DNA from: Alphaproteobacteria bacterium
Lineage (GTDB): Bacteria > Pseudomonadota > Alphaproteobacteria > Geminicoccales > Geminicoccaceae
Direction of reading: 5' to 3'
DNA length: 58,590 nt
Assembly: GCA_027045875.1 (NCBI GenBank)
Contig: JALUAG010000039.1
Coordinates: 1-58,590 of the forward strand
A program made the position numbers and the translations under genes. The notes under the pieces were generated by a model. The model did no database searches. It was not told the DNA's origin and saw only the letters and a program-made list of their open reading frames with translations. The first letter of the stretch is position 1, and each line of letters begins with the position of its first letter. Shown piece by piece: positions 1 to 58,590 of this stretch.

Positions 1-110
1 GCGCCGGAGATGCCGAGGCGCGCGCCCACCGCCTCGAAGGGACGTTCGCAGAGCGGCAGACCCTCCCGGGTCGCGGCGATCAGGGCGCGATCGACGGCAT
101 CCGGCTTCAT
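1..110 (-). CDS. nirH: NirH-like siroheme decarboxylase subunit, N-terminal fragment
   Basis: Only the first 36 or so codons are inside the window; the gene runs off the left edge. The ATG at 110 overlaps the nirG stop as ATGA, which implies translational coupling. The visible N-terminus (DRALIAAT, then LPLCERPFEAVGARLG) repeats the winged-helix pattern of the three upstream paralogues. In the known nir order D-L-G-H this position is nirH, an Lrp/AsnC-like protein of the siroheme decarboxylase complex that removes two acetate side chains from siroheme on the way to heme d1. The name rests mainly on position. Confidence 0.72.
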   Translation of the reverse strand, partial: MKPDAVDRALIAATREGLPLCERPFEAVGARLGISG

Positions 111-550
111 GCATCGAGCCTCAACTCGAGGAAGTATTCGCGCTCCTTGGGCAAGTTCAGCACGGCGAGGGCGGTGCGCTCCTCGATGCGGCGGATCACG
201 CGCGGGATCTCGCGGGGCTCGGTGACCGCGATCACGAACCACATGTTGAGGCGATGGTCGCGCTCGTAGTTGTGGGCGACCTCGGGAAAACCGCTGACGA
301 TCGCCGCGACCTCCTCGAAGCGATCCTCCGGCACCTCCATGGCGCAGAGGGTCACCGCGCCGCCCATCCGCTCGGCGTCGAACAGGGGACCGAAGCGGGT
401 CAGCACCCCCTCCTCGCAGAGGCGGGCGAGGCGGGCGATCACCGTCTTCTCGTCACTGCCGAGCTCGCGGGCGATCTCGGCGAACGGCCGCTCGGAGAGC
501 GGAAACCCGCCCTGAAGGCGATTGACGAGGCGGCGATCGAGGGCGTCCAT
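107..550 (-). CDS. nirG: NirG-like siroheme decarboxylase subunit
   Basis: A 147-residue Lrp/AsnC-type protein with an N-terminal winged-helix region (about 1-60: DRRLVNRLQGGFPLSERPF, then DEKTVIARLARL) and a C-terminal ferredoxin-like domain with HNYERDHRLNMWFVI, the histidine-rich signature shared by NirD/NirG/AhbA-type siroheme decarboxylases. Together with NirD, L and H it converts siroheme to 12,18-didecarboxysiroheme in the cytoplasm. An open frame extends upstream to 763, but the ATG at 550 was chosen because it overlaps the nirL stop as TGATG and matches the family N-terminus. The G label comes from gene order. Confidence 0.83.
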   Translation of the reverse strand: MDALDRRLVNRLQGGFPLSERPFAEIARELGSDEKTVIARLARLCEEGVLTRFGPLFDAERMGGAVTLCAMEVPEDRFEEVAAIVSGFPEVAHNYERDHRLNMWFVIAVTEPREIPRVIRRIEERTALAVLNLPKEREYFLELRLDA

Positions 551-1050
551 CAGGCCGCCCTTTCGGTGACGGGGGAGCCGTAACGTGCCCCCCGCTGCTT
601 GAAGCAGCGTCGGCTGAACAGCACCGCCCGCGGCAGATCGGCAATGCCCGCCGCCTCCGCCGCTTCCGCGACGAGGGCCAGCACGCGCGCGCGTTCCTTG
701 TCGTGGATCATGCAGAAGAGATTGTAGGGCCAGAGGGGCGGGCGGCGCGGGCGCCGGTAGCACAGGGTGACGTAGGGAAGGGCCGCGAGACGACGCGCCG
801 CCTCCGGCAGCCGGGCCTCGGGGACGTCGAAGACCACCATGGCGTTGGCACGGTAACCGAGGGCGCGGTGATGCACGACGAGGCCGAAGCGCCGGATCAC
901 CCCGGCCGCGATCATCCTCCGGAGCCGTGCCAGCACCTGCTGTTCGTCGAGGCCGCAGCGGCGGCCGATCTCGGCATAGGGGCGCGCGACGAGAGGCAGC
1001 CCGTCCGCGAGGGCGGCGAGGAGCGCGCGGTCGGCGGCGGTCAGTTCCAT
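550..1050 (-). CDS. nirL: NirL-like siroheme decarboxylase subunit
   Basis: A 166-residue paralogue of the flanking NirD and NirG. The helix-turn-helix region is near residues 1-60 (ADRALLAALADGLPLVARPY, then EQQVLARLRRMI), followed by the Lrp-like core. It lacks the HNYERxHRLNxWFV stretch of NirD and NirG; that region reads YRRPRRPPLWPYNLFCMIHDKE instead, with a Cys-containing tail (SRRCFKQRG). This split is what is expected of the two subunit types in the siroheme decarboxylase complex. Its start lies inside the 3' end of nirD (10-base overlap) and its stop overlaps the nirG start, so the genes should be co-translated. Confidence 0.83.
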   Translation of the reverse strand: MELTAADRALLAALADGLPLVARPYAEIGRRCGLDEQQVLARLRRMIAAGVIRRFGLVVHHRALGYRANAMVVFDVPEARLPEAARRLAALPYVTLCYRRPRRPPLWPYNLFCMIHDKERARVLALVAEAAEAAGIADLPRAVLFSRRCFKQRGARYGSPVTERAA

Positions 1051-1502
1051 TGCACCCGGAATCCGAGGTCGAGATGGAAGGCTTCCTCGAGCGGCAGATC
1101 GAGCACGGCGAGGCCGGTGCGGTACTCGATGTCGGCGACCACCGCCGCCACCCGCGCCCGGCTCGGACCGGCGATCACGAACCAGAGATTGAGGCGGTGT
1201 TCCCGTTCGTAGTTGTGGGTCACTTCCGGATACCCGCTCACGAAGTTCGCGATCTGGGGCAGCAGGGGCGCCGGCACCTGCATGGCGGCCAGGGTGCTGT
1301 AGCCCGCGCGGTGCGGTTCCACCACCGCGCCGATCCGGCCGAGCACGCCCGCCTCCCGCAGCCCCTCGAGGGCCTCGATCACCGTCCGTTCGTCGGTCCC
1401 GAGGCGCTCGGCGATGATCGCGAAGGGACGGGGGTGCAGCGGAAAATCGTGCTGGAAGCCGTCGACGAGCCGTTTTTCGAGTTCGCTGAGCGGTCGGTCC
1501 AT
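1041..1502 (-). CDS. nirD: NirD-like siroheme decarboxylase subunit
   Basis: 153 residues, Lrp/AsnC-like, with the N-terminal winged-helix (ELEKRLVDGFQHDFPLHPRP, then DERTVIEALEGL) and the HNYEREHRLNLWFVI signature near residue 95-110. It is the first of four paralogues after nirF and acts in siroheme decarboxylation for heme d1. In Paracoccus nirD and nirL are reported as one fused gene; here they are separate but overlapping. It begins 3 bases after the nirF stop on the same strand, which points to a single nirS-nirH transcription unit. Confidence 0.83.
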   Translation of the reverse strand: MDRPLSELEKRLVDGFQHDFPLHPRPFAIIAERLGTDERTVIEALEGLREAGVLGRIGAVVEPHRAGYSTLAAMQVPAPLLPQIANFVSGYPEVTHNYEREHRLNLWFVIAGPSRARVAAVVADIEYRTGLAVLDLPLEEAFHLDLGFRVQWN

Positions 1503-1505
1503 GGC

Positions 1506-2690
1506 TCAGAATCCGATCCGGTTGGCGCGGGCGGTGAAGAAGATGCCGGAGGGCTTGCGGGCGGGGATGCGGGCGAGCTCGGCGAGGCTTTCCGTGTCGT
1601 AGACCACCACCTCGTCGGAATCCCGCGCCGAGATCCAGACCTGCTCGCCCCGCGGCGTGAACTCCAGGTGCAGGATCGCCTCGCCGGGCGAGAAGGTGGC
1701 GACCACCCGCATGCTCGGCACGTCGATCACCTGCACCGTGTCGTTGCGGGGGTGGGCGAAGTTGACCCAGACCTGCCGCCCGTCGGGCCGGGCGACGGCG
1801 AACACCGGCTGGCCGTGGACGGGAATGCGGCCGATTTCGGCGAAATCCCGGCGCCGGTCGACCACCAGCAGCTCGTGGCGCCCGACGGCCGGCAGGAACA
1901 GGAGATCCCCGGCCTGCGACCAGCCCTCGAGATGCGGCATCTTGTAGACGGGAAGCGGCTGCTCGCCGCGCCCGTAGCCGTCGAGGATGCGCCGCGGTCG
2001 CGGCTCCCTTTGCCAGAGATCGAGCAGCACCAGCCCGTCCTCGCCGAACAGGCCGGCGATGTAGTAGCGCCCGTCCGGTGTCACCAGGGCATCGTAGGGC
2101 AGGCGGCCGATGTCGGCGTAGCGCGTGATGCGCGGCGCCGCGGGATCGGCGAGATCGGCGAGCCAGATCTGGCCGCCGTCGTAGAGGGAGAAGGCGAAGC
2201 GGCGGCCGCCGAGGTCCTCGATGCCCACCACCTTGGAGCGGGCACCGTCGTCGGCGTACACCGAGGGGATGTCGGCGACGAGCGCGAGATCCTCGGCGTC
2301 GAACACCCGCACGCTCCCCGGCTCGTAGTTGGCGACCGCGACGAGACCGCCGTCGGCGGAAATCGCACCCCCGATGGAATTGCCCGCCTGCACCTTGCGT
2401 GCCGCCACCTTGGCCTCGAGGAGGTCGAGCTTGGTGAGCCCGCCGTCGCGGCCGAAGATGTAGGCGTAGCGCTGATCGCGACTGAAGACGGCGGAGGCGT
2501 GGCTGAGATCGCCCAGCCCCTCGACGCGGGCGAGAATGCTGCGGCCGCTGGTTTCGACGATCAGCACCGAGCCCGAGGCGCGCTCGACGACGATGCCGAG
2601 ATCGCCGGTGCCGCGGAGCTGCGCGCGCAGGGGCGTCGCCAGCATGACCACCGACAGCAGGGCCGGGAGAAGCGGGAGAAGCCGCCTCAC
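1506..2690 (-). CDS. nirF: Heme d1 biosynthesis protein NirF
   Basis: 394 residues with an N-terminal hydrophobic segment typical of a Sec signal or anchor (LLPLLPALLSVVMLATPLRA) and a beta-propeller body with repeated blade-like motifs (SRDQRYAYIFGRDGGL, TPDGRYYIAGLFGEDGL, TPRGEQVWISARDSDEVVV). It resembles the C-terminal d1-binding propeller of NirS. The NirF family binds dihydro-heme d1 and is assigned the final dehydrogenation step in the periplasm. The GTG start at 2690 overlaps the nirC stop (GTGA), which fixes the start. The neighbours nirC and nirD are those expected in the classical operon. Confidence 0.9.
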   Translation of the reverse strand: MRRLLPLLPALLSVVMLATPLRAQLRGTGDLGIVVERASGSVLIVETSGRSILARVEGLGDLSHASAVFSRDQRYAYIFGRDGGLTKLDLLEAKVAARKVQAGNSIGGAISADGGLVAVANYEPGSVRVFDAEDLALVADIPSVYADDGARSKVVGIEDLGGRRFAFSLYDGGQIWLADLADPAAPRITRYADIGRLPYDALVTPDGRYYIAGLFGEDGLVLLDLWQREPRPRRILDGYGRGEQPLPVYKMPHLEGWSQAGDLLFLPAVGRHELLVVDRRRDFAEIGRIPVHGQPVFAVARPDGRQVWVNFAHPRNDTVQVIDVPSMRVVATFSPGEAILHLEFTPRGEQVWISARDSDEVVVYDTESLAELARIPARKPSGIFFTARANRIGF

Positions 2691-3001
2691 GGCTGCACCC
2701 CTTCCTTGAGCCGGCGCGCGAGCCAGCGCGCCTCCTCGCCGGTGATCTCGAAGCCCCAGGGCGGCATCGGCGTTCCGGGCACGCCGCCGCGGATGATCTC
2801 GGCCAGCGTGTCGGCGTCCCGATCGGCGAGGGTCTCGGGAAGGAGGGGCGGCCCCAGTCCGCCGCGCAGCGTCATGCCGTGACAGGAGCCGCAGTCCTGG
2901 CGCAGCAGGTAGAGGAGCTCGGCCTGCCGCTCGGCGGGCGGCGCCTCCGCGGCGAGGGCGAGGCCCGGCAGAAGCAAAAGCCCGGCCAGGAGCTCACGCA
3001 T
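2687..3001 (-). CDS. nirC: c-type cytochrome NirC
   Basis: A small 104-residue monoheme cytochrome c: signal peptide (residues 1-18, LLAGLLLLPGLALA), a CGSCH heme-attachment motif near residue 37-41, and a distal Met in GTPMPPWGF. NirC is a periplasmic cytochrome thought to donate or accept electrons for NirS and/or take part in heme d1 maturation. An open frame continues upstream to 3124, but the ATG at 3001 is chosen because it begins directly with the signal peptide and overlaps the nirE stop by 8 bases. Confidence 0.88.
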   Translation of the reverse strand: MRELLAGLLLLPGLALAAEAPPAERQAELLYLLRQDCGSCHGMTLRGGLGPPLLPETLADRDADTLAEIIRGGVPGTPMPPWGFEITGEEARWLARRLKEGVQP

Positions 3002-3791
3002 GGAGCACCCGCTCGATCCAGGCCGCATGACGGTCGGGGATCTCGAGCGGCAGGGGCGCCGGATTGTGCAGCACTTCCACCACCGGGCCGATGATGAACA
3101 GCACCGGCGAGCGGAAGGCGGCATCCCGGGTGGCTTCCGCGAGGCTGCCGAGAGGCGCCCGCAGGCTGCGCTCGTTCTCCTGGGTGCCGTTCTCGATCGC
3201 CATCGCCGGCGTCGCGCCGTCGAGGCCGGCTTCGATCAGCCGGGAGGTGATCTGCTCGATATGGGTGAGGCCCATGTAGACGACCAGCGTGGTCGCGGGA
3301 TCGGCGAGGCTCTTCCAGTCGAGTTCCAGCCACCAGCCCTCGCGGCAGTGGCCGGTCACGAAACGCACCCCGGTGGCGACGCCGCGATGCGTGAGCGGCA
3401 CACGGTTGGCGGCGGCGCAGCCGAAGGCGGCGGTGATGCCCGGCACCACCTCCACCTGGATACCGCGCCTGAGGAGATAGAGCGCCTCCTCGCCGCCGCG
3501 GCCGAAGACGAAGGGATCGCCGCCCTTGAGGCGGATCACCAGCCGCCCCGGGGCGGCGAGCTCGGCGAGGAGAGCGTTGATGCTGTTCTGGTCGAAGCGA
3601 TGTTCCCCCGGCTTCTTGCCGACATCGATCCTGAGTGCCGTCGCCGGGACGAGATCGAGGACCTCCTTGCCGACGAGGCGGTCGTGCACGACGACGTCGG
3701 CCCGCTGCAGGAGCCTCCAGGCCTTGACGGTCAGAAGCTCGGCATCGCCCGGGCCGGACCCGACCAGATGAACCACCGGAGCTTCCGCCAT
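2994..3791 (-). CDS. nirE: Uroporphyrinogen-III C-methyltransferase NirE
   Basis: 265 residues, SUMT family: SAM-binding GSGPGDAELLTVKA near the N-terminus, VIRLKGGDPFVFGRGGEE around residue 85-105, and VVPGITAAFGCAAANRVPLTHR. It methylates uroporphyrinogen III at C2 and C7 to precorrin-2, the entry to siroheme and heme d1. The ATG at 3791 is preferred because a GGGGG tract lies 5-6 bases upstream; ATGs at 3806 and further up (frame open to 3872) would run into the nirS-nirE hairpin. Its place inside the nir cluster supports nirE over a siroheme-specific cobA/cysG. Confidence 0.92.
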   Translation of the reverse strand: MAEAPVVHLVGSGPGDAELLTVKAWRLLQRADVVVHDRLVGKEVLDLVPATALRIDVGKKPGEHRFDQNSINALLAELAAPGRLVIRLKGGDPFVFGRGGEEALYLLRRGIQVEVVPGITAAFGCAAANRVPLTHRGVATGVRFVTGHCREGWWLELDWKSLADPATTLVVYMGLTHIEQITSRLIEAGLDGATPAMAIENGTQENERSLRAPLGSLAEATRDAAFRSPVLFIIGPVVEVLHNPAPLPLEIPDRHAAWIERVLHA

Positions 3792-3835
3792 CGTGACCCC
3801 CGCCATGCACGCGCTGCCCGAACGACCCGGGAAAG

Positions 3836-3867
3836 GGCCGGGCGACGGGTCGAGCCGTCGCCCGGCC
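3836..3867 (-). terminator. Stem-loop between nirS and nirE
   Basis: A perfect 13-bp stem (3836-3848 paired with 3855-3867) with a 6-base loop starts 6 bases after the nirS stop. On the minus strand it is followed by CTTTC, a very weak T-tract. It may act as a partial terminator or as an mRNA-stabilising end that makes nirS more abundant than the downstream heme d1 genes. No other promoter is obvious in the short gap before nirE. Confidence 0.6.
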
Positions 3868-3873
3868 TCCACC

Positions 3874-5637
<1,764 letters not shown>

Positions 5638-5699
5638 TCACTCCTTGTCGTCACTTTTCCCGGTCGATCGCAGTACACACCGGCTCGGCACCGCGCACC

Positions 5700-5713
5700 T
5701 TGACCGCCATCAA
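5700..5713. promoter_or_regulatory. FNR/Dnr-type operator between nirS and nirI
   Basis: TTGACCGCCATCAA matches the TTGAT-N4-ATCAA consensus of Crp/Fnr regulators of the FNR, Dnr and NnR classes at 9 of 10 conserved positions. It sits in the 167-base gap between the divergent starts of nirS (5634) and nirI (5802). A class II start about 41 bases from its centre would fall near 5665 for nirS and near 5748 for nirI, so one site could serve both. The Dnr-like regulator encoded at 16502-17257 is a candidate partner. Confidence 0.82.
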
Positions 5714-5801
5714 GGAAAATGTCCCGCCGAGGTTGCGTCTTGCGCGGCGGGCCGGGCGGGCGGATGGTGGCACCGTCGCGACGGCCCCGACGGGAGACGG
5801 A

Positions 5802-7889
5802 ATGAAGCCGAGCCTGTGGCCTGTCCTCGTTCTGACCAGCATGCTCCTGGCCCTCGCGAGCGGTGACGTGCGCGCCACCGGCGACGGGGGGACGTCGTGG
5901 CTCCCCCTGGTGCCCGGCGCCACCCGGCTCGGCCCGTTCGAGGGCGAGCCGCCGGCGGCGCCCGCCTATCGCGACGGCGGACTCCTGGGCTACGTCTTTT
6001 CCACCCGCGAGGTGGTGAACTCGACGGGCTTTTCCGGCAAGCCGCTGGACGTGCTGGTGGGGCTCGATCTCGAGGGGCGGATCACGGGTGCGGTCGTACG
6101 GGAGCAGCACGAGCCGATCCTGGTGATCGGCGTGCGCCCCGAGGACATCGACGCCTTCGTCGCCCGCTACGTGGGACGGCGCATCGACGAGCCGCTCACC
6201 GTCGCGCGGGGGGCTGGCGGCGACGGGCGCATCGACGCCATTTCCGGAGCCACCGTCTCATCCCTCGTCATCAACAACGCGATCCTGACCGCGGCCCGCG
6301 CCGTCGCCGCGTCGCGCGGCCTGCTGGGGGGCGGCCGCATCGACATCGCGACCTACGAGCCGCGTCGCTTCGCGCAGCTGCTCGCGGACGGCTCCCTCGT
6401 GCGACGGCGCTGGACGGTGGGGGAGGTGGAGGCGCTGCTGGAGCCCCGCGGCGGGTCGCTGTTTCCGCCGGGCGAGCCGGACGATCTCTTCCTCGAGACG
6501 GTCGCCGGGCTCGCCACCCCTGCGCGCATCGGTCGCAATCTCCTGGGCGACAAGCTCTACGAGGAGGCGATGGCCGGCCTGCGCCTCGGCGACCAGCTGC
6601 TGTTCGTCGCCGGCCGCGGTCGCTGGTCCTTCAAGGGCACCGAATGGCGCCGCTCAGGTCTGTTCGATCGGCTGCGACTCGTTCAGGGAGAACGGGATTT
6701 CGCCTTCCGGGCGGAGGACCATCTGCGGGTCGAGAAACTGGCCCTCGCCGATGCGCCCGAATTCCGCGAGCTCGCACTTTTCGTGCTGCGCAAGGAGAGC
6801 GGCTTCGATGCCGCCGCCCCCTGGCGGCTGCAGATCCGCGCCGACGGCTGGAACACGGCCGGCGATCCGGTGCCGGTGCTGCTCGAGCTCTCCTTCCGCC
6901 TCCCCGAGCGCTACATCCTGCGTCGGAAGCCGGTGGAGCTGCGTCCGCCCTGGGTCGACGTCTGGCTCGCCCGCAAATGGGACATCACCGTCCTGGCGGT
7001 GGTCCTCGTCTTCCTCACCGGCATTCTCTTCGCCCAGGACCGGATCGCCCGCGACCGCAGGCTGCACCGCCGGCTGCGCATGGGCTTTCTGGCCTTCACC
7101 CTGGCGTGGCTCGGCTGGTACGCCTCGGCGCAGCTGTCGGTGCTCAACGTCCTCACCTTCGGCGACGCCCTCAGGCGCGGCTTCGAGTGGGACTTCTTTC
7201 TGCTCGAACCGCTGATCTTCGTGCTCTGGTCCTATGTGGCGGTGGTGCTGCTGTTCTGGGGACGCGGCGTCTACTGCGGCTGGCTCTGCCCCTTCGGCGC
7301 GCTGCAGGAGCTCCTCGGCATGATCGCCCAGCGCCTGCGGATCCCGCAGCTCGATCTGCCCTTCGCGCTCCACGAACGGCTGAGGCCCATCAAGTTCGTG
7401 ATCTTCCTGGCCCTGTTCGCGGTGGCGCTGGGTTCGATGGACCGCGCCCAGCTGATGGCCGAGGTGGAGCCCTTCAAGACGGCCATCGTCCTCAAGTTCC
7501 TGCGCGACTGGCCGTTCGTGCTCTATGCCGTCCTGATCCTCGCCGCCGGGCTCTTCGTCCAGCGCTTCTACTGCCGCTATCTCTGCCCGCTCGGAGCCGC
7601 CCTCGCGATCCCGGCGCGGCTGCGGCAGTTCGAGTGGCTGCGGCGAAGGCGCCAGTGCGGGGTCGAATGCCGGATCTGCGCCACCACCTGCCCGGTGCAG
7701 GCGATCCAGCCGGAGGGGCAGATCCACCCCGGCGAGTGCATCTACTGCCTCACCTGCCAGGTGAACTATTACGACGACCACCTCTGCCCGCCCCTCATCC
7801 AGCGCCGCCAGCGCCGCGAGCGCCGCGAGGCGATGGCCCGGGCGGCGGAGAAGGCCGCTGCGGCGGGTGCGCCGGCCGGGGGGAACTGA
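5802..7889 (+). CDS. nirI: NirI/NosR-family flavo-iron-sulfur membrane protein
   Basis: 695 residues. A signal peptide or anchor is followed by a periplasmic FMN-binding domain with SGAT at 148-151 (covalent flavin site), then several membrane helices with two CxxxCP motifs (YCGWLCPFGALQE, FYCRYLCPLGAALA), and a C-terminal cytoplasmic ferredoxin-like domain with CRICATTCPVQAI and CIYCLTCQ. NosR/NirI proteins are thought to move electrons across the membrane and are needed for expression or activity of the partner reductase. Divergence from nirS favours NirI over NosR. The ATG at 5802 has GGGAG just upstream; an in-frame ATG at 5700 lies on the operator and is unlikely. Confidence 0.9.
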   Translation: MKPSLWPVLVLTSMLLALASGDVRATGDGGTSWLPLVPGATRLGPFEGEPPAAPAYRDGGLLGYVFSTREVVNSTGFSGKPLDVLVGLDLEGRITGAVVREQHEPILVIGVRPEDIDAFVARYVGRRIDEPLTVARGAGGDGRIDAISGATVSSLVINNAILTAARAVAASRGLLGGGRIDIATYEPRRFAQLLADGSLVRRRWTVGEVEALLEPRGGSLFPPGEPDDLFLETVAGLATPARIGRNLLGDKLYEEAMAGLRLGDQLLFVAGRGRWSFKGTEWRRSGLFDRLRLVQGERDFAFRAEDHLRVEKLALADAPEFRELALFVLRKESGFDAAAPWRLQIRADGWNTAGDPVPVLLELSFRLPERYILRRKPVELRPPWVDVWLARKWDITVLAVVLVFLTGILFAQDRIARDRRLHRRLRMGFLAFTLAWLGWYASAQLSVLNVLTFGDALRRGFEWDFFLLEPLIFVLWSYVAVVLLFWGRGVYCGWLCPFGALQELLGMIAQRLRIPQLDLPFALHERLRPIKFVIFLALFAVALGSMDRAQLMAEVEPFKTAIVLKFLRDWPFVLYAVLILAAGLFVQRFYCRYLCPLGAALAIPARLRQFEWLRRRRQCGVECRICATTCPVQAIQPEGQIHPGECIYCLTCQVNYYDDHLCPPLIQRRQRRERREAMARAAEKAAAAGAPAGGN

Positions 7890-7944
7890 GGCACGGAGCC
7901 GGCGAGGCGGGCGTCGCACCTCGCCGGCCCGGATCACCCCGCAT

Positions 7945-8649
7945 TCAATCGGCGAGGGCGTCGAGGAGCTTGTCCATCCGCTCGGCGATGTCGGCGTCGA
8001 ACAGCAGCAGGGTCGGCACGAGCCAGCTCAGGCGATAACGCGACTTGCCGTCCTTGTTGCGTCCGAACCAGGCGAGGGCAACGCGGCCGGCGTCCTGCAC
8101 CCGGGCCGTTTCCCGCGCCTCCCGGAGGAAGGCGCGGAAGTTGGCGGGCAGCGCATCGTATGGCTGGGCGCGCCCCTCCTGGCCGTTGGACTGGACGAGC
8201 TCGGCGAGGCGGCCGACGTTGCGCAGTGCGGCCAGCAGCCGGTGCCTGCGGGTTGCCCGGAGATAGCCGAGGAGGAGCTCACCGGCGGGCACTTCGGCGA
8301 GGGCCGTGTCCTCGGCGCCCCGGAGGGCGAGCGCGAGCCAGGCGCGGCCCTCCCGCATCGCGATCCGGCCCACGAGACGCGTATCGGCCGGAAGATCGCC
8401 GAGTACCTCCTCCACCTCGAAGGATTCCTCCCCGACCTCGTAGCGGTCGCCGGCCTTCCGTCCGTCCGCCGCGGGCGCGAGAAACCGGCACCGGGTGCCG
8501 GCGCGGCGTCCCGAGAGGAGATCGAACCCCCAGCGGCGGAGGTCGCGATGGCGGAAGATCCGTTCCTCGGCCGGTTCGCCCAGGGTCTCGAAGACGAGGG
8601 TGTCGAGGAACAGCCGTTCCTTGAGCTCGAGCAGTCGCGGGTTGGTCAT
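7945..8649 (-). CDS. Uncharacterised soluble protein, third gene of a three-gene operon beside nirI
   Basis: 234 residues, no signal peptide or membrane segment, and no family recognised. It starts LLELKERLFLDTLVFETLG; a charged middle part rich in Glu and Asp (YEVGEESFEVEEVLGDLPADT) may form a beta domain, and the C-terminal third is helical and basic, ending with a hydrophobic patch (SWLVPTLLLFDADIAERMDKLL). The ATG at 8649 overlaps the stop of the preceding membrane protein as ATGA. It converges with nirI, with 55 bases between the stops. A longer open frame reaching 9432 is the antisense shadow of the upstream genes. Confidence 0.7.
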   Translation of the reverse strand: MTNPRLLELKERLFLDTLVFETLGEPAEERIFRHRDLRRWGFDLLSGRRAGTRCRFLAPAADGRKAGDRYEVGEESFEVEEVLGDLPADTRLVGRIAMREGRAWLALALRGAEDTALAEVPAGELLLGYLRATRRHRLLAALRNVGRLAELVQSNGQEGRAQPYDALPANFRAFLREARETARVQDAGRVALAWFGRNKDGKSRYRLSWLVPTLLLFDADIAERMDKLLDALAD

Positions 8650-9251
8650 GACCGCTCTCCTGCCGGGCTCGGGTCGGCCCAGATCACCTGTTCCGCGAGG
8701 AGTTCGTCGATCTGCCAGCGGGCGAGCGCTTCGAGCAGGAAGACGAAGAAGACCGGAACGGCGGCACCCCATACCGCACCCTCGAGGAAGCCGCCGGTCA
8801 GCAGGTTGGCCACCGGGTCCAGGGCCGTCACCGCGGTTACCAGCAGCAACAGGGCGAACGCCCCGAAAAAGGCGTACCGGTCCGGATCCAGACGCTCCGC
8901 CCAGAACAGGGCGACGCCGGCCCGGGTGAGCTCGCCCGCCCGGTGCACGGGCCAGGCGCGGCTGCGCATGAAGGCCCGCTGGTCCTGCTTCGGATCGGTG
9001 CGACCCGCGTGCACTGCCTGCAGGTAGCTGACGAGAAAGCCGTAGCCGAACAGGAGCCGGTTGCCGAGCAGGGCGAACACCAGCAGCCCGAGGGCGAAGG
9101 CGATCTCCTGCGGCAGCGGGGTCACGGGCACGGCGGCCGCCAATCCGAAGGCCAGGCCCGCCACCGACAGAGCGAATACCGCCGCCAGCAGGGCGAACAC
9201 GAGATGACGTCGCCAGTCGAGACGCCACGCGGTTTCCCGCTCCCGGATCAT
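8646..9251 (-). CDS. Uncharacterised membrane protein, second gene of the operon beside nirI
   Basis: 201 residues with about four hydrophobic helices: near 15-38 (LVFALLAAVFALSVAGLAFGL), 48-65 (IAFALGLLVFALLGNRLLF), 128-145 (AFFGAFALLLLVTAVTAL) and 155-172. The loop between helices 2 and 3 is basic and the C-terminal tail is acidic (IDELLAEQVIWAD). No domain is recognised. It overlaps both neighbours by 4 bases (ATGA), so the three proteins are probably made in fixed proportion and may form a membrane complex. Confidence 0.7.
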   Translation of the reverse strand: MIRERETAWRLDWRRHLVFALLAAVFALSVAGLAFGLAAAVPVTPLPQEIAFALGLLVFALLGNRLLFGYGFLVSYLQAVHAGRTDPKQDQRAFMRSRAWPVHRAGELTRAGVALFWAERLDPDRYAFFGAFALLLLVTAVTALDPVANLLTGGFLEGAVWGAAVPVFFVFLLEALARWQIDELLAEQVIWADPSPAGERS

Positions 9252-9796
9252 CGCGTGTCCTCCCCGGCGTCGTCGCCGCCCACGGTCGGCGTTTCGTCCT
9301 TGCTCGCATCGGCACCGTCCGCGCCGTCCTTTTCGGGCGCGTCCTCGCTTCCGGCGACGAAGCTGTGGGTGAGGAGGTAGAGGTCGGCGATCTCCGGATA
9401 ACGGTAGGCGATGCTGGCCGCCAGGACGTCACCCACCGAGAGCTTCGGATCCCCGGGCTCGAGGGCGAGTTCCAGGCGTTCGAGGCTGGCTGGCGGCAGG
9501 GTCAGGGAGCCGCCCGAGAAGGCCACGTCCAGCAGGGCGACGTCCTTTCCGCCCTCGGCGGGGCGCAGCACCAGTGTCTTGCTGACAAGCTCGATCGGCA
9601 CGAGGCCGGGATTGGTCAGGGTGACGGCGAGCACGCGCGCCTCACGGTCGTATTCCGCGGCGGTGACCACGGGGGCCGCGGGTAACGCCGCGAGGGTCGC
9701 GCTCGCACGGGACCAGGCGAGATAGCCGCCTCCTCCCCAGCCGATGAAGAGAGCGAGAATGCTGGCGATGAGGATCAGGGGAACCGGTCGATACAT
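9248..9796 (-). CDS. Uncharacterised membrane-anchored periplasmic protein, first gene of the operon beside nirI
   Basis: 182 residues: one N-terminal helix (PLILIASILALFIGWGGGGYLAW), then a probably periplasmic beta-rich domain (VTAAEYDREARVLAVTLTNPG, KTLVLRPAEGGKDVALLDVAF) resembling an immunoglobulin-like fold, and a low-complexity acidic tail (EDAPEKDGADGADASKDE). The ATG at 9796 has a strong AGGAGGTGGAG Shine-Dalgarno sequence right upstream, which rules out the longer frame to 10039. No Dnr box was found before it, so co-regulation with nir is only suggested by position. Confidence 0.72.
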   Translation of the reverse strand: MYRPVPLILIASILALFIGWGGGGYLAWSRASATLAALPAAPVVTAAEYDREARVLAVTLTNPGLVPIELVSKTLVLRPAEGGKDVALLDVAFSGGSLTLPPASLERLELALEPGDPKLSVGDVLAASIAYRYPEIADLYLLTHSFVAGSEDAPEKDGADGADASKDETPTVGGDDAGEDTR

Positions 9797-9915
9797 CTCC
9801 ACCTCCTTTCGGTTCCAATGATCGACAGAAGAATCGACAGGTGGGGATGCGTCGTGATTGCGCAAGGGGATGTCGTCTGCGGAACATTTTCCGGGCCACC
9901 CCCGTCCCGGGGATG

Positions 9916-10917
9916 TCAGTCGGCCAGCTCCTCGGCGAAGTGACAGGCGGCGAAACGGTCCCGCGCGAGCTCGCGGAAGGCCGGCACCTCCTCCCGGCAG
10001 CGCTCGCGGGCGAACGGGCAGCGGGTGCTGAAGCGGCACCCCTGCGGCGGATGGGCCGGATCCGGGATCTCCCCGCGCAGCTTGACGGGGGCGAAGCGAT
10101 GCTCGGCTTCCACCCGCGGAATCGCCGAGAGCAGCGCCCGGGTGTAGGGGTGCATGGGGCGGGCGAAGATCTCGGCCGTCGGGCCGAGCTCCATCAGGCG
10201 GCCGAGGTAGAGCACCGCCACCCGGTCGGAGATCTGGGCCACCACCGAGAGATCATGGGTGATGAAGAGATATGTGGTGCCCAGCTCCTCCTGGAGGTCC
10301 ATCAGCAGATTGAGGATGTCGGCCTGGATGGAGACGTCGAGGGCCGAGACCGCCTCGTCGCAGACCACGAACTCGGGATCGGCAACGAGCGCCCGGGCGA
10401 TGCCGATGCGCTGGCGCTGGCCGCCGGAGAAGGCGTGGGGGAAGCGGCGCAGGAACTCGAGATTGAGACGGCAGCGGGCGGCGATCTCCCGCACCCGCTC
10501 GTCCACCTCCCGCTTGCTGCGCAGATGACCCGGCGCCTCCAGGGGCTCGGCGATGATGTCGCGCACCGTCATGCGGGGATCGAGGGAGGCGTAGGGGTCC
10601 TGGAAGATGAGCTGCATGTGGCGGCGGAAGCGGCGCAGCTCCCTGCCCGAGAGGGCCAGCACGTCGACGGGCCCGTCCTCCAGGTGGAAGCGGATCCCGC
10701 CGGCGGTCACGGGCAGCGCCCGCAGCACCGCCCGGCCCAGCGTCGTCTTGCCCGAGCCGCTCTCCCCGACGAGCCCCAGGGTCTCGCCGCGGCGGACGGT
10801 CAGGGTGACGTCGTCGACCGCCCGGACGTAGCCCCGGGCCTTCTGCAGCATGCGCTTGCCGCGGACTCCGAAATAGACCTTGAGGTTCCGGATCTCGACC
10901 AGTGGCGGGGCGGTCAT
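9916..10917 (-). CDS. Peptide ABC transporter ATP-binding protein (DppF/OppF type)
   Basis: 333 residues with Walker [14 protein letters not shown]-loop [12 protein letters not shown], signature [15 protein letters not shown], Walker [14 protein letters not shown] and H-loop LFITHD, then the C-terminal oligopeptide-transporter extension with conserved cysteines ([14 protein letters not shown]) that in relatives can hold an iron-sulfur cluster. It pairs with the ATPase at 10914-11951 to energise dipeptide or oligopeptide uptake. Its ATG overlaps that gene's stop by 4 bases. A longer in-frame opening to 11958 is the antisense-free read-through of the neighbour in another frame and is not used. 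Confidence 0.93.
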
Positions 10918-11951
10918 GACGCCGCCTCGCCGAACAGATGGCAGGCCACGCTGCGCCCGGAGCCGAGATCGGTGTCCTGCGGCAGGATGCGGTCGCAGAG
11001 CCCCGGCATGTGCCGCGGACAGCGGGTGTGGAACGGACAGCCCGCGGGGCGCTGCAGCGGACTCGGGATGTCGCCGGGGACCGGGGTCAGGCGGCGGCGG
11101 GCGGTATCGAGCCGCGGCAGCGCGGCGAGCAGTCCCCGGGTGTAGGGATGGGCGGGCTCGCGGATGATCTCGCGTGTCGGCCCCCGCTCGACGATGCGGC
11201 CCAGATACATCACCGCCATCTCCTCGGCGATGCGGGCGATCACGCCCATGTCGTGGGTGATGAACAGCATCGCCATGCCGAGTTCCTGCTGGAGCTCCAG
11301 CATCAGATCGAGAATCTGGGCCTGGATGGTGACGTCGAGGGCGGTCGTCGGCTCGTCGGCGATCAGCAGCGAGGGATGGGTGGAAAGCGCCACCGCGATC
11401 ATCGCCCGCTGTCGCATGCCGCCCGAGAGTTCGTGGGGGTACTGGTCGATGCGCAGGCGGGGGTTGGACATGCCGACCCGCTCCAGCATGCGGATCGCGT
11501 GTTCGCGCGCGCTCCGGCGGTCGAAGCGCTCGCCGAGACGCCGTTCGAGATGATCCCGATGCTCGAGGATGGCCTCGATCATCTGGTTGCCCACCGTGTA
11601 GACGGGGGAGAAGGAGGCCATCGGCTCCTGGAAGATCATGCCGATGTCGCCCCCCCTGAGCCGGCGCAGCTCGCGGCTCCGGGCGGGCAGGGCGGCGATG
11701 TCGATCTCCCCCTCCTCGCGGTGCAGCAGGATCCGCGATCCCTCGTCGAGGCGGGCGTTGGCCGGCAGCAGCCGCATCACCGCCTTGGTGGCGACGCTCT
11801 TGCCGGAGCCGCTCTCGCCGACGATGCCGAGGGTGCACCCGCGCCGCGCGACCAGCGAGATGCCGTCGACCGCCCGCACCATCCCGTCGTCGGTGGTGAA
11901 GGACACGCCGAGGTCGCGGATCTCGAGGAGCAGGGCGTCGCCGGCCGCCAA
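10914..11951 (-). CDS. Peptide ABC transporter ATP-binding protein (DppD/OppD type)
   Basis: 345 residues from the TTG at 11951: Walker [13 protein letters not shown]-loop MIFQEPMASFSPVYTVGNQ, signature ELSGGMRQRAMIAVAL, Walker B LLIADEPTTALD, H-loop LFITHD, and the OppD-type Cys-rich tail (CPFHTRCPRHMPGLC). The TTG is favoured because GGGAGGG lies just before it and it clears the permease gene; the ATG at 12002 would overlap the upstream stop by 38 bases and adds an arginine-rich leader not seen in the family. It provides one of the two nucleotide-binding domains of the transporter. Confidence 0.88.
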   Translation of the reverse strand: MAAGDALLLEIRDLGVSFTTDDGMVRAVDGISLVARRGCTLGIVGESGSGKSVATKAVMRLLPANARLDEGSRILLHREEGEIDIAALPARSRELRRLRGGDIGMIFQEPMASFSPVYTVGNQMIEAILEHRDHLERRLGERFDRRSAREHAIRMLERVGMSNPRLRIDQYPHELSGGMRQRAMIAVALSTHPSLLIADEPTTALDVTIQAQILDLMLELQQELGMAMLFITHDMGVIARIAEEMAVMYLGRIVERGPTREIIREPAHPYTRGLLAALPRLDTARRRLTPVPGDIPSPLQRPAGCPFHTRCPRHMPGLCDRILPQDTDLGSGRSVACHLFGEAAS

Positions 11952-11964
11952 GCGCCACCCTCCC

Positions 11965-13119
11965 TCAGCTCTTCTTGACCGCATAGGGGTCGGCGGCGTC
12001 ACGCAGCCCGTCCCCCAGTACGGTGAAGGCGAGCACCGCCACGATCACGAACAGGGCGGGCAGGAACAGCCACGGCGCCTGCTCGATGGCGCGCACGTTC
12101 TGGGCGTCCTGCAGCAGGATGCCCCAGCTAATGGTGGGCGGCCGCAGCCCGAGGCCGATGAAGGAGAGCGCGGTCTCGGAGAGGATCACGTAGGGGAAGC
12201 TGATAACCACGTCGACGATGATGTAGCTGGTGAAGGAGGGCAGCATGTGTTTTCGGATGATCCAGGCCGAACCGGCGCCCGACAGCCGGGCCGCCAGCAC
12301 GTAGTCCTCGTTGCGCTGGGCGAGGAGATGGCCGCGCAGGCGGCGAGCCAGGGTCGGCCAGCCGACGAGACCGAGGATCACGGTCATCGCGAAATAGACC
12401 TGGATGTTCGACCATTCGCGGGGAAAGGCGGCGGCGAGCCCCATGTAGAGGGGGATCACCGGCACCACCCGCACGATCTCGGTCAGCCGCTGGATGCCGT
12501 AGTCGATCCAGCCGCCGAAATAGCCGGCGATGCCGCCGATCACCAGCGCCAGCCCCGCGGCCAGCAACACTCCGAGGACACCGATCGAGAGGGACACGCC
12601 GGTGGCGTACATCAGGCGGGAGAAGAGATCGCGCCCGAGATCGTCGGTGCCGAAGAGATGGATCTTGCCTTCCTCGACCCCGAACAGACGCGTGCGGGCG
12701 GGGATCAGCCCGAACAGCCGGTAGGGCTCGCCTTCGACGAAGAAGTAGATGTAGCGCCGCCTGTCGGTGTCGATCCTGGCGATCTTCCGCAGCGTCACCG
12801 GATCGCGCTCGGTCTTGAGGGCGTAGACGAAGGGGCGGAAGGAGAAGCCCTTGTCGTCCCAGAAGCGGGGGATCTGCGGCGGCCCGTAGATGTATTCGCG
12901 ATCGCGCGTGGTGCCGCCGTAGGGGGCGACGAAGTCCGCGAACAGCCCCAGAAAGGCGAACAGCAGCAGGATCGAGGCGCCGACCATCGCCGCCCGGTGA
13001 CGGCGCAGGCGCCACCAGACGAGCTGCCACTGCGAGGCGGTATAGTAGCGGAGCGCCTCCTCGCCGTGGGCGCCCGTCGCCACGGGTCCGGCCGCCCGTT
13101 CCCGACCGCTTTCCACCAT
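11965..13119 (-). CDS. Peptide ABC transporter permease (DppC/OppC type)
   Basis: 384 residues. One helix near 40-65 (MVGASILLLFAFLGLFADFV) precedes a long periplasmic insertion (about 70-170, containing FGTDDLGRDLFSRLMYATGVSL), followed by five helices with the inner-membrane transport EAA-type motif (DYVLAARLSGAGSAWIIRKH). At 384 residues it is longer than common DppC, and the extra length sits in the periplasmic segment, as in microcin C/OppC-like relatives. The start overlaps the stop of the other permease gene as TGATG. Confidence 0.92.
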   Translation of the reverse strand: MVESGRERAAGPVATGAHGEEALRYYTASQWQLVWWRLRRHRAAMVGASILLLFAFLGLFADFVAPYGGTTRDREYIYGPPQIPRFWDDKGFSFRPFVYALKTERDPVTLRKIARIDTDRRRYIYFFVEGEPYRLFGLIPARTRLFGVEEGKIHLFGTDDLGRDLFSRLMYATGVSLSIGVLGVLLAAGLALVIGGIAGYFGGWIDYGIQRLTEIVRVVPVIPLYMGLAAAFPREWSNIQVYFAMTVILGLVGWPTLARRLRGHLLAQRNEDYVLAARLSGAGSAWIIRKHMLPSFTSYIIVDVVISFPYVILSETALSFIGLGLRPPTISWGILLQDAQNVRAIEQAPWLFLPALFVIVAVLAFTVLGDGLRDAADPYAVKKS

Positions 13120-14114
13120 CAGCCGCCCTCCAGCTTGATGCGCGGATCGAGGAGCGCGAGCACCACGTCGGAGACGAAGTTCATGAAGACGATGATGGCG
13201 GTGAGCATCAGCAGGATGGCTCCGGCCACGTACATGTCGAGATCGAGGAAGCTCTTGATGAGGAGCTCGCCCAGTTCGGGCAGGCTCATGACGAGGGCCA
13301 CGATCGGCAGCTCGGAGAAGATGCGGTTGGCGTCGAAGCCGACGGTGCTGACCACGGGATTGATGGCGAGCCGCGCCGGATACTTGATGATCACCTTCCA
13401 CTCCGGAAGGCCACGCGCCCGTGCGGCGTCCACGTAGAGCTTGTTGAGCTCGTCGGACATGGTGGCGCGCACCGTCTGGAGCTGGAGCGCGGTGGCCGAC
13501 CAGGCGAGCACCACCGCCGGCACGAAGAGGTGCTTCAGGAGATCGACGAACTTGGCCCAGCTCCAGGGCGCCTGTTCGAACTCCGGTGAGAACAGGCCGC
13601 CTATGGTGCTGCCGAAGTAGCGCACGCTCACATAGAGCAGAATGAGGGCCAGCATGAAGTTGGGGATGGCGAGCCCGAGATAGCTCACCACCGTGAGGCC
13701 GTAGTCGGCCAGCGACTGGCGGCGCAGGGCGGCGTAGATGCCGATCGGGATCGAGAGCAGGTAGGTGAGCAGCAGGGTGCCCACCAGGAGCACCACGGTG
13801 AGCCCCGCGCGCTGGCCGATCACCGCGTTGGCCGAGGTCTCGAAGGCGAAGGAGGGACCGAAGTCGAAGCGGGTGACGATGCCGCCGATCCAGGTCAGAT
13901 AGCGTTCCCAGGCCGGCCGGTCGAGGCCGAACTGCTTGCGGATGCCCTCGATGTCGGTCTCGGTGACGGAGACGCCGGTGCCCGAGAACTTGCGGAAGGC
14001 GTAGCGGTCCGCATAGTCCCCCGGCGGCAGCTCCATGATCACGAACACCATGATCGAGACGAAGAACATCGTCACGACCATGCCGATCGCCCGCTGGACC
14101 AGAAAACGCAGCAT
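13119..14114 (-). CDS. Peptide ABC transporter permease (DppB/OppB type)
   Basis: 331 residues with the usual N-terminal helix (FLVQRAIGMVVTMFFVSIMVFVIM) and five further helices; the EAA loop reads YVDAARARGLPEWKVIIKYPARLA. The ending LLDPRIKLEGG is typical for this group. It forms the membrane channel with the DppC-like partner. It follows the binding-protein gene by 72 bases, which contain a strong stem-loop, and overlaps the next permease gene by one base. Confidence 0.92.
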   Translation of the reverse strand: MLRFLVQRAIGMVVTMFFVSIMVFVIMELPPGDYADRYAFRKFSGTGVSVTETDIEGIRKQFGLDRPAWERYLTWIGGIVTRFDFGPSFAFETSANAVIGQRAGLTVVLLVGTLLLTYLLSIPIGIYAALRRQSLADYGLTVVSYLGLAIPNFMLALILLYVSVRYFGSTIGGLFSPEFEQAPWSWAKFVDLLKHLFVPAVVLAWSATALQLQTVRATMSDELNKLYVDAARARGLPEWKVIIKYPARLAINPVVSTVGFDANRIFSELPIVALVMSLPELGELLIKSFLDLDMYVAGAILLMLTAIIVFMNFVSDVVLALLDPRIKLEGG

Positions 14115-14138
14115 CGACCCGGACCCGTCGGCGGCGGC

Positions 14139-14177
14139 CGACGGCCGGCCGGAGCACGGGCGTCCGGCCGGCCGTCG
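14139..14177 (-). repeat. Strong intercistronic stem-loop after the peptide-binding protein gene
   Basis: A perfect 15-bp stem (14139-14153 with 14163-14177) around a 9-base loop lies 9 bases after the stop of the binding-protein gene and before the permease genes. There is no T-tract on the minus strand, so it more likely protects the upstream mRNA end, giving excess binding protein, than acts as a full terminator. Confidence 0.65.
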
Positions 14178-14186
14178 CGCGGTGTG

Positions 14187-16256
14187 CTAGTCGCTCAGAT
14201 ACCACTGCTTGGGGCGGAAGGGATACGCCCAGTAGTAGTCGAAGGTCTTGGCGGAGAACTCCCTGAAGTTCTTGAGATCGTTGCGGTGGTAGACCGGACC
14301 GCGGATGTTGCCGACGGTGCCGATCTTCCACAGGTTCTCGACGTGGATCCGCACGATCTCGGTGCCGACCCGGTCGCTCTCCGGCGAACCGAGAGGCAGC
14401 TGGATGAACTTCTCGGCGAGATCCCACAGCTTCTTGACGTCCGCCGGCGGCTCGATGCCTTCCTTGCCGCCGGAACGCTTCCACTGCGCCCAGCCGAACC
14501 CGGTGCCGGGGTTGAAATAGTCGCCGAAGGGCGGCACCAGGCGGGAGACGTCCTGGGAGATGGTCGGGCCGCTGGTGCCGTCGTTCTTCCACACGGTGAG
14601 GTCGAGGTCGTTGTTGTTGGCCGACGCCCGGTACTCGTCGGAGGTCACCTCCTTGAGATCGACCCGCACCCCCACGGCACCCCAGTAGTCGCGCACCAGC
14701 TCGTGCAGCTTCACCGGCGCGCCCTGGTTCGAATAGACGAGCCGCACCACGAGCGGCTTGCCGTCGGGACGTTCGCGCACGCCGTCGCCGTCCGAATCCG
14801 CGAGGCCCATCTCGTCGAGCAGCGCGTTGGCCCGATCCGGATCGTAGTCGATCATGTAGTTGAGCATGTCCTGGCCGACGAAGGTGACCGTCAGCGGCTC
14901 GGCCGGCGTCGCCTGCATGGGCTCCGCCTGGCCCAGGTAGACGAGCTCCTTGATCTCCTCGCGATTGATCGCGAGCGACATCGCCTCGCGGAAGCGGACA
15001 TCGTTGAAGATTTCCCGCAGCACCGGATCCTTGTGCGTCGTGTTGAAGGCGTAGAACACGTTCTCGCCCAGACCCGGCGCGAGATCCACCTCGTAGCCGC
15101 CGTTGGCCTCGTTCTCCTTGAGAACGGGGAAGTCCTCGATGAACACGGCCTGCATCTTGTAGGTGACTTCGCCGTTGGTGAGCTTGAGGTTCTGGACCTC
15201 CTTGTCGGCGACGTACTGCTCCTCGATCTCGTTGATGTAGGGCAGCTGATTGCCGGCGGTGTCGACCATGAAGAAGAACGGGTTGGTGACCAGCCGGCGG
15301 CCGGTGGCCGTCTCCTCGACCAGGATGTGGGATTCGAGGGTCGGCACCACCCGGGTGTCGGTTCCCTTGAGGAGGGGTGAGGGCACGTCCTTCCAGTCGG
15401 AGCCGCCGTAGTAGTTGTTGACCATCGCCGCCCAGTTCTCGAAGCCCCTTTCCTTGGGCAGCTCGTTGGCCTTGGGGTTGTACTTGATGTGCATCTTCTC
15501 GAAGAAATGCTTGGGCTGGAACGGCTGGCCGAAGTCGACCGCGAAGCGGTTGACGATGCCGGGGGTGGGCACCGGGAAGATCATCTTCACCGTCTGCGGA
15601 TCCACCACCTCCACCTTCATCGGCTTGCCGGCGAACAGCCAGCGGCTCGGCGTTTCGGGATAGATCTCGGGATTGAGGATCAGATCCTCGTACCAGAACT
15701 TGATGTCCTCGGCCGTGAAGGGCTGGCCGTCCGACCATTTGTGGCCCTTGCGCAACTTCACCGTGAGTTCGGTGTAGTCGTCGTTCCACGACCAGGACTT
15801 GGCGACGTTGGGCACCACCGTCTTGAGGTCGTCGCTGTAGCGGAACAGGTTGACGTGGCGGATGGACAGCAGATCCGACGTCCCCGCCTCGGTCGCCTTG
15901 GAGAGGCCGACGAGGGTGCCGCCGTACTTGCCGATCGAATCGTAGGGCACGACGACGAGCGGCTCCTCGGGCAGCCGCTCCTCGACCGGCGGCAGGGTCT
16001 CGGGATTGCCGGCGATGCGCCTGTTGAGCTCGGCGATGGCCGGGTTCTCCTTGAAGGTGAGCTCGCAGCCGGCCGCCTGCTCGAACTCGGCCTTGTCGAA
16101 CTGCTGCGGGAAGGCGCCCTTGATGCCCTGGTCGTCGGCGACGGTGATCGCCGGACAGGGCGCCGCCGTGGCGACGGCCACGGGTGCGGCCTGCAGCAAC
16201 AGCACCGCCACGCCCAAGCCTGCCAGTCTGCGGAGGTTCCTGAGTTCTTCCGTCAT
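14187..16256 (-). CDS. Peptide ABC transporter substrate-binding protein (family 5)
   Basis: 689 residues. The signal peptide covers about 1-32 (LAGLGVAVLLLQAAPVAVATAA), then the family 5 solute-binding fold with the hallmark LTVKLRKGHKWSDGQPFTAEDIKFWYEDL, FREAMSLAINREEIKELVYLG and a C-terminal lobe. It is longer than E. coli DppA or OppA, as in the large periplasmic binding proteins paired with long DppC permeases. An odd Ca-binding-like run DSDGDGVRE occurs near residue 490. The ATG at 16256 has AGAGAGGACC before it; the 246-base gap to the divergent regulator gene holds the leader hairpins described separately. Confidence 0.93.
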   Translation of the reverse strand: MTEELRNLRRLAGLGVAVLLLQAAPVAVATAAPCPAITVADDQGIKGAFPQQFDKAEFEQAAGCELTFKENPAIAELNRRIAGNPETLPPVEERLPEEPLVVVPYDSIGKYGGTLVGLSKATEAGTSDLLSIRHVNLFRYSDDLKTVVPNVAKSWSWNDDYTELTVKLRKGHKWSDGQPFTAEDIKFWYEDLILNPEIYPETPSRWLFAGKPMKVEVVDPQTVKMIFPVPTPGIVNRFAVDFGQPFQPKHFFEKMHIKYNPKANELPKERGFENWAAMVNNYYGGSDWKDVPSPLLKGTDTRVVPTLESHILVEETATGRRLVTNPFFFMVDTAGNQLPYINEIEEQYVADKEVQNLKLTNGEVTYKMQAVFIEDFPVLKENEANGGYEVDLAPGLGENVFYAFNTTHKDPVLREIFNDVRFREAMSLAINREEIKELVYLGQAEPMQATPAEPLTVTFVGQDMLNYMIDYDPDRANALLDEMGLADSDGDGVRERPDGKPLVVRLVYSNQGAPVKLHELVRDYWGAVGVRVDLKEVTSDEYRASANNNDLDLTVWKNDGTSGPTISQDVSRLVPPFGDYFNPGTGFGWAQWKRSGGKEGIEPPADVKKLWDLAEKFIQLPLGSPESDRVGTEIVRIHVENLWKIGTVGNIRGPVYHRNDLKNFREFSAKTFDYYWAYPFRPKQWYLSD

Positions 16257-16259
16257 CAC

Positions 16260-16307
16260 GGTCCTCTCTTGTGGTTTTCCTGCTCTGCCGTCTGCCGGCA
16301 GAGGACC
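16260..16307 (-). promoter_or_regulatory. Leader with two competing hairpins over the Shine-Dalgarno site
   Basis: Reading the minus strand, GGTCCTCT (16307-16300) is fully complementary to AGAGGACC (16267-16260), the Shine-Dalgarno region 3 bases before the start codon at 16256. In competition, CTCTGCCG (16303-16296) can pair with CGGCAGAG (16290-16283). The two 8-bp helices share bases 16300-16303, so they exclude each other: one hides the ribosome site and the other frees it. This is inference from base pairing only. Confidence 0.45.
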
Positions 16308-16501
16308 TCCCCCGAAGGAAGGAGCGTTGCGCTCCCCCCCGAACTGTACGCGATTCGTGGCGCCTTTGCGACATTTCGTCCAGCGCACCGTTGCTCCGCG
16401 CCGGGAAGCCGGTGCGGCCGGCGCCGTTCTTTGCAGGGCGGCGGATTTCGTGCCATAGAGACAGGAAGGGAGCTGCGACGGACTGCCGAGGGGGAGGAGC
16501 G

Positions 16502-17257
16502 GTGGCGGCACCGATCATGCGCGGTGCGGGCGGGCCGGAAGACGCGCTGCCGGCGGTCGCCGGGCGGCTCGGCCTGTCCGCCGAAGACGTCGAATGCCTG
16601 CGGGCGATGCCTCTCTTCTCGGGGTTGACCGCCCAGCAGCTCGACGCCCTCCTCGCGGATGCCGCGGTGCGCAGCTATTCGCGCCACAGCGTGCTGTTCG
16701 TGCAGGGCGACGTCGCCGATCGCCTTTTCGTCGTGCTCGACGGCTGGGTGCGGGTGATGCGGACCACGCGGGAGGGCGGCGAGATCACCATCCACATCTT
16801 CGGCCGCGGCGAGAGTCTGGCCGAGGCCGCCATCCTCCAGCTCGGGCGCTATCCGGTGACCGGCGAGGCGGTGGAGGCTTCCCGGCTGCTGGTGATCCCC
16901 GCCGCCGGCTTCCTCGCGCGCCTGCGCCAGGACAGCGATCTCTGTTTCAACATCATGGCCGCCCTGGCGCGGCGCCTGCACGGTTTCATCCAGCAGCTGG
17001 AGCAGCTCTCGGCGCGCTCCTCGACCGAGCGGCTGGCCCTCATGCTGGTCGGTCTCTGCCCACGCCGGCACGGCTCGTGCATCGTCGAGCTGCCGCTCGA
17101 CAAGACCCTGATCGCGGCCCGTCTCGGCATGCAGCCCGAGACCCTCTCCCGCTGTCTCGCGCGGCTGCGCAAGGTGGGCGTACGGACCAAGGGGCACCGG
17201 GTGATCATCGAGGACGTCACGCGTCTGCGCGCCCTCGCCCATCCCGAGGAGGAATGA
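16502..17257 (+). CDS. Crp/Fnr-family transcriptional regulator, Dnr-like
   Basis: 251 residues: cyclic-nucleotide-binding-like sensor domain (about 30-150, FSRHSVLFVQGDVADRLFVVLDGWVRV type beta roll), dimer helix and a C-terminal winged helix with E213-T-L-S216-R217, the ExxSR recognition pattern that reads TTGAT-type half-sites. It lacks the N-terminal cysteine cluster of FNR, so a heme/NO-type (Dnr, NnR) sensor is more likely than an iron-sulfur one. The GTG at 16502 is preferred: GGGGAG ends 5 bases before it, while the ATG at 16517 has no site. Its stop overlaps the next gene region, so it is co-transcribed with the BKACE gene. Confidence 0.85.
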   Translation: MAAPIMRGAGGPEDALPAVAGRLGLSAEDVECLRAMPLFSGLTAQQLDALLADAAVRSYSRHSVLFVQGDVADRLFVVLDGWVRVMRTTREGGEITIHIFGRGESLAEAAILQLGRYPVTGEAVEASRLLVIPAAGFLARLRQDSDLCFNIMAALARRLHGFIQQLEQLSARSSTERLALMLVGLCPRRHGSCIVELPLDKTLIAARLGMQPETLSRCLARLRKVGVRTKGHRVIIEDVTRLRALAHPEEE

Positions 17258-17262
17258 AGACC

Positions 17263-18195
17263 ATGGCGGCACCGCGCAAGGTCGTCATCACCTGTGCCGT
17301 GACCGGCTCGATCCACACCCCGAGCATGTCGCCCCATCTGCCGGTGACACCGCAGGAGATCGCCGATGCGGCGGTGGAGGCGGCGGAAGCCGGTGCGGCG
17401 GTCGTCCATCTCCACGCCCGCGATCCCGAGGACGGGCGGCCCGATCAGAGCCCCGAGGCCTTCGCCCGCTTCCTGCCGGTGATCAAGCAGCGCTCGGACG
17501 TGGTGATCAACATCACCACCGGCGGCGCACCCCACATGACGGTCGAGGAGCGGGTCCGGCCGGCGGCCACCTTCAAGCCCGAGATCGCGTCGCTGAACAT
17601 GGGCTCGATGAACTTCGGCCTGTTCCCGATGCTGCGCCGCTTCGCGGAGTTCCGCCACGCGTGGGAGCGGCGGCATCTCGAGGCGACCGAGGACCTGGTG
17701 TTCAAGAACACCTTCAGGGACATCGCCTACATCCTCGAAACCTGCGCCGGAAACGGCACCCGTTTCGAGTTCGAATGCTACGATGTGAGCCATCTCTACA
17801 ATCTCGCCCACTTCCTCGACCGGGGGCTGGTCGAGCCGCCGCTGTTCGTACAGACGGTGTTCGGCATCCTGGGTGGCATCGGCACCCATCCCGAGGATGT
17901 GATGCACATGAAGCGCACCGCCGACCGCCTGTTCGGGGACGCATACCGCTGGTCGGTGCTGGGCGCCGGCCGCCACCAGATGGCGATCGCGGCGATGGCG
18001 GCGGCGATGGGCGGCAACGTGCGGGTGGGGCTCGAGGATTCCCTCTGGGACGGCCCGGGCCGGCTCGCGGAGAGCAACGCCGTCCAGGTGCGGCGGGTGC
18101 GGCGCATCCTCGAGGGGCTGGGTCTCGAGGTGGCGACCCCGGCCGAGGCCCGCGAGATCCTCTCCCTCAAGGGCGGGGATCGGGTCGCCTTCTGA
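17263..18195 (+). CDS. Beta-keto acid cleavage enzyme (BKACE/Kce family, DUF849)
   Basis: 310 residues with the metal-binding HLHARDPEDGRPD near residue 49-61, INITTGG, and the C-terminal GGNVRVGLEDSLW signature. BKACE proteins are Zn enzymes that transfer an acetyl unit from a beta-keto acid to acetyl-CoA, giving acetoacetate plus a CoA ester; 3-keto-5-aminohexanoate (lysine fermentation), dehydrocarnitine and others are known substrates. The actual substrate here cannot be read from sequence. The ATG at 17263 has AGGAGG 10 bases upstream; the ATG at 17254 overlaps the regulator stop and is only 1 base from that site. Confidence 0.9.
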   Translation: MAAPRKVVITCAVTGSIHTPSMSPHLPVTPQEIADAAVEAAEAGAAVVHLHARDPEDGRPDQSPEAFARFLPVIKQRSDVVINITTGGAPHMTVEERVRPAATFKPEIASLNMGSMNFGLFPMLRRFAEFRHAWERRHLEATEDLVFKNTFRDIAYILETCAGNGTRFEFECYDVSHLYNLAHFLDRGLVEPPLFVQTVFGILGGIGTHPEDVMHMKRTADRLFGDAYRWSVLGAGRHQMAIAAMAAAMGGNVRVGLEDSLWDGPGRLAESNAVQVRRVRRILEGLGLEVATPAEAREILSLKGGDRVAF

Positions 18196-19097
18196 TGGTC
18201 GCACGGGCGGCCCCGGTGCGGATCCCGGACCGTGACCGGCCGCTCGCCGGCATGGCGCTCATGGTGGCGAGTGTCGGTCTGCTCACGGTGATGGACGGCA
18301 CGGCCAAGTATCTGGCCCGGGACTACCCCCTGTGGCAGGTGGTCTGGGCGCGCTACGCCTTCAATCTCCTCGGGCTGCTGCCGCTGCTCGCCCGGGCGCG
18401 GCTGCCGGCCTGGCGCAGCCGCGCGCCCGGACTGCAGCTCCTGCGGGCGGCGGCGATGGTGGTCGCCACCTTCACCATGTTCCTTTCCCTCAAGCTGCTG
18501 CCGATGGCCGAGACCTACGCCATCGCCTTCCTGTCGCCGCTGTTGGTGGCCCTGCTGGCCGGACTGCTCCTGCGCGAGCGGCTCGATGCCGCCCGCTGGC
18601 TCGCCGTGACGACGGGCTTTCTCGGGGTCCTCGTGGTGATGCGGCCGGGCAGCGGGCTGTTCGGCCTCGCCGCCCTCGCGCCGATGGCCATGGCCCTCAG
18701 CTTCGCCCTCTACCAGCTCGTCACCCGGATGCTCGGCGGCCGGGACGACACCTACGTCACCATGTTCTGGTCGGCGGCGGTCGGCAGTGTCGTCACCGCG
18801 TTTCTCCTGCCCTGGAACTGGCGCCCGCCCGATGCGGGCGCGCTGGCGCTGATGGCGGCCATGGGGCTGATCGGGCTGCTCGGCCAGCTCGCGATGATCC
18901 GGGCCTTCACCCTCGCCCCCGCGTCCCTCGCATCGCCCTTCATCTACACGCAGATCGTCTGGGCGGTGCTGTTCGGTTTCCTCGTCTTCGGCGACCTGCC
19001 CGATTTCTGGACGGTGGTCGGCGCCGCCGTCGTCGTCGCCGCCGGCCTCCACCTCTTTCATCACGAAGCCCGCAGAACGAGGTCGAATACCCGATGA
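18195..19097 (+). CDS. EamA/DMT-family transporter
   Basis: 300 residues with about ten hydrophobic helices arranged as two EamA repeats (first around 20-150, second around 160-295), including PMAETYAIAFLSPLLVALLAGLLLRERL and PFIYTQIVWAVLFGFLVFGDLP, the motif at the end of each repeat. It is a drug/metabolite-type inner-membrane transporter, direction and substrate unknown. Start and BKACE stop overlap (TGATG) and its own stop overlaps the oxidoreductase gene (ATGA), so it likely handles a substrate or product of that pathway. Confidence 0.9.
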   Translation: MVARAAPVRIPDRDRPLAGMALMVASVGLLTVMDGTAKYLARDYPLWQVVWARYAFNLLGLLPLLARARLPAWRSRAPGLQLLRAAAMVVATFTMFLSLKLLPMAETYAIAFLSPLLVALLAGLLLRERLDAARWLAVTTGFLGVLVVMRPGSGLFGLAALAPMAMALSFALYQLVTRMLGGRDDTYVTMFWSAAVGSVVTAFLLPWNWRPPDAGALALMAAMGLIGLLGQLAMIRAFTLAPASLASPFIYTQIVWAVLFGFLVFGDLPDFWTVVGAAVVVAAGLHLFHHEARRTRSNTR

Positions 19098-20197
19098 GCA
19101 GATTGTTATCCCCCCTTCGACTGCGCGCCCTCGAGCTCGCCAACCGCATAGCCGTCGCGCCCATGTGCCAGTTCCGGGCACGGGACGGCCGGGCCGGGTC
19201 CTGGCATCTCGTGCACTACGGTTCGCTGGCCATGGGCGGTGCCGGGCTCCTGATGTTCGAGGCCACGGCGGTGTCGCCGGAGGGGCGCATCTCGCCGCAT
19301 TGCCTCGGCCTCTACGACGAGGCGGGTGCACGGGCCCTGCGGCCGGTGGTCGAGTTCTGCCGGGAATACGGTGTCGCGCGTCTCGGCCTGCAGCTGGGCC
19401 ACAGCGGTCGCAAGGGATCCGTCCACCCCCCGCAGGAGGGGGGCGCGCCACTGACGCCGGAGGAGGGGGCGTGGCCGGTGCTCGGCCCCTCGGCGGTGCC
19501 CTACGACGAGGGGTGGCCCGTGCCGCGGGCGGTCACCGAGGCGGACATGGAGAGACTGGCGGATGCCTTCGCGGCGGCGACGCGGCGAGCGGCCGAGCTC
19601 GGCTTCGATCTCCTCGAGCTGCACATGGCCCACGGCTACCTCCTGCACCAGTTCCTCTCGCCGCTTTCCAACCGGCGGACCGATGCCTACGGCGGCAGCC
19701 TCGCGAATCGGATCCGCTTTCCCCTCGCCGTGTTCCGCGCCATGCGCGCGGCCTGGCCCGAGGACCGTCCCCTGGGCGTGCGGGTCTCCGCCACCGACTG
19801 GGTGGAAGGTGGCTGGGATCTTCCGCAGACGATCCGGCTCGTGCGGGCTCTCCTCGACGCGGGCTGCGATTTCGTCGACGTCTCCTCGGGCGGGCTGCAC
19901 CCGGCCCAGGAAATGCCGCTCCGGCCCGGCTACCAGGTCCCCTTCGCCGAGGCGATCCGGCGCGAGACGGGGGCGGTGACCTGGGCCGTGGGGCTGATCA
20001 CCGGTCCCCGCCAGGCCGAAGGCATACTCGCGGAGGGGCGGGCCGACATGGTCGCGCTCGCCCGCGGGTTCATGGACGATCCCCACTGGGGGTGGCACGC
20101 GGCCCTCGCGCTCGGTGAGGAGATCCCGTATCCCTTCATGTACCTCCGCGCCCATCCCTCGCGCTGGCCCGGGGCACGCGAGATGCGAAGCGACTAG
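19094..20197 (+). CDS. Old-yellow-enzyme family NADH:flavin oxidoreductase (YqjM-like)
   Basis: 367 residues forming an FMN-binding TIM barrel: N-terminal VAPMCQF (the Cys typical of the YqjM-like class), LGHSGRKGS, the substrate-binding HMAHGYLLHQFLSPLSNRRTDAYGGS, and phosphate-binding TWAVGLITGP with ADMVALARGF. Such enzymes reduce activated C=C bonds of enones, or act on related conjugated acids. It ends an operon with the BKACE and EamA genes; reduction of an unsaturated intermediate in the same route is inferred. It overlaps the EamA stop by 4 bases. Confidence 0.9.
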   Translation: MSRLLSPLRLRALELANRIAVAPMCQFRARDGRAGSWHLVHYGSLAMGGAGLLMFEATAVSPEGRISPHCLGLYDEAGARALRPVVEFCREYGVARLGLQLGHSGRKGSVHPPQEGGAPLTPEEGAWPVLGPSAVPYDEGWPVPRAVTEADMERLADAFAAATRRAAELGFDLLELHMAHGYLLHQFLSPLSNRRTDAYGGSLANRIRFPLAVFRAMRAAWPEDRPLGVRVSATDWVEGGWDLPQTIRLVRALLDAGCDFVDVSSGGLHPAQEMPLRPGYQVPFAEAIRRETGAVTWAVGLITGPRQAEGILAEGRADMVALARGFMDDPHWGWHAALALGEEIPYPFMYLRAHPSRWPGAREMRSD

Positions 20198-20258
20198 AGT
20201 TAGTCTGTACCGGTTCCAGGAAACCCGTTATCCTGCGCCCGCCATCGGGAGGTGTGCG

Positions 20259-21242
20259 GTGCGGGTTGTGTTGCTGGTTCTGCTCGTTCTGGCGCAGCTG
20301 CTGGTCGCCGAGCGGGCGCGCGCCCGGAGCGGCTGCGCGGGAGCGGGGGCGAGCCTGCACGTGATGACCCTCAACCTCCAGTTCACGCGGGTCTGGGGCG
20401 AGGGACGGGAACTCGAGATCCTCGCCGACTATGTGGCCGAGGGAGAGGTCGATGTCCTGCTGCTGCAGGAGGTTTCGGGCGGACTTCTGACCGGTTCCTC
20501 GAGCACCGCCGAGGATCTGCGGCGGCTCCTCCGCGAGCGCTTCGGTCTCGCCTTCGAGCTGGTCTACGCGCCCGCCTCGGGGGTGCGCGGCCTGTTCACC
20601 GTGGGCAACGCGGTGCTGTCGCGCTGCCCGATCGTCACCCGGCGGATCGAGGCCCTTCCGGAAGTGCCGGAACTGCGTGTCGTGGGCGGCAAATGGCGGC
20701 TCCACCGCAACATCCTCGGCGTCGAGATCGCCACCCATCGGGGCCCGGTGGCGATCTACACGACCCATCTCTGCGCCGATTGCGAGGCGCAGGAGCGGGG
20801 CGGCCAGCTCGAGGAGGCGCTGGCCTTCATCGCCGAGCGCGAGGCCGGCCGCGACCGCCCCGTCGTCTTCGGCGGCGACTTCAATCTCGATCTCTTCCGC
20901 AGCGGCGCCGAGCGTCGCCTCTACCGGCGCATCCGCGACGCCGGCTTTGCGGACGTGGCGGCGATCCACCGGCCGGCCGAAAGCCTCTGCGCCGAGCCCT
21001 CGCGGCCCGATGCCGACTGCACGGTCGGGGTGGCCGAACCCGTGCGCCCGCACTCCCGCCGCATCGATTATCTCTTCGCCAGCGGGCCGATCGAGGTGGC
21101 CGAGCAGCGGGTGGTATTCAACCCGCGTGTCGATACCGGCATGCCGGCGGTCTCCAACCACGCCGCGGTGGCCGCGCGGCTGCGGCTCGGCGGGGGCGGG
21201 AAGCGGGTCGCCCGTGCCGCGACCGATCATCCGGGGCTCTAG
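20259..21242 (+). CDS. Secreted endonuclease/exonuclease/phosphatase-family protein
   Basis: 327 residues. Signal peptide (about 1-22, LLVLLVLAQLLVAERARA), then the EEP fold: TLNLQF, LLLQEVSG (metal-binding Glu), YTTHLCAD, VFGGDFNLDLF (catalytic D-x-N), RIDYLFASG and a final SNHAAVAARL with the catalytic His. Substrates in the family range from DNA to phospholipids and inositol phosphates, so only the phosphodiesterase chemistry is supported. Several cysteines in the mature part could form disulfides. The GTG at 20259 has GGGAGG six bases upstream. Confidence 0.85.
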   Translation: MRVVLLVLLVLAQLLVAERARARSGCAGAGASLHVMTLNLQFTRVWGEGRELEILADYVAEGEVDVLLLQEVSGGLLTGSSSTAEDLRRLLRERFGLAFELVYAPASGVRGLFTVGNAVLSRCPIVTRRIEALPEVPELRVVGGKWRLHRNILGVEIATHRGPVAIYTTHLCADCEAQERGGQLEEALAFIAEREAGRDRPVVFGGDFNLDLFRSGAERRLYRRIRDAGFADVAAIHRPAESLCAEPSRPDADCTVGVAEPVRPHSRRIDYLFASGPIEVAEQRVVFNPRVDTGMPAVSNHAAVAARLRLGGGGKRVARAATDHPGL

Positions 21243-21302
21243 GCAGGACCGTCTCCGCCCGGCAATAATCCCGGCGACGGGAGAGGAGACACGAGGACGG
21301 TC

Positions 21303-22295
21303 ATGGAGCCACCCTATCTGCTGTTCCTGGGCGATGTGCCCGATCAGCTCGCCGCCAAGACCGCGAGCGGGATCGTCCACTGGCGACCGGAGCGCTGCTT
21401 CGGCCAGCTCCGGCTGCCCGGCTGCCGCGCCGACCTCGGCCTTCCCGACCGCACGGTGGCGGAGGCGCGGGCGGCGGGCGTGCGCACCTTCGTGATCGGC
21501 GTCGCCAACTCGGGCGGCATTCTGGCGGAGAGCTGGACCGAGAGCATCCTGGAGGCGATCGCGGCCGGCATGGACGTGGCCAGCGGGCTGCACATGAAGC
21601 TGGCCGACATGCCGCGCATCGCCGAGGCGGCCCGCGCCCGCGGCGTGCGCCTGCTGGACGTCCGCCATCCCGATCGCCGCTTCGCTACCGGCACCGGGCG
21701 GCGCCGGTCGGGCCGTCGCCTGCTCACCGTCGGCACCGACTGTTCCTGCGGCAAGATGTACACCGCGCTGGCCATCGAACGGGAAATGAAGCGGCGGGGC
21801 ATGAAGGCGACCTTCCGCGCCACCGGCCAGACCGGCATCATGATCGCCGGGGAGGGCGTGGCCATCGACGCGGTGGTGGCGGACTTCATCTCCGGCGCCG
21901 TGGAATGGCTGGCGCCGGACAACGAGCCCGACCATTGGGACGTGATCGAGGGGCAGGGCTCCCTGTTCCATCCCGCCTTCGCCGGCGTCAGTCTCGGTCT
22001 GCTGCACGGCGCGCAGCCCGATGCGCTGGTGCTGTGCCACGAACCGACCCGCCGGCACATGCGCGGGCTGCCGCACCAGCCCCTGCCCGATGTCGAGGAA
22101 TGCATGGAGCTCAATCTCCGCACCGCCCGCCTCACCAACCGCGAGGCGCGTTTCCTCGGTGTCTCCCTCAACAGTTCGGGGCTTTCGGAGGGGGAACGGG
22201 ACCGTCTGTTCGCGGAGCTCGGCGAACGCACCGGGCTGCCCGTCGTCGATCCCTTCGTGACCGGTGTCGGGGCGCTGGTGGACCGGCTCGCGTGA
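21303..22295 (+). CDS. dgcN: DgcN-type N-acetyltransferase of D-glutamate catabolism (DUF1611)
   Basis: 330 residues, DUF1611 family: an N-terminal Rossmann-like domain and a C-terminal P-loop-like domain with TVGTDCSCGKMYTALAI near residue 145 and WDVIEGQGSLFHP. DUF1611 proteins paired with an enolase-superfamily racemase were described as DgcN, which acetylates D-glutamate before its conversion to the L form. The next gene (dgcA) overlaps it by 4 bases, the arrangement that defines the pair. Confidence 0.85.
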   Translation: MEPPYLLFLGDVPDQLAAKTASGIVHWRPERCFGQLRLPGCRADLGLPDRTVAEARAAGVRTFVIGVANSGGILAESWTESILEAIAAGMDVASGLHMKLADMPRIAEAARARGVRLLDVRHPDRRFATGTGRRRSGRRLLTVGTDCSCGKMYTALAIEREMKRRGMKATFRATGQTGIMIAGEGVAIDAVVADFISGAVEWLAPDNEPDHWDVIEGQGSLFHPAFAGVSLGLLHGAQPDALVLCHEPTRRHMRGLPHQPLPDVEECMELNLRTARLTNREARFLGVSLNSSGLSEGERDRLFAELGERTGLPVVDPFVTGVGALVDRLA

Positions 22296-23278
22296 CCCGG
22301 CGTCTTTCCTGCCGTCTCGAGAGCTGGCCCCTGCGGCAGCGCTTCACCATCAGCCGCGGTTCGCGCACGGAGGCGCGGGTGCTGGTGGTTGAGATCACCG
22401 AAGGGAACCGGTGCGGCCGCGGTGAAGCCGTGCCCTACGGCCGCTACGGCGAAACCCCGGACTCGGTCCGGGAACAGGTGCATGCGGTGGCGCGGGCGGT
22501 CGAACGGGGGGCCGATGGTCGCGAACTGGCGGCGTTGCTGCCCCCCGGGGCGGCGCGCAATGCCGTCGACTGCGCGCTCTGGGACCTCGAAGCGAAGCTG
22601 CGGGGACGGCCCGTATGGCAGCTCGCGGGGCTGTCCGCACCCGAGCCCCTGATCACCGCCTACACCCTCGGCATCGACCGGCCGGGGCGGATGGCGGAGG
22701 CAGCGCGCGCGGCCCGTGAACGTCCGCTGCTCAAGCTCAAGCTCGCCGGCGACGAGCGGGATCTCGAGCGGGTGCGGGCGGTGCGCGCGGCGGCGCCGGA
22801 GGCGCGGCTCGTCGTGGATGCCAACGAGGCCTGGACCGTCGCCATCTACGAGGTCCTGGCGCCCCGGCTCGGCGAGCTCGGCGTGGCACTGATCGAACAG
22901 CCCTTTCCCGCCGCCGAGGACGAGGATCTCGCGGCCCTGCCGCATCCGGTTCCCGTCTGTGCCGACGAGAGCTGCCATGTGACCGCCGATCTCGACCGGC
23001 TCCGCGACCGCTACGACTTCGTGAACATCAAGCTCGACAAGACCGGCGGTCTGAGCGAGGCGCTCGCCCTGCGGCAGGCGGCACGGGCCGCGGGGTTCGG
23101 CGTCATGGTGGGCTGCATGGTGGGAACCAGCCTCGCCATGGCGCCGGCCTTCCTCGTTGCCCAGGGAGCCGATGTGGTGGATCTCGACGGCCCCCTGCTG
23201 CTCGCCCGCGACCGGGAGCCCGGGATCGTCTACGAGGGCAGCCGCATGCTGCCGCCCCCCGCGAGCCTGTGGGGCTGA
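22292..23278 (+). CDS. dgcA: N-acetyl-D-glutamate racemase DgcA (dipeptide-epimerase-like)
   Basis: 328 residues, enolase superfamily, muconate-lactonizing/dipeptide epimerase subgroup: capping domain (1-120), then a barrel with the KxK acid/base motif LLKLKLAG, metal ligands in VVDANEAW, LIEQPFP and VCADES, and the second lysine in FVNIKLDKTGG. With DgcN it turns D-glutamate, for example from peptidoglycan, into an L-glutamate derivative. The GTG start overlaps the dgcN stop (GTGA). Confidence 0.87.
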   Translation: MTRRLSCRLESWPLRQRFTISRGSRTEARVLVVEITEGNRCGRGEAVPYGRYGETPDSVREQVHAVARAVERGADGRELAALLPPGAARNAVDCALWDLEAKLRGRPVWQLAGLSAPEPLITAYTLGIDRPGRMAEAARAARERPLLKLKLAGDERDLERVRAVRAAAPEARLVVDANEAWTVAIYEVLAPRLGELGVALIEQPFPAAEDEDLAALPHPVPVCADESCHVTADLDRLRDRYDFVNIKLDKTGGLSEALALRQAARAAGFGVMVGCMVGTSLAMAPAFLVAQGADVVDLDGPLLLARDREPGIVYEGSRMLPPPASLWG

Positions 23279-23286
23279 GGGTCCCA

Positions 23287-23316
23287 CGACCGGGCGAGGA
23301 TCGGGCCTCCCGGTCG
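23287..23316 (+). terminator. Weak hairpin after dgcA, in a 282-base convergent gap
   Basis: An 8-bp stem (23287-23294 with 23309-23316) with a 14-base loop lies just after the dgcA stop. No T-run follows. The rest of the gap to the convergent gene at 23561 has no coding signal on either strand; it turns AT-richer near 23515-23555 and holds a small second hairpin near 23334-23348. Confidence 0.35.
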
Positions 23317-23560
23317 ACACCACTTCCCGGCGGCCGGCACGGTGCCGGGCTGTTCCGTGAGCCGCGTGCGGTCCCCAGTCGGCGTCGGAAACGGAAACAC
23401 CGCCGCGTTCTCCCTCGCATGACGCGGGATCAACCTCGCTTCCTCCGGTGATGGTACCCGCGGAGGGCCGCGCTCGCCGTCCTCAGCCAGAAGGACAGCG
23501 AACCGCCGTAAGCCACGAAAAGGGAAATATTGGTTTCGATTCGTTTCAGTCTTTGCGCGA

Positions 23561-24403
23561 TCAGCGGGCGGCTGCGGCGAGGAGGGCGCGGGTCTCGCCG
23601 GGATCGGCCGGCCGCCGGCCCATGAGCCCGAGCCCCTCGACGATCGCCGCCACTCGCTGGGCATTGTCGCGGGCAAGGCTGCCGTCGCCGTTGAGCAGGC
23701 TGTTTTCGAAGCCCACGCGCACATGCCCCCCCATCGCCGCCGCTGCCAGGAGACAGGCCGTCTCCTCGCGGCCGAAGGCGCAGACCGCCCAGGGACAGGC
23801 GGGATCGTGGGCGGCGAGATAGGCGCAGAGGGACGCCGGTGAGACGGTCTCGCCGGCCTCCAGATAGCGACCCAGTACGAACAGCACGAAGGGGCGTGCC
23901 TGCGGGATCACGCCGCGTGCCCGCAGGGCGTGGAAATGCCGCACCTCCTCGGGCGTGTAGAGGATGTACTGGGGGGAAATCCCCGTTTCCACCAGCCAGG
24001 CGAGGAAATCGCGGACCTCGGCGTCCGGCTCGTCGCCGTTCCCGAAGAGCTCGCGCGGGGCGAGGGAGACCGCCTCCGGCCGCAGCGCTCGCACCAGCGC
24101 CATCTGCTCGGCGGGGCCGTAGCGACCGACCGCCTCGGTGGTGAGCTGGATCGCCATCCGGGAGCCCACCGCCTGCCGCACGCGGGCGAGCCAGACGCGC
24201 GCCCGGTCGGGATCGAGACTGTGCCGTTCCTCCTCGTCGCGCACGTGCATGTGGAGCGCGGTGGCGCCGGCGGCGGCGCAGGCCGCGGCTTCGCGGGCCA
24301 GTTCCTCGGCCGTCACCGGGAGGGCCGGATGATCGGCGCGGCGGCGACGTGCCCCGTTGGGGGCCACCATGACGAGGCAGGGACGGTCGAGGTCATCGGC
24401 CAT
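23561..24403 (-). CDS. Second beta-keto acid cleavage enzyme (BKACE/Kce family)
   Basis: 280 residues with the family metal site ALHMHVRDEEERHSLD near residue 45-58, IQLTTEAVG, SLAPRELFG and C-terminal GGHVRVGFENSLL. It is only distantly similar to the BKACE at 17263-18195 and is shorter, so the two probably act on different beta-keto acids. The ATG at 24403 gives an 11-base overlap with the aminotransferase stop; an in-frame ATG at 24427 would overlap more. A substrate made by transamination is an attractive inference. Confidence 0.87.
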   Translation of the reverse strand: MADDLDRPCLVMVAPNGARRRRADHPALPVTAEELAREAAACAAAGATALHMHVRDEEERHSLDPDRARVWLARVRQAVGSRMAIQLTTEAVGRYGPAEQMALVRALRPEAVSLAPRELFGNGDEPDAEVRDFLAWLVETGISPQYILYTPEEVRHFHALRARGVIPQARPFVLFVLGRYLEAGETVSPASLCAYLAAHDPACPWAVCAFGREETACLLAAAAMGGHVRVGFENSLLNGDGSLARDNAQRVAAIVEGLGLMGRRPADPGETRALLAAAAR

Positions 24404-25736
24404 CGCCGGCGATCTCCGCGAGGGCATCGCCGAGGGCGCCGTCGAGCCGGTCGACGATGGCCTCGATCTCCGTTTCCGAGACGATGAAGGGTGGGGCGAG
24501 GAGGAGGTGGTCGCCCCGGCGACCGTCGATGGTGCCGCCCATCGGGTAGCACATCAGCCCGCGGGCCATGGCCGCCTTCTTGATCCGGGCGTGGAGACGG
24601 AGGGCGGGGTCGAAGGGCGCCTTCGTCTCGCGGTCGCGTACGAACTCGAGCCCGCGGAAGAGCCCGCGGCCGCGGATGTCGCCGACATGGGGATGCTGTC
24701 CGAAGCGGTCCTCGAGCCGCTGCGCCAGGAGCTCGCCCATCCGCCGCACCCGGGCGAGGAGGTCGTCCTCGGCGATCACCTCCTGCACGGCGAGCGCGGC
24801 CGCGCAAGCGGTGGGGTGACCCATGTAGGTGTGGCCGTGCTGGAAGAAGCCGGAGCCCCTGCGCACGGCCTCGACGACGCGGCGGTGGACGATCATCGCG
24901 CCGATGGGCTGATAGCCCGCACCGAGCCCCTTGGCGATGGTGACGATGTCGGGAACCACCCCCTCCTGTTCGCAGGCGTAGAGGGTGCCGGTCCGGCCCA
25001 TGCCGCACATCACCTCGTCGAGGATCAGGAGAATTCCGTGGCGGTCGAGGAGCTCGCGGATGCGGCGGAAGTAGCCCGGCAACGCCGGCACCGCGCCGAG
25101 GGTGGCGCCCACCACCGGTTCGGCGACGAAGGCGATCACCCGATCCGGCCCGACGGTGGCGATCCGCGCCTCGATCTCGGCCACCAGACGGCCCACGAAG
25201 GCCTCGTCGCTCTCCCCGGGCCGTCGCTCCCGGTAGGGATAGCAGGGAGTGACGTGTTCGACCCCGATCAGCAGGGGTTCGAAGAGGCGCCGCCGCCAGG
25301 CGTTGCCGCCCACCGCCAGCGCACCGAGGGTGTTGCCGTGGTAGGACTGGCGCCGGGCGATGAAGCGGTCGCGCTGCGGCTCGCCGCGCTCGACATGGTA
25401 CTGGCGGGCGAGCTTGAGGGCCGCCTCCACCGCCTCCGATCCCCCGGAGACGAAATAGACGCGGTCCATGCCGGGCGGTGCGGCGGCGACCAGACGCTCG
25501 GCCAGCGCCTCGGCCGGCTCGCTCGTGAAGAAGCCGGTGTGGGCGTAGGGGATGGCGTCGAGCTGCGCTTTGATGGCGGCGATCACCCGGGGGTGGCTGT
25601 GACCGAGGCAGGAGACCGCGGCCCCCCCGCTGGCGTCGAGGTAGCGGCGCCCGTCGCGGTCGATGATCTCGCAGCCCTCGCCCCGCACCGCGACGGGGTA
25701 GGTTTCCGCGAGCTGGCGGTAGAAGACGTGGCTCAT
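24393..25736 (-). CDS. Class III PLP-dependent aminotransferase
   Basis: 447 residues: YFVSGGSEAVEAALKLARQYH (PLP phosphate binding), SYHGNTLGALAVGG, the ILDEVMCGMGRTG Asp that binds the PLP ring nitrogen, and the Schiff-base lysine in TIAKGLGAGYQP. It belongs to the omega-amino-acid/4-aminobutyrate-type group, which transfers an amino group to pyruvate or 2-oxoglutarate; the exact substrate is open. Its stop lies inside the start of the BKACE gene, suggesting the keto acid product feeds that enzyme. Confidence 0.9.
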   Translation of the reverse strand: MSHVFYRQLAETYPVAVRGEGCEIIDRDGRRYLDASGGAAVSCLGHSHPRVIAAIKAQLDAIPYAHTGFFTSEPAEALAERLVAAAPPGMDRVYFVSGGSEAVEAALKLARQYHVERGEPQRDRFIARRQSYHGNTLGALAVGGNAWRRRLFEPLLIGVEHVTPCYPYRERRPGESDEAFVGRLVAEIEARIATVGPDRVIAFVAEPVVGATLGAVPALPGYFRRIRELLDRHGILLILDEVMCGMGRTGTLYACEQEGVVPDIVTIAKGLGAGYQPIGAMIVHRRVVEAVRRGSGFFQHGHTYMGHPTACAAALAVQEVIAEDDLLARVRRMGELLAQRLEDRFGQHPHVGDIRGRGLFRGLEFVRDRETKAPFDPALRLHARIKKAAMARGLMCYPMGGTIDGRRGDHLLLAPPFIVSETEIEAIVDRLDGALGDALAEIAGDGR

Positions 25737-25762
25737 CGCGCTCTTTCCGGGCGGGTCGAGGT

Positions 25763-26347
25763 TCAGAGGACGAGGAAGGCGGCCAGATTGTCCTCGACGC
25801 TGCGGTCCAGGGATTCCTGGAACTGCGCCATCAGATCGCCGACGAGATCGCGGGCGAGGGCGTCCCGGCCGGCCACCGTCGTGCCTTCGGGCACCGGCCG
25901 CGAGCGCTCCACCTTGACCCGCGCGAAGGCCCGCTGGAAGCCGTCCTCGTCGAGGACCGAGAGGCGGGCGGTGAGGCTGGCCTCGAGCATGGCGGCGGTC
26001 TCGCGCAGGAAGAGACCGGCGATGCCGGGGGTCGTCTCCAGCGGACGCTCGACCAAAAGCGCCTTCTCGATCACCACCCGCAGGAGGCCGGGACCGCCGC
26101 CGGCGCGGATGCGCTCGCGCAGCGCCGCCTCGGCGCGCCGGGCGAGCGCCGCGGAACGCCGCTTGGTGATGAAGTTGGTGTTGGCCGGTAGCGAGCTGTT
26201 GTCGGCCACCTCGACGGCGGCGACGGCGAAGACCAGGGGCTCGCGCCGGGCCTCGGCTTCGGGCGCCCTGGGCGCGGGCGCGGTGGTGCAGGCCGCGAGC
26301 AGCAGGAGCAGAATGGTGGCCAGACCGGGCAAGGACCGTTTCGGCAT
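25763..26347 (-). CDS. Uncharacterised lipoprotein
   Basis: 194 residues with a lipoprotein signal peptide (LATILLLLLAAC, Cys near residue 20). The mature part is a small mixed domain (PLVFAVAAVEVADNSSL, LLRVVIEKALLVERPL, LEASLTARLSVLD) followed by an alpha-helical C-terminus (DLMAQFQESLDRSVEDNLAAF). No family is recognised; the layout resembles small envelope lipoproteins that assist other machineries. It begins directly at the hslO stop and precedes the aminotransferase by 26 bases. Confidence 0.75.
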   Translation of the reverse strand: MPKRSLPGLATILLLLLAACTTAPAPRAPEAEARREPLVFAVAAVEVADNSSLPANTNFITKRRSAALARRAEAALRERIRAGGGPGLLRVVIEKALLVERPLETTPGIAGLFLRETAAMLEASLTARLSVLDEDGFQRAFARVKVERSRPVPEGTTVAGRDALARDLVGDLMAQFQESLDRSVEDNLAAFLVL

Positions 26348-27271
26348 CTATCGCGCGCTCCCCGAACATTCGGCGACGAGGCCGTCGACCTCGCCCGCCT
26401 CGAACAGATAGTGACGACTGCAGAACTGACAGGTGACGCCGATGGTGCCGTCCTCCTGGCGCATCGCCTCCAGTTCCGCGGCAGGAAACTGTCGCAGCAT
26501 GGTGCGCACCCGCTCGCGGTCGCAGGAACAGCCGGGTGTGATCGGCACCGCCTCGAACACCCGCACCCCTTCCTCGTGGAACAGCCGGAACAGGACCTCG
26601 TCGGGCGTCAGCCCGTCGCCCAGCAGTTCCTCCTCGGTGACCGTCTGCAGGAACAGCATCACCCGATGCCAGTTCTCGCGCCGCGCCTCCGGTTCCTCGG
26701 AGACCTCGCCGGGCATCGCCTGGACGAGGATGCCGGCCGCCCGCCAGCGTCCGGTCAGCGGATCCCGCCCCACGGCCGTCCGCACCGCCGTCGGGATCTG
26801 CTCGGACTGGCGGAAGTAGACGAGCAGCGCCTCGCTCGGCCGCTTGCCGTCGATGCGCACGATCCCCTGCTGCATCCGGCCGCCGGCCGCCCGCTGATCG
26901 ACGGTGATGGCCAGCACGGCGTCCTCGAACAGCCGCTCCGTCTCGACCCCGTGCCCGCCCGCGAAGGCCGCCTCGTCGAAGCTCGCGTAGCCGCGCATCA
27001 CCCCGTCGTTGGTGACGTCCACCACCATCAGGCGGATCGCCCCCTCGGCGCGGATCTGGAGGCTGAAGGTGCCGGTGAACTTGAGGGCGCCGACGAAGCT
27101 CCCGGCCAGCACGAGGAGCTCCGCGAGCAGGCGCGAAACGGGCTCCGGATAGGCGTGGGCCGTCAGCACGTAGTGCACCGTCTCCTCGAGCCGCACGAAG
27201 CGGCCGCGGAGATGCGCCCGCTCGAGATAGAAGGGGCGGACGATGTCCCGGTCGAGGATGCGTTCCGCCAC
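26348..27271 (-). CDS. hslO: Hsp33 redox-regulated molecular chaperone
   Basis: 307 residues, normal length. The C-terminal redox switch is present as CSC near residue 240 and CQFC about 30 residues later (CxC-X(~30)-CxxC), which binds Zn when reduced and unfolds on oxidation to activate the holdase. The middle domain contains the typical GAIRLMVVDVTNDGVMRGYA. The GTG at 27271 is supported by GAGGAGG 9 bases upstream. It protects cytoplasmic proteins from oxidative unfolding, and is commonly found next to argF in Alphaproteobacteria. Confidence 0.96.
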   Translation of the reverse strand: MAERILDRDIVRPFYLERAHLRGRFVRLEETVHYVLTAHAYPEPVSRLLAELLVLAGSFVGALKFTGTFSLQIRAEGAIRLMVVDVTNDGVMRGYASFDEAAFAGGHGVETERLFEDAVLAITVDQRAAGGRMQQGIVRIDGKRPSEALLVYFRQSEQIPTAVRTAVGRDPLTGRWRAAGILVQAMPGEVSEEPEARRENWHRVMLFLQTVTEEELLGDGLTPDEVLFRLFHEEGVRVFEAVPITPGCSCDRERVRTMLRQFPAAELEAMRQEDGTIGVTCQFCSRHYLFEAGEVDGLVAECSGSAR

Positions 27272-27285
27272 GGCGGTGGTCCTCC

Positions 27286-28188
27286 TCAGGTGCCGAGGCA
27301 CCAGTCGAGGATGCCCTTCTGGGCGTGGAGGCGGTTCTCCGCCTCGCGGAAGACGACGGATTGCGGCCCGTCGATCACCTCGGCGGTGACCTCCTCGCCG
27401 CGATGGGCCGGCAGGCAGTGCATGAACAGGGCATCGGGCGCCGCGAGACGCATCAGGGCGGCATCCACGCGGTAGGGTTCGAGCAACCGCATGCGCCGCT
27501 CGGCGTCCGCGTCGCCCATCGACACCCAGGTGTCGGTGACCACGAGATCGGCCCCGCGCACGGCACCGGCGGGATCGGTGAAGAGCCGCACCTCCCCGCC
27601 CTCGGCCTCGGCCCAGCGCAGCAGCTCGGGTGCCGGCGCGAACTCGGGCGGACAGGCGAGATGGAGGGTGAACCCGAAACGCGCCGCGGCGTGGACGAAG
27701 GAGGTGGCGACGTTGTTGCCGTCGCCGCACCAGGCCACCAGCCGGCCGCCGATGGGACCGCGCAGCTCCTCGAAGGTGAGGATGTCGGCCATGATCTGGC
27801 AGGGGTGCGAGTGATCGGTGAGGCCGTTGATCACCGGCACCGTGGCGTGTTCCGCGAGCTCGAGGAGCTTCTCGTGGCGGTCGGTGCGGAGCATGATGGC
27901 GCGCACGAAACCCGACAGCACCCGGGCGGTGTCGGCGATGGTCTCGCCGCGGCCGAGCTGCATGTCGCGGCTGTAGAGGACGACCCCGTGGCCGCCGAGC
28001 TGCTGGGCCGCCACCTCGAAGCTCACCCGGGTGCGGGTGGAGGGTTTCTCGAAGAGCATCGCCAGCGCGCCGCCGGCCAGCACCGAGGAGGTGCCCCCCG
28101 CCTTCAGCCGCCGCGCGCGGTCGAGGATGTCGCGCAGCGTGGCGCCGTCGAGGCGGTCGAGATCGAGGAAGTGGCGGGGAGCCGTCAT
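27286..28188 (-). CDS. argF: Ornithine carbamoyltransferase
   Basis: 300 residues with the carbamoyl-phosphate site [13 protein letters not shown], the [11 protein letters not shown] motif, ornithine-binding [11 protein letters not shown] and the catalytic [14 protein letters not shown]. It condenses ornithine and carbamoyl phosphate to citrulline in arginine synthesis. The ATG overlaps the argD stop by 4 bases and the gene is followed by hslO after 14 bases, so argD-argF-hslO forms one unit. Confidence 0.97.
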
Positions 28189-29372
28189 GCCTCCCCCTCC
28201 GCCAGGGCCGCCTCGATGGCCTCGCAGGCGATGTCGATCTCCTCCCGACCGACGACGAGCGGCGGCAGGACGCGCACCACATTGTCCGCCGCCGGCACGG
28301 TGAGCAGCCCCCGCTCGCGCAGGCGGGCGGCGAAGGCGGCGTTCTCCATCGCCGGCCGGATGCCCAGCATGAGCCCGAGGCCACGGACCTCGGTGAGCCG
28401 CTGCGGATAGCGCTCCCGCAGGGCCTCGAGACGCTCGCGCAGATAGCGGCCCCGGTCCCGCACCCTGGCGAGGAAGCCCTCCTCGAGCATCACCTCGAGC
28501 ACCGCATTGGCCACCGCGCAGGCGAGGGGGTTGCCGCCGAAGGTGGAACCGTGGGAGCCCGGCGTCATGCCCGAGGCGGCGCGGGCGGTGGCGAGGCAGG
28601 CGCCGACGGGAAAGCCGCCACCGAGCCCCTTGGCGAGCCCCATGATGTCGGGCGCCACACCGGCCGCCTCGCAGGCGAACAGATGGCCGGTCCGGCCCAT
28701 GCCGCACTGCACCTCGTCGAAGATCAGGAGCAGGTCGTGCTCGTCGCAGAGCTCCCGCAGGCCGCGCAGGCAGTTCGGCGGCACCGGCCGGACACCGCCC
28801 TCGCCCTGGACGGGCTCGATCATGATCGCCGCGGTGCGCTCGGTGACGGCCGCCCGCACCGCCTCGTGATCGCCGAAGGGCACGACGTCGAAGCCGTCGA
28901 GGAGGGGGGCGAAGCCCTCGGTGAGGCGTGGGCTGCCGGCGGCCGAGATGGTGGCGAGCGTGCGGCCGTGGAAGGCGCCCTCGAAGGTGATGATGCGGTT
29001 GCGCTCGGGCTGGCCGCGGTGCCAGTGGAAGCGGCGGGCCATCTTGATGCAGGCCTCGATCGCCTCGGCCCCCGAGTTGCAGACGAACACCGTCTCGGCG
29101 AAGCTGTTGGCGACCAGGGTGTCGGCCAGCGTCTCGAGCTGCGCGATGCGGAACAGGTTGGAGACGTGCCACAGCTTCTCGGCCTGGGCGGTCAGCGCCG
29201 CCACCAGCTTCGGATGGGCGTGACCGAGGGCGGTGACGGCGATGCCGCTCGCGAAATCGAGATAGCGTCGGCCCTCCCGGTCCCAGAGCCACGGACCGTG
29301 ACCGCGCTCGAAGACGATGTCGATCCGCCGGTAGACGGGCAGCAGGGTCGGGAAGGAGGCGTTTCGTGTCAT
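28185..29372 (-). CDS. argD: Acetylornithine aminotransferase
   Basis: 395 residues, class III PLP aminotransferase: [48 protein letters not shown], and the PLP lysine in [14 protein letters not shown]. In arginine synthesis it makes N-acetylornithine from N-acetylglutamate semialdehyde with glutamate; in many bacteria it also serves lysine synthesis as succinyl-diaminopimelate aminotransferase. Placement directly before argF fixes the role. Confidence 0.95.
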
Positions 29373-29435
29373 CTCGATCTTGACCGCAGGGCGAAGGTTG
29401 CGAAGGGCGCGGGCCTCCCGGACGCCGACGGGCTC

Positions 29436-30302
29436 TCAGGCCTTGAGCTTGTAGCCGATGCGGATGAGGTGGAGGCAGACAAGCCAGAGAGCGAGGTTGA
29501 CGAGCGCCAGGAAGAGAACACCGATCCAGATGGCACCGTCCGCGTGACCCGTCAACGCATAGCGGAAGCCGTCGATCATGTAAAAGAACGGATTGCCCAG
29601 GGCCAGCATGTGGGCGGGTTCGGGCAGCCGTTCGATGGAGTAGAAGGTGCCCGAGAGGAAGGACAGGGGTGTCACCACGAAGTTGGTGATCGCCGCCACC
29701 TGGTCGAACTTCTCCGCCCACAGCCCGGCCAGCACGCCGAGGGCGGCGAGCATCATGGAGGCCGAAAGCAGATAGTAGACGGCCAGGAGCGGCGCGTGGA
29801 TGCCGAGGGGCACGAAGGGCAGCATGGCGAGCCCGACGGCGAGACCCACGACGATGCCGCGGGTGATGCCGCCGCCCACGAGCCCGAGCAGCAGCTCCCC
29901 CGGGGACAGGGGGGGCATCAGATAGTCGACGATGTTGCCCTGGATCTTGGCGATGATGAGCGAGGAGGAGGTGTTGGCGAAGGCGTTCTGGACCACCGAC
30001 ATCATGATCAGCCCGGGGGCCAGGAACTCGAGGAAGGGCAGATCGCCCACCGTGCGGCCGCCACGGCCGAGGGCGAGCGCGAAGACGGCGAGGAACAGGA
30101 GCGTGGTCACCACGGGGGCGAGGACCGCCTGCGTGACCACCTTGAAGAAGCGGCGCACCTCCTTGAGATAGAGGGTCCGGAGGCCGATCCAGTTGTAGTC
30201 GCCCCAGGTGTCGAAGGTGCGGGCGGCGGTGGCGAAGGCGCGGTAGCGGAGATCCTCCTCCGCGCCGGCGGTACCCTCGCGGCCCCGTGATCCCCTGGTC
30301 AT
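29436..30302 (-). CDS. ABC-2 type transporter permease
   Basis: 288 residues with six hydrophobic helices, the first at about 55-80 ([22 protein letters not shown]), and the ABC-2 core [35 protein letters not shown] and [38 protein letters not shown]. Export permeases of this group work with a separate ATPase, but none lies next to it in this window. The ATG at 30302 is used; a GTG at 30314 is also possible, and neither has a strong ribosome site. Confidence 0.85.
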
Positions 30303-30320
30303 GGGTTCCCGCACGACGGC

Positions 30321-33300
30321 TCAGAAATCATAGCGCCATTCGAGCTCGACGCCGCCGCCCGTGCCGTCGATCACCGAATTGACCTTGACGCCGGCGCCGA
30401 GATCGACCTCGGCCCGGACCGTCGTTTCGCCGCTGCGCACGCTCTGCTCCACCTCCACGTAGACCTCCTCGGTGAGGTACTTGCCCGCCGCGACGTAGCT
30501 GTCGGGGGGGGCGGCCCCACCGCCGTTGGCGCGGCCCGCATCCTGGCGGCCGCCCGAGATGCGCAGGGTGTCGAGGGTGGTGAGATCCCGGAGCTCGCCC
30601 AGCACGTCGAGACCGCCCCCCTCCATCTCGGCCAGGATCGTCGCCACCTGCAGCGCCTGCAGGGGTTCCAGCCGGCCGGCGTCCTCGTCGAACAGCAGGC
30701 GGGCGACCACCTCGTCCCGCGGCAGGGGCGGCTCGCTCTCGAGCAACAGCGACGGTTCGGAGAGGGGCCCGGTGATGTGGAACAGGGCGGTGAGATCGGC
30801 GGTCTCGGCTTCGGCGACGAGTTCGATCCGCGGATCGGGAGGCACGGAACCGGAGAACAGGATGCGTCCCTGGCGAAGGCGGAAGCGGCGGCCGAGGAGG
30901 TCGAGCACGGCGCGCCTGGCCTCGATGTCGCCGACCACCGCCACCGCCGGCACCACGCCCGAAACCCGGAGCGCACCGGACCACTCGCTGTCCAGACCGC
31001 CGCCGCGGGCGAACAGGCGCCCCGGAACCTCGACCCGGACCGCGACCTCGAGCGGGAAGGCGGGGGACGCCTCCTCCCGCGGCCGGGGATCGGGAGGCAC
31101 GATGCGCCCGTTGCCGACCTCCACCACCTCGATTTCCGGGATCGTCGCCGAGGTGCGTGCGAGAACCCGGATCTCTCCCCGTCCGAGCACCATCCGGCCG
31201 GCGAGCCGGGCCCGTTCGAGATCGCCTTCGAGACGCAGATCGGCGTCGCCGGCGAGGGTGGCGAGGGGCGTGTTCCAGAACAGGAGCCCGCGCGCCTCGA
31301 GGTCGAGGGCATAGGTGATCGCGCGCGGATCGGCGAAGCGGAGCTCGCCCGCGAGCTCGACCCTGCCCTTGCGCGGATCGCGTGCCTCGAAGCGGGCGAT
31401 GCGCAGACGATCGCCCTCGGCCCGGACATCCGCCCGGATGTCCCGCAGCACCGCGCCGCTGACCCCGTCCTCCACCCGGCCGTCGACGACGCGCAGGGCG
31501 CCGTCGAGCCGCGGGGCCGCAAGGGTGCCCGAGAGCCGCAGCTCGGCTTCCGCCCGCCCCGTCACATACTGATCGCGCAGGCCCAGAAGGGCGGTCACCA
31601 GGGCGAGTTCGGCGCGGGCGTCGAGACGGCCCTCGACGGGTGTATCCGGCGGCAGCGACAGGAGGGCCGTGGGATCCGCTCCGGCGAAGGGGATGCGAAG
31701 CTCGGCCCGGCTCGGTCGCGGGTCGTCGCCGCGCGTCTCGAGCGCCGCCTCGAGGCGCCCGTTCTCGAGCAGAAGCGCGAGCGCGAGATCGACCGGCCGG
31801 TAGTCGACGCCGAGCAGATCCAGGGCGTGGAAGCTCTCCACCCGTGCCTCGAGACGCGCCCGCGGCGATCCGCGACCGAGATCCAGATCGAGATCGAAGG
31901 CGAGGCTTCCGCGCATCGGTACCTCGGCGAAGCGGCCGAGGAGCGCGAGGGGCAGGTCGCTGCCGGTGAGCCGCGCCTTGCGGTAGGTGCCGTCGGTCTC
32001 GAGATCGCCGCGGATGGTCCCCCGGCCGACGAACAGATCGAGCCGGTCGATCGCCAGCACGCCCTTTTCGAGCACCGCCTTGGCCGGCGTGCGCAGCCTC
32101 ACCCGCTCGCCGGCGAGCCGTCCCTCGAGGGCGGTGAGCGTCAGCTCCTGGCGCGTGCCGGCCAGTGCCAGCCGGGCCTCGGCGGCGAGATCGAAGGGAT
32201 CGCCGGCGCTGCCGGCGGCGTCCACCGACAGCGCGAGATCGCCGAGCGGCCCCGAGAATCGGAGCGTCCCGGCCTCCACCAGGACGTCGGGGCGCTGCAG
32301 TCCCTCGATCCGCAGGGTGCCGGTGAGCGAGGGGGCCCCGTAGAGATCGGTGCCCGCGGCCTCGAGCGAGAGCCCGCGCAGATCGCCGTACGGCGATCCG
32401 AGGTCGCGGGCGCTGACCTCGAGCTTCGCGTTCTGGACGCCGTCCCGCCGATCGAGGCGCAGGGTGAGGTCGAGCGCACCCGCGAGCTCCTGACGATGCC
32501 AGGGCGCGAGTGCCGCGAGGTCACGGGCCGAAAGCGCGATCTCGCCCTGCGCCAGCCGCCCGTCGAGATCGAGAACGAGATCGAGGCTGCCTGTGCTCTC
32601 CGGACCCTCGAGGGTGGCCTCGCGCAGGCGGAGACGGGCGTCCCGGAGCGCGTACCGCCCCGCGAGCGTCATGCGTTGTCCCTCGAGCTCCGCTTCCGCC
32701 CGCAGCTCCCCCTCGGGCCCGCGCAGGAGCCCGTCGGCGCGTGCATCGACGCGCAGCGCATCGAGCCGGTAGCCCGCGACGGCGAACGGGGCGAGCCGCA
32801 GCTCGGCATCGGCGGCGGGATCGCCGAGGGAGCCGCCGAGCGTCACCGTCGCGCGGCCGCCGCCGGCGATCTCCTGTCCGAGGAGCGCGGCGAGGGGCGC
32901 GAGATCCGGAAGCTCGACCAGGAACGTGCCCGCGAGCCGCCGTTCGGGACCCTCGATCCCCGCCTCGCCCGTGAGCCGCAAGGCACGGGCCGCGAGATCG
33001 ACGGCATCGAGACGGTAGATCCCTCCCGGTCGCATCGCGAGCCGCGCTTGGAGACGCGGCGAGGGGCCGACCAGCGGATCGACACCGCCGGGCAGGCCGC
33101 CGAGCCCGGCGGCGGTGACGACGAGATCGCCGTCGGCGCTCTCGAAGGCCTCGGCCAGGGTGAGATCGAGGGCGAGATCGACCCTGCCGGCGAGCGCCGC
33201 CAGCGCGCGGTCGGCGGGCGCGGCCAGCGCGGCCAGTGCCCCGGGGTCCTCGGTGCGCCCGCTGAACGCGAGCCGCCCCTCGCCGGCCATGGGATCGAGG

Positions 33301-34739
33301 GTGCCCTGTCCCCGCAGCGTCAGGGCGGGCGCGTCGAGGTCGAGGGCGGCGATCTCGATGGCGCCGCCGCGCCGCCAGCGGCCGGTGAAACGGGCGGCGA
33401 GCTCGCGCAGGGCATCGAGCGATACCCCGTTGCGGGCGAGCCCGCGCAGGCCGACCCGTCCCTCCGCGGCCAGCCCGGCGAACGGGCGATCGAGCGGCGC
33501 CAGGGGTTCCAGGGTCACGCTGCCGTCCAGCACCGCGGCCTCGAACCCTTCGTAGCGCAGGTCCCGCCCGTCGATCTCCAGCTCCACCGCCGGCATCCCG
33601 CCCCCGGGTCGCGGGCGTGCCGTCAGGGCGAGGCTGCCGCCGGGATCGCCGCCCAGCAGCGCCGAGGCCCTCGCGAGGTCGGCGATGCGGGCCGTCACCT
33701 CGCCCTCGATGCGGTTGTCGGCGAGGTCCAGCGCCCCCCGGCCGTCGAGCAGCAGGAAACCGCTGTCGAGCGCCAGCCGCGGCAACGCGATCCGGGTCTC
33801 GGTCTCGCGCACGAGCTCGAAGGCGACGGTCGTGCTGTCACCGACGAGGGCGGCCCAGTCGGGCGGCAGCACGCCCGGCGCGGGCCGGAAACGGCCGTCG
33901 AGCAGAAGACGCAGGGTATCGCCCCGGGCGAGGGTGAACTCGGCCTCCAGCCGGGCGAGGTTCTCGGCCGTCAGATCGAGCGTCGCCGAAAAGTCGTCGA
34001 AGGGGCCGCGTCCGGCGAAGCCGAGGGATACGGGACCGGTCTCCGGTCGTCCGAGCAGCGCGCCCAGCAGCCTGCCGTCGTCGCTCGCCCGCACATCGAG
34101 GGTCAGGGTGCCGCCTTCGAGATCGAGGGCGGCATCGAGCGCCGCCTCCGTCCCCTCGCGGTCGGTGCGACGCAGCGCCAGCTCGGCCTCGAGCGCACTC
34201 CCCCCGGCGTCGGTGCGAAGCGAGCCGCGCAGGTCGAAACGGGCCTCCTCGCCGAGGACCGCGGGGCCGAGCTCGATGGTGGTCACGTAGAGGCGGTCGA
34301 TGGTGACGGGCGGCAGGCGTTCGGGAAACGCCGGCAGCGAGGGGAGCCCGGTCGAGGAAGGCGCCTCGTCGGGATCCGGCAGCCTCGAAAGTGCCACCCG
34401 CTCGGCGCCGAGGCGGGTCGCCCGCAGCCGTCCGGCCATGAGATCGCCCGGCGCGAGTTCCAGGGCCGCCTCCTCGACCCGCAGCCATTCCCCCTCCTCG
34501 TCGGCGAGGGAGATGCGGCCCACGCGGACCTCGAAGGGGAGGAATCCCCGGAGTCCGGAGATCTGGGTGCGGTTGGGCGGTTCGCTCAGGCTGTCCGCGA
34601 GGGCGCGCGCCAGCTGATCCTTGGCGATCGGCGTCTGGGCGTAGGCGAAGGCGACGCCGAGCAGCAGCAGCAGACCGCCGAGGCTCCAGAGCAGGAGGCG
34701 CCCGATCCGGCGGAGGAGGCGATGCTGCCCCGACTGCAA
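30321..34739 (-). CDS. tamB: Translocation and assembly module protein TamB
   Basis: 1472 residues. One N-terminal helix (residues about 14-33, [20 protein letters not shown]) anchors it in the inner membrane, followed by over 1400 residues of repetitive AsmA/TamB-type beta-strand sequence that forms a long lipid-conducting groove across the periplasm, and the C-terminal TamB domain ending in [10 protein letters not shown], where a final aromatic is typical. It pairs with TamA in outer-membrane assembly and phospholipid transport. The start is TTG at 34739, with GGGGAG 6-7 bases upstream, 23 bases after the tamA stop. Confidence 0.93.
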
Positions 34740-34762
34740 CGTTGTCTCCCCTGTCTCCTGCC

Positions 34763-36664
34763 TCAGAACGCCTGCCCGAGGCTGATATAGAGCTCGAAGG
34801 GTTCGTCGACATCCTCGTTGCGCCTCAGCGGACGGGCGACATCCAGGCGCAACGGGCCGACGGGGGTAGCATAGCGGATGCCGAGCCCGGCGCCAAAGCG
34901 CGGCGTCTCCTCCCGGAGGTCGGGGATCATCGCCGTGAAGGCGCTGCCCCCGTCGAGAAAGGCCACGAACCCGAGCTTCTCGAAGGGGCGCAGCCGCAGC
35001 TCGACGCTGCCCTCGACCAGCGAGCGGCCGCCCAGGGGGTCGTCGGCGGCGTCGAGCGGTCCCGCCATCTGGAAAGGGATACCGCGGATCGAGCCGCCAC
35101 CGCCGGCGTAGAAGCGCACGTCTGCGGGTATGTCGACGCGGTCCACGCCGAGAATGGTGCCCAGTGCGCCACGCAGTGCCAGCACCGTTCGCGGCTGCCG
35201 CTGGAGCCTGACATAGAGGGTCTGGCTCAGCTTGGTCCGCAGGAACCGGGTGTCGGCATCGTCGGTGTCCTGGAAGGCCTCGGCGACCAGCACCACCCGG
35301 GTGCCCTCGGTCGGGTCGAAGGGATTGTCGCGGCCGTCGTAGACGGCGCTCACGGGCAGCGAGAGGAGACGGAAGCGTTCGTTGCGGCCTGCGGTCGCGA
35401 GGGTCTTGTCGCGGATGTCGGCACGGCGGAGGCGGACGCCGTAACCGACTTTCAGCCGTGTGCCGATCTCGCGCTCGATGGCGCCGGCGAGGGCCACCGA
35501 GCGGCTGTCGAAGGCGTCCGAACGCTCGTCCGCGTATTCGGCCGAGGTGACGAGATCCTGGGCAGGGCGCAGGAACTCCGGGATGCGGAGCTGGACGCTG
35601 CCGGAAACGAGACCGCGGCTGCCGCGTCCCTCGATGCGCAGGCTCTCGCCACCGCCGAACAGGTTGCGGTGCTGGAAGAACAGCCGTCCTCCCGGTCCCC
35701 GGTCGCTGTGCACGCCGACCGCGCCGCCGATGCTGCGGGGCTTGCGGGGCGTGAGTTCGAAGGTGACGGGAATGGTGCCGGCGGCGTCCGGCTCGGTGGC
35801 GATGCGGGCCCGCACGGCGCTGAACAGACCGCTCGAGACGAGGAGGCTGCGCGCGCGGGCGACCCGGTGCGGATCGAAGCGGTCGCCGGGCGCGAAGCGG
35901 ATGCGCCGCTGGAGGAAGCGCTCGTCGATATCTCCGGCCCCCTCGAAGCGGACCGGGCCGAAGGCGAATACGGGACCGGGGGTGAGGGCGAGCTCCACCT
36001 CGACGAGGCGTGTGGCGTGATCGACCACGACCCGGCGCTTGCCGAGCGCCGCCATGGCGTGCCCCGCGCGGCGGGCGGTGCGCAGGAGCTGCGCTTCGGC
36101 GGCCAGGATCCGCTCGGCCAGTGCCGGCTCGCCGTCCTTGAGGCCGAGCCGTCCGGGCGAGGGCGGGCGGAAGCCGTGAGCCGGCCCGAGCAGGGTGATC
36201 CGACGCCTGCCGAACCGGTAGAGCGGCCCCGGCGCCACCTCGAAGACCAGGCGGTAGCGGGGATGCGGCGGGCGGGGCTCCGTCTCCTCATCGCCGATCG
36301 CCGCACCGGGGCCGGGAGACGGCACCGCCTTCTCCTCCTCGAGACGGACGGCGACGCGGCCGTCGTAGTACCCCCGGGCACGGAGGGCCGCCCGCAGCCG
36401 CTCGAGGTCTCTCTGGCCCTGCCGCAGCAGGACGACGCGGTTGGGCGGCGCGGGCAGATCGGCGCGTGCCGTCTCCAGCACCTCGCGCAACCGGCCCGCG
36501 AGTTCGGCGGAAAGGCCCTCGCCGGTGAGCTGGACGCGGTAGCCGATGCCCGGCGGGCCACCGGTCGGCGCCGGGCCGAACGGGGTCGGGATGGACATCG
36601 TGCGGCCACAGCCGGCGAGCAGGAACAGGAGCAGCAGCAGGAGGCTCGGCGATGGCCGGACCAT
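34763..36664 (-). CDS. tamA: TamA, Omp85-family assembly protein, with a lipobox signal
   Basis: 633 residues: POTRA domains (about 45-290), then a 16-strand Omp85 barrel including YAGGGGSIRGIPFQMAGPLD (the conserved RG loop motif) and ending in GQAF with a terminal Phe. The partner tamB follows directly. The signal peptide ends LLLFLLAGCGRT: Leu16-Ala-Gly-Cys19 is a lipobox, which is not usual for an integral barrel protein. The start ATG at 36664 overlaps the stop of the channel gene (TGATG). A much longer frame to 37594 is a shadow of that gene. Confidence 0.93.
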   Translation of the reverse strand: MVRPSPSLLLLLLFLLAGCGRTMSIPTPFGPAPTGGPPGIGYRVQLTGEGLSAELAGRLREVLETARADLPAPPNRVVLLRQGQRDLERLRAALRARGYYDGRVAVRLEEEKAVPSPGPGAAIGDEETEPRPPHPRYRLVFEVAPGPLYRFGRRRITLLGPAHGFRPPSPGRLGLKDGEPALAERILAAEAQLLRTARRAGHAMAALGKRRVVVDHATRLVEVELALTPGPVFAFGPVRFEGAGDIDERFLQRRIRFAPGDRFDPHRVARARSLLVSSGLFSAVRARIATEPDAAGTIPVTFELTPRKPRSIGGAVGVHSDRGPGGRLFFQHRNLFGGGESLRIEGRGSRGLVSGSVQLRIPEFLRPAQDLVTSAEYADERSDAFDSRSVALAGAIEREIGTRLKVGYGVRLRRADIRDKTLATAGRNERFRLLSLPVSAVYDGRDNPFDPTEGTRVVLVAEAFQDTDDADTRFLRTKLSQTLYVRLQRQPRTVLALRGALGTILGVDRVDIPADVRFYAGGGGSIRGIPFQMAGPLDAADDPLGGRSLVEGSVELRLRPFEKLGFVAFLDGGSAFTAMIPDLREETPRFGAGLGIRYATPVGPLRLDVARPLRRNEDVDEPFELYISLGQAF

Positions 36665-38949
36665 CAACTCTGGGCCGTGCCTTCCGGCGTGCCGCCGTTT
36701 CCGCGCTCGGCCCCGCTGCCGGGACCGTCGACGGTGCGCACATGGAGGGGAGGCGCGCGCCCCTGCTTGTCGACCCCGAAGTATATCGTGCGGTGGGGAA
36801 AGGGGATCTCGATTCCCAGCTCGTCGAAGCGCTTCTTCAACCGTCGCTGGAACTCGCGACCGACCCCCCACTGCTCCCCGGGACGGGTCTTCAGGCGGGC
36901 CTTGACGATCACCGCCGAATCCCCGAACCGGTCGAGACCGGCGATGTCGATCGGTGCCAGCATGAGCCGCCGCCAGGGCCACTCCTTGCGCATGTCCTCG
37001 TCCAGTTCGCGCAGCACCGCCATCACCCGGTCGACGTCCTCCCGGTAGGCGATGCCGATATCCATGACCCAGTAGGCGAAATCCTTGGTCATGTTGGTGA
37101 CGGTGTCGATCGAGCTGTAGGGCACGGTGTGCACGTTGCCGTCGTACCCGCGCAGGGTGATGGTCCGCATGGACATCGCCTCCACCACCCCGGCCTTGCC
37201 GCCGGTGTCGACCACGTCGCCGACCCGGATCGTGTCGCCCAGGAGGATGAACAGGCCGGTGATCAGGTCCTGGACCAGCTTCTGGGAGCCGAAGCCGAGG
37301 GCGAGGCCGACGATGCCGGCGCCCGCGAGCAGCGGTCCCGTCTCGATGCCGAACTGCGCGAGGACCGTCATCAGCGCGACGACGGCGATGAGCACGACCG
37401 CGAAATTGCGGACGATGCTGGCCAGGGTGCGGGCGCGGTTGCCGTAGAGGGGCCGGCCGTCGGCAGTGGTGGCGCGCATGTAATGGGCGGCGACCGCGCT
37501 CACCGCCTCCGCCAGCAGCAGCGCGACCGCGATCACCGCCAGCAGCCGCAGCAGCTGCCCGACGACGGCGCTGCCGGGTCCCGTGAGCAGCCATTCCGTG
37601 AGGCCGAGCCCCCAGGCGTCAAACGCGAGCAGCACGGCGAGAAGGACAATGATGCTCCTCGCGGCCAGATGCAGGAACCGGAGGTAGAGCTCCCTCCGCG
37701 GGCGGGCGGCCCCCGGGGGCGGCTCCTCCGCCGGAGGGCCGACGCGGGCGACGAGCCGGTCGACCGCCAGCCAGGCGAGCCGCGCGAGGACCAGCACGAC
37801 CAGCGTGAGAAAGGTGGCCGAGAGGAAAAAGGGAAGGCCGCCCGGGAGTTCGAGGGCGAAGGCGAAATAGCGGAGAAGGAGCAGCCCGGCCAACAGCAGG
37901 TGCCAGGAACGGGCGATCCGCTGCCAGGGCAGGAAGCCGCCGACGGTCGTCTCGGGTCCGGCGAGACGGGCCTCGAGGGCCTCGGCTACCGGCTCCCGGT
38001 AGCGCCACAGGAGGGCAATCGCCACCACCACGGCCGCCAGGTAAAGCAGGCGCAGGAGGAACCCGTAGACCGTCCAGGGCAGGCCGAGATCCCATGCCGC
38101 CCGGAGCACGACCGTGCCGTAGACGGCGATCACGTTGAGCGCGGTCATCCAATGGGCGAGGCTGCGCGCCGTCGTATCCCCGAACGCCACCAGCCGCCGC
38201 TCCGGCCGATGGGGAGCGAGAACGGCGTCGACCAGCGCCGCGACGCTCCGGCCGATCAGGAGGCCGATCAGGACGTGGCGGGCGACGACCGTCGGCAGCG
38301 GCGTGTCGCTGACCACCAGCACGAACAGATAGGCCCCGAACGTGAACGCCACCACGACAGCGATCCGGCGGGCGAAGACCTGCGCCGCCAGGGTCAGACG
38401 GCGTTTCGCCGGCAGGGCGGCTCCGGGTTCGGGAACGGGCAGGAAGCGCCGCAGCGAGGCACGGACGGCGAGGGCGCAGAGGAGTCCCACGAGGGCAGCG
38501 AGCACGAGCCGTATCAGATGGCCGAGCAGGAGGGCGCGGCGATCCGGATCACCGAGTTCGCGCGTCAGCCAGGCGTAGAGAAAGCCGATCTGCCTGTAGG
38601 AATCGAGGAGTTCTCCGAAGGCGCGGAGGGTGACCGCCACCCGCTCGCGCACCGCCTCCTCGAAGCTGCGGAGCGCCAGCGCCGCCTCCCTTTCGACGGC
38701 GGCCGCCTCCCGTCTCGGCTCGCCGGGCGGCGTCTCCGTCGGGGCGACGGCCTCGAGACGGCGCAGCTTCTCGAGCAGGCGCTCGCGGGCGACCGGGTCC
38801 TCGAGCACGGTGATGAGCTGGCGAAGTGCCGCATCGGCCCGCTCCGAGGCGTCGTCGCCGGCGCCGGCGGTATCGTTCGCCGCCGTGTCCGGCAGCGTCT
38901 GCGCGCCCGGCCCGACCGCGGCGAGCAGGAGCGTAACCAGCAGCAGCAC
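36664..38949 (-). CDS. Large MscS-family mechanosensitive channel
   Basis: 761 residues: a signal-like N-terminus, a helical periplasmic region (30-135), about ten membrane helices and the MscS core with GAGIVGLALGFGSQKLVQDLITGLFILLGDTIRVGDVVD (pore helix and beta domain) and YSSIDTVTNMTKDF near residue 640. Channels of this size release solutes on hypo-osmotic shock. The start is uncertain: the GTG at 38949 has no ribosome site, whereas 11 codons upstream an ATT at 38982 follows GGGGAG and adds a basic leader RERTRR that would complete the signal peptide. Confidence 0.9.
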   Translation of the reverse strand: MLLLVTLLLAAVGPGAQTLPDTAANDTAGAGDDASERADAALRQLITVLEDPVARERLLEKLRRLEAVAPTETPPGEPRREAAAVEREAALALRSFEEAVRERVAVTLRAFGELLDSYRQIGFLYAWLTRELGDPDRRALLLGHLIRLVLAALVGLLCALAVRASLRRFLPVPEPGAALPAKRRLTLAAQVFARRIAVVVAFTFGAYLFVLVVSDTPLPTVVARHVLIGLLIGRSVAALVDAVLAPHRPERRLVAFGDTTARSLAHWMTALNVIAVYGTVVLRAAWDLGLPWTVYGFLLRLLYLAAVVVAIALLWRYREPVAEALEARLAGPETTVGGFLPWQRIARSWHLLLAGLLLLRYFAFALELPGGLPFFLSATFLTLVVLVLARLAWLAVDRLVARVGPPAEEPPPGAARPRRELYLRFLHLAARSIIVLLAVLLAFDAWGLGLTEWLLTGPGSAVVGQLLRLLAVIAVALLLAEAVSAVAAHYMRATTADGRPLYGNRARTLASIVRNFAVVLIAVVALMTVLAQFGIETGPLLAGAGIVGLALGFGSQKLVQDLITGLFILLGDTIRVGDVVDTGGKAGVVEAMSMRTITLRGYDGNVHTVPYSSIDTVTNMTKDFAYWVMDIGIAYREDVDRVMAVLRELDEDMRKEWPWRRLMLAPIDIAGLDRFGDSAVIVKARLKTRPGEQWGVGREFQRRLKKRFDELGIEIPFPHRTIYFGVDKQGRAPPLHVRTVDGPGSGAERGNGGTPEGTAQS

Positions 38950-39122
38950 GGCCGGGAGAATGCGTCGGGTTCGCTCGCGAATGGTTCTGCTCTCCCCGCT
39001 CGGCTCCCGGCCGGCCGGATCCCCCGCCGCTTATGCCGGCGCGGGTCCGGCTGTGCGCAATACGGCATGCGTGACCGCTAGGGATCTACTTCGGGTTCAG
39101 CCGGCGGACAAGCGGCGAAACA

Positions 39123-40145
39123 TCAGGCCGGGCCGCGCTGCCGTCCGAGGCGCCGCTGCAGCTCCCGCTCCCAGCGCCAGGCCGAGGCGACGATCTCCTG
39201 CAGATCGTCGTGGCGCGCCCGCCAGCCGAGCTCGGCGCGGATGCGCTCGTTGGCGGCGACCAGCACCGGCGGATCGCCCGGACGGCGCGGCCCCTCGGTC
39301 ACCGGAAAGGACACGCCCGTCACGCGGCGTACGGTCTCCAGCACCTCGCGCACGCTGTAGCCGTGTCCGTAGCCGCAGTTGGCGACCAGCGCCCCGCCGC
39401 CGTCGAGCAGATGGCGCAGCGCCAAGAGATGGGCGGCCGCCAGATCCTCGACATGCACGTAGTCGCGGATGCAGGTGCCGTCCGGGGTGGGATAGTCGGT
39501 GCCGTTGATGCGCATGCCCGGCCGCAGCCCGAGGGCGGTCTCGCAGGCGACCTTGATGAGATGGCTGTTGTCCGGCGTGGCCTCGCCGATACGGGCCTCG
39601 CGGTCGGCGCCGGCGACGTTGAAGTAGCGCAGGATGGCGTAGCGCAGATCGCAGGCGGCGGCGATGTCGCGAAGAGCGCGTTCGGCCATCAGCTTGGAGG
39701 CGCCGTAGGGGTTGATGGGCTCGAGCGGTGCCGTCTCGGGGATCAGCTCCATCGCGGGCTGGCCGTACACCGCGGCGGTGGAGGACTGCACCACATGGCG
39801 CACCCCGTGGCGTGCGCAGAGATCGAACAGGCGAAAGGCGTTGGCCGCGTTGTTCCGATAGTAGCGGGCGGGCTCGCGCACGGATTCGCCGACCCAGATG
39901 TTGGCGGCGCAGTGGATCACGGCGTCGAACCGGCCTTCCGCCAGGAGCTCCGAGAGCAGCGGCTCGTCCTCGAGGTCACCCACCACGAGCGGGGCGTCGA
40001 GCACCGCCCAGGGGTGCCCCGTGGACAGGTTGTCGAACACCACCACGTCCGAGCCGGCCTCGCGCAGCGCGAGGGCGATGTGGCTGCCGACATAGCCGGC
40101 ACCGCCGGTCACCAGAACCTTCACCTTGCGGAGATCGGATACCAC
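39123..40145 (-). CDS. galE: UDP-glucose 4-epimerase
   Basis: 340 residues, extended SDR fold: NAD-binding GGAGYVGSH near the N-terminus, SSTAAVYG with the catalytic Ser, and the YGASK Tyr/Lys pair, then RYFNVAGAD and GTCIRDYVHVEDLA typical of GalE. It interconverts UDP-glucose and UDP-galactose and supplies sugars for envelope polysaccharides. The GTG at 40145 is chosen for a GGAG six bases upstream. It stands alone on the minus strand, with 173 bases of apparently empty sequence before the channel gene. Confidence 0.93.
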   Translation of the reverse strand: MVSDLRKVKVLVTGGAGYVGSHIALALREAGSDVVVFDNLSTGHPWAVLDAPLVVGDLEDEPLLSELLAEGRFDAVIHCAANIWVGESVREPARYYRNNAANAFRLFDLCARHGVRHVVQSSTAAVYGQPAMELIPETAPLEPINPYGASKLMAERALRDIAAACDLRYAILRYFNVAGADREARIGEATPDNSHLIKVACETALGLRPGMRINGTDYPTPDGTCIRDYVHVEDLAAAHLLALRHLLDGGGALVANCGYGHGYSVREVLETVRRVTGVSFPVTEGPRRPGDPPVLVAANERIRAELGWRARHDDLQEIVASAWRWERELQRRLGRQRGPA

Positions 40146-40250
40146 GGCTGTCTCCGGTCTGGGGCGTCGGGGCTCCCGCGCGATCGACCATCGCACGGCG
40201 GAGTTAAGGGAAGGTTGCGTTCGTGACGGACGGCGGTCGTCACGGCGCCG

Positions 40251-41063
40251 TCATTCCTCGGCGGCGGTGCTGAGGAAGCGGATGTCGGTGCCTTCCAGGA
40301 CGAGGCAGGTCAGCACACCGGTCGCGTAGGCGCCGGTGTCGATGCCGATGCGGTTGCGGCGGAGCTGGGGTTCCTCGCCGATGGTGTGCCCGTGGACGAC
40401 GATCTTGCCGTTGTCCCCGGTCCAACTCAGGAAAGGCTCCCGGATCCAGTAGAGGTCCTCTTCCCGCTGCTGTTCGAGAGGCACGCCGGGCCGGATGCCG
40501 GCGTGGCAGAAGAAGTAGTCGCCCAGACCGAAAGCCGTCTCCAGCCGGTCGAGCAGCGCCAGATGGCCGGGCGGAACACGGGCCATCAGCCGCTCCAGCG
40601 CCTTGGCGAGGCGCTGGCCGGGGGCGAGCTTGGGATCGAGGGGGATGCCGTAGCTGAGGAGGGTCGCGTCGCCGCCGAACTGCAGCCAGCTCTCCCCGAC
40701 CGCTTCCCCCTCGAGGAAAAGGCGGAACCAGAGATCGTGGTTGCCGCGCAGCAGGACGCGGGGAATGCCTTCCAGGATCTCGTTGCGAATCAGATGGTCG
40801 AGTACCTGTCGGCTGGCGATGCCGCGGTCCACGTAGTCGCCGAGGTAGACGACGACGGGGCGCAGGAGGCGACGGGAACGCGCGAGATCCTCGGCGACCG
40901 CCAGTTCGATCCGCCGCAGCAGGTCGTGCCGCCCGTGTATGTCACCGACCGCGTAGATCCGCACCCCGTCGGGCAGGCGCGGCGGCCGACCGTCGATCAG
41001 CGGTCGTTCGCTCGAAGGGCCGTGGGAACGGGCGAGCAGGCGGCTGAGCAGCGTCCACCTCAC
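40251..41063 (-). CDS. PPP-type serine/threonine or bis(5'-nucleosyl)-tetraphosphate phosphatase
   Basis: 270 residues with the full set of metallophosphoesterase motifs: GDIHG, GDYVDRG, RGNHD, then FCHAGIRPG and VVHGHT (metal-binding histidines). It resembles bacterial PrpA/PrpB-like phosphatases. Target unknown. Start is uncertain: the GTG at 41063 gives a short N-terminus (RWTLLSRLLAR); the ATG at 41117 adds a Cys/Arg-rich leader, and neither has a good ribosome site. It is divergent from the outer-membrane protein gene, with a 275-base gap in which no clear operator was found. Confidence 0.85.
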   Translation of the reverse strand: MRWTLLSRLLARSHGPSSERPLIDGRPPRLPDGVRIYAVGDIHGRHDLLRRIELAVAEDLARSRRLLRPVVVYLGDYVDRGIASRQVLDHLIRNEILEGIPRVLLRGNHDLWFRLFLEGEAVGESWLQFGGDATLLSYGIPLDPKLAPGQRLAKALERLMARVPPGHLALLDRLETAFGLGDYFFCHAGIRPGVPLEQQREEDLYWIREPFLSWTGDNGKIVVHGHTIGEEPQLRRNRIGIDTGAYATGVLTCLVLEGTDIRFLSTAAEE

Positions 41064-41338
41064 GAACTCGTGCGCGATGCCGGCACGACACCGACATCTG
41101 TTGCAACGGCGCGACATATAGGGCGGAAAGTGGGCCGCTGTTAAGGGGAGGGTGGCGTCGCGGCGCGCAATCGGTTGTCTTTCGGGGAGGGCCTGCGAGA
41201 GGGACGATGCGCGGTATGCCCGGTTGCCGGCTGTCCGGTGTGGAGCTGGCCGTCGCCTGATGTTCTTTTGGGTGATGCGGTGATCGCACTGGTGTTTCAG
41301 ACAAGCGGTTCGACGAGACGGCAAGCGGAGAGACGGTC

Positions 41339-42589
41339 ATGAGGACGTGGGTGCTGGCTTCGACCATGTTGGCAACCGGTCTGCTGCTGCTACCGGACGT
41401 TCTCCGGGCACAGCAGGCGCCGAGCCCCAACGTCACGGTGCAGGAACGCCCCAGGCCTCGCTACGATCCGCTCGGCATCCGGGCGGGCAGCTACCTGATC
41501 TTTCCTTCGGTGCGGGTCGAGGGGACGTACGACAGTAACGTCTTCGCGACGCCCAACGACGAGGACGACGATTTCGGGGTCATCGTCTCGCCGCGCATCA
41601 ACGCGCGGTCGCAGTTCGCGCGCCACCGTCTGGATCTCTCCGCGTTCGCCGAGATCGGGCGCTACAAGGAGTTCTCCAGGAACAACTACGAGGATTTCGG
41701 GGTCGCGGCCACGGGCGTGCTCGACATCACCCGCCGCCAGAACCTGCGCCTGCGCCTCAGCGCGGCGCGCCAGCACGAGACCCGTGCCGAGCCCGACGCC
41801 GTCGGACGCGGCGACGATGTCACGAAATACTGGAACCTGCTGGCCGACCTCGCGTACCGCGTGAACTTCAACCGCGTCTTCGTCCAGCCGCAGGCCGGCG
41901 TGCGGCGGCTCGACTACGAGGATACGGGCAACATCAATCAGGACGATCGCGACCGTAACGTGTACCAGGTCGGTCTCCGGGCGGGCTACGCGGTGTCGCC
42001 GCGGTTCAACGTGTTCGGCCAGGGGATGTACAACGTCCGCCGCTACGACGAGACGCCGGACGATGCCGGTGATGATCGCGATTCCGACGGCTACACTCTC
42101 AGCCTCGGCACGGAGATCGACATTACCGGGATCATCTTCGGCGAGATCCAGCTCGGCTATTCGAAGCAGAACTACGACGACAACGATCTCGACGACGTGC
42201 AGGGGTTCGGTGGCAGCGGCAGGCTCACCTGGAACGTGACGCCGCTCACCACCATCATCGGCGAGATCGTGGGCGAGGTGCGTGAGACCACGGTCGTCTA
42301 CCAGGGCGACGAGGCGAGCGCCGCCAAGCACACGGAGATCGGCGTCGACGTCACCCACGAGCTGCGTCGCAACGTCCTGCTGAACGGCAACGCCCGCTAT
42401 CTGCGGGACGATTTCGAGGGCACGGACCGGGTCGACGACATCTTCCGGGTGGGCGCCGGGGTGACCTACCTGCTCAACCGGAATCTCTCGATCGACGCAC
42501 GCTACCGCTTCGACACCCGCAAGTCGGACGACAACGATGCCGAGTTCGACCGTCATCAGGTGTTCGTCGGCATCGTGGCCAAGCTCTGA
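41339..42589 (+). CDS. Outer-membrane beta-barrel protein (BBP2_2-like)
   Basis: 416 residues: signal peptide (about 1-24, LLLLPDVLRAQ) and a barrel of alternating strands with acidic loops (PNDEDDDFG, DNDLDDVQ). Strand-like segments such as RLRLSAARQHETRAE and YTLSLGTEIDI repeat to the C-terminal VFVGIVAKL. Proteins of this type often sit beside exopolysaccharide export genes, and here the next gene is a Wza-like lipoprotein. A role as outer-membrane conduit or surface component is inferred. Ribosome site GGAGAG before the ATG. Confidence 0.78.
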   Translation: MRTWVLASTMLATGLLLLPDVLRAQQAPSPNVTVQERPRPRYDPLGIRAGSYLIFPSVRVEGTYDSNVFATPNDEDDDFGVIVSPRINARSQFARHRLDLSAFAEIGRYKEFSRNNYEDFGVAATGVLDITRRQNLRLRLSAARQHETRAEPDAVGRGDDVTKYWNLLADLAYRVNFNRVFVQPQAGVRRLDYEDTGNINQDDRDRNVYQVGLRAGYAVSPRFNVFGQGMYNVRRYDETPDDAGDDRDSDGYTLSLGTEIDITGIIFGEIQLGYSKQNYDDNDLDDVQGFGGSGRLTWNVTPLTTIIGEIVGEVRETTVVYQGDEASAAKHTEIGVDVTHELRRNVLLNGNARYLRDDFEGTDRVDDIFRVGAGVTYLLNRNLSIDARYRFDTRKSDDNDAEFDRHQVFVGIVAKL

Positions 42590-42740
42590 CCTGCGGTCGG
42601 GTACCGGATGGCGGACGAACCGCCGAGGCCTTGCCCCGGCGGTGGCTCGCGCTTAGCTAATCCATCGAGCCGCCGTCGCGCGCGGGGGCGCGTCGCGGCG
42701 CTCGTGGTGGGCGGTTGGAGCGGAGTTCGGAGCGTTGCGG

Positions 42741-43340
42741 ATGCGGAACCAAGGCCTGCGCAGATACACCATCCTGTTCCTGTTCGGCGTCCTGCTGGTG
42801 CTGACGGCCTGCGGCGGACAGCGGTACGCCACCGGAACGCTGCCCGAGATCGGCTCGCCGGAGGCCGCCGTGGAACTTCCCGAGGTCCCCTACCGGCTGG
42901 GCCCGGGTGACCGCATCCGGGTGGTGGTGTTCCGGCACGAGGATCTCTCCGGCGAGTTCCAGCTCGACGGTTCCGGCAGCTTCTCGATGCCGCTCATCAA
43001 CACGGTCAACGCCAACGGTCTGACCGCGCCCGAGCTGGAGCAGGAGATCGAAAAGCGGCTCGGAGACGGTTACCTCGTCAATCCCGAGGTCAGCGTCGAG
43101 GTCCTGACCTATCGCCCGTTCTACATCCTGGGCGAGGTCAACCGGCCGGGACAGTACGAGTACGAGAGCGGCATGACGGTGCTCAATGCCGTCGCCCTCG
43201 CCGGCGGGTTCACCTACCGCGCCGATACCGACGAGATCCTGCTCCAGCGGGGCGGATCGAACGCCGAGCCGGTAATCGTGCCCGGCAACACGCGGGTGCA
43301 GCCGGGCGACATCATCACCGTACAGGAACGGTTCTTCTGA
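42741..43340 (+). CDS. Short Wza-type polysaccharide export lipoprotein
   Basis: 199 residues. Lipoprotein signal (LLVLTACGG, Cys near 24), a polysaccharide biosynthesis/export (PES) domain with YRLGPGDRIRVVVFRHEDLSGEF, and an SLBB-like domain YILGEVNRPGQYEYESGMTVLNAVALAGGFTYRA. It is much shorter than E. coli Wza (379 residues) and has no C-terminal alpha-helical barrel segment, so it would need a partner for the outer-membrane pore; the upstream barrel is a candidate. The ATG at 42741 has GGAG 8 bases upstream; the TTG at 42735 is less likely. Confidence 0.87.
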   Translation: MRNQGLRRYTILFLFGVLLVLTACGGQRYATGTLPEIGSPEAAVELPEVPYRLGPGDRIRVVVFRHEDLSGEFQLDGSGSFSMPLINTVNANGLTAPELEQEIEKRLGDGYLVNPEVSVEVLTYRPFYILGEVNRPGQYEYESGMTVLNAVALAGGFTYRADTDEILLQRGGSNAEPVIVPGNTRVQPGDIITVQERFF

Positions 43341-43479
43341 CCCCGTCCCGCGGGTCGGGTGGAGGGCGGCCACCGGCCGCCCTTCTGCGTTGGGCGGGAG
43401 CGTCCGCGACATAACCCTTGCGCGAACCGATCCGCCGCGGCCAAATGGCGCCGACGATGCGCGAGCGGCTCGGGGCGAG

Positions 43480-45432
43480 ATGACGATGGCAGCATCCTCG
43501 GCGGTGGCGGCACGGATCGCAGCCTGGCGCGAAGCCTGGAAGATCTACGGCGATCCGCGGGTGATCGCGATCCTGGCCCTGGGCTTCTCGAGCGGCCTGC
43601 CGATCATGCTGGTGGCAACGACGTTGAGCACCTGGCTCGCCGAGGCCCAGGTGAGCAAGGCCTCCATCGGCCTCTTCGCCTACGTGTTCGCGCCCTACAC
43701 CTTCAAGTTCGCCTGGGCGCCGTTCATGGACCGGCTGCCGCTGCCGCCGCTCACCACCCTCTTCGGCCGCCGTCGTGGCTGGATGCTGGCCACCCAGCTC
43801 GGCCTCATCCTCTCGATCTACGCCCTCGGCCAGACCGATCCCGCCAACGGGCTCTACTGGACGGCCCTGTGCGCGGTGCTGGTGGCCTTCTTCTCGGCCA
43901 GCCAGGACATCGTGATCGACGCCTACCGGATCGAGATCCTGCCCAAGGAGGAGCTGGGCGCCGGCGCCGGCGTGGTGGTGCTCGGCTATCGCATCGCCAT
44001 GTGGGTGGCGACCGCGGGCGCCCTCCTGATCGCCGATGCCGCCGGCTGGTCGACCGCCTACACGACGATGGCCCTTCTGGTGCTGGTGGGGGTGATCACC
44101 GTGCTGCTGGTGGACGAACCGGAGGGCTCCAGTACCGATCTCATCGAGCCCGGGGTCGAACGGGAGGAGGACCAGCTCGGCCGGGTGATCGGTGCGGGTG
44201 GACAGGCGCGCGGGGGCGCCCTCGGCGGCGCGCTGATCGCCGCCCTGGCCTATCTGCTGGTGATCGAACCGGTTTCGTTCCTGTTCGGCCTCCTCGGCCC
44301 CTACCGGGCGCCGTTCGACGGCGGCCAGTCGCTGCTGGTGGCCGCCAACGCCGCCCTCGTACTGTTCGGCATCGCCGTCGGCGGCAAGATCGTGGTCCGA
44401 GACCCGCAGGCGATGCGCTGGGTCAAGACCTATGCCCTCGTGGCGCTCGGCTGGAGCGTGTTCGAGGTGCTGTGGTACGTCCTGCTGGCCGAGCCCCCCT
44501 ATCTCGGCGAGCTCTATGCCTGGCTGGGCCTCGTGATCCTCTGGTGGCTGGCCGACGGGGTGACGGTGCTGCTGGGCGGCCGCGGATTCGAGATGGCTGC
44601 CTTCACGAGCCCGGTGTGGCTCGTGATCCTCGGGTTCTGGCTGCGCTTCTTCGCCATCGTGGCCCTCTACGGCATGCCCTATTTCAGCCGCCGGGCGGTG
44701 GCCGTTTTCGGCCTCACCCCGCTGCGGGAGGAGGCGCGCCTGCACCTCTGGATGCGCCGGGCGGTGATCGAGCCCTTCTACGACTTCTTCCGCCGTCACG
44801 GGGTGGCGGTAGCCGTGCTGGTGCTCACCCTCATCTCGGTGTTCAAGGCGAGCGACGTCATCCTCACCCTGATGGCCAATCCCTTCTACATCGAGATGGG
44901 CTTCACCAAGGCCCAGATCGCCTGGGTATCGAAGACCTTCGGGCTCTGGATGACCCTCCTGGGCGGCCTCGTCGGGGGCGCCGTCGTGTACCGGTTCGGG
45001 ATCATGCGCTCACTGGCCCTCGCGGTGGTGGTGATGGCCCTGTCCAACCTCTCCTTCCTGCTGCTGGCGGTGAGCGGAGAAGGCGGCGGCGTCGCGCTTT
45101 CGGAGTTCTGGCGGCTCGCCCTGTTCCATCTCGTGATCATCATCGAGAACCTGTCCGGGGGGCTCGGCACCGCGGTGTTCGTGGCCTATCTCTCCTCCCT
45201 CTGCAATCTCCACTACACGGCCGTCCAGTACGCGCTGCTCACCTCCTTCATGCAGCTGTTCGGCAAGTTCGTGATCGTTCCCTCGAGCGGCTTCTTCGTC
45301 GAGGCGGTCGGCTGGCAGCTCTTCTTCGTCACCTCGACCCTGTTCGCCCTGCCGGCGCTCGTTCTCATCTGGCTCCTCCGCCGCATGGGGGTCGAGGTGG
45401 AGCCGGTGCCGGCCGCCGGGGGGCAGGGTTGA
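43480..45432 (+). CDS. ampG: AmpG-like muropeptide MFS transporter, long form
   Basis: 650 residues, AmpG/MFS type with 14 or more helices: [49 protein letters not shown]-like N-terminus (the conserved start of AmpG), [16 protein letters not shown], and C-terminal [23 protein letters not shown]. It brings anhydro-muropeptides into the cytoplasm for cell-wall recycling. It is about 150 residues longer than E. coli AmpG; the extra part lies between about 220 and 400 and holds additional hydrophobic segments. Peptidoglycan D-glutamate released by recycling could feed DgcN/DgcA. Confidence 0.87.
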
Positions 45433-45493
45433 CCACCGAGCTTCAGATTGTTCTAAAGGAAAGGAGACGACGAATATCTCACGGGAGGAACCC

Positions 45494-46474
45494 ATGGTAA
45501 CCAGCTGGTTACGCCGTTTCGGTATCGCCGCTGCCGCCGTCGGCGCGCTCGCCATGGCGGATGCGGCCTCGGCCCAGCAGAAGTTCGTGTCCATCGGCAC
45601 GGGCGGCATCACCGGTGTCTACTACCCGACCGGCGGTGCCATCTGTCGCCTGATGAACAAGCTCCGCAAGGAGACCGGGATCCGCTGCTCGGTCGAGTCG
45701 ACCGGCGGCTCGATCTACAACATCAACGCCATCCGCGCGGGTGAACTCGAGTTCGGTGTCGCCCAGTCCGACTGGCAGTACCATGCCTACAACGGCACCT
45801 CGAAGTTCGAGGAGCAGGGGGCGTTCAAGGATCTGCGGGCGGTGTTCTCGATCCATCCGGAGCCGGTGACCATCGTCGCCCGCGACGATTCGGGGATCCG
45901 GAACATCCTCGACCTCAAGGGCAAGCGCGTGAACATCGGCAATCCGGGGTCGGGCACCCGCGGCACCTGGGAGGTCATCGAGCAGGCGCTCGGCTGGAAG
46001 CGCTCCGACCTCAAGCTCGCCGCCGAGCTGAAGTCGGCCGAGACCGGCCAGGCCCTCTGCGACAACAAGATCGACGCCTATTTCTGGCTCGTCGGCCATC
46101 CCTCGGCGCTGACGCAGGAGACCCTCGCCTCCTGCCCCTCGCATCTGGTCGACGCCCGGGCGCCGGCCCTCGACAAGCTCGTCGAGGAGCGGCCCTACTA
46201 CAGCTTCGCCACCATTCCCGGCGGCATGTACCCGGGCCAGGACGAGGACGTGCGGACCTGGGGCGTGCGCGCCACGCTGGTGACCTCGGCCAAGGTGCCG
46301 GAGGAGGTCGTCTACACGCTCGTGAAGGCGGTGTTCGACAATTTCGACGCCTTCAAGAAGCTGCATCCCGCCTTCGCGCATCTGAACGAGAAGGAGATGA
46401 TCACCGCCTCGCTGTCGGCGCCGCTGCATCCGGGCGCGGTGAAGTACTACAAGGAACGCGGCTGGATGGAGTGA
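45494..46474 (+). CDS. TAXI-family TRAP transporter solute-binding protein
   Basis: 326 residues: signal peptide (about 1-27, ending ASAQQK), then [26 protein letters not shown] and [26 protein letters not shown], the conserved TAXI pattern. It binds a small organic acid or amino acid in the periplasm for the fused TRAP permease encoded next. GGGAGG lies 5 bases before the ATG. The two genes are 194 bases apart, separated by a stem-loop. Confidence 0.94.
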
Positions 46475-46492
46475 GGCCGCCGCGCATGACGC

Positions 46493-46520
46493 CGGGAAGC
46501 CCGTTTCGGCGGGCTTCCCG
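46493..46520 (+). terminator. Stem-loop between TRAP binding protein and permease genes
   Basis: An 11-bp perfect stem (46493-46503 with 46510-46520) with the loop TTTCGG lies 18 bases after the binding-protein stop. No T-run follows, so it probably protects the upstream mRNA or terminates only part of the transcripts. The remaining 148 bases up to the permease start show no other signal. Confidence 0.5.
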
Positions 46521-46668
46521 CAGTGCGTGAACGGCCCGTGAGGGGAACCGGCCTCAGAAACCGCGGCTCACCGACACGGCACGTGCGGACCCGCCGGCGC
46601 CGATCCGCGGCGGGCGGGAGGGTGACGATCCTGCGGGAGCCCGGAGCGGGAACGGGGATGGCTCGCAG

Positions 46669-49317
46669 ATGACGGAACAGGGTACCGGACGGCGGATCGA
46701 CGCCGAGGAGCTGGCCGCCGAGGTCGATACCGGGGCACGCAACCCGACCGGCTTCGCCGGCCGGCTGCTGATCGGCCTGTGCATCGCCTGGTCCCTCTAC
46801 CAGATCTACATCGCCTCTCCGCTGCCGCCGCTGCTCCAGGAATGGGCCCGCGCGGTGGGCCTCGACATCCAGTTCTACATGGGCTCGGTGAAGACGCGCC
46901 GCATCCACCTGGCCTTCGCCCTCGTCCTCGCGGCGCTCGCCTTCCCGCTGCTGAAATCGAGCCCGCGGCGCTACATTCCCTGGTACGACTGGCTGCTGGC
47001 CGCGATCGGCATCGTCGTCACCCTCTACGCGGTGGTGTTCCAGACCGCCATCGCCGAACGCTCCGGCGTACCCATCACCGCCGATCTCTGGATCTCGGCG
47101 ATCGGCATCCTGCTCGTCCTGCTGACCACCTACCGGGCCCTCGGCCTGCCGCTGGTGATCGTCATCACGGTCTTCCTCGTCTACGTGTTCTTCGGCGACA
47201 AGGAGTTCGTGCCCGAGGTCATCCAGTGGAAGGGCGCCAGCTTCTCCAAGGCCATGTGGCATTTCTGGATGCAGGAGGAGGGGGTCTTCGGCAAGCCGCT
47301 CGAAGTGTCCACCACCCTCATCTTCCTGTTCGTCCTGTTCGGCGCCATCCTCGAGAAGGCGGGGGCCGGCGGCTATTTCATCAAGGTGGCCTTCGCCCTG
47401 CTCGGCCATCTGCGCGGCGGTCCGGCCAAGGCGGCGGTGGTGGCCTCGGGTCTTTCCGGTCTCTACTCCGGCTCCTCCATCGCCAACGTGGTGACCACCG
47501 GTACCTTCACCATTCCCCTCATGAAGCGGACCGGCTTCACCCCGGAAAAGGCGGGAGCCGTGGAGGTGGCCTCCTCCACCAACGGCCAGCTCACGCCGCC
47601 GGTCATGGGGGCGGCGGCCTTCCTGATCGCCGAGTTCACCGGCATCCCCTACTTCGAGCTCATCAAGCACGCCTTCGTGCCGGCCCTCATCTCCTACATC
47701 GCGCTCGTCTACATCGTGCATCTCGAGGCCCTCAAGCTCGGCCTCGAAGGTCTGCCCAAGCCCCACACGGGGCGCACGAAGCTTCAGTCGCTCACCCTGT
47801 TCGTGGGCGGCTTCCTCGGCACCATGATCCTGTTCCTGGCCGTCTACTACGGTCTCGGCTGGATCAAGACCGTGTTCCCCGACATGACCTTCACCACGGT
47901 GGTGCTGTTCGGCCTCGCCGCCTACCTGCTGTTGGTCTGGAAGGCGGCCCAGTACCCCGATCTCGCCGCCGACGACCCGAACGCGCCGATCACCGAGCTG
48001 CCGCGGGCGGGCGAGGTGGCCGTCACCGGCCTCTATTTCATCCTGCCGATCATCCTGCTCATCTGGCTGATCATGATCGAGCGGCTGTCGGCGGGCACCG
48101 CCGCCTACTACGCGGTGGTGGCGATGAGCTTCATCGCGCTCACCCATCATGCCCTCAAGGGCCTGTTCCGCGGCGAGGGCGACGTCGTGGCCGGCCTGCG
48201 TCGCGGCTTCGGCGACTGGGTCCAGGGGCTCGTCGCCGGTGCCCGCTCGATGATCGCCATCGCGGTAGCCACCGGTGCCGCCGGCATCATCGTCGGTACC
48301 ATCGGCCTCACCGGCGCCCATCAGGTGGTCGGGGCCTTCGTCGAGTATCTCTCCGCCGGCTCGCTGATTCTCATGCTGCTGCTGGTGGCGGTGATGAGCC
48401 TCATCCTCGGCATGGGCCTGCCGACCACCGCCAACTACATCGTCGTGTCCTCGCTGATGGCGCCGGTGATCATCACCGTGGGCGCCCAGAACGGCCTGCT
48501 GTTGCCGGCGGTGGCGGCGCACATGTTCGTCTTCTACTTCGGCATCCTCGCCGACGACACGCCGCCCGTGGGCCTCGCCGCCTTCGCCGCCGCCGCCATC
48601 TCGGGCGGCGATCCGATCAAGACCGGCATCCAGGGCTTCATGTACGACATCCGCACGGCGATCCTGCCCTTCCTGTTCGTCTTCAACACCGAGCTCTTGC
48701 TGATCGACGTCGGGCTCGCCAAGGGCATCTTCGTGTTCGTGATCGGCGTCATCGCCATGCTGCTGTTCGCGGCCGCCACCCAGCGCTACATGTTCGTGCG
48801 CCTCAGATGGTGGGAGGTGGGGGCGCTGCTGCTGATCGCCTTCACTCTCTTCCGCCCCGGCTTCTGGCTGGACCGGGTGGAACCGCCCTTCGTCGAGCAC
48901 GAGGGCATCCAGCTCGCGCGGGTGATCGAGCGCACCGGCGAGGGCCAGCTCCTGCGGGTGCGCATCGCCGGTCCCGACTTCAACAATCCCGACCGCATCC
49001 GGGGCACCACCGTCAACGTCGAGCTGCCGGCGGGAACCGATCCCCTCGACCGGCTCGCCGATGCGGGTCTGATGGTGACGATCGAGGGGGACCGGGTGAT
49101 CCTCGAGGAGCCCATGCCGGGCACCGCCTTCTTCGAGCTCGCCCAGCAGTTCGACTTCTACGCCGATGCGCCGGTGGTGGTGGCCAGGGTGTACGAGCCT
49201 GCCGAGCGCATGCCCAAGGAGGTGTTCTATATTCCGGCGCTGGCGCTCCTGGGGCTCGTGCTGGCCTCGCAGCTGATCCGCAAGCGACGGCAGGAGACGA
49301 TGGCGGCGGCCGCCTGA
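46669..49317 (+). CDS. TRAP transporter fused permease (DctQ-DctM type) with DUF3394 tail
   Basis: 882 residues. The N-terminal four-helix small subunit (about 30-180) is fused to the large DctM-type subunit (about 210-720), with GLSGLYSGSSIANVVTTGTFTIPLMKR, SSTNGQLTPPVMGAAAFL and GMGLPTTANYIV motifs. The C-terminal soluble part (about 740-860, from VEPPFVEHEGIQLARV) followed by a last helix corresponds to DUF3394. Together with the TAXI protein it imports an organic solute using an ion gradient. The substrate is unknown. Confidence 0.93.
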   Translation: MTEQGTGRRIDAEELAAEVDTGARNPTGFAGRLLIGLCIAWSLYQIYIASPLPPLLQEWARAVGLDIQFYMGSVKTRRIHLAFALVLAALAFPLLKSSPRRYIPWYDWLLAAIGIVVTLYAVVFQTAIAERSGVPITADLWISAIGILLVLLTTYRALGLPLVIVITVFLVYVFFGDKEFVPEVIQWKGASFSKAMWHFWMQEEGVFGKPLEVSTTLIFLFVLFGAILEKAGAGGYFIKVAFALLGHLRGGPAKAAVVASGLSGLYSGSSIANVVTTGTFTIPLMKRTGFTPEKAGAVEVASSTNGQLTPPVMGAAAFLIAEFTGIPYFELIKHAFVPALISYIALVYIVHLEALKLGLEGLPKPHTGRTKLQSLTLFVGGFLGTMILFLAVYYGLGWIKTVFPDMTFTTVVLFGLAAYLLLVWKAAQYPDLAADDPNAPITELPRAGEVAVTGLYFILPIILLIWLIMIERLSAGTAAYYAVVAMSFIALTHHALKGLFRGEGDVVAGLRRGFGDWVQGLVAGARSMIAIAVATGAAGIIVGTIGLTGAHQVVGAFVEYLSAGSLILMLLLVAVMSLILGMGLPTTANYIVVSSLMAPVIITVGAQNGLLLPAVAAHMFVFYFGILADDTPPVGLAAFAAAAISGGDPIKTGIQGFMYDIRTAILPFLFVFNTELLLIDVGLAKGIFVFVIGVIAMLLFAAATQRYMFVRLRWWEVGALLLIAFTLFRPGFWLDRVEPPFVEHEGIQLARVIERTGEGQLLRVRIAGPDFNNPDRIRGTTVNVELPAGTDPLDRLADAGLMVTIEGDRVILEEPMPGTAFFELAQQFDFYADAPVVVARVYEPAERMPKEVFYIPALALLGLVLASQLIRKRRQETMAAAA

Positions 49318-49380
49318 CCGTGGTCGGAACGCGCGCGGGCCGGCCGACCGACGGTGCGGCCTCGCCAACGGAGTAGGGTG

Positions 49381-49809
49381 ATGTTCCGCGACATTCTCGT
49401 CCCGCTCGATCTCGGTGACCCGAAGATCTGGGAGAAGGCGCTGGAGACCGCCGTCACCTTGGCCCGAACCTACGGGGCACGCCTCCGTCTGATGACCGTG
49501 CTGCCGGATTACGGCATGCCCGTCGTGGGTCAGTTCTTCCCGCCGGATCACAGCGAGAAGCTGCGTGCGAAGGCACGCGAGGAGCTCCGCGCCATCGCCC
49601 GGCGTGCGGTGCCCGAAGGGATCGCGGTCGATGTCATGGTGAGCCAGGGGAGCATCTGGCGGGAGATCGTGCGCGAGGCGAAGGAGCGGGAGGTCGATCT
49701 CATCGTCATGGGCTCGCACCGGCCGGGAGTGGGGGACTACGTGCTCGGCGCCAATGCCACCCGGGTGGCCCAGCGGGCGTCCGCCTCGGTGATGATCGTC
49801 CGCAGCTGA
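49381..49809 (+). CDS. Universal stress protein (UspA family)
   Basis: 142 residues with the ATP-binding pattern GSHRPGVGDYVLGANATRVAQRASASVMIV (G-x2-G-x9-G-S/T type) and the N-terminal ILVPLDLGD. It follows the TRAP permease by 63 bases; such UspA proteins next to TRAP genes (as for TeaD) are known to tune transport activity by binding ATP, and the same is inferred here. The ATG at 49381 fits the family; an upstream in-frame start at 49354 overlaps poorly conserved sequence. Confidence 0.88.
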   Translation: MFRDILVPLDLGDPKIWEKALETAVTLARTYGARLRLMTVLPDYGMPVVGQFFPPDHSEKLRAKAREELRAIARRAVPEGIAVDVMVSQGSIWREIVREAKEREVDLIVMGSHRPGVGDYVLGANATRVAQRASASVMIVRS

Positions 49810-49820
49810 GGAGTGCCGGC

Positions 49821-50702
49821 ATGGCGATGGCCGGTAGCGAGCGGATCAAGCATCTGTTCCTGTGGCCGGCGGTGCTGGTGGTGCTGCTGATCGCCCTCTT
49901 TCCGCTCGTCTATTCGCTGACCATCAGCTTCCAGCAGATCCGCCTCGTGCCGCCGACGCCGCCCCGCTTCGTCGGATTCGACAACTACACGACCCTGTTC
50001 TCCCAGCCCCGCTTCTGGCGGGTGCTGTGGAACACCGGGGTGATCAGTGTCACCTCGGTGGCCATCCAGTACGTGCTCGGCTTCGCCATCGCCCTCGCGC
50101 TCCACGCCCGGGTGCCGGGGGAGCGCCTGTTCCGGGTGTCCTTCCTGCTGCCGATGCTGATGGCGCCGGTGGCCGTGGCCCTCATCTGGCGCATGCTGTT
50201 CCACTCCACCCTGGGGCCGGTCAACCAGTTCTTCTCCCTCTTCGGCCTTCCCAACCTGCCCTTCACCACCGATCCCGTCTGGGCCAAGACCTCCCTGATC
50301 GTGGTCGAGGTCTGGCAGTGGACCCCCTTCGTGATCCTCTTGATGCTGGCCGGCCTGCAGTCGCTGCCCGAGGACATCTACGAGGCGGCGCGGCTCGAGG
50401 ACGCCTCGCCCTGGACGCAGTTCTGGACCATCACCTTCCCGCTGCTGCTGCCGGTGTCGGCGGCGGTGGTGTTCATCCGCCTCATCGAATCGATGAAGAT
50501 CATCGACACCGTGTTCGTGCTCACCGGCGGCGGTCCCGGGGTCTCCACCGAGACCCTGACCCTCTACGCCTACCAGGAGGGGCTCAAGAAGTTCAATCTC
50601 GGCTACACGAGCGCCCTGAGCTTCGCCTTCCTGATCATCGTCCTCGTCTTCGGCGCCATCTACCTGGCCCTCCTCCGGCCCCAGATCGAAAAGCGGATCT
50701 GA
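49821..50702 (+). CDS. Sugar-type ABC transporter permease (MalF/UgpA-like), without partner genes
   Basis: 293 residues with six helices and the EAA motif IYEAARLEDASPWTQFWTITFPLLLP, the pattern of sugar ABC permeases. Such a gene normally follows a binding-protein gene and precedes a second permease and an ATPase; here USP is upstream and a foreign-looking AT-richer module is downstream. The protein itself is complete, with the usual end (LRPQIEKRI). It begins 11 bases after the USP stop. The remaining operon genes were probably lost or displaced by the neighbouring insertion. Confidence 0.9.
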   Translation: MAMAGSERIKHLFLWPAVLVVLLIALFPLVYSLTISFQQIRLVPPTPPRFVGFDNYTTLFSQPRFWRVLWNTGVISVTSVAIQYVLGFAIALALHARVPGERLFRVSFLLPMLMAPVAVALIWRMLFHSTLGPVNQFFSLFGLPNLPFTTDPVWAKTSLIVVEVWQWTPFVILLMLAGLQSLPEDIYEAARLEDASPWTQFWTITFPLLLPVSAAVVFIRLIESMKIIDTVFVLTGGGPGVSTETLTLYAYQEGLKKFNLGYTSALSFAFLIIVLVFGAIYLALLRPQIEKRI

Positions 50703-51018
50703 GGAGGGCGGACATTCGCCAGGCTTCGTAGCTGTCCCCGCTACTGGAGCGGTCGTTGGGAGAGCCCATGGGCAAAGCGAGCGCAAGGCAAATCGCAGGT
50801 GAGTGACCACTCGGGCGTTCGGAATGGTTCGAAACCACGACCAGGATCGACCGGCAGGGTCCGCAGAACTAGGGGCCGTGCGTTGGGATTCTTGATCGAA
50901 CCGGCTGTCGCCAATGTGTGGTAAATTTGTATAATTCAAATGGACACGAGACAGACTTCACAGCTTCGCCCTGTGAATTTACAGATGGCTTAGCGATTTG
51001 AGGTGGGATGCCATTGTT
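50703..51018. promoter_or_regulatory. Left boundary of the accessory module with candidate promoter and hairpin
   Basis: 316 bases without a supported gene. Composition drops in GC after about 50880. TATAAT at 50930-50935, preceded by TTG, is the best -10 in the region, but no clear -35 is seen at 16-18 bases. Downstream, TTCACAG (50957-50963) pairs with CTGTGAA (50971-50977) around a 7-base loop; it could be an operator or a leader hairpin. AGGTGGG at 51001-51007 may be the ribosome site for the nuclease gene. No tRNA, integrase or clear attachment repeat was found. Confidence 0.4.
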
Positions 51019-52851
51019 ATGACTGACAAGACACCGATGGAGGGAAAGCCCCCGACACCAATACACTCCATACGGTTGCTCAAAATAAGCCGGTTCCGCG
51101 GCATCGAAAGACTGGAATGGCGGCCGTCTTCCGGATTGAATGTGATCGTTGGGGCTGGCGATACCTGCAAGACCACGATCCTTGAAGCGATTGCCGCCCT
51201 GCTCTCGCCGGCGCCCAATTTGAATTTGTCGGAGTTCGATTACTACCGGCGCGACGCCACGAAGGGATTCACGATCGAGGCTGCGCTTGCTGTGGGCGAC
51301 GGGGCTGCGCTCAAGGGGGACAGGTTTCCGCTGCCGCCATTGCGCGGATGGAAGGACGGACATCTTAGAGACTTGCCCGACGAAGACGGAGCCGAAGCGG
51401 TGCTTGTGTGTCGCCTGACCGGAACACCGGACTTCGAGGCGATATTCGAGGTCGTCGGCGCGGACGAGGAGACGAGGGTGCCGCTGTCGCGTGCGCTCCG
51501 GCAGAGGATCGGGCTATTGAGACTCGGGGTCGCCGATCGCGGGGATCGCGATCTGCGGCTCGTAATGGGCGGGGCTCTGGACCGCTTTATGGAGGGCCAG
51601 CAATTAAGGCAATCGATTCTTCAGGCGATCCTGAAGACACCTATTCACGACCAGCTCGGAACCGAACCGAAGGAAGCGCTCAAGCGCATCGAAGACAAGT
51701 TCAGGGAAAGAAGCCTGCCGCATCCGGTCCGGCTGGGACTTATCGGTACGCCAGGCGTGTCGCTCGCCGCGAGTGTGGGGCTGATGGTCGGGGCCAGCGA
51801 TGAATCGGCCTTGCCACTGCCGGCATGGGGCACGGGCACGCGCCGGCTTGCATCACTGGAGCTGGCTTCCATCCTCGCCGAATCGATCTCGCTTGCGGTG
51901 GTCGATGAACCGGAGTCCGGCTTAGAGCCCTACCGGCAGCGCGCCTTCATTGGCGACTTGCATCAGGGCGGCAAGCGCCAGGCTTTTATCACGACGCACG
52001 CGCCGGCGGTCCTGTCGGCCGGTGCGGCCGCCGGGGCTGTGATCTGGCGGATCAATCCGGCTGCAGCAACGCCTGCCGAAGAAAAAAGAGAAACCGCAGA
52101 AGGCGAAGACGGCGCGCCGGAGATCGCCGAAGTGACGCACTCGCATGTACTGACAGCACTCGAGAGCGCAGAAATCAGAACGCTGTTGAAGTTCCACCCG
52201 GAAGCTGTTCTGGCCCGACTGCCGGTCATCTGCGAAGGAATCACGGAAAAAGGCTTCGCGACAAAATTGTTTGCCGACAAGTTCGGCGACGGCTTCCCGG
52301 CGCGGGGGATCTTCTGCGTCGATGCAGGCGGGCACGATAAGGCGCTGGCGATTTGCCGCAAGCTGATCGAAGCCGGATTCCAAATAGCGGCTGTCGTGGA
52401 CGATGAAGGGCGCAAGGGCGGAAGCTGGCAGATGGTCGGAGAAAAAGCGACGTTGCTTCAGTGGGAGGACGGCGCCGCGTTAGAAGTCGCCGTTCTGACG
52501 GCCTTGCCCGATCACGTCCTGCCAAAGGTCGTCGGCTGGCCGGAGGAATTTTCGGGCAGGGAAGCAAGGCACTGCCTGGCGGATCTGCGGATCGCCCTGG
52601 ATGTCGAAGACAAGGGCAAGACGGCCGAAGAACTTTTCGCGGCGTGCGGGCGGGAGCGTTTCTTGAGCGCGCTGTGCCAGACGGCATGTCCGCCGCGGGA
52701 GGGCGACAAAAAGCCGAAGGGCTGGTTCAAGTCCTTCGAGGGCGGATATCTGTTGGCTGAAAAATTGCTCGCGCTCGAGCCGAAGCCGCAGCAGCTCCTC
52801 TGCAGGATCGAGGCATTTCTGACGGCGATCGAGGCGGCCACAGCGGCATGA
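51019..52851 (+). CDS. gajA: GajA-like OLD-family ATPase/TOPRIM nuclease
   Basis: 610 residues (Bacillus GajA 578). An SMC-like ATPase domain has Walker A G45-AGDT-C50-K51-T52, in which Cys replaces the usual Gly before Lys; signature-like GTGTRRLASLEL near 271; Walker B AVVDEPESGLEP (D296, E297); and H-loop TTHAP (H327). A TOPRIM domain follows: VICEG (E406), FCVD (D435) and VVDDEG (D461, D462), the metal-binding acids of OLD nucleases. Expected role: nucleotide-regulated DNA nicking or cleavage in defence, together with GajB. The ATG at 51019 is taken; a TTG at 50998 is possible. Base composition is lower in GC than that of the genes to the left. Confidence 0.85.
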   Translation: MTDKTPMEGKPPTPIHSIRLLKISRFRGIERLEWRPSSGLNVIVGAGDTCKTTILEAIAALLSPAPNLNLSEFDYYRRDATKGFTIEAALAVGDGAALKGDRFPLPPLRGWKDGHLRDLPDEDGAEAVLVCRLTGTPDFEAIFEVVGADEETRVPLSRALRQRIGLLRLGVADRGDRDLRLVMGGALDRFMEGQQLRQSILQAILKTPIHDQLGTEPKEALKRIEDKFRERSLPHPVRLGLIGTPGVSLAASVGLMVGASDESALPLPAWGTGTRRLASLELASILAESISLAVVDEPESGLEPYRQRAFIGDLHQGGKRQAFITTHAPAVLSAGAAAGAVIWRINPAAATPAEEKRETAEGEDGAPEIAEVTHSHVLTALESAEIRTLLKFHPEAVLARLPVICEGITEKGFATKLFADKFGDGFPARGIFCVDAGGHDKALAICRKLIEAGFQIAAVVDDEGRKGGSWQMVGEKATLLQWEDGAALEVAVLTALPDHVLPKVVGWPEEFSGREARHCLADLRIALDVEDKGKTAEELFAACGRERFLSALCQTACPPREGDKKPKGWFKSFEGGYLLAEKLLALEPKPQQLLCRIEAFLTAIEAATAA

Positions 52852-54338
52852 CGCGGCATGTGGACGACAAGCTGCACTCCGGCGCGCCGGTTGTGGTTAT
52901 TGAAGCCCCCGGCGGGTGTGGCAAAACGACAAAGGCCGCCAAGTTTGCACTGGAAGCCGCAGGGCGTCTTAAATCGGGCAAGGTGCTTCTGCTGTCGCAT
53001 ACCCATGCAGCTTGCGGCGAGTTCCAGAGAAAGTGCGCGGGGCACAGGGGAAGAGTCGATGTCGAGACCTGCGATAGCTTTTGCCTGAAGGCTATCGCCA
53101 CCTATACGCGCCCTTTGAATTTACCGGCACCTGTCGAGGCCCACCTTGACCGGCCCAGCGGCGGCATAAGGTTCGCCGACCTGAGCAAGAAGGCATGCGA
53201 GCTTTTCAAACGAGCGCCAACTGTGGCCAGGGCCGTCGCAGCCTATTACCCGCTCATCGTTCTGGATGAGCACCAGGACGCCAGAATATCGCAGCATGAA
53301 GCCGTGTTCCTGCTGCGGGAGATCGGCGGTTCCAGGTTGCGTATCTTCGGTGACCCGATGCAGGCAATTCATGAGACCAGCACTGAACCCTGCGTCAATT
53401 GGGACAGGCTGTGGGCGGCGGCAGACGACAAAGCATGTCTGGAAGAGCCATATCGATGGAGCGATGCCCGCGAGCTTGGTGAGTGGATTATGGCGTGCCG
53501 TTCGGCGCTCAAAGCCGGAAACCCGATTTCCTTGAAGGGAGCGCCGCGGATGGTGTCGGTTTCCTCTCACGCAGGACTGGCCGGACCAAAGAGATTGCGG
53601 GATGTTCGAGCGGCAAGCAGCGTCGTTCACCGCTTTCTGGACGACGCGCCGAACAGTGCGGCGATTCTCGCCTACCGGAATGAAATGGTGAAAACGGTTG
53701 CACAGGTCGGAAGCTGGCGCGCGCCGATAAACGAAGGCGCGCGGCTCGATGAGCTGGACACGTTGATTCAGGCCATGGAGGCGCATGCCGGGAACGCCGA
53801 ACGATTGGCGCGTGCATTTCTCGATTTTCTCAGCGTCATCGGCGCCGGTCTTACCCAATCTCTGTGCTCGGGTTTGCGCGGTCGGCTTGGCGCGACGATT
53901 AATCGCCAACGGGCAGGGTCGAAACAAAACGCGTGGCTGAATTGTCTCCAAGCGATCTACGCGTGTCCCGATCATCGGGGCGTGGCGACCGCGATGCGTG
54001 CCATTCGGGACATGCCCCCGCCAGGTTACACGATCCGGTTGCACGATCACGTGTGGGCACTGTGTTCGTTTAGCCGTACGGACGATCCGCGCGGCTTTCG
54101 GAGTATGTTGGGGCGAATTCGGCGGCAACGAAAATGCCCGCCGCAAATGGTGAGCACGATCCACAAGGCCAAGGGGCTGGATTTCGATCATGTACTTCTG
54201 TGCCCGGTTGATCGCCATCAGTATCCCGATGGCGATCTCGGCGCGCGCCTCCTCTACGTCGGACTGAGCCGAGCAAGGCTCTCGATCAGGCTCGCCGTCA
54301 CAGCGGATGCCCCGACAAGCCATGTAGCAGTGGATTAG
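52848..54338 (+). CDS. gajB: GajB-like UvrD/PcrA-family SF1 helicase
   Basis: 496 residues, close to Bacillus GajB (494). SF1A motifs in order: Walker A APGGCGKTT (K26), motif II DEHQD at 140-144, motif III FGDPMQAIH at about 167-174, motif V STIHKAKGLDFDHV (H439, K442) and motif VI YVGLSRAR (470-477). It lacks the large 1B/2B insertions of full-length UvrD, as GajB does. It starts with ATGA overlapping the nuclease stop, so both are translated together. In Gabija the helicase partner senses or processes DNA ends generated in infection and acts in one complex with GajA. Confidence 0.87.
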   Translation: MTRHVDDKLHSGAPVVVIEAPGGCGKTTKAAKFALEAAGRLKSGKVLLLSHTHAACGEFQRKCAGHRGRVDVETCDSFCLKAIATYTRPLNLPAPVEAHLDRPSGGIRFADLSKKACELFKRAPTVARAVAAYYPLIVLDEHQDARISQHEAVFLLREIGGSRLRIFGDPMQAIHETSTEPCVNWDRLWAAADDKACLEEPYRWSDARELGEWIMACRSALKAGNPISLKGAPRMVSVSSHAGLAGPKRLRDVRAASSVVHRFLDDAPNSAAILAYRNEMVKTVAQVGSWRAPINEGARLDELDTLIQAMEAHAGNAERLARAFLDFLSVIGAGLTQSLCSGLRGRLGATINRQRAGSKQNAWLNCLQAIYACPDHRGVATAMRAIRDMPPPGYTIRLHDHVWALCSFSRTDDPRGFRSMLGRIRRQRKCPPQMVSTIHKAKGLDFDHVLLCPVDRHQYPDGDLGARLLYVGLSRARLSIRLAVTADAPTSHVAVD

Positions 54339-54422
54339 CTAGCTCATCTGGTCGCTGAGGCCGGTGGGAAGGCGTTCGAATAGGTCCAGCTCGAACCGCC
54401 TGGTCGTCGGCAAGGCGGAACA

Positions 54423-54680
54423 TCAGCCATGGGCACGCTTCAGCGCGTCGAGGCTCGACCACTCGGTGAGGTCTTGGCGCTCGCGCGCCTCGCGCATCGC
54501 ATCCCGCGTCTCGGCATTGGGAATTTCAACGGCAAAGGGCAATCCGCGGCGCAGCGCCACCTGCCGGCAGAACGGTCGGATCGCCCCGGCCGGTCTCAAT
54601 CCGAGCGCGCGCAGAATGGTTTCCGCCTCCGCCTCGAGCTCGGGCTCGACGCGGGCACGAACCGTGTCTGTCTTGGCCAT
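54423..54680 (-). CDS. RelB/DinJ-family antitoxin, no toxin found
   Basis: 85 residues: N-terminal ribbon-helix-helix-like segment DTVRARVEPELEAEAETILRALGL and the conserved core AIRPFCRQVALRRGLPFAVEIPNAETRDAMREARE of RelB/DinJ proteins. The C-terminus would bind a RelE/YafQ-type toxin. The ATG at 54680 starts the conserved part. The expected toxin gene would overlap the stop at 54423-54425; only a 41-codon frame (54300-54423) and, in another frame, a fragment-like RFELDLFERLP tail ending at 54339 exist there. The antitoxin therefore looks orphaned, or the toxin is degraded. Confidence 0.8.
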   Translation of the reverse strand: MAKTDTVRARVEPELEAEAETILRALGLRPAGAIRPFCRQVALRRGLPFAVEIPNAETRDAMREARERQDLTEWSSLDALKRAHG

Positions 54681-54788
54681 CGCTGCTTGCTTTCGTCCCA
54701 ATGCAGCGCGCCCGGGGAACGGCGCAACGCGACCTCGCGAACCGGTGCGTGGCCTGCCCGTGCTGGCGCAGGGTTCCTCGCTAGCCCC

Positions 54789-55403
54789 CTACAGCTGCCG
54801 GGGCAGGGTGGCCTGCATGGAGGGGCGGGACTCGAAGCGGGCGAACCAGTCGGCGAGCCGGGCGTGGCCCTCGCGCCACTTGTCGGCGCCGAAGCGGAAA
54901 TCGAGATAGCCCAGGGCGCAAGCGATCGTGATGCTGCCGATGTCCGCCTCCTCGGCGAGCTGGTCGACATTCTGCTCCAGCCAGTCGAGCCCCCGCTGGA
55001 CCTTGAGCTTCTGATGCTCGATCCAGGCCTGCCAGCGCAGCTCCTCGGGACGCAGGAAGGTCTCGTAGCGGGCAAGGAGGGCCGCTTCCATCATGCCGTC
55101 GCCCAGGGCCTGCAGGGTGAGCGCCCGCCAGCGGGCATCGCCCGCCTGGGGGTACAGGCGGCCGCCACCCGCGAGATGGTCGAGATACTCGCAGATGACG
55201 CGCGAATCGTAGAGGGCGTGCCCGTTGTCGAGGACCATGGTGGGAAGCTTGCCGAGCGGGTTGTCGGCGATCACCGCCTCGCTGGGCTCCACCGGCGAGA
55301 GCAGATGATCGTCGACGGTGATGCGGTCGGCGAGACCCAGCTCGTGGGCCGCGACCATCACCTTGCGGCCGAACGGCGATGCCGGATTGCTGTGCAGGCG
55401 CAT
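54789..55403 (-). CDS. Glutathione S-transferase
   Basis: 204 residues: thioredoxin-like N-terminal domain (SNPASPFGRKVMVAAHELGL as the active region, with Ser near residue 5-9, NPLGKLPTMVLDNGHALYDSRVICEYLD for glutathione binding) and an all-helical C-terminal domain (RALTLQALGDGMMEAALLARYE). It conjugates or removes groups with glutathione, substrate unknown. The ATG at 55403 follows a GGAC/GGGGGAG region. GC content is again high, so it lies outside the accessory module. Confidence 0.93.
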   Translation of the reverse strand: MRLHSNPASPFGRKVMVAAHELGLADRITVDDHLLSPVEPSEAVIADNPLGKLPTMVLDNGHALYDSRVICEYLDHLAGGGRLYPQAGDARWRALTLQALGDGMMEAALLARYETFLRPEELRWQAWIEHQKLKVQRGLDWLEQNVDQLAEEADIGSITIACALGYLDFRFGADKWREGHARLADWFARFESRPSMQATLPRQL

Positions 55404-55530
55404 GTCCTCGTCTCCCCCGTGTTTCCGTTGCGGTCGGCCGGCACCGCGAGGCGGCGCCCGTGGATCGATCCTCCAGCCGTCCAAGAGGTAGTGCCTGTTC
55501 CGCTGCGGCGAAAGGCCCGTCGCCCGACGC

Positions 55531-56175
55531 TCAGGCGGTACCGCGGCGGCGGTCGTTCTCGCCGACATGGAGGGTCCAGAGCACGACCCGCTTGAGGACC
55601 TTGCCGAGGGCCTCGTCGAAGGCGGTGACCACCGCCTCGAAGCGGCGCTCCTCGACCGGGAAGGCGGCCCGGAACCGCTCGCTCGCCACCACCCGCCGGC
55701 GCGGCATGCGCAGGAGGGTCGCGGTCAGCGACACGACCGCCGTCCGCCCGCCGTCGCGGGCCTGCCGCACCTGGAAGGCGGTCAGCACCGAACGCAGCAG
55801 ATAGTCCGGGCGCAGCGGATCGCGGTCGGTGCCGGCGGTCACCGCGCCGGAGGCGAGGAAGGACTGCACGAGCAGGATCTGCACCAGCGCCGGCACGCGG
55901 TCCGACCAGACGACGTTGGCGAAGTAGGCGATTTCGGTGCCGTCGCGCAGGAGCGCGATGCGATCGGTGTCGAGCGCCCGCTCGGCCAGGGGCTCGCTCA
56001 CCGCCACCGTCCAGTCGACGCGGGGCAGGTCCGGGGGGAAGGTGGTCTTGGGCGTGAGGCGGAAGACCCTGGGCGGCGGACCGGGGCGGGGCAGGGTGGC
56101 ACAGGCCGCGAGGAGGAGCGGGGCGGCAGCTCCCAGACGGAGGAGATCGCGGCGCGCGGGGCGAGGCGCCTTCAC
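55531..56175 (-). CDS. ABC-type transport auxiliary lipoprotein (PqiC/MlaB-neighbour type)
   Basis: 214 residues: lipoprotein signal with a twin-arginine-like start (PARRDLLRLGAAAPLLLAACATLP, Cys near residue 25), then the ABC-trans-aux pattern RVFRLTPKTTFPPDLPRVDWTVAVSEPLAERALDTDRIALLRDGTEIAYFANVVWSDRVPALVQ-like segment, which is typical of PqiC. It sits on the periplasmic face as a partner of the MCE protein encoded upstream; its start overlaps that gene's stop by 4 bases (ATGA). Confidence 0.88.
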   Translation of the reverse strand: MKAPRPARRDLLRLGAAAPLLLAACATLPRPGPPPRVFRLTPKTTFPPDLPRVDWTVAVSEPLAERALDTDRIALLRDGTEIAYFANVVWSDRVPALVQILLVQSFLASGAVTAGTDRDPLRPDYLLRSVLTAFQVRQARDGGRTAVVSLTATLLRMPRRRVVASERFRAAFPVEERRFEAVVTAFDEALGKVLKRVVLWTLHVGENDRRRGTA

Positions 56176-57173
56176 GGTCGCACGCCTTCGGACAGCCGGT
56201 CGCCGAAGAAGAAGCGGGCCGGATCCTGGCGGATGTCGCGCAGCAGGCTCTGGAGTTCGTTGACCATCCGGGTCGCATCCTCGATCAGCCCGGTCAGCAG
56301 GGGCAGGCCGGTATCCGTGAAATCCTTCACCGGGGCACGGTTTTCCTCAACCATCAGACGCAGCTGGCGGGCGGTTTTTCCGATTTCGCGTGACGTGTCG
56401 GCGACAGTGGCGAGGACCTCCTCGAGCTGCGCGTCCCGGCGTTCGAGCCGCGACCCGAGATCGCGGGCGAGGGCGGCCGTGGCCGTGGCCGCCGCCCGCA
56501 GATCGGCGACGAGAGCGGGCAGGCCGTCGAGCAGGCGCTCCAGGCGCCCGGCGGCACCGGCGCCATGTTCGAGCAGCGCCTCCATCCGTGCGAGATTGGC
56601 GTCGTCCAGCAGGCGCGCGATGCGTGCCGCCACCTTGTCGATGCGCGCCACCGTGGCGGGCAGGGTCGCCGCCACCTCGTCCAGGGAGCGCGTCAGCCGC
56701 GACAGGGGCGAGGGCAGGGCCGGGATCTCGGGCAGGGCGCCGGGCGGCGCGGGTGGCGGCGGCGGGGCTTCGGGATAGAGATCGAGGGCCACGTAGAGCT
56801 GGCCCGTGAGCAGGCTTTCGAGCTGCAGTCGCGCCCGCAGCCCCGCCGCCACCAGTTCCTCGAGCCGCCGGCCGCCGTCGCCCTCGAGGCGGATCCGCTC
56901 GGGCACGATCTCGAGGACCACCGGCACCCGCAGGCTGCCGGTGGCGACGTCGTACTCGGCGGTGATCTCGACCACCGTGCCCACCGGCACGCCCCGGAAG
57001 GCCACCGTGGCCCCCCGCCGCAGGCCCTTCACCGATTCGTCGAAACGGACGAGGAAGCGCTCGCTGCGCGAGAAGAGCCGGCCACCGCCGACCGCCAGTA
57101 CCAGCACCAGGAACAGTACGAGGGCGCCGAGCACGAAGGCGCCCACGAGCTTGGGGTCGGCGGGTCTGCTCAC
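56172..57173 (-). CDS. mlaD: MCE-family lipid-binding protein (MlaD-like)
   Basis: 333 residues: N-terminal helix (VGAFVLGALVLFLVLVLAVGGG), an MCE domain (about 38-125) with FDESVKGLRRGATVAFRGVPVGTV and LESLLTGQLYVALDLYP, a Pro-rich link, and a long coiled-coil C-terminus (SRLTRSLDEVAATLPATVARIDKVAARI and beyond). It is longer than E. coli MlaD because of the helical tail, as in PqiB/MCE proteins of Alphaproteobacteria. It carries phospholipids between the membrane permease and partners. The GTG at 57173 overlaps the ATPase stop. Confidence 0.92.
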   Translation of the reverse strand: MSRPADPKLVGAFVLGALVLFLVLVLAVGGGRLFSRSERFLVRFDESVKGLRRGATVAFRGVPVGTVVEITAEYDVATGSLRVPVVLEIVPERIRLEGDGGRRLEELVAAGLRARLQLESLLTGQLYVALDLYPEAPPPPPAPPGALPEIPALPSPLSRLTRSLDEVAATLPATVARIDKVAARIARLLDDANLARMEALLEHGAGAAGRLERLLDGLPALVADLRAAATATAALARDLGSRLERRDAQLEEVLATVADTSREIGKTARQLRLMVEENRAPVKDFTDTGLPLLTGLIEDATRMVNELQSLLRDIRQDPARFFFGDRLSEGVRP

Positions 57174-57991
57174 GATGGCTCTCCGCTGGGTTCGGAAGGC
57201 CGCGCGGCTTTGCCGCGGGAGAGGAAGGCGCGCACCTTGGGCGGTCCCTCGGCCGCCAGCCGACGGGGGGCGCCGCGGGCGATGGCGGTGCGGCTCTCGA
57301 TGTCGAGGAACAGGCATTCGTCGGCGATGGTCAGGATGCTGGCCAGCTCGTGGGTGACCACCACCATGGTGGTGCCGAGGCCCGCCCGCAGCTCCAGCAG
57401 CAGCTCGTCGATGTGGCGGGCGTTGAGGGGGTCGAGCCCGGCGGTGGGCTCGTCGAGGAACAGAAGGCCGGGATCGAGGGCCAGCGCCCGGGCGATCGCC
57501 GCCCGCTTGCGCATGCCCCCCGAGAGCTCGTGCGGATAGAGCTCCTCGAGCCCTTCGAGACCGACCAGGGCCAGCCGATAGGCCACGAGATCGGCGATCG
57601 CCGTGGCGTCGAGGCTGGTGTGTCGGCGGAGCGGCAGCGCCAGGTTCTCGGCCAGTGTCAGCGAGCTCCAGAGCGCCCCGCTCTGGAAGGCGATGCCGAT
57701 CCGGCGCTGCAGGGCGGCACGCCGCTCGGGCTCGATCTCCCACAGCGAGAGCCCGTCGATCACGACCCGCCCCGCCGCCGGTGGCAGCAGCCCCACGAGG
57801 GCCCGCATGAGGGTGCTCTTGCCGCAGCCGCTCTCGCCCATGACGACGAAGATGTCCCGCCGGCGGACGGTGAAATCGATCCGCTGCAGGACGAGCGTCT
57901 CGCCGTAGCCCACCGCCAGCCCCTCGACCTCGAGGCAGGCCTCCGGCGGGGCGGCGCCCGCGGTCGCGGGGGCGTCAGATGTCGAGGACAT
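57170..57991 (-). CDS. mlaF: Mla-type lipid ABC transporter ATP-binding protein
   Basis: 273 residues with Walker A MGESGCGKST, Q-loop GIAFQSGALWSSLTLAENL, signature ELSGGMRKRAAIARAL, Walker B LLFLDEPTAGLD and H-loop VVTHE. The FQSGALWSSLT stretch is characteristic of MlaF/MkL ATPases. It powers lipid transport with the MlaE permease; the ATG at 57991 lies inside the 3' end of mlaE (17-base overlap), so the two are co-translated. Confidence 0.94.
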   Translation of the reverse strand: MSSTSDAPATAGAAPPEACLEVEGLAVGYGETLVLQRIDFTVRRRDIFVVMGESGCGKSTLMRALVGLLPPAAGRVVIDGLSLWEIEPERRAALQRRIGIAFQSGALWSSLTLAENLALPLRRHTSLDATAIADLVAYRLALVGLEGLEELYPHELSGGMRKRAAIARALALDPGLLFLDEPTAGLDPLNARHIDELLLELRAGLGTTMVVVTHELASILTIADECLFLDIESRTAIARGAPRRLAAEGPPKVRAFLSRGKAARPSEPSGEPS

Positions 57992-58529
57992 AGTAGACCA
58001 CGGTCATCAGGGCGTCGCCGAGAACGATGAGCACGATGCCGAGCACCACCGCTCCGGTCGTCGCCCGGCCGACGGCGGCGGCGCTGCGGCCGCTGTGGAG
58101 CCCCATCAGGCAGCCGGCGAAGGCGACCAGCCAGCCGAACAGCGCCGCCTTGCCGAGCCCGGCGCCGAAATCGGCGAGCGAGAGATGGGCGAGGCTCTGC
58201 TCGTAGTACTGCAGCAGGGTGACGTCGGAAAGGAAGATGGTGCTGACCGCCCCGCCCAGGATGCCGACGGCGTCGGCGTAGAGGGCGAGAAGCGGCATCA
58301 TGAGGGCCAGCGCCAGCATGCGCGGCAGTACCAGATGGTCGACCGGGGGAATGCCGAGGGCGCGCAGGGCGTCGATCTCCTCGCCGGCCTGCATGCTGCC
58401 GAGCTCGGCGGCATAGGCCGCGCCGGTGCGCCCGGCCATGATGATGGCGGCCATCAGCGCGCCCATCTCCCGCGCCATGCCGAGGGTGACGAGGTTGGCG
58501 ACGTAGATCTCCGCACCCAGCCGGCCGAG
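57975..58529 (-). CDS. mlaE: Mla-type lipid ABC transporter permease, 5' end missing
   Basis: MlaE core: LVTLGMAREMGALMAAIIMAGRTGAAYAAELGSMQAGEEIDALRALGI-like segment, then four hydrophobic stretches ending MTVVYYVLDI. The N-terminal part is absent because the genuine sequence stops near 58529, where an inverted copy begins. Only about 185 of an expected 250-370 residues are present. The frame stays open through the inverted copy, but that extension is not MlaE-like and should be discarded. Confidence 0.88.
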   Translation of the reverse strand, partial: LGRLGAEIYVANLVTLGMAREMGALMAAIIMAGRTGAAYAAELGSMQAGEEIDALRALGIPPVDHLVLPRMLALALMMPLLALYADAVGILGGAVSTIFLSDVTLLQYYEQSLAHLSLADFGAGLGKAALFGWLVAFAGCLMGLHSGRSAAAVGRATTGAVVLGIVLIVLGDALMTVVYYVLDI

Positions 58530-58590
58530 CTGGGTGCGGAGATCTACGTCGCCAACCTCGTCACCCTCGGCATGGCGCGGGAGATGGGCG
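58460..58590. repeat. 61-bp perfect inverted repeat with 9-base spacer at the window end
   Basis: Bases 58460-58520 are the exact reverse complement of 58530-58590, separated by CCGGCCGAG. The left arm is normal mlaE coding sequence (minus strand, AEIYVANLVTLGMAREMG); the right arm repeats the same codons on the plus strand and ends exactly at the window edge. This is the pattern of a fold-back assembly or amplification artefact. Confidence 0.93.

Follow-up and report, generated by a model that had tools for sequence, protein, structure and literature searches.

The window, by which we mean the whole 58,590-nucleotide stretch of DNA analysed, carries two overlapping genes that very probably constitute an anti-phage system of the Gabija type, from a divergent clade that we call clade W. 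The nuclease is nested among the helicase-paired OLD proteins, apart from class 1, and is therefore placed in Gabija as part of a deep clade. A preliminary description made from the sequence alone had proposed that an accessory module here carries a Gabija-like (class 2 OLD) pair, and profiles, fold, tree and context back this proposal; the coordinates, frames, lengths (610 and 496 aa) and 4-base overlap that it gave for the two genes were all exact on recheck. With intact genes and conserved catalytic positions the pair looks functional, and its novelty, as a divergent Gabija, is modest.

51019..52851, + strand: gajA-type gene, ABC ATPase plus TOPRIM nuclease, 610 aa (Pfam, PADLOC, fold, tree)
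52848..54338, + strand: gajB-type gene, UvrD/Rep-like SF1 helicase, 496 aa (Pfam, PADLOC, fold)

Domain profiles and predicted structures

Pfam searches with the first protein returned AAA_21 (4.6e-12), AAA_15 and OLD-like_TOPRIM, the last just below its cut-off (21.3 versus 23.2 bits), and these matches, the AlphaFold2 model (single chain, pLDDT 88) and fold comparison agree with its earlier description as an ATPase joined to a TOPRIM nuclease. Foldseek placed GajA 8u7i at the top for this model (3e-18), and comparison with GajA 8x5i gave a Z of 19.1 with 429 residues aligned. The second protein, correctly recognised as an SF1 helicase, matched UvrD-helicase and UvrD_C_2. Solved GajB is a poorer fit than UvrD to both its profile and its model (single chain, pLDDT 91), and the best 50 structure matches of the model, headed by UvrD, Rep and PcrA, include no solved GajB.

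The HMM search named in advance as a check gave Gabija as the best PADLOC model for both proteins, near full length in each case: GajA (PDLC04168, 7e-75, 250 bits) for the nuclease and GajB (PDLC04173, 7e-49, 165 bits) for the helicase. By comparison, full-length members of another Gabija clade, clade P, score 643–797 bits with PDLC04168, and one member scores 571 bits with PDLC04173; on these sequence scores, the PADLOC models fit the deep clade of the window only at a distance. Matches were judged by score and rank, without PADLOC's own cut-offs, and because PDLC04168 gives weak matches to generic ABC heads in most genomes (322 of 398, and 11 of 14 controls), only its high scores are informative. 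Against solved structures, the clade profile matched GajA 8sm3 best (2.4e-16) and class 1 OLD 6p74 next (1.6e-15), being nearly as near to class 1 OLD as to Bacillus cereus GajA. Identity to kin is 27–39% for the window nuclease (53 rows) and 26–35% for the helicase (47 rows).

Phylogeny and gene pairing

For the deep branches we replaced a 101-row tree, supported by SH-aLRT only, with a careful 60-row tree that includes the 916-residue L267 row untrimmed. This tree placed the window nuclease in clade W with a support of 100/100, and grouped six canonical pairs together with W and P (100/97), leaving class 1 OLD outside; the split of helicase-paired rows from class 1 rows received 98/94, with four class 1 rows on long branches. 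The earlier suggestion of a separate subtype thus holds as far as a deep, well-supported clade is concerned, but neither of the traits on which it was based, an altered Walker A and a longer N-terminal part, defines that clade. The supposed N-terminal lengthening amounts to a short low-confidence tail: some 14 residues precede the first strand, and residues 1–10 have a mean pLDDT of 50. The window copy, at 610 aa, compares with a clade-W median of 588. Our literature search, which for this question extended to paper listings, found no description of clade W.

A single-sequence nuclease query of the genome contigs found no relative; an alignment query did, and the best 80 of at least 80 matches were kept. 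Clade W has 79 other loci, found by the nuclease alone, some near-identical and drawn from several phyla; 66 are in the 101-row tree, and the other 13 (frames below 540 aa) were assigned to W by default. L120 was left out as a copy of L046, and among the 19 canonical rows the L105 helicase was recognised from sequence only and the L116 helicase match is weak. In 74 of the 79 loci the nuclease has a helicase frame near it on its own strand; since the nuclease alone had found these loci, this pairing goes beyond chance. The linked frames reach at least 450 aa in 69 of the 74 (L032, L034, L088, L170 and L185 fall short), and the commonest spacing is the same 4-base overlap (34/74), with spacings taken from the longest frame and overlaps hence overstated for some loci. 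The two proteins also diverge in step, their distances being correlated (Mantel r 0.95 for 63 rows of clade W, with none of 2000 permutations as high), so that the genes are closely linked and inherited together.

Catalytic positions

The nuclease motifs are as follows.

51151..51177, + strand: Walker A GAGDTCKTT, residues 45–53, with Cys50 where most relatives have Gly (101 GajA rows)
51895..51933, + strand: Walker B and D-loop, AVVDEPESGLEPY, residues 293–305; D296, E297, E299, G301, L302 and E303 invariant in 54 rows
52234..52236, + strand: TOPRIM Glu406, taken as the GajA E379 equivalent; E in 101/101 rows, EGxxE pattern
52399..52407, + strand: TOPRIM D461-x-E463, taken as the GajA D432/D434 equivalents; D461 in 66/67 clade-W rows
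52483..52485, + strand: Glu489, a further acidic site in a pattern like BpOLD T506-x-E508; E in 66/67 clade-W and 28/28 clade-P rows
52729..52731, + strand: Lys571 in WFKS, probable catalytic Lys (GajA K541 / BpOLD K562), from conservation

The GajA active-site residues used for equivalence were E379, E383, D432, D434, K541, D511 and D513, as given in the portion of PMC10822852 available to us. Reading the correspondence from motifs rather than superposed structures, we take E406, E410, D461, E463 (Glu for Asp) and K571 to match the first five, and E489 would fit GajA D513 or BpOLD E508; on this reading, most GajA catalytic positions are conserved in the window nuclease. Residue 487, at the place of BpOLD Thr506, is Ala in the window and most often Cys in clade W (53 of 67 rows), so that by spacing the window appears to have no acidic counterpart to the essential GajA Asp511. 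Among the metal-binding acids listed in the preliminary description, E406 (67/67 clade-W rows) and D461 stand, whereas D435 (79/101) and D462 (36/101) are not key; E410, E463, E489 and K571 are further conserved positions. Lys571 is kept in 65/65 clade-W and 28/28 clade-P rows with a residue there, six canonical rows being gapped, and position 463 is E in 62, D in 4 and T in 1 of the 67 clade-W rows, versus D throughout clade P (28/28).

Position 50 of the Walker A loop is Gly in 92, Thr in 6 and Cys in 2 of the 101 GajA rows, with one gap, and K51 is present in 100/100. Cys50 is the sole exception among the 66 clade-W rows with a residue (the other 65 have Gly), yet Gly is also missing here from 7 of the 28 rows of clade P. 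We rejected the altered Walker A as a subtype mark, since a change unique within clade W but recurrent in clade P defines no subtype. A bolder proposal would make clade W a separate, mostly proteobacterial Gabija subtype with a DxE TOPRIM, the window copy and a Microvirga pair being its two most divergent lineages, and would have the Cys P-loop alter nucleotide sensing and so give the window complex a trigger unlike that of B. cereus GajAB; we regard this as doubtful.

For the helicase, the motifs are these.

52905..52931, + strand: motif I, APGGCGKTT; K26 and T27 in 101/101 rows with a residue
53265..53279, + strand: motif II, DEHQD; D140, E141, Q143 and D144 in 102/102 rows
54150..54182, + strand: motif V, VSTIHKAKGLD; H439 in 69/69 clade-W rows with a residue
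54252..54275, + strand: motif VI, LYVGLSRA; R475 in 101/101 rows with a residue

Position 439 is also His in 5/5 other rows and Leu in 27/27 clade-P rows; motif V was accordingly dropped as a clade-W mark, clade P being the odd one out.

Genomic site

50709..54388, no strand: stretch of 3,680 bases without counterpart in two congeneric genomes, holding the leader and both genes (blastn)
50908..50935, + strand: sigma-70-like promoter candidate in the AT-rich leader, with TATAAT but a weak first hexamer (consensus scan)
54389..54422, − strand: YafQ-type toxin gene, first residues only, cut off by the unmatched stretch (comparison with congener L233)
54423..54701, − strand: RelB-type antitoxin gene, left without a toxin partner (Pfam RelB, 2.3e-08)

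In blastn of positions 44001–58590 against the congeners L233 and L234, matches on the left stop at 50708 and resume on the right at 54389 in both genomes. L233 has a whole YafQ gene at the site (Pfam YafQ_toxin, 3.6e-31), from which the window reading diverges after about 15 residues, and both congeners hold YafQ together with a PDC-S54-type gene (7.8e-124). Close relatives hold a different candidate defence gene at the site of the pair. No 7–14-base word that could mark a scar is shared between 50681–50780 and 54311–54400. The 316-base leader occurs once in its own genome and is absent from the two congeners; GC is 45% over the final 116 bases upstream of the gajA-type gene, and the promoter candidate is weak, as the consensus scan found 1 versus 0.6 expected. 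Flanking genes encode a universal stress protein, an ABC permease, RelB, a GST, an ABC auxiliary lipoprotein and an ABC ATPase; among those scanned there is no reverse transcriptase, the class 3 OLD/retron trait.

Defence neighbourhood

The defence context of the pair is strong and of defence-island type; the lack of full-length relatives in close genomes, the swap at the site in the congeners and the neighbours of clade-W pairs all add to it, and the pair is accessory. Proteins beside clade-W pairs (148 proteins, 49 loci) matched 225 PADLOC families versus 14 for 148 control proteins unmatched for accessory regions, numbers that do not count proteins, because related models match the same protein; each of the 25 families listed was matched by 2 or 3 proteins. 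The neighbours were a random 148 of 196 ORFs, with all 49 loci, from several phyla, represented and ORFs above 900 aa dropped. For the controls, 20 same-class genomes each gave one arbitrary stretch, and 148 of the 265 ORFs on these stretches were used; a few of the genomes (G095, G289 and G303) hold a GajA relative elsewhere. ORFs for this comparison came from a home-made gene caller.

Of 16 annotated plasmid loci, 6 have a named defence gene no more than 7 kb away, and the other 10 have none except toxin-antitoxin types. Annotation there is unspecific throughout: nuclease relatives are called ATP-binding protein, AAA family ATPase or hypothetical protein, and the helicases UvrD-helicase domain-containing protein and the like. 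Viral contigs yielded one relative, from clade P.

Proposed mechanism and alternative explanations

From studied Gabija systems we infer that the two proteins form a complex, that nucleotides control it, that DNA ends license it and that it protects against phages (PMC10781630, PMC12407980, PMC10568477, PMC10822852 and PMC8136825, in the parts available). GajA, an OLD-type nuclease in which a TOPRIM domain is joined to an ABC-ATPase head, and GajB, a compact UvrD-like SF1 helicase probably translated from the same mRNA, would most likely assemble into one complex, expected to be 4:4 as in Gabija, in which nucleotide bound at the ATPase head would hold the nuclease silent. Once a phage drained the nucleotides, or exposed DNA ends or strands engaged by GajB, the TOPRIM site would nick the invading DNA and the infection would fail. 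Licensing by DNA ends is a model put forward for P. aeruginosa Gabija.

A pair directed mainly at plasmids or other mobile DNA, or serving mobile-element competition, rather than at phages would be in keeping with the frequency of relatives on plasmids (178 of 294 matching records are predicted conjugative) and with the finding of none in 50,697 phage records. We consider it improbable, since studied Gabija systems target phages according to the available parts of PMC10781630 and PMC12407980, and the families beside clade-W pairs belong to an anti-phage library. That the pair is a Gabija that has lost function is very improbable: Cys50, the only replacement of the P-loop Gly in clade W, and the long end branch of the nuclease (0.96–1.13) speak for it, but both frames are open with catalytic positions kept, the eight rows with a non-Gly P-loop need at least five changes on the tree, and neither cleavage nor inhibition by ATP changed in B. 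cereus GajA with K35A, a mutation of the same loop (PMC8136825, available part).

Hardly credible is a housekeeping DNA repair pair, a UvrD/PcrA-like helicase with a RecF/OLD-like partner, which had been named beforehand as the contrary outcome. The helicase fold is indeed nearest UvrD (Z 32.1), and the head of the nuclease is similar to those of RecF, Rad50 and SMC. However, the NCBIfam UvrD/PcrA/Rep equivalog models give the helicase 17–26 bits versus cut-offs of 911–1168, and presence is patchy, with a full-length relative of either protein in none of 30 close relatives (2 congeners and 28 same-family genomes), where partial ABC-head or helicase-motif matches below 25 bits occur in 6 for the nuclease and 2 for the helicase. 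GC3 of the two genes (0.72 and 0.67, versus 0.86–0.96 in five genes upstream) and the site swap in the congeners also argue against repair, which we rejected on the NCBIfam scores and the absence from close relatives.

Comparison with known systems

As a divergent Gabija, the pair and its 79 further clade-W loci, some near-identical, in several phyla widen the range of this system. Natural variation of the P-loop and TOPRIM metal site in clade W offers a route to the residues setting nucleotide control and cleavage, and the site, with a different candidate defence gene in two congeners, is a small, clean case of defence-gene exchange.

Septu PtuA, retron OLD/PtuA and PARIS AriA share the ABC ATPase head with the window nuclease; their partners are an HNH nuclease, a retron and AriB, not a helicase, and PtuA and AriA are not known to have a TOPRIM. 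Class 1 OLD (Thermus scotoductus, 6P74) shares the two-domain fold of the nuclease (Z 18.8 over 404 aligned residues) but stands alone, whereas the window nuclease has a helicase gene overlapping it by 4 bases, and class 1 rows (6P74 itself is not in the tree) fall outside the helicase-paired rows. GajAB of Bacillus cereus VD045 (8SM3) shares the ABC ATPase plus TOPRIM, mostly equivalent active-site positions, an SF1 helicase partner and similar sizes. The likeness is at profile level only (2.4e-16 for the nuclease, about 4e-20 for the helicase), and by spacing the window appears to lack an acid at the place of D511. Clade-P Gabija (PDLC04168/PDLC04173; for example, the Klebsiella plasmid pair L097) shares gene order, domains and a compact helicase, with frames mostly of 456–517 aa compared with 496 aa in the window, but differs from the window pair in sequence (about 25–28% identity), in its TOPRIM, which is DxD in 28/28 rows where clade W mostly has DxE (62/67), and in helicase motif V, with Leu in 27/27 rows where the window has His439.

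The two genes and their profile matches

The two overlapping genes named in the preliminary description were recovered as follows, sharing four bases, in a window that is an entire contig (58,590 bases).

51019-52851, + strand: nuclease gene, 610 aa, intact frame
52848-54338, + strand: helicase gene, 496 aa, intact frame

Pfam searches matched the nuclease to AAA_21, AAA_15 and, slightly below threshold, an OLD-like TOPRIM domain, and the helicase to the N- and C-terminal UvrD-helicase domains. The HMM check proposed for both proteins returned GajA PDLC04168 (7e-75, residues 17-587) and GajB PDLC04173 (7e-49, residues 16-483) as top PADLOC models. A housekeeping repair pair, the alternative raised at the outset, found no support, as the helicase reached 17-26 bits against NCBIfam UvrD/PcrA/Rep equivalog cut-offs of 911-1168.

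AlphaFold2 models were obtained with mean pLDDT of 88.4 (nuclease, 54 rows) and 91.3 (helicase, 48 rows). Foldseek placed GajA (8u7i, 3e-18) first for the nuclease, followed by the Thermus scotoductus OLD nuclease (6p74, 2.9e-17). In VIA-align, cohesin and SMC heads gave the highest Z (20.5), across roughly 280-290 residues; GajA structures covered almost the entire model (8u7i, Z 19.3, 407 aligned; 8x5i, Z 19.1, rmsd 4.9, 429 aligned), and class 1 (stand-alone) OLD 6p74 tied with them (Z 18.8, 404 aligned). The helicase model was nearest to UvrD (Z 32.1, 398 aligned). Similarly, profile searches of solved structures ranked GajA narrowly before OLD (2.4e-16 and 1.6e-15), and UvrD before GajB (1.2e-22 and 2.7e-20). 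Fold and profile matches are thus near-equal for GajA and OLD and cannot by themselves tell a class 1 from a class 2 protein; what decides is the presence of a helicase partner, together with the tree.

Linkage and phylogeny

Among 110 loci examined (L120 duplicating L046), a same-strand helicase frame adjoined the nuclease frame in 104. Within the divergent clade holding the window copy (clade W), the count was 74/79, leaving out the window and the duplicate; of the remaining five, three (L161, L167, L180) reach the limit of the retrieved sequence, and two (L174, L188) carry short nuclease frames of 466 and 277 aa. These loci were retrieved by nuclease sequence alone. Of the 74 linked clade-W loci, 69 had a spacing within the range -250 to +40 bases and 34 an exact 4-base overlap; in 69, the helicase frame was at least 450 aa long. 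Furthermore, pairwise distances of the two proteins correlated (r 0.98 over 95 rows; r 0.95 over 63 clade-W rows), with no value this high in 2000 permutations.

Some relatives have split or truncated helicase genes (L032:7758-9274, L094:8724-10153, L034:7737-8609, the L034 gene adjoining a Tn3-type transposase), so copies of the pair may decay.

The tree comprised 19 clade-W rows, 18 rows from the Gabija clade of the PADLOC models (clade P), 19 other helicase-paired rows and 4 class 1 OLD rows. Support was 100/100 for clade W, 100/98 for clade P and 100/100 for both together; the node uniting them with six canonical pairs has 100/97. A branch with 98/94 support separates the class 1 OLD rows from every helicase-paired row. 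These sequences therefore support, but do not prove, that helicase pairing arose once, given the small number and long branches of the class 1 rows. Near the base of clade W, the window protein and one from Microvirga split off at an unresolved fork.

Catalytic motifs

In Bacillus cereus GajA, the conserved TOPRIM residues described in PMC10822852 are E379, E383, D432, D434, D511, D513 and K541, with BpOLD counterparts E400, E404, D455, D457, T506, E508 and K562 in the same order; E379A, D511A and K541A are reported to abolish GajA cleavage (PMC8136825). Matching by motifs rather than superposed structures, we read window E406, E410, D461, E463, E489 and K571 as the probable counterparts. Two of the metal-binding acids originally proposed hold up, E406 (67/67 clade-W rows) and D461 (66/67), while D435 and D462 are variable. 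E410 (67/67), E489 (66/67) and K571 (65/65) are similarly conserved, and position 463 is E in 62/67, D in 4 and T in 1. By spacing, E489 would stand for GajA D513 / BpOLD E508. At position 487 the window has Ala and 53/67 clade-W rows have Cys, so on this spacing the essential GajA D511 has no acidic counterpart; BpOLD, with Thr506, is likewise non-acidic at this place.

The altered Walker A (GAGDTCKTT) noted earlier is present and unique within clade W, where the other 65 of 66 rows with a residue at position 50 carry Gly, but it is less distinctive beyond it: of the 28 clade-P rows, 21 have Gly, 6 Thr and 1 Cys. The 8 non-Gly rows require at least five changes on the tree and the Walker A Lys is retained in 100/100 rows with the residue, so a non-Gly P-loop recurs among otherwise intact proteins. 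In the same loop, B. cereus GajA K35A reportedly left both cleavage and ATP inhibition unchanged (PMC8136825); functional loss of the window copy is therefore not to be assumed.

Helicase residues invariant across 102 rows, where present, are Lys and Thr of motif I, D169, Q172, R203, the motif VI Arg and D, E, Q and D of the DEHQD box. One motif V position sets clade P apart.

54162-54164: helicase residue 439, motif V position distinguishing clade P

Residue 439 is Leu in 27/27 clade-P rows, and His in 69/69 clade-W rows with the residue and in 5/5 others; clade-P GajB has LLxKG in place of the HKAKG part of motif V, whereas clade W keeps His439. The Leu is a clean clade-P-specific change in a conserved helicase motif.

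Distribution and defence context

Across 398 genomes of the phylum, the nuclease matched 48 at 1e-3, mainly through short ABC-head matches; the best beyond its own genome was G289 (2.3e-71), with ten further genomes at 4e-10 or better. PDLC04168 matched 322/398 genomes and 11/14 control genomes, almost all weakly: eight full-length clade-P proteins scored 643-797 bits and one fragment from clade P reached 429, compared with 250 for the window, 239 for G289 and 101 for the following genome. An alignment-query search of genome contigs gave 79 loci among the best 80 matches listed, mostly from Pseudomonadota, with single or few loci from Acidobacteriota, Gemmatimonadota, Planctomycetota, Verrucomicrobiota and Actinomycetota. 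Viral contigs gave one match, and none of the phage records searched matched. In the plasmid collection 294 records matched, every one below 60% identity, the closest across most of the nuclease length at 33-36%.

Klebsiella accounts for 179/294 of these records. In the one K. pneumoniae plasmid opened (L097), a clade-P pair annotated merely as an ATP-binding protein and a UvrD-helicase protein adjoins TrlF and Abi genes. Clade-P pairs also occur in Actinomycetota (L179, L183, L184, L190, L191, L192, L193), in Kocuria, Curtobacterium, Nocardioides, Atopobium, Glutamicibacter and Eggerthellaceae.

A sample of 148 proteins neighbouring 49 clade-W loci matched 225 PADLOC families at 1e-8, against 14 for 148 control proteins; the 25 families shown, overlapping and each hit by just 2 or 3 proteins, include type I methyltransferases, retron reverse transcriptases with partner, dCTP deaminase and Vsr. 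The analysis also covered 16 annotated plasmid loci from clades W and P, and in six of them named defence genes lay within 7 kb: AbiEii with dCTP deaminase (one), TrlF with Abi (one), Shedu (three) and a restriction endonuclease (one). The other ten had none within 7 kb, some carrying toxin-antitoxin genes.

Genomic site

A full-length relative of either protein was sought and not found in 30 close relatives (two congeners plus 28 genomes of the same family), where short matches below 25 bits occurred in 6/30 (nuclease) and 2/30 (helicase). Both congeners keep the flanks of the pair, about 1.6 kb apart.

Window 49821-50702: ABC permease gene, ending shortly before the exchange site
Window 54389-54701: antitoxin gene and toxin start remnant, the toxin cut by the stretch carrying the pair
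L233:4122-5699 (G399) and L234:4684-6288 (G398), congeners: YafQ-type and PDC-S54-type genes, same site as the pair

Between these flanks the congeners carry two genes: one for a full-length YafQ-type toxin (Pfam 3.6e-31, L233) and one of 423 residues from PADLOC candidate defence family PDC-S54 (7.8e-124, L233; the L234 frame is near-identical). The window instead has 3,680 bases without congener match, retaining the RelB-type antitoxin gene but just the opening residues of its toxin partner. The pair has GC3 values of 0.72 and 0.67, vs 0.86-0.96 in the five genes upstream. Given the lower GC3, the unmatched bases and the different genes at the congener site, the pair resembles a cassette of foreign origin that can be exchanged.

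The PDC-S54-type protein gave no Pfam match at 0.01, and no paper found in the literature search names the family; its ECKVW stretch could be a PD-(D/E)XK motif. After the ABC permease gene on its strand, neither the window nor L233 has a partner permease or ATPase gene.

Comparison with known Gabija systems

By analogy with published Gabija work, the ATPase head would bind nucleotides and so keep the TOPRIM nuclease inactive (PMC8136825), the two proteins would assemble into a large complex (PMC10781630, PMC10822852), and the target may be linear DNA not engaged by RecBCD, as proposed in a preprint (PMC12407980).

The pair is a Gabija system, since none of the defining features that could be tested proved absent, the second acid pair giving a mixed picture; the class 2 OLD identity first suggested is supported by the best models, the helicase partner and the tree. 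Its clade is a deep one to which the PADLOC models are only a distant fit, which makes it of interest for Gabija diversity without making it a novel type of system.
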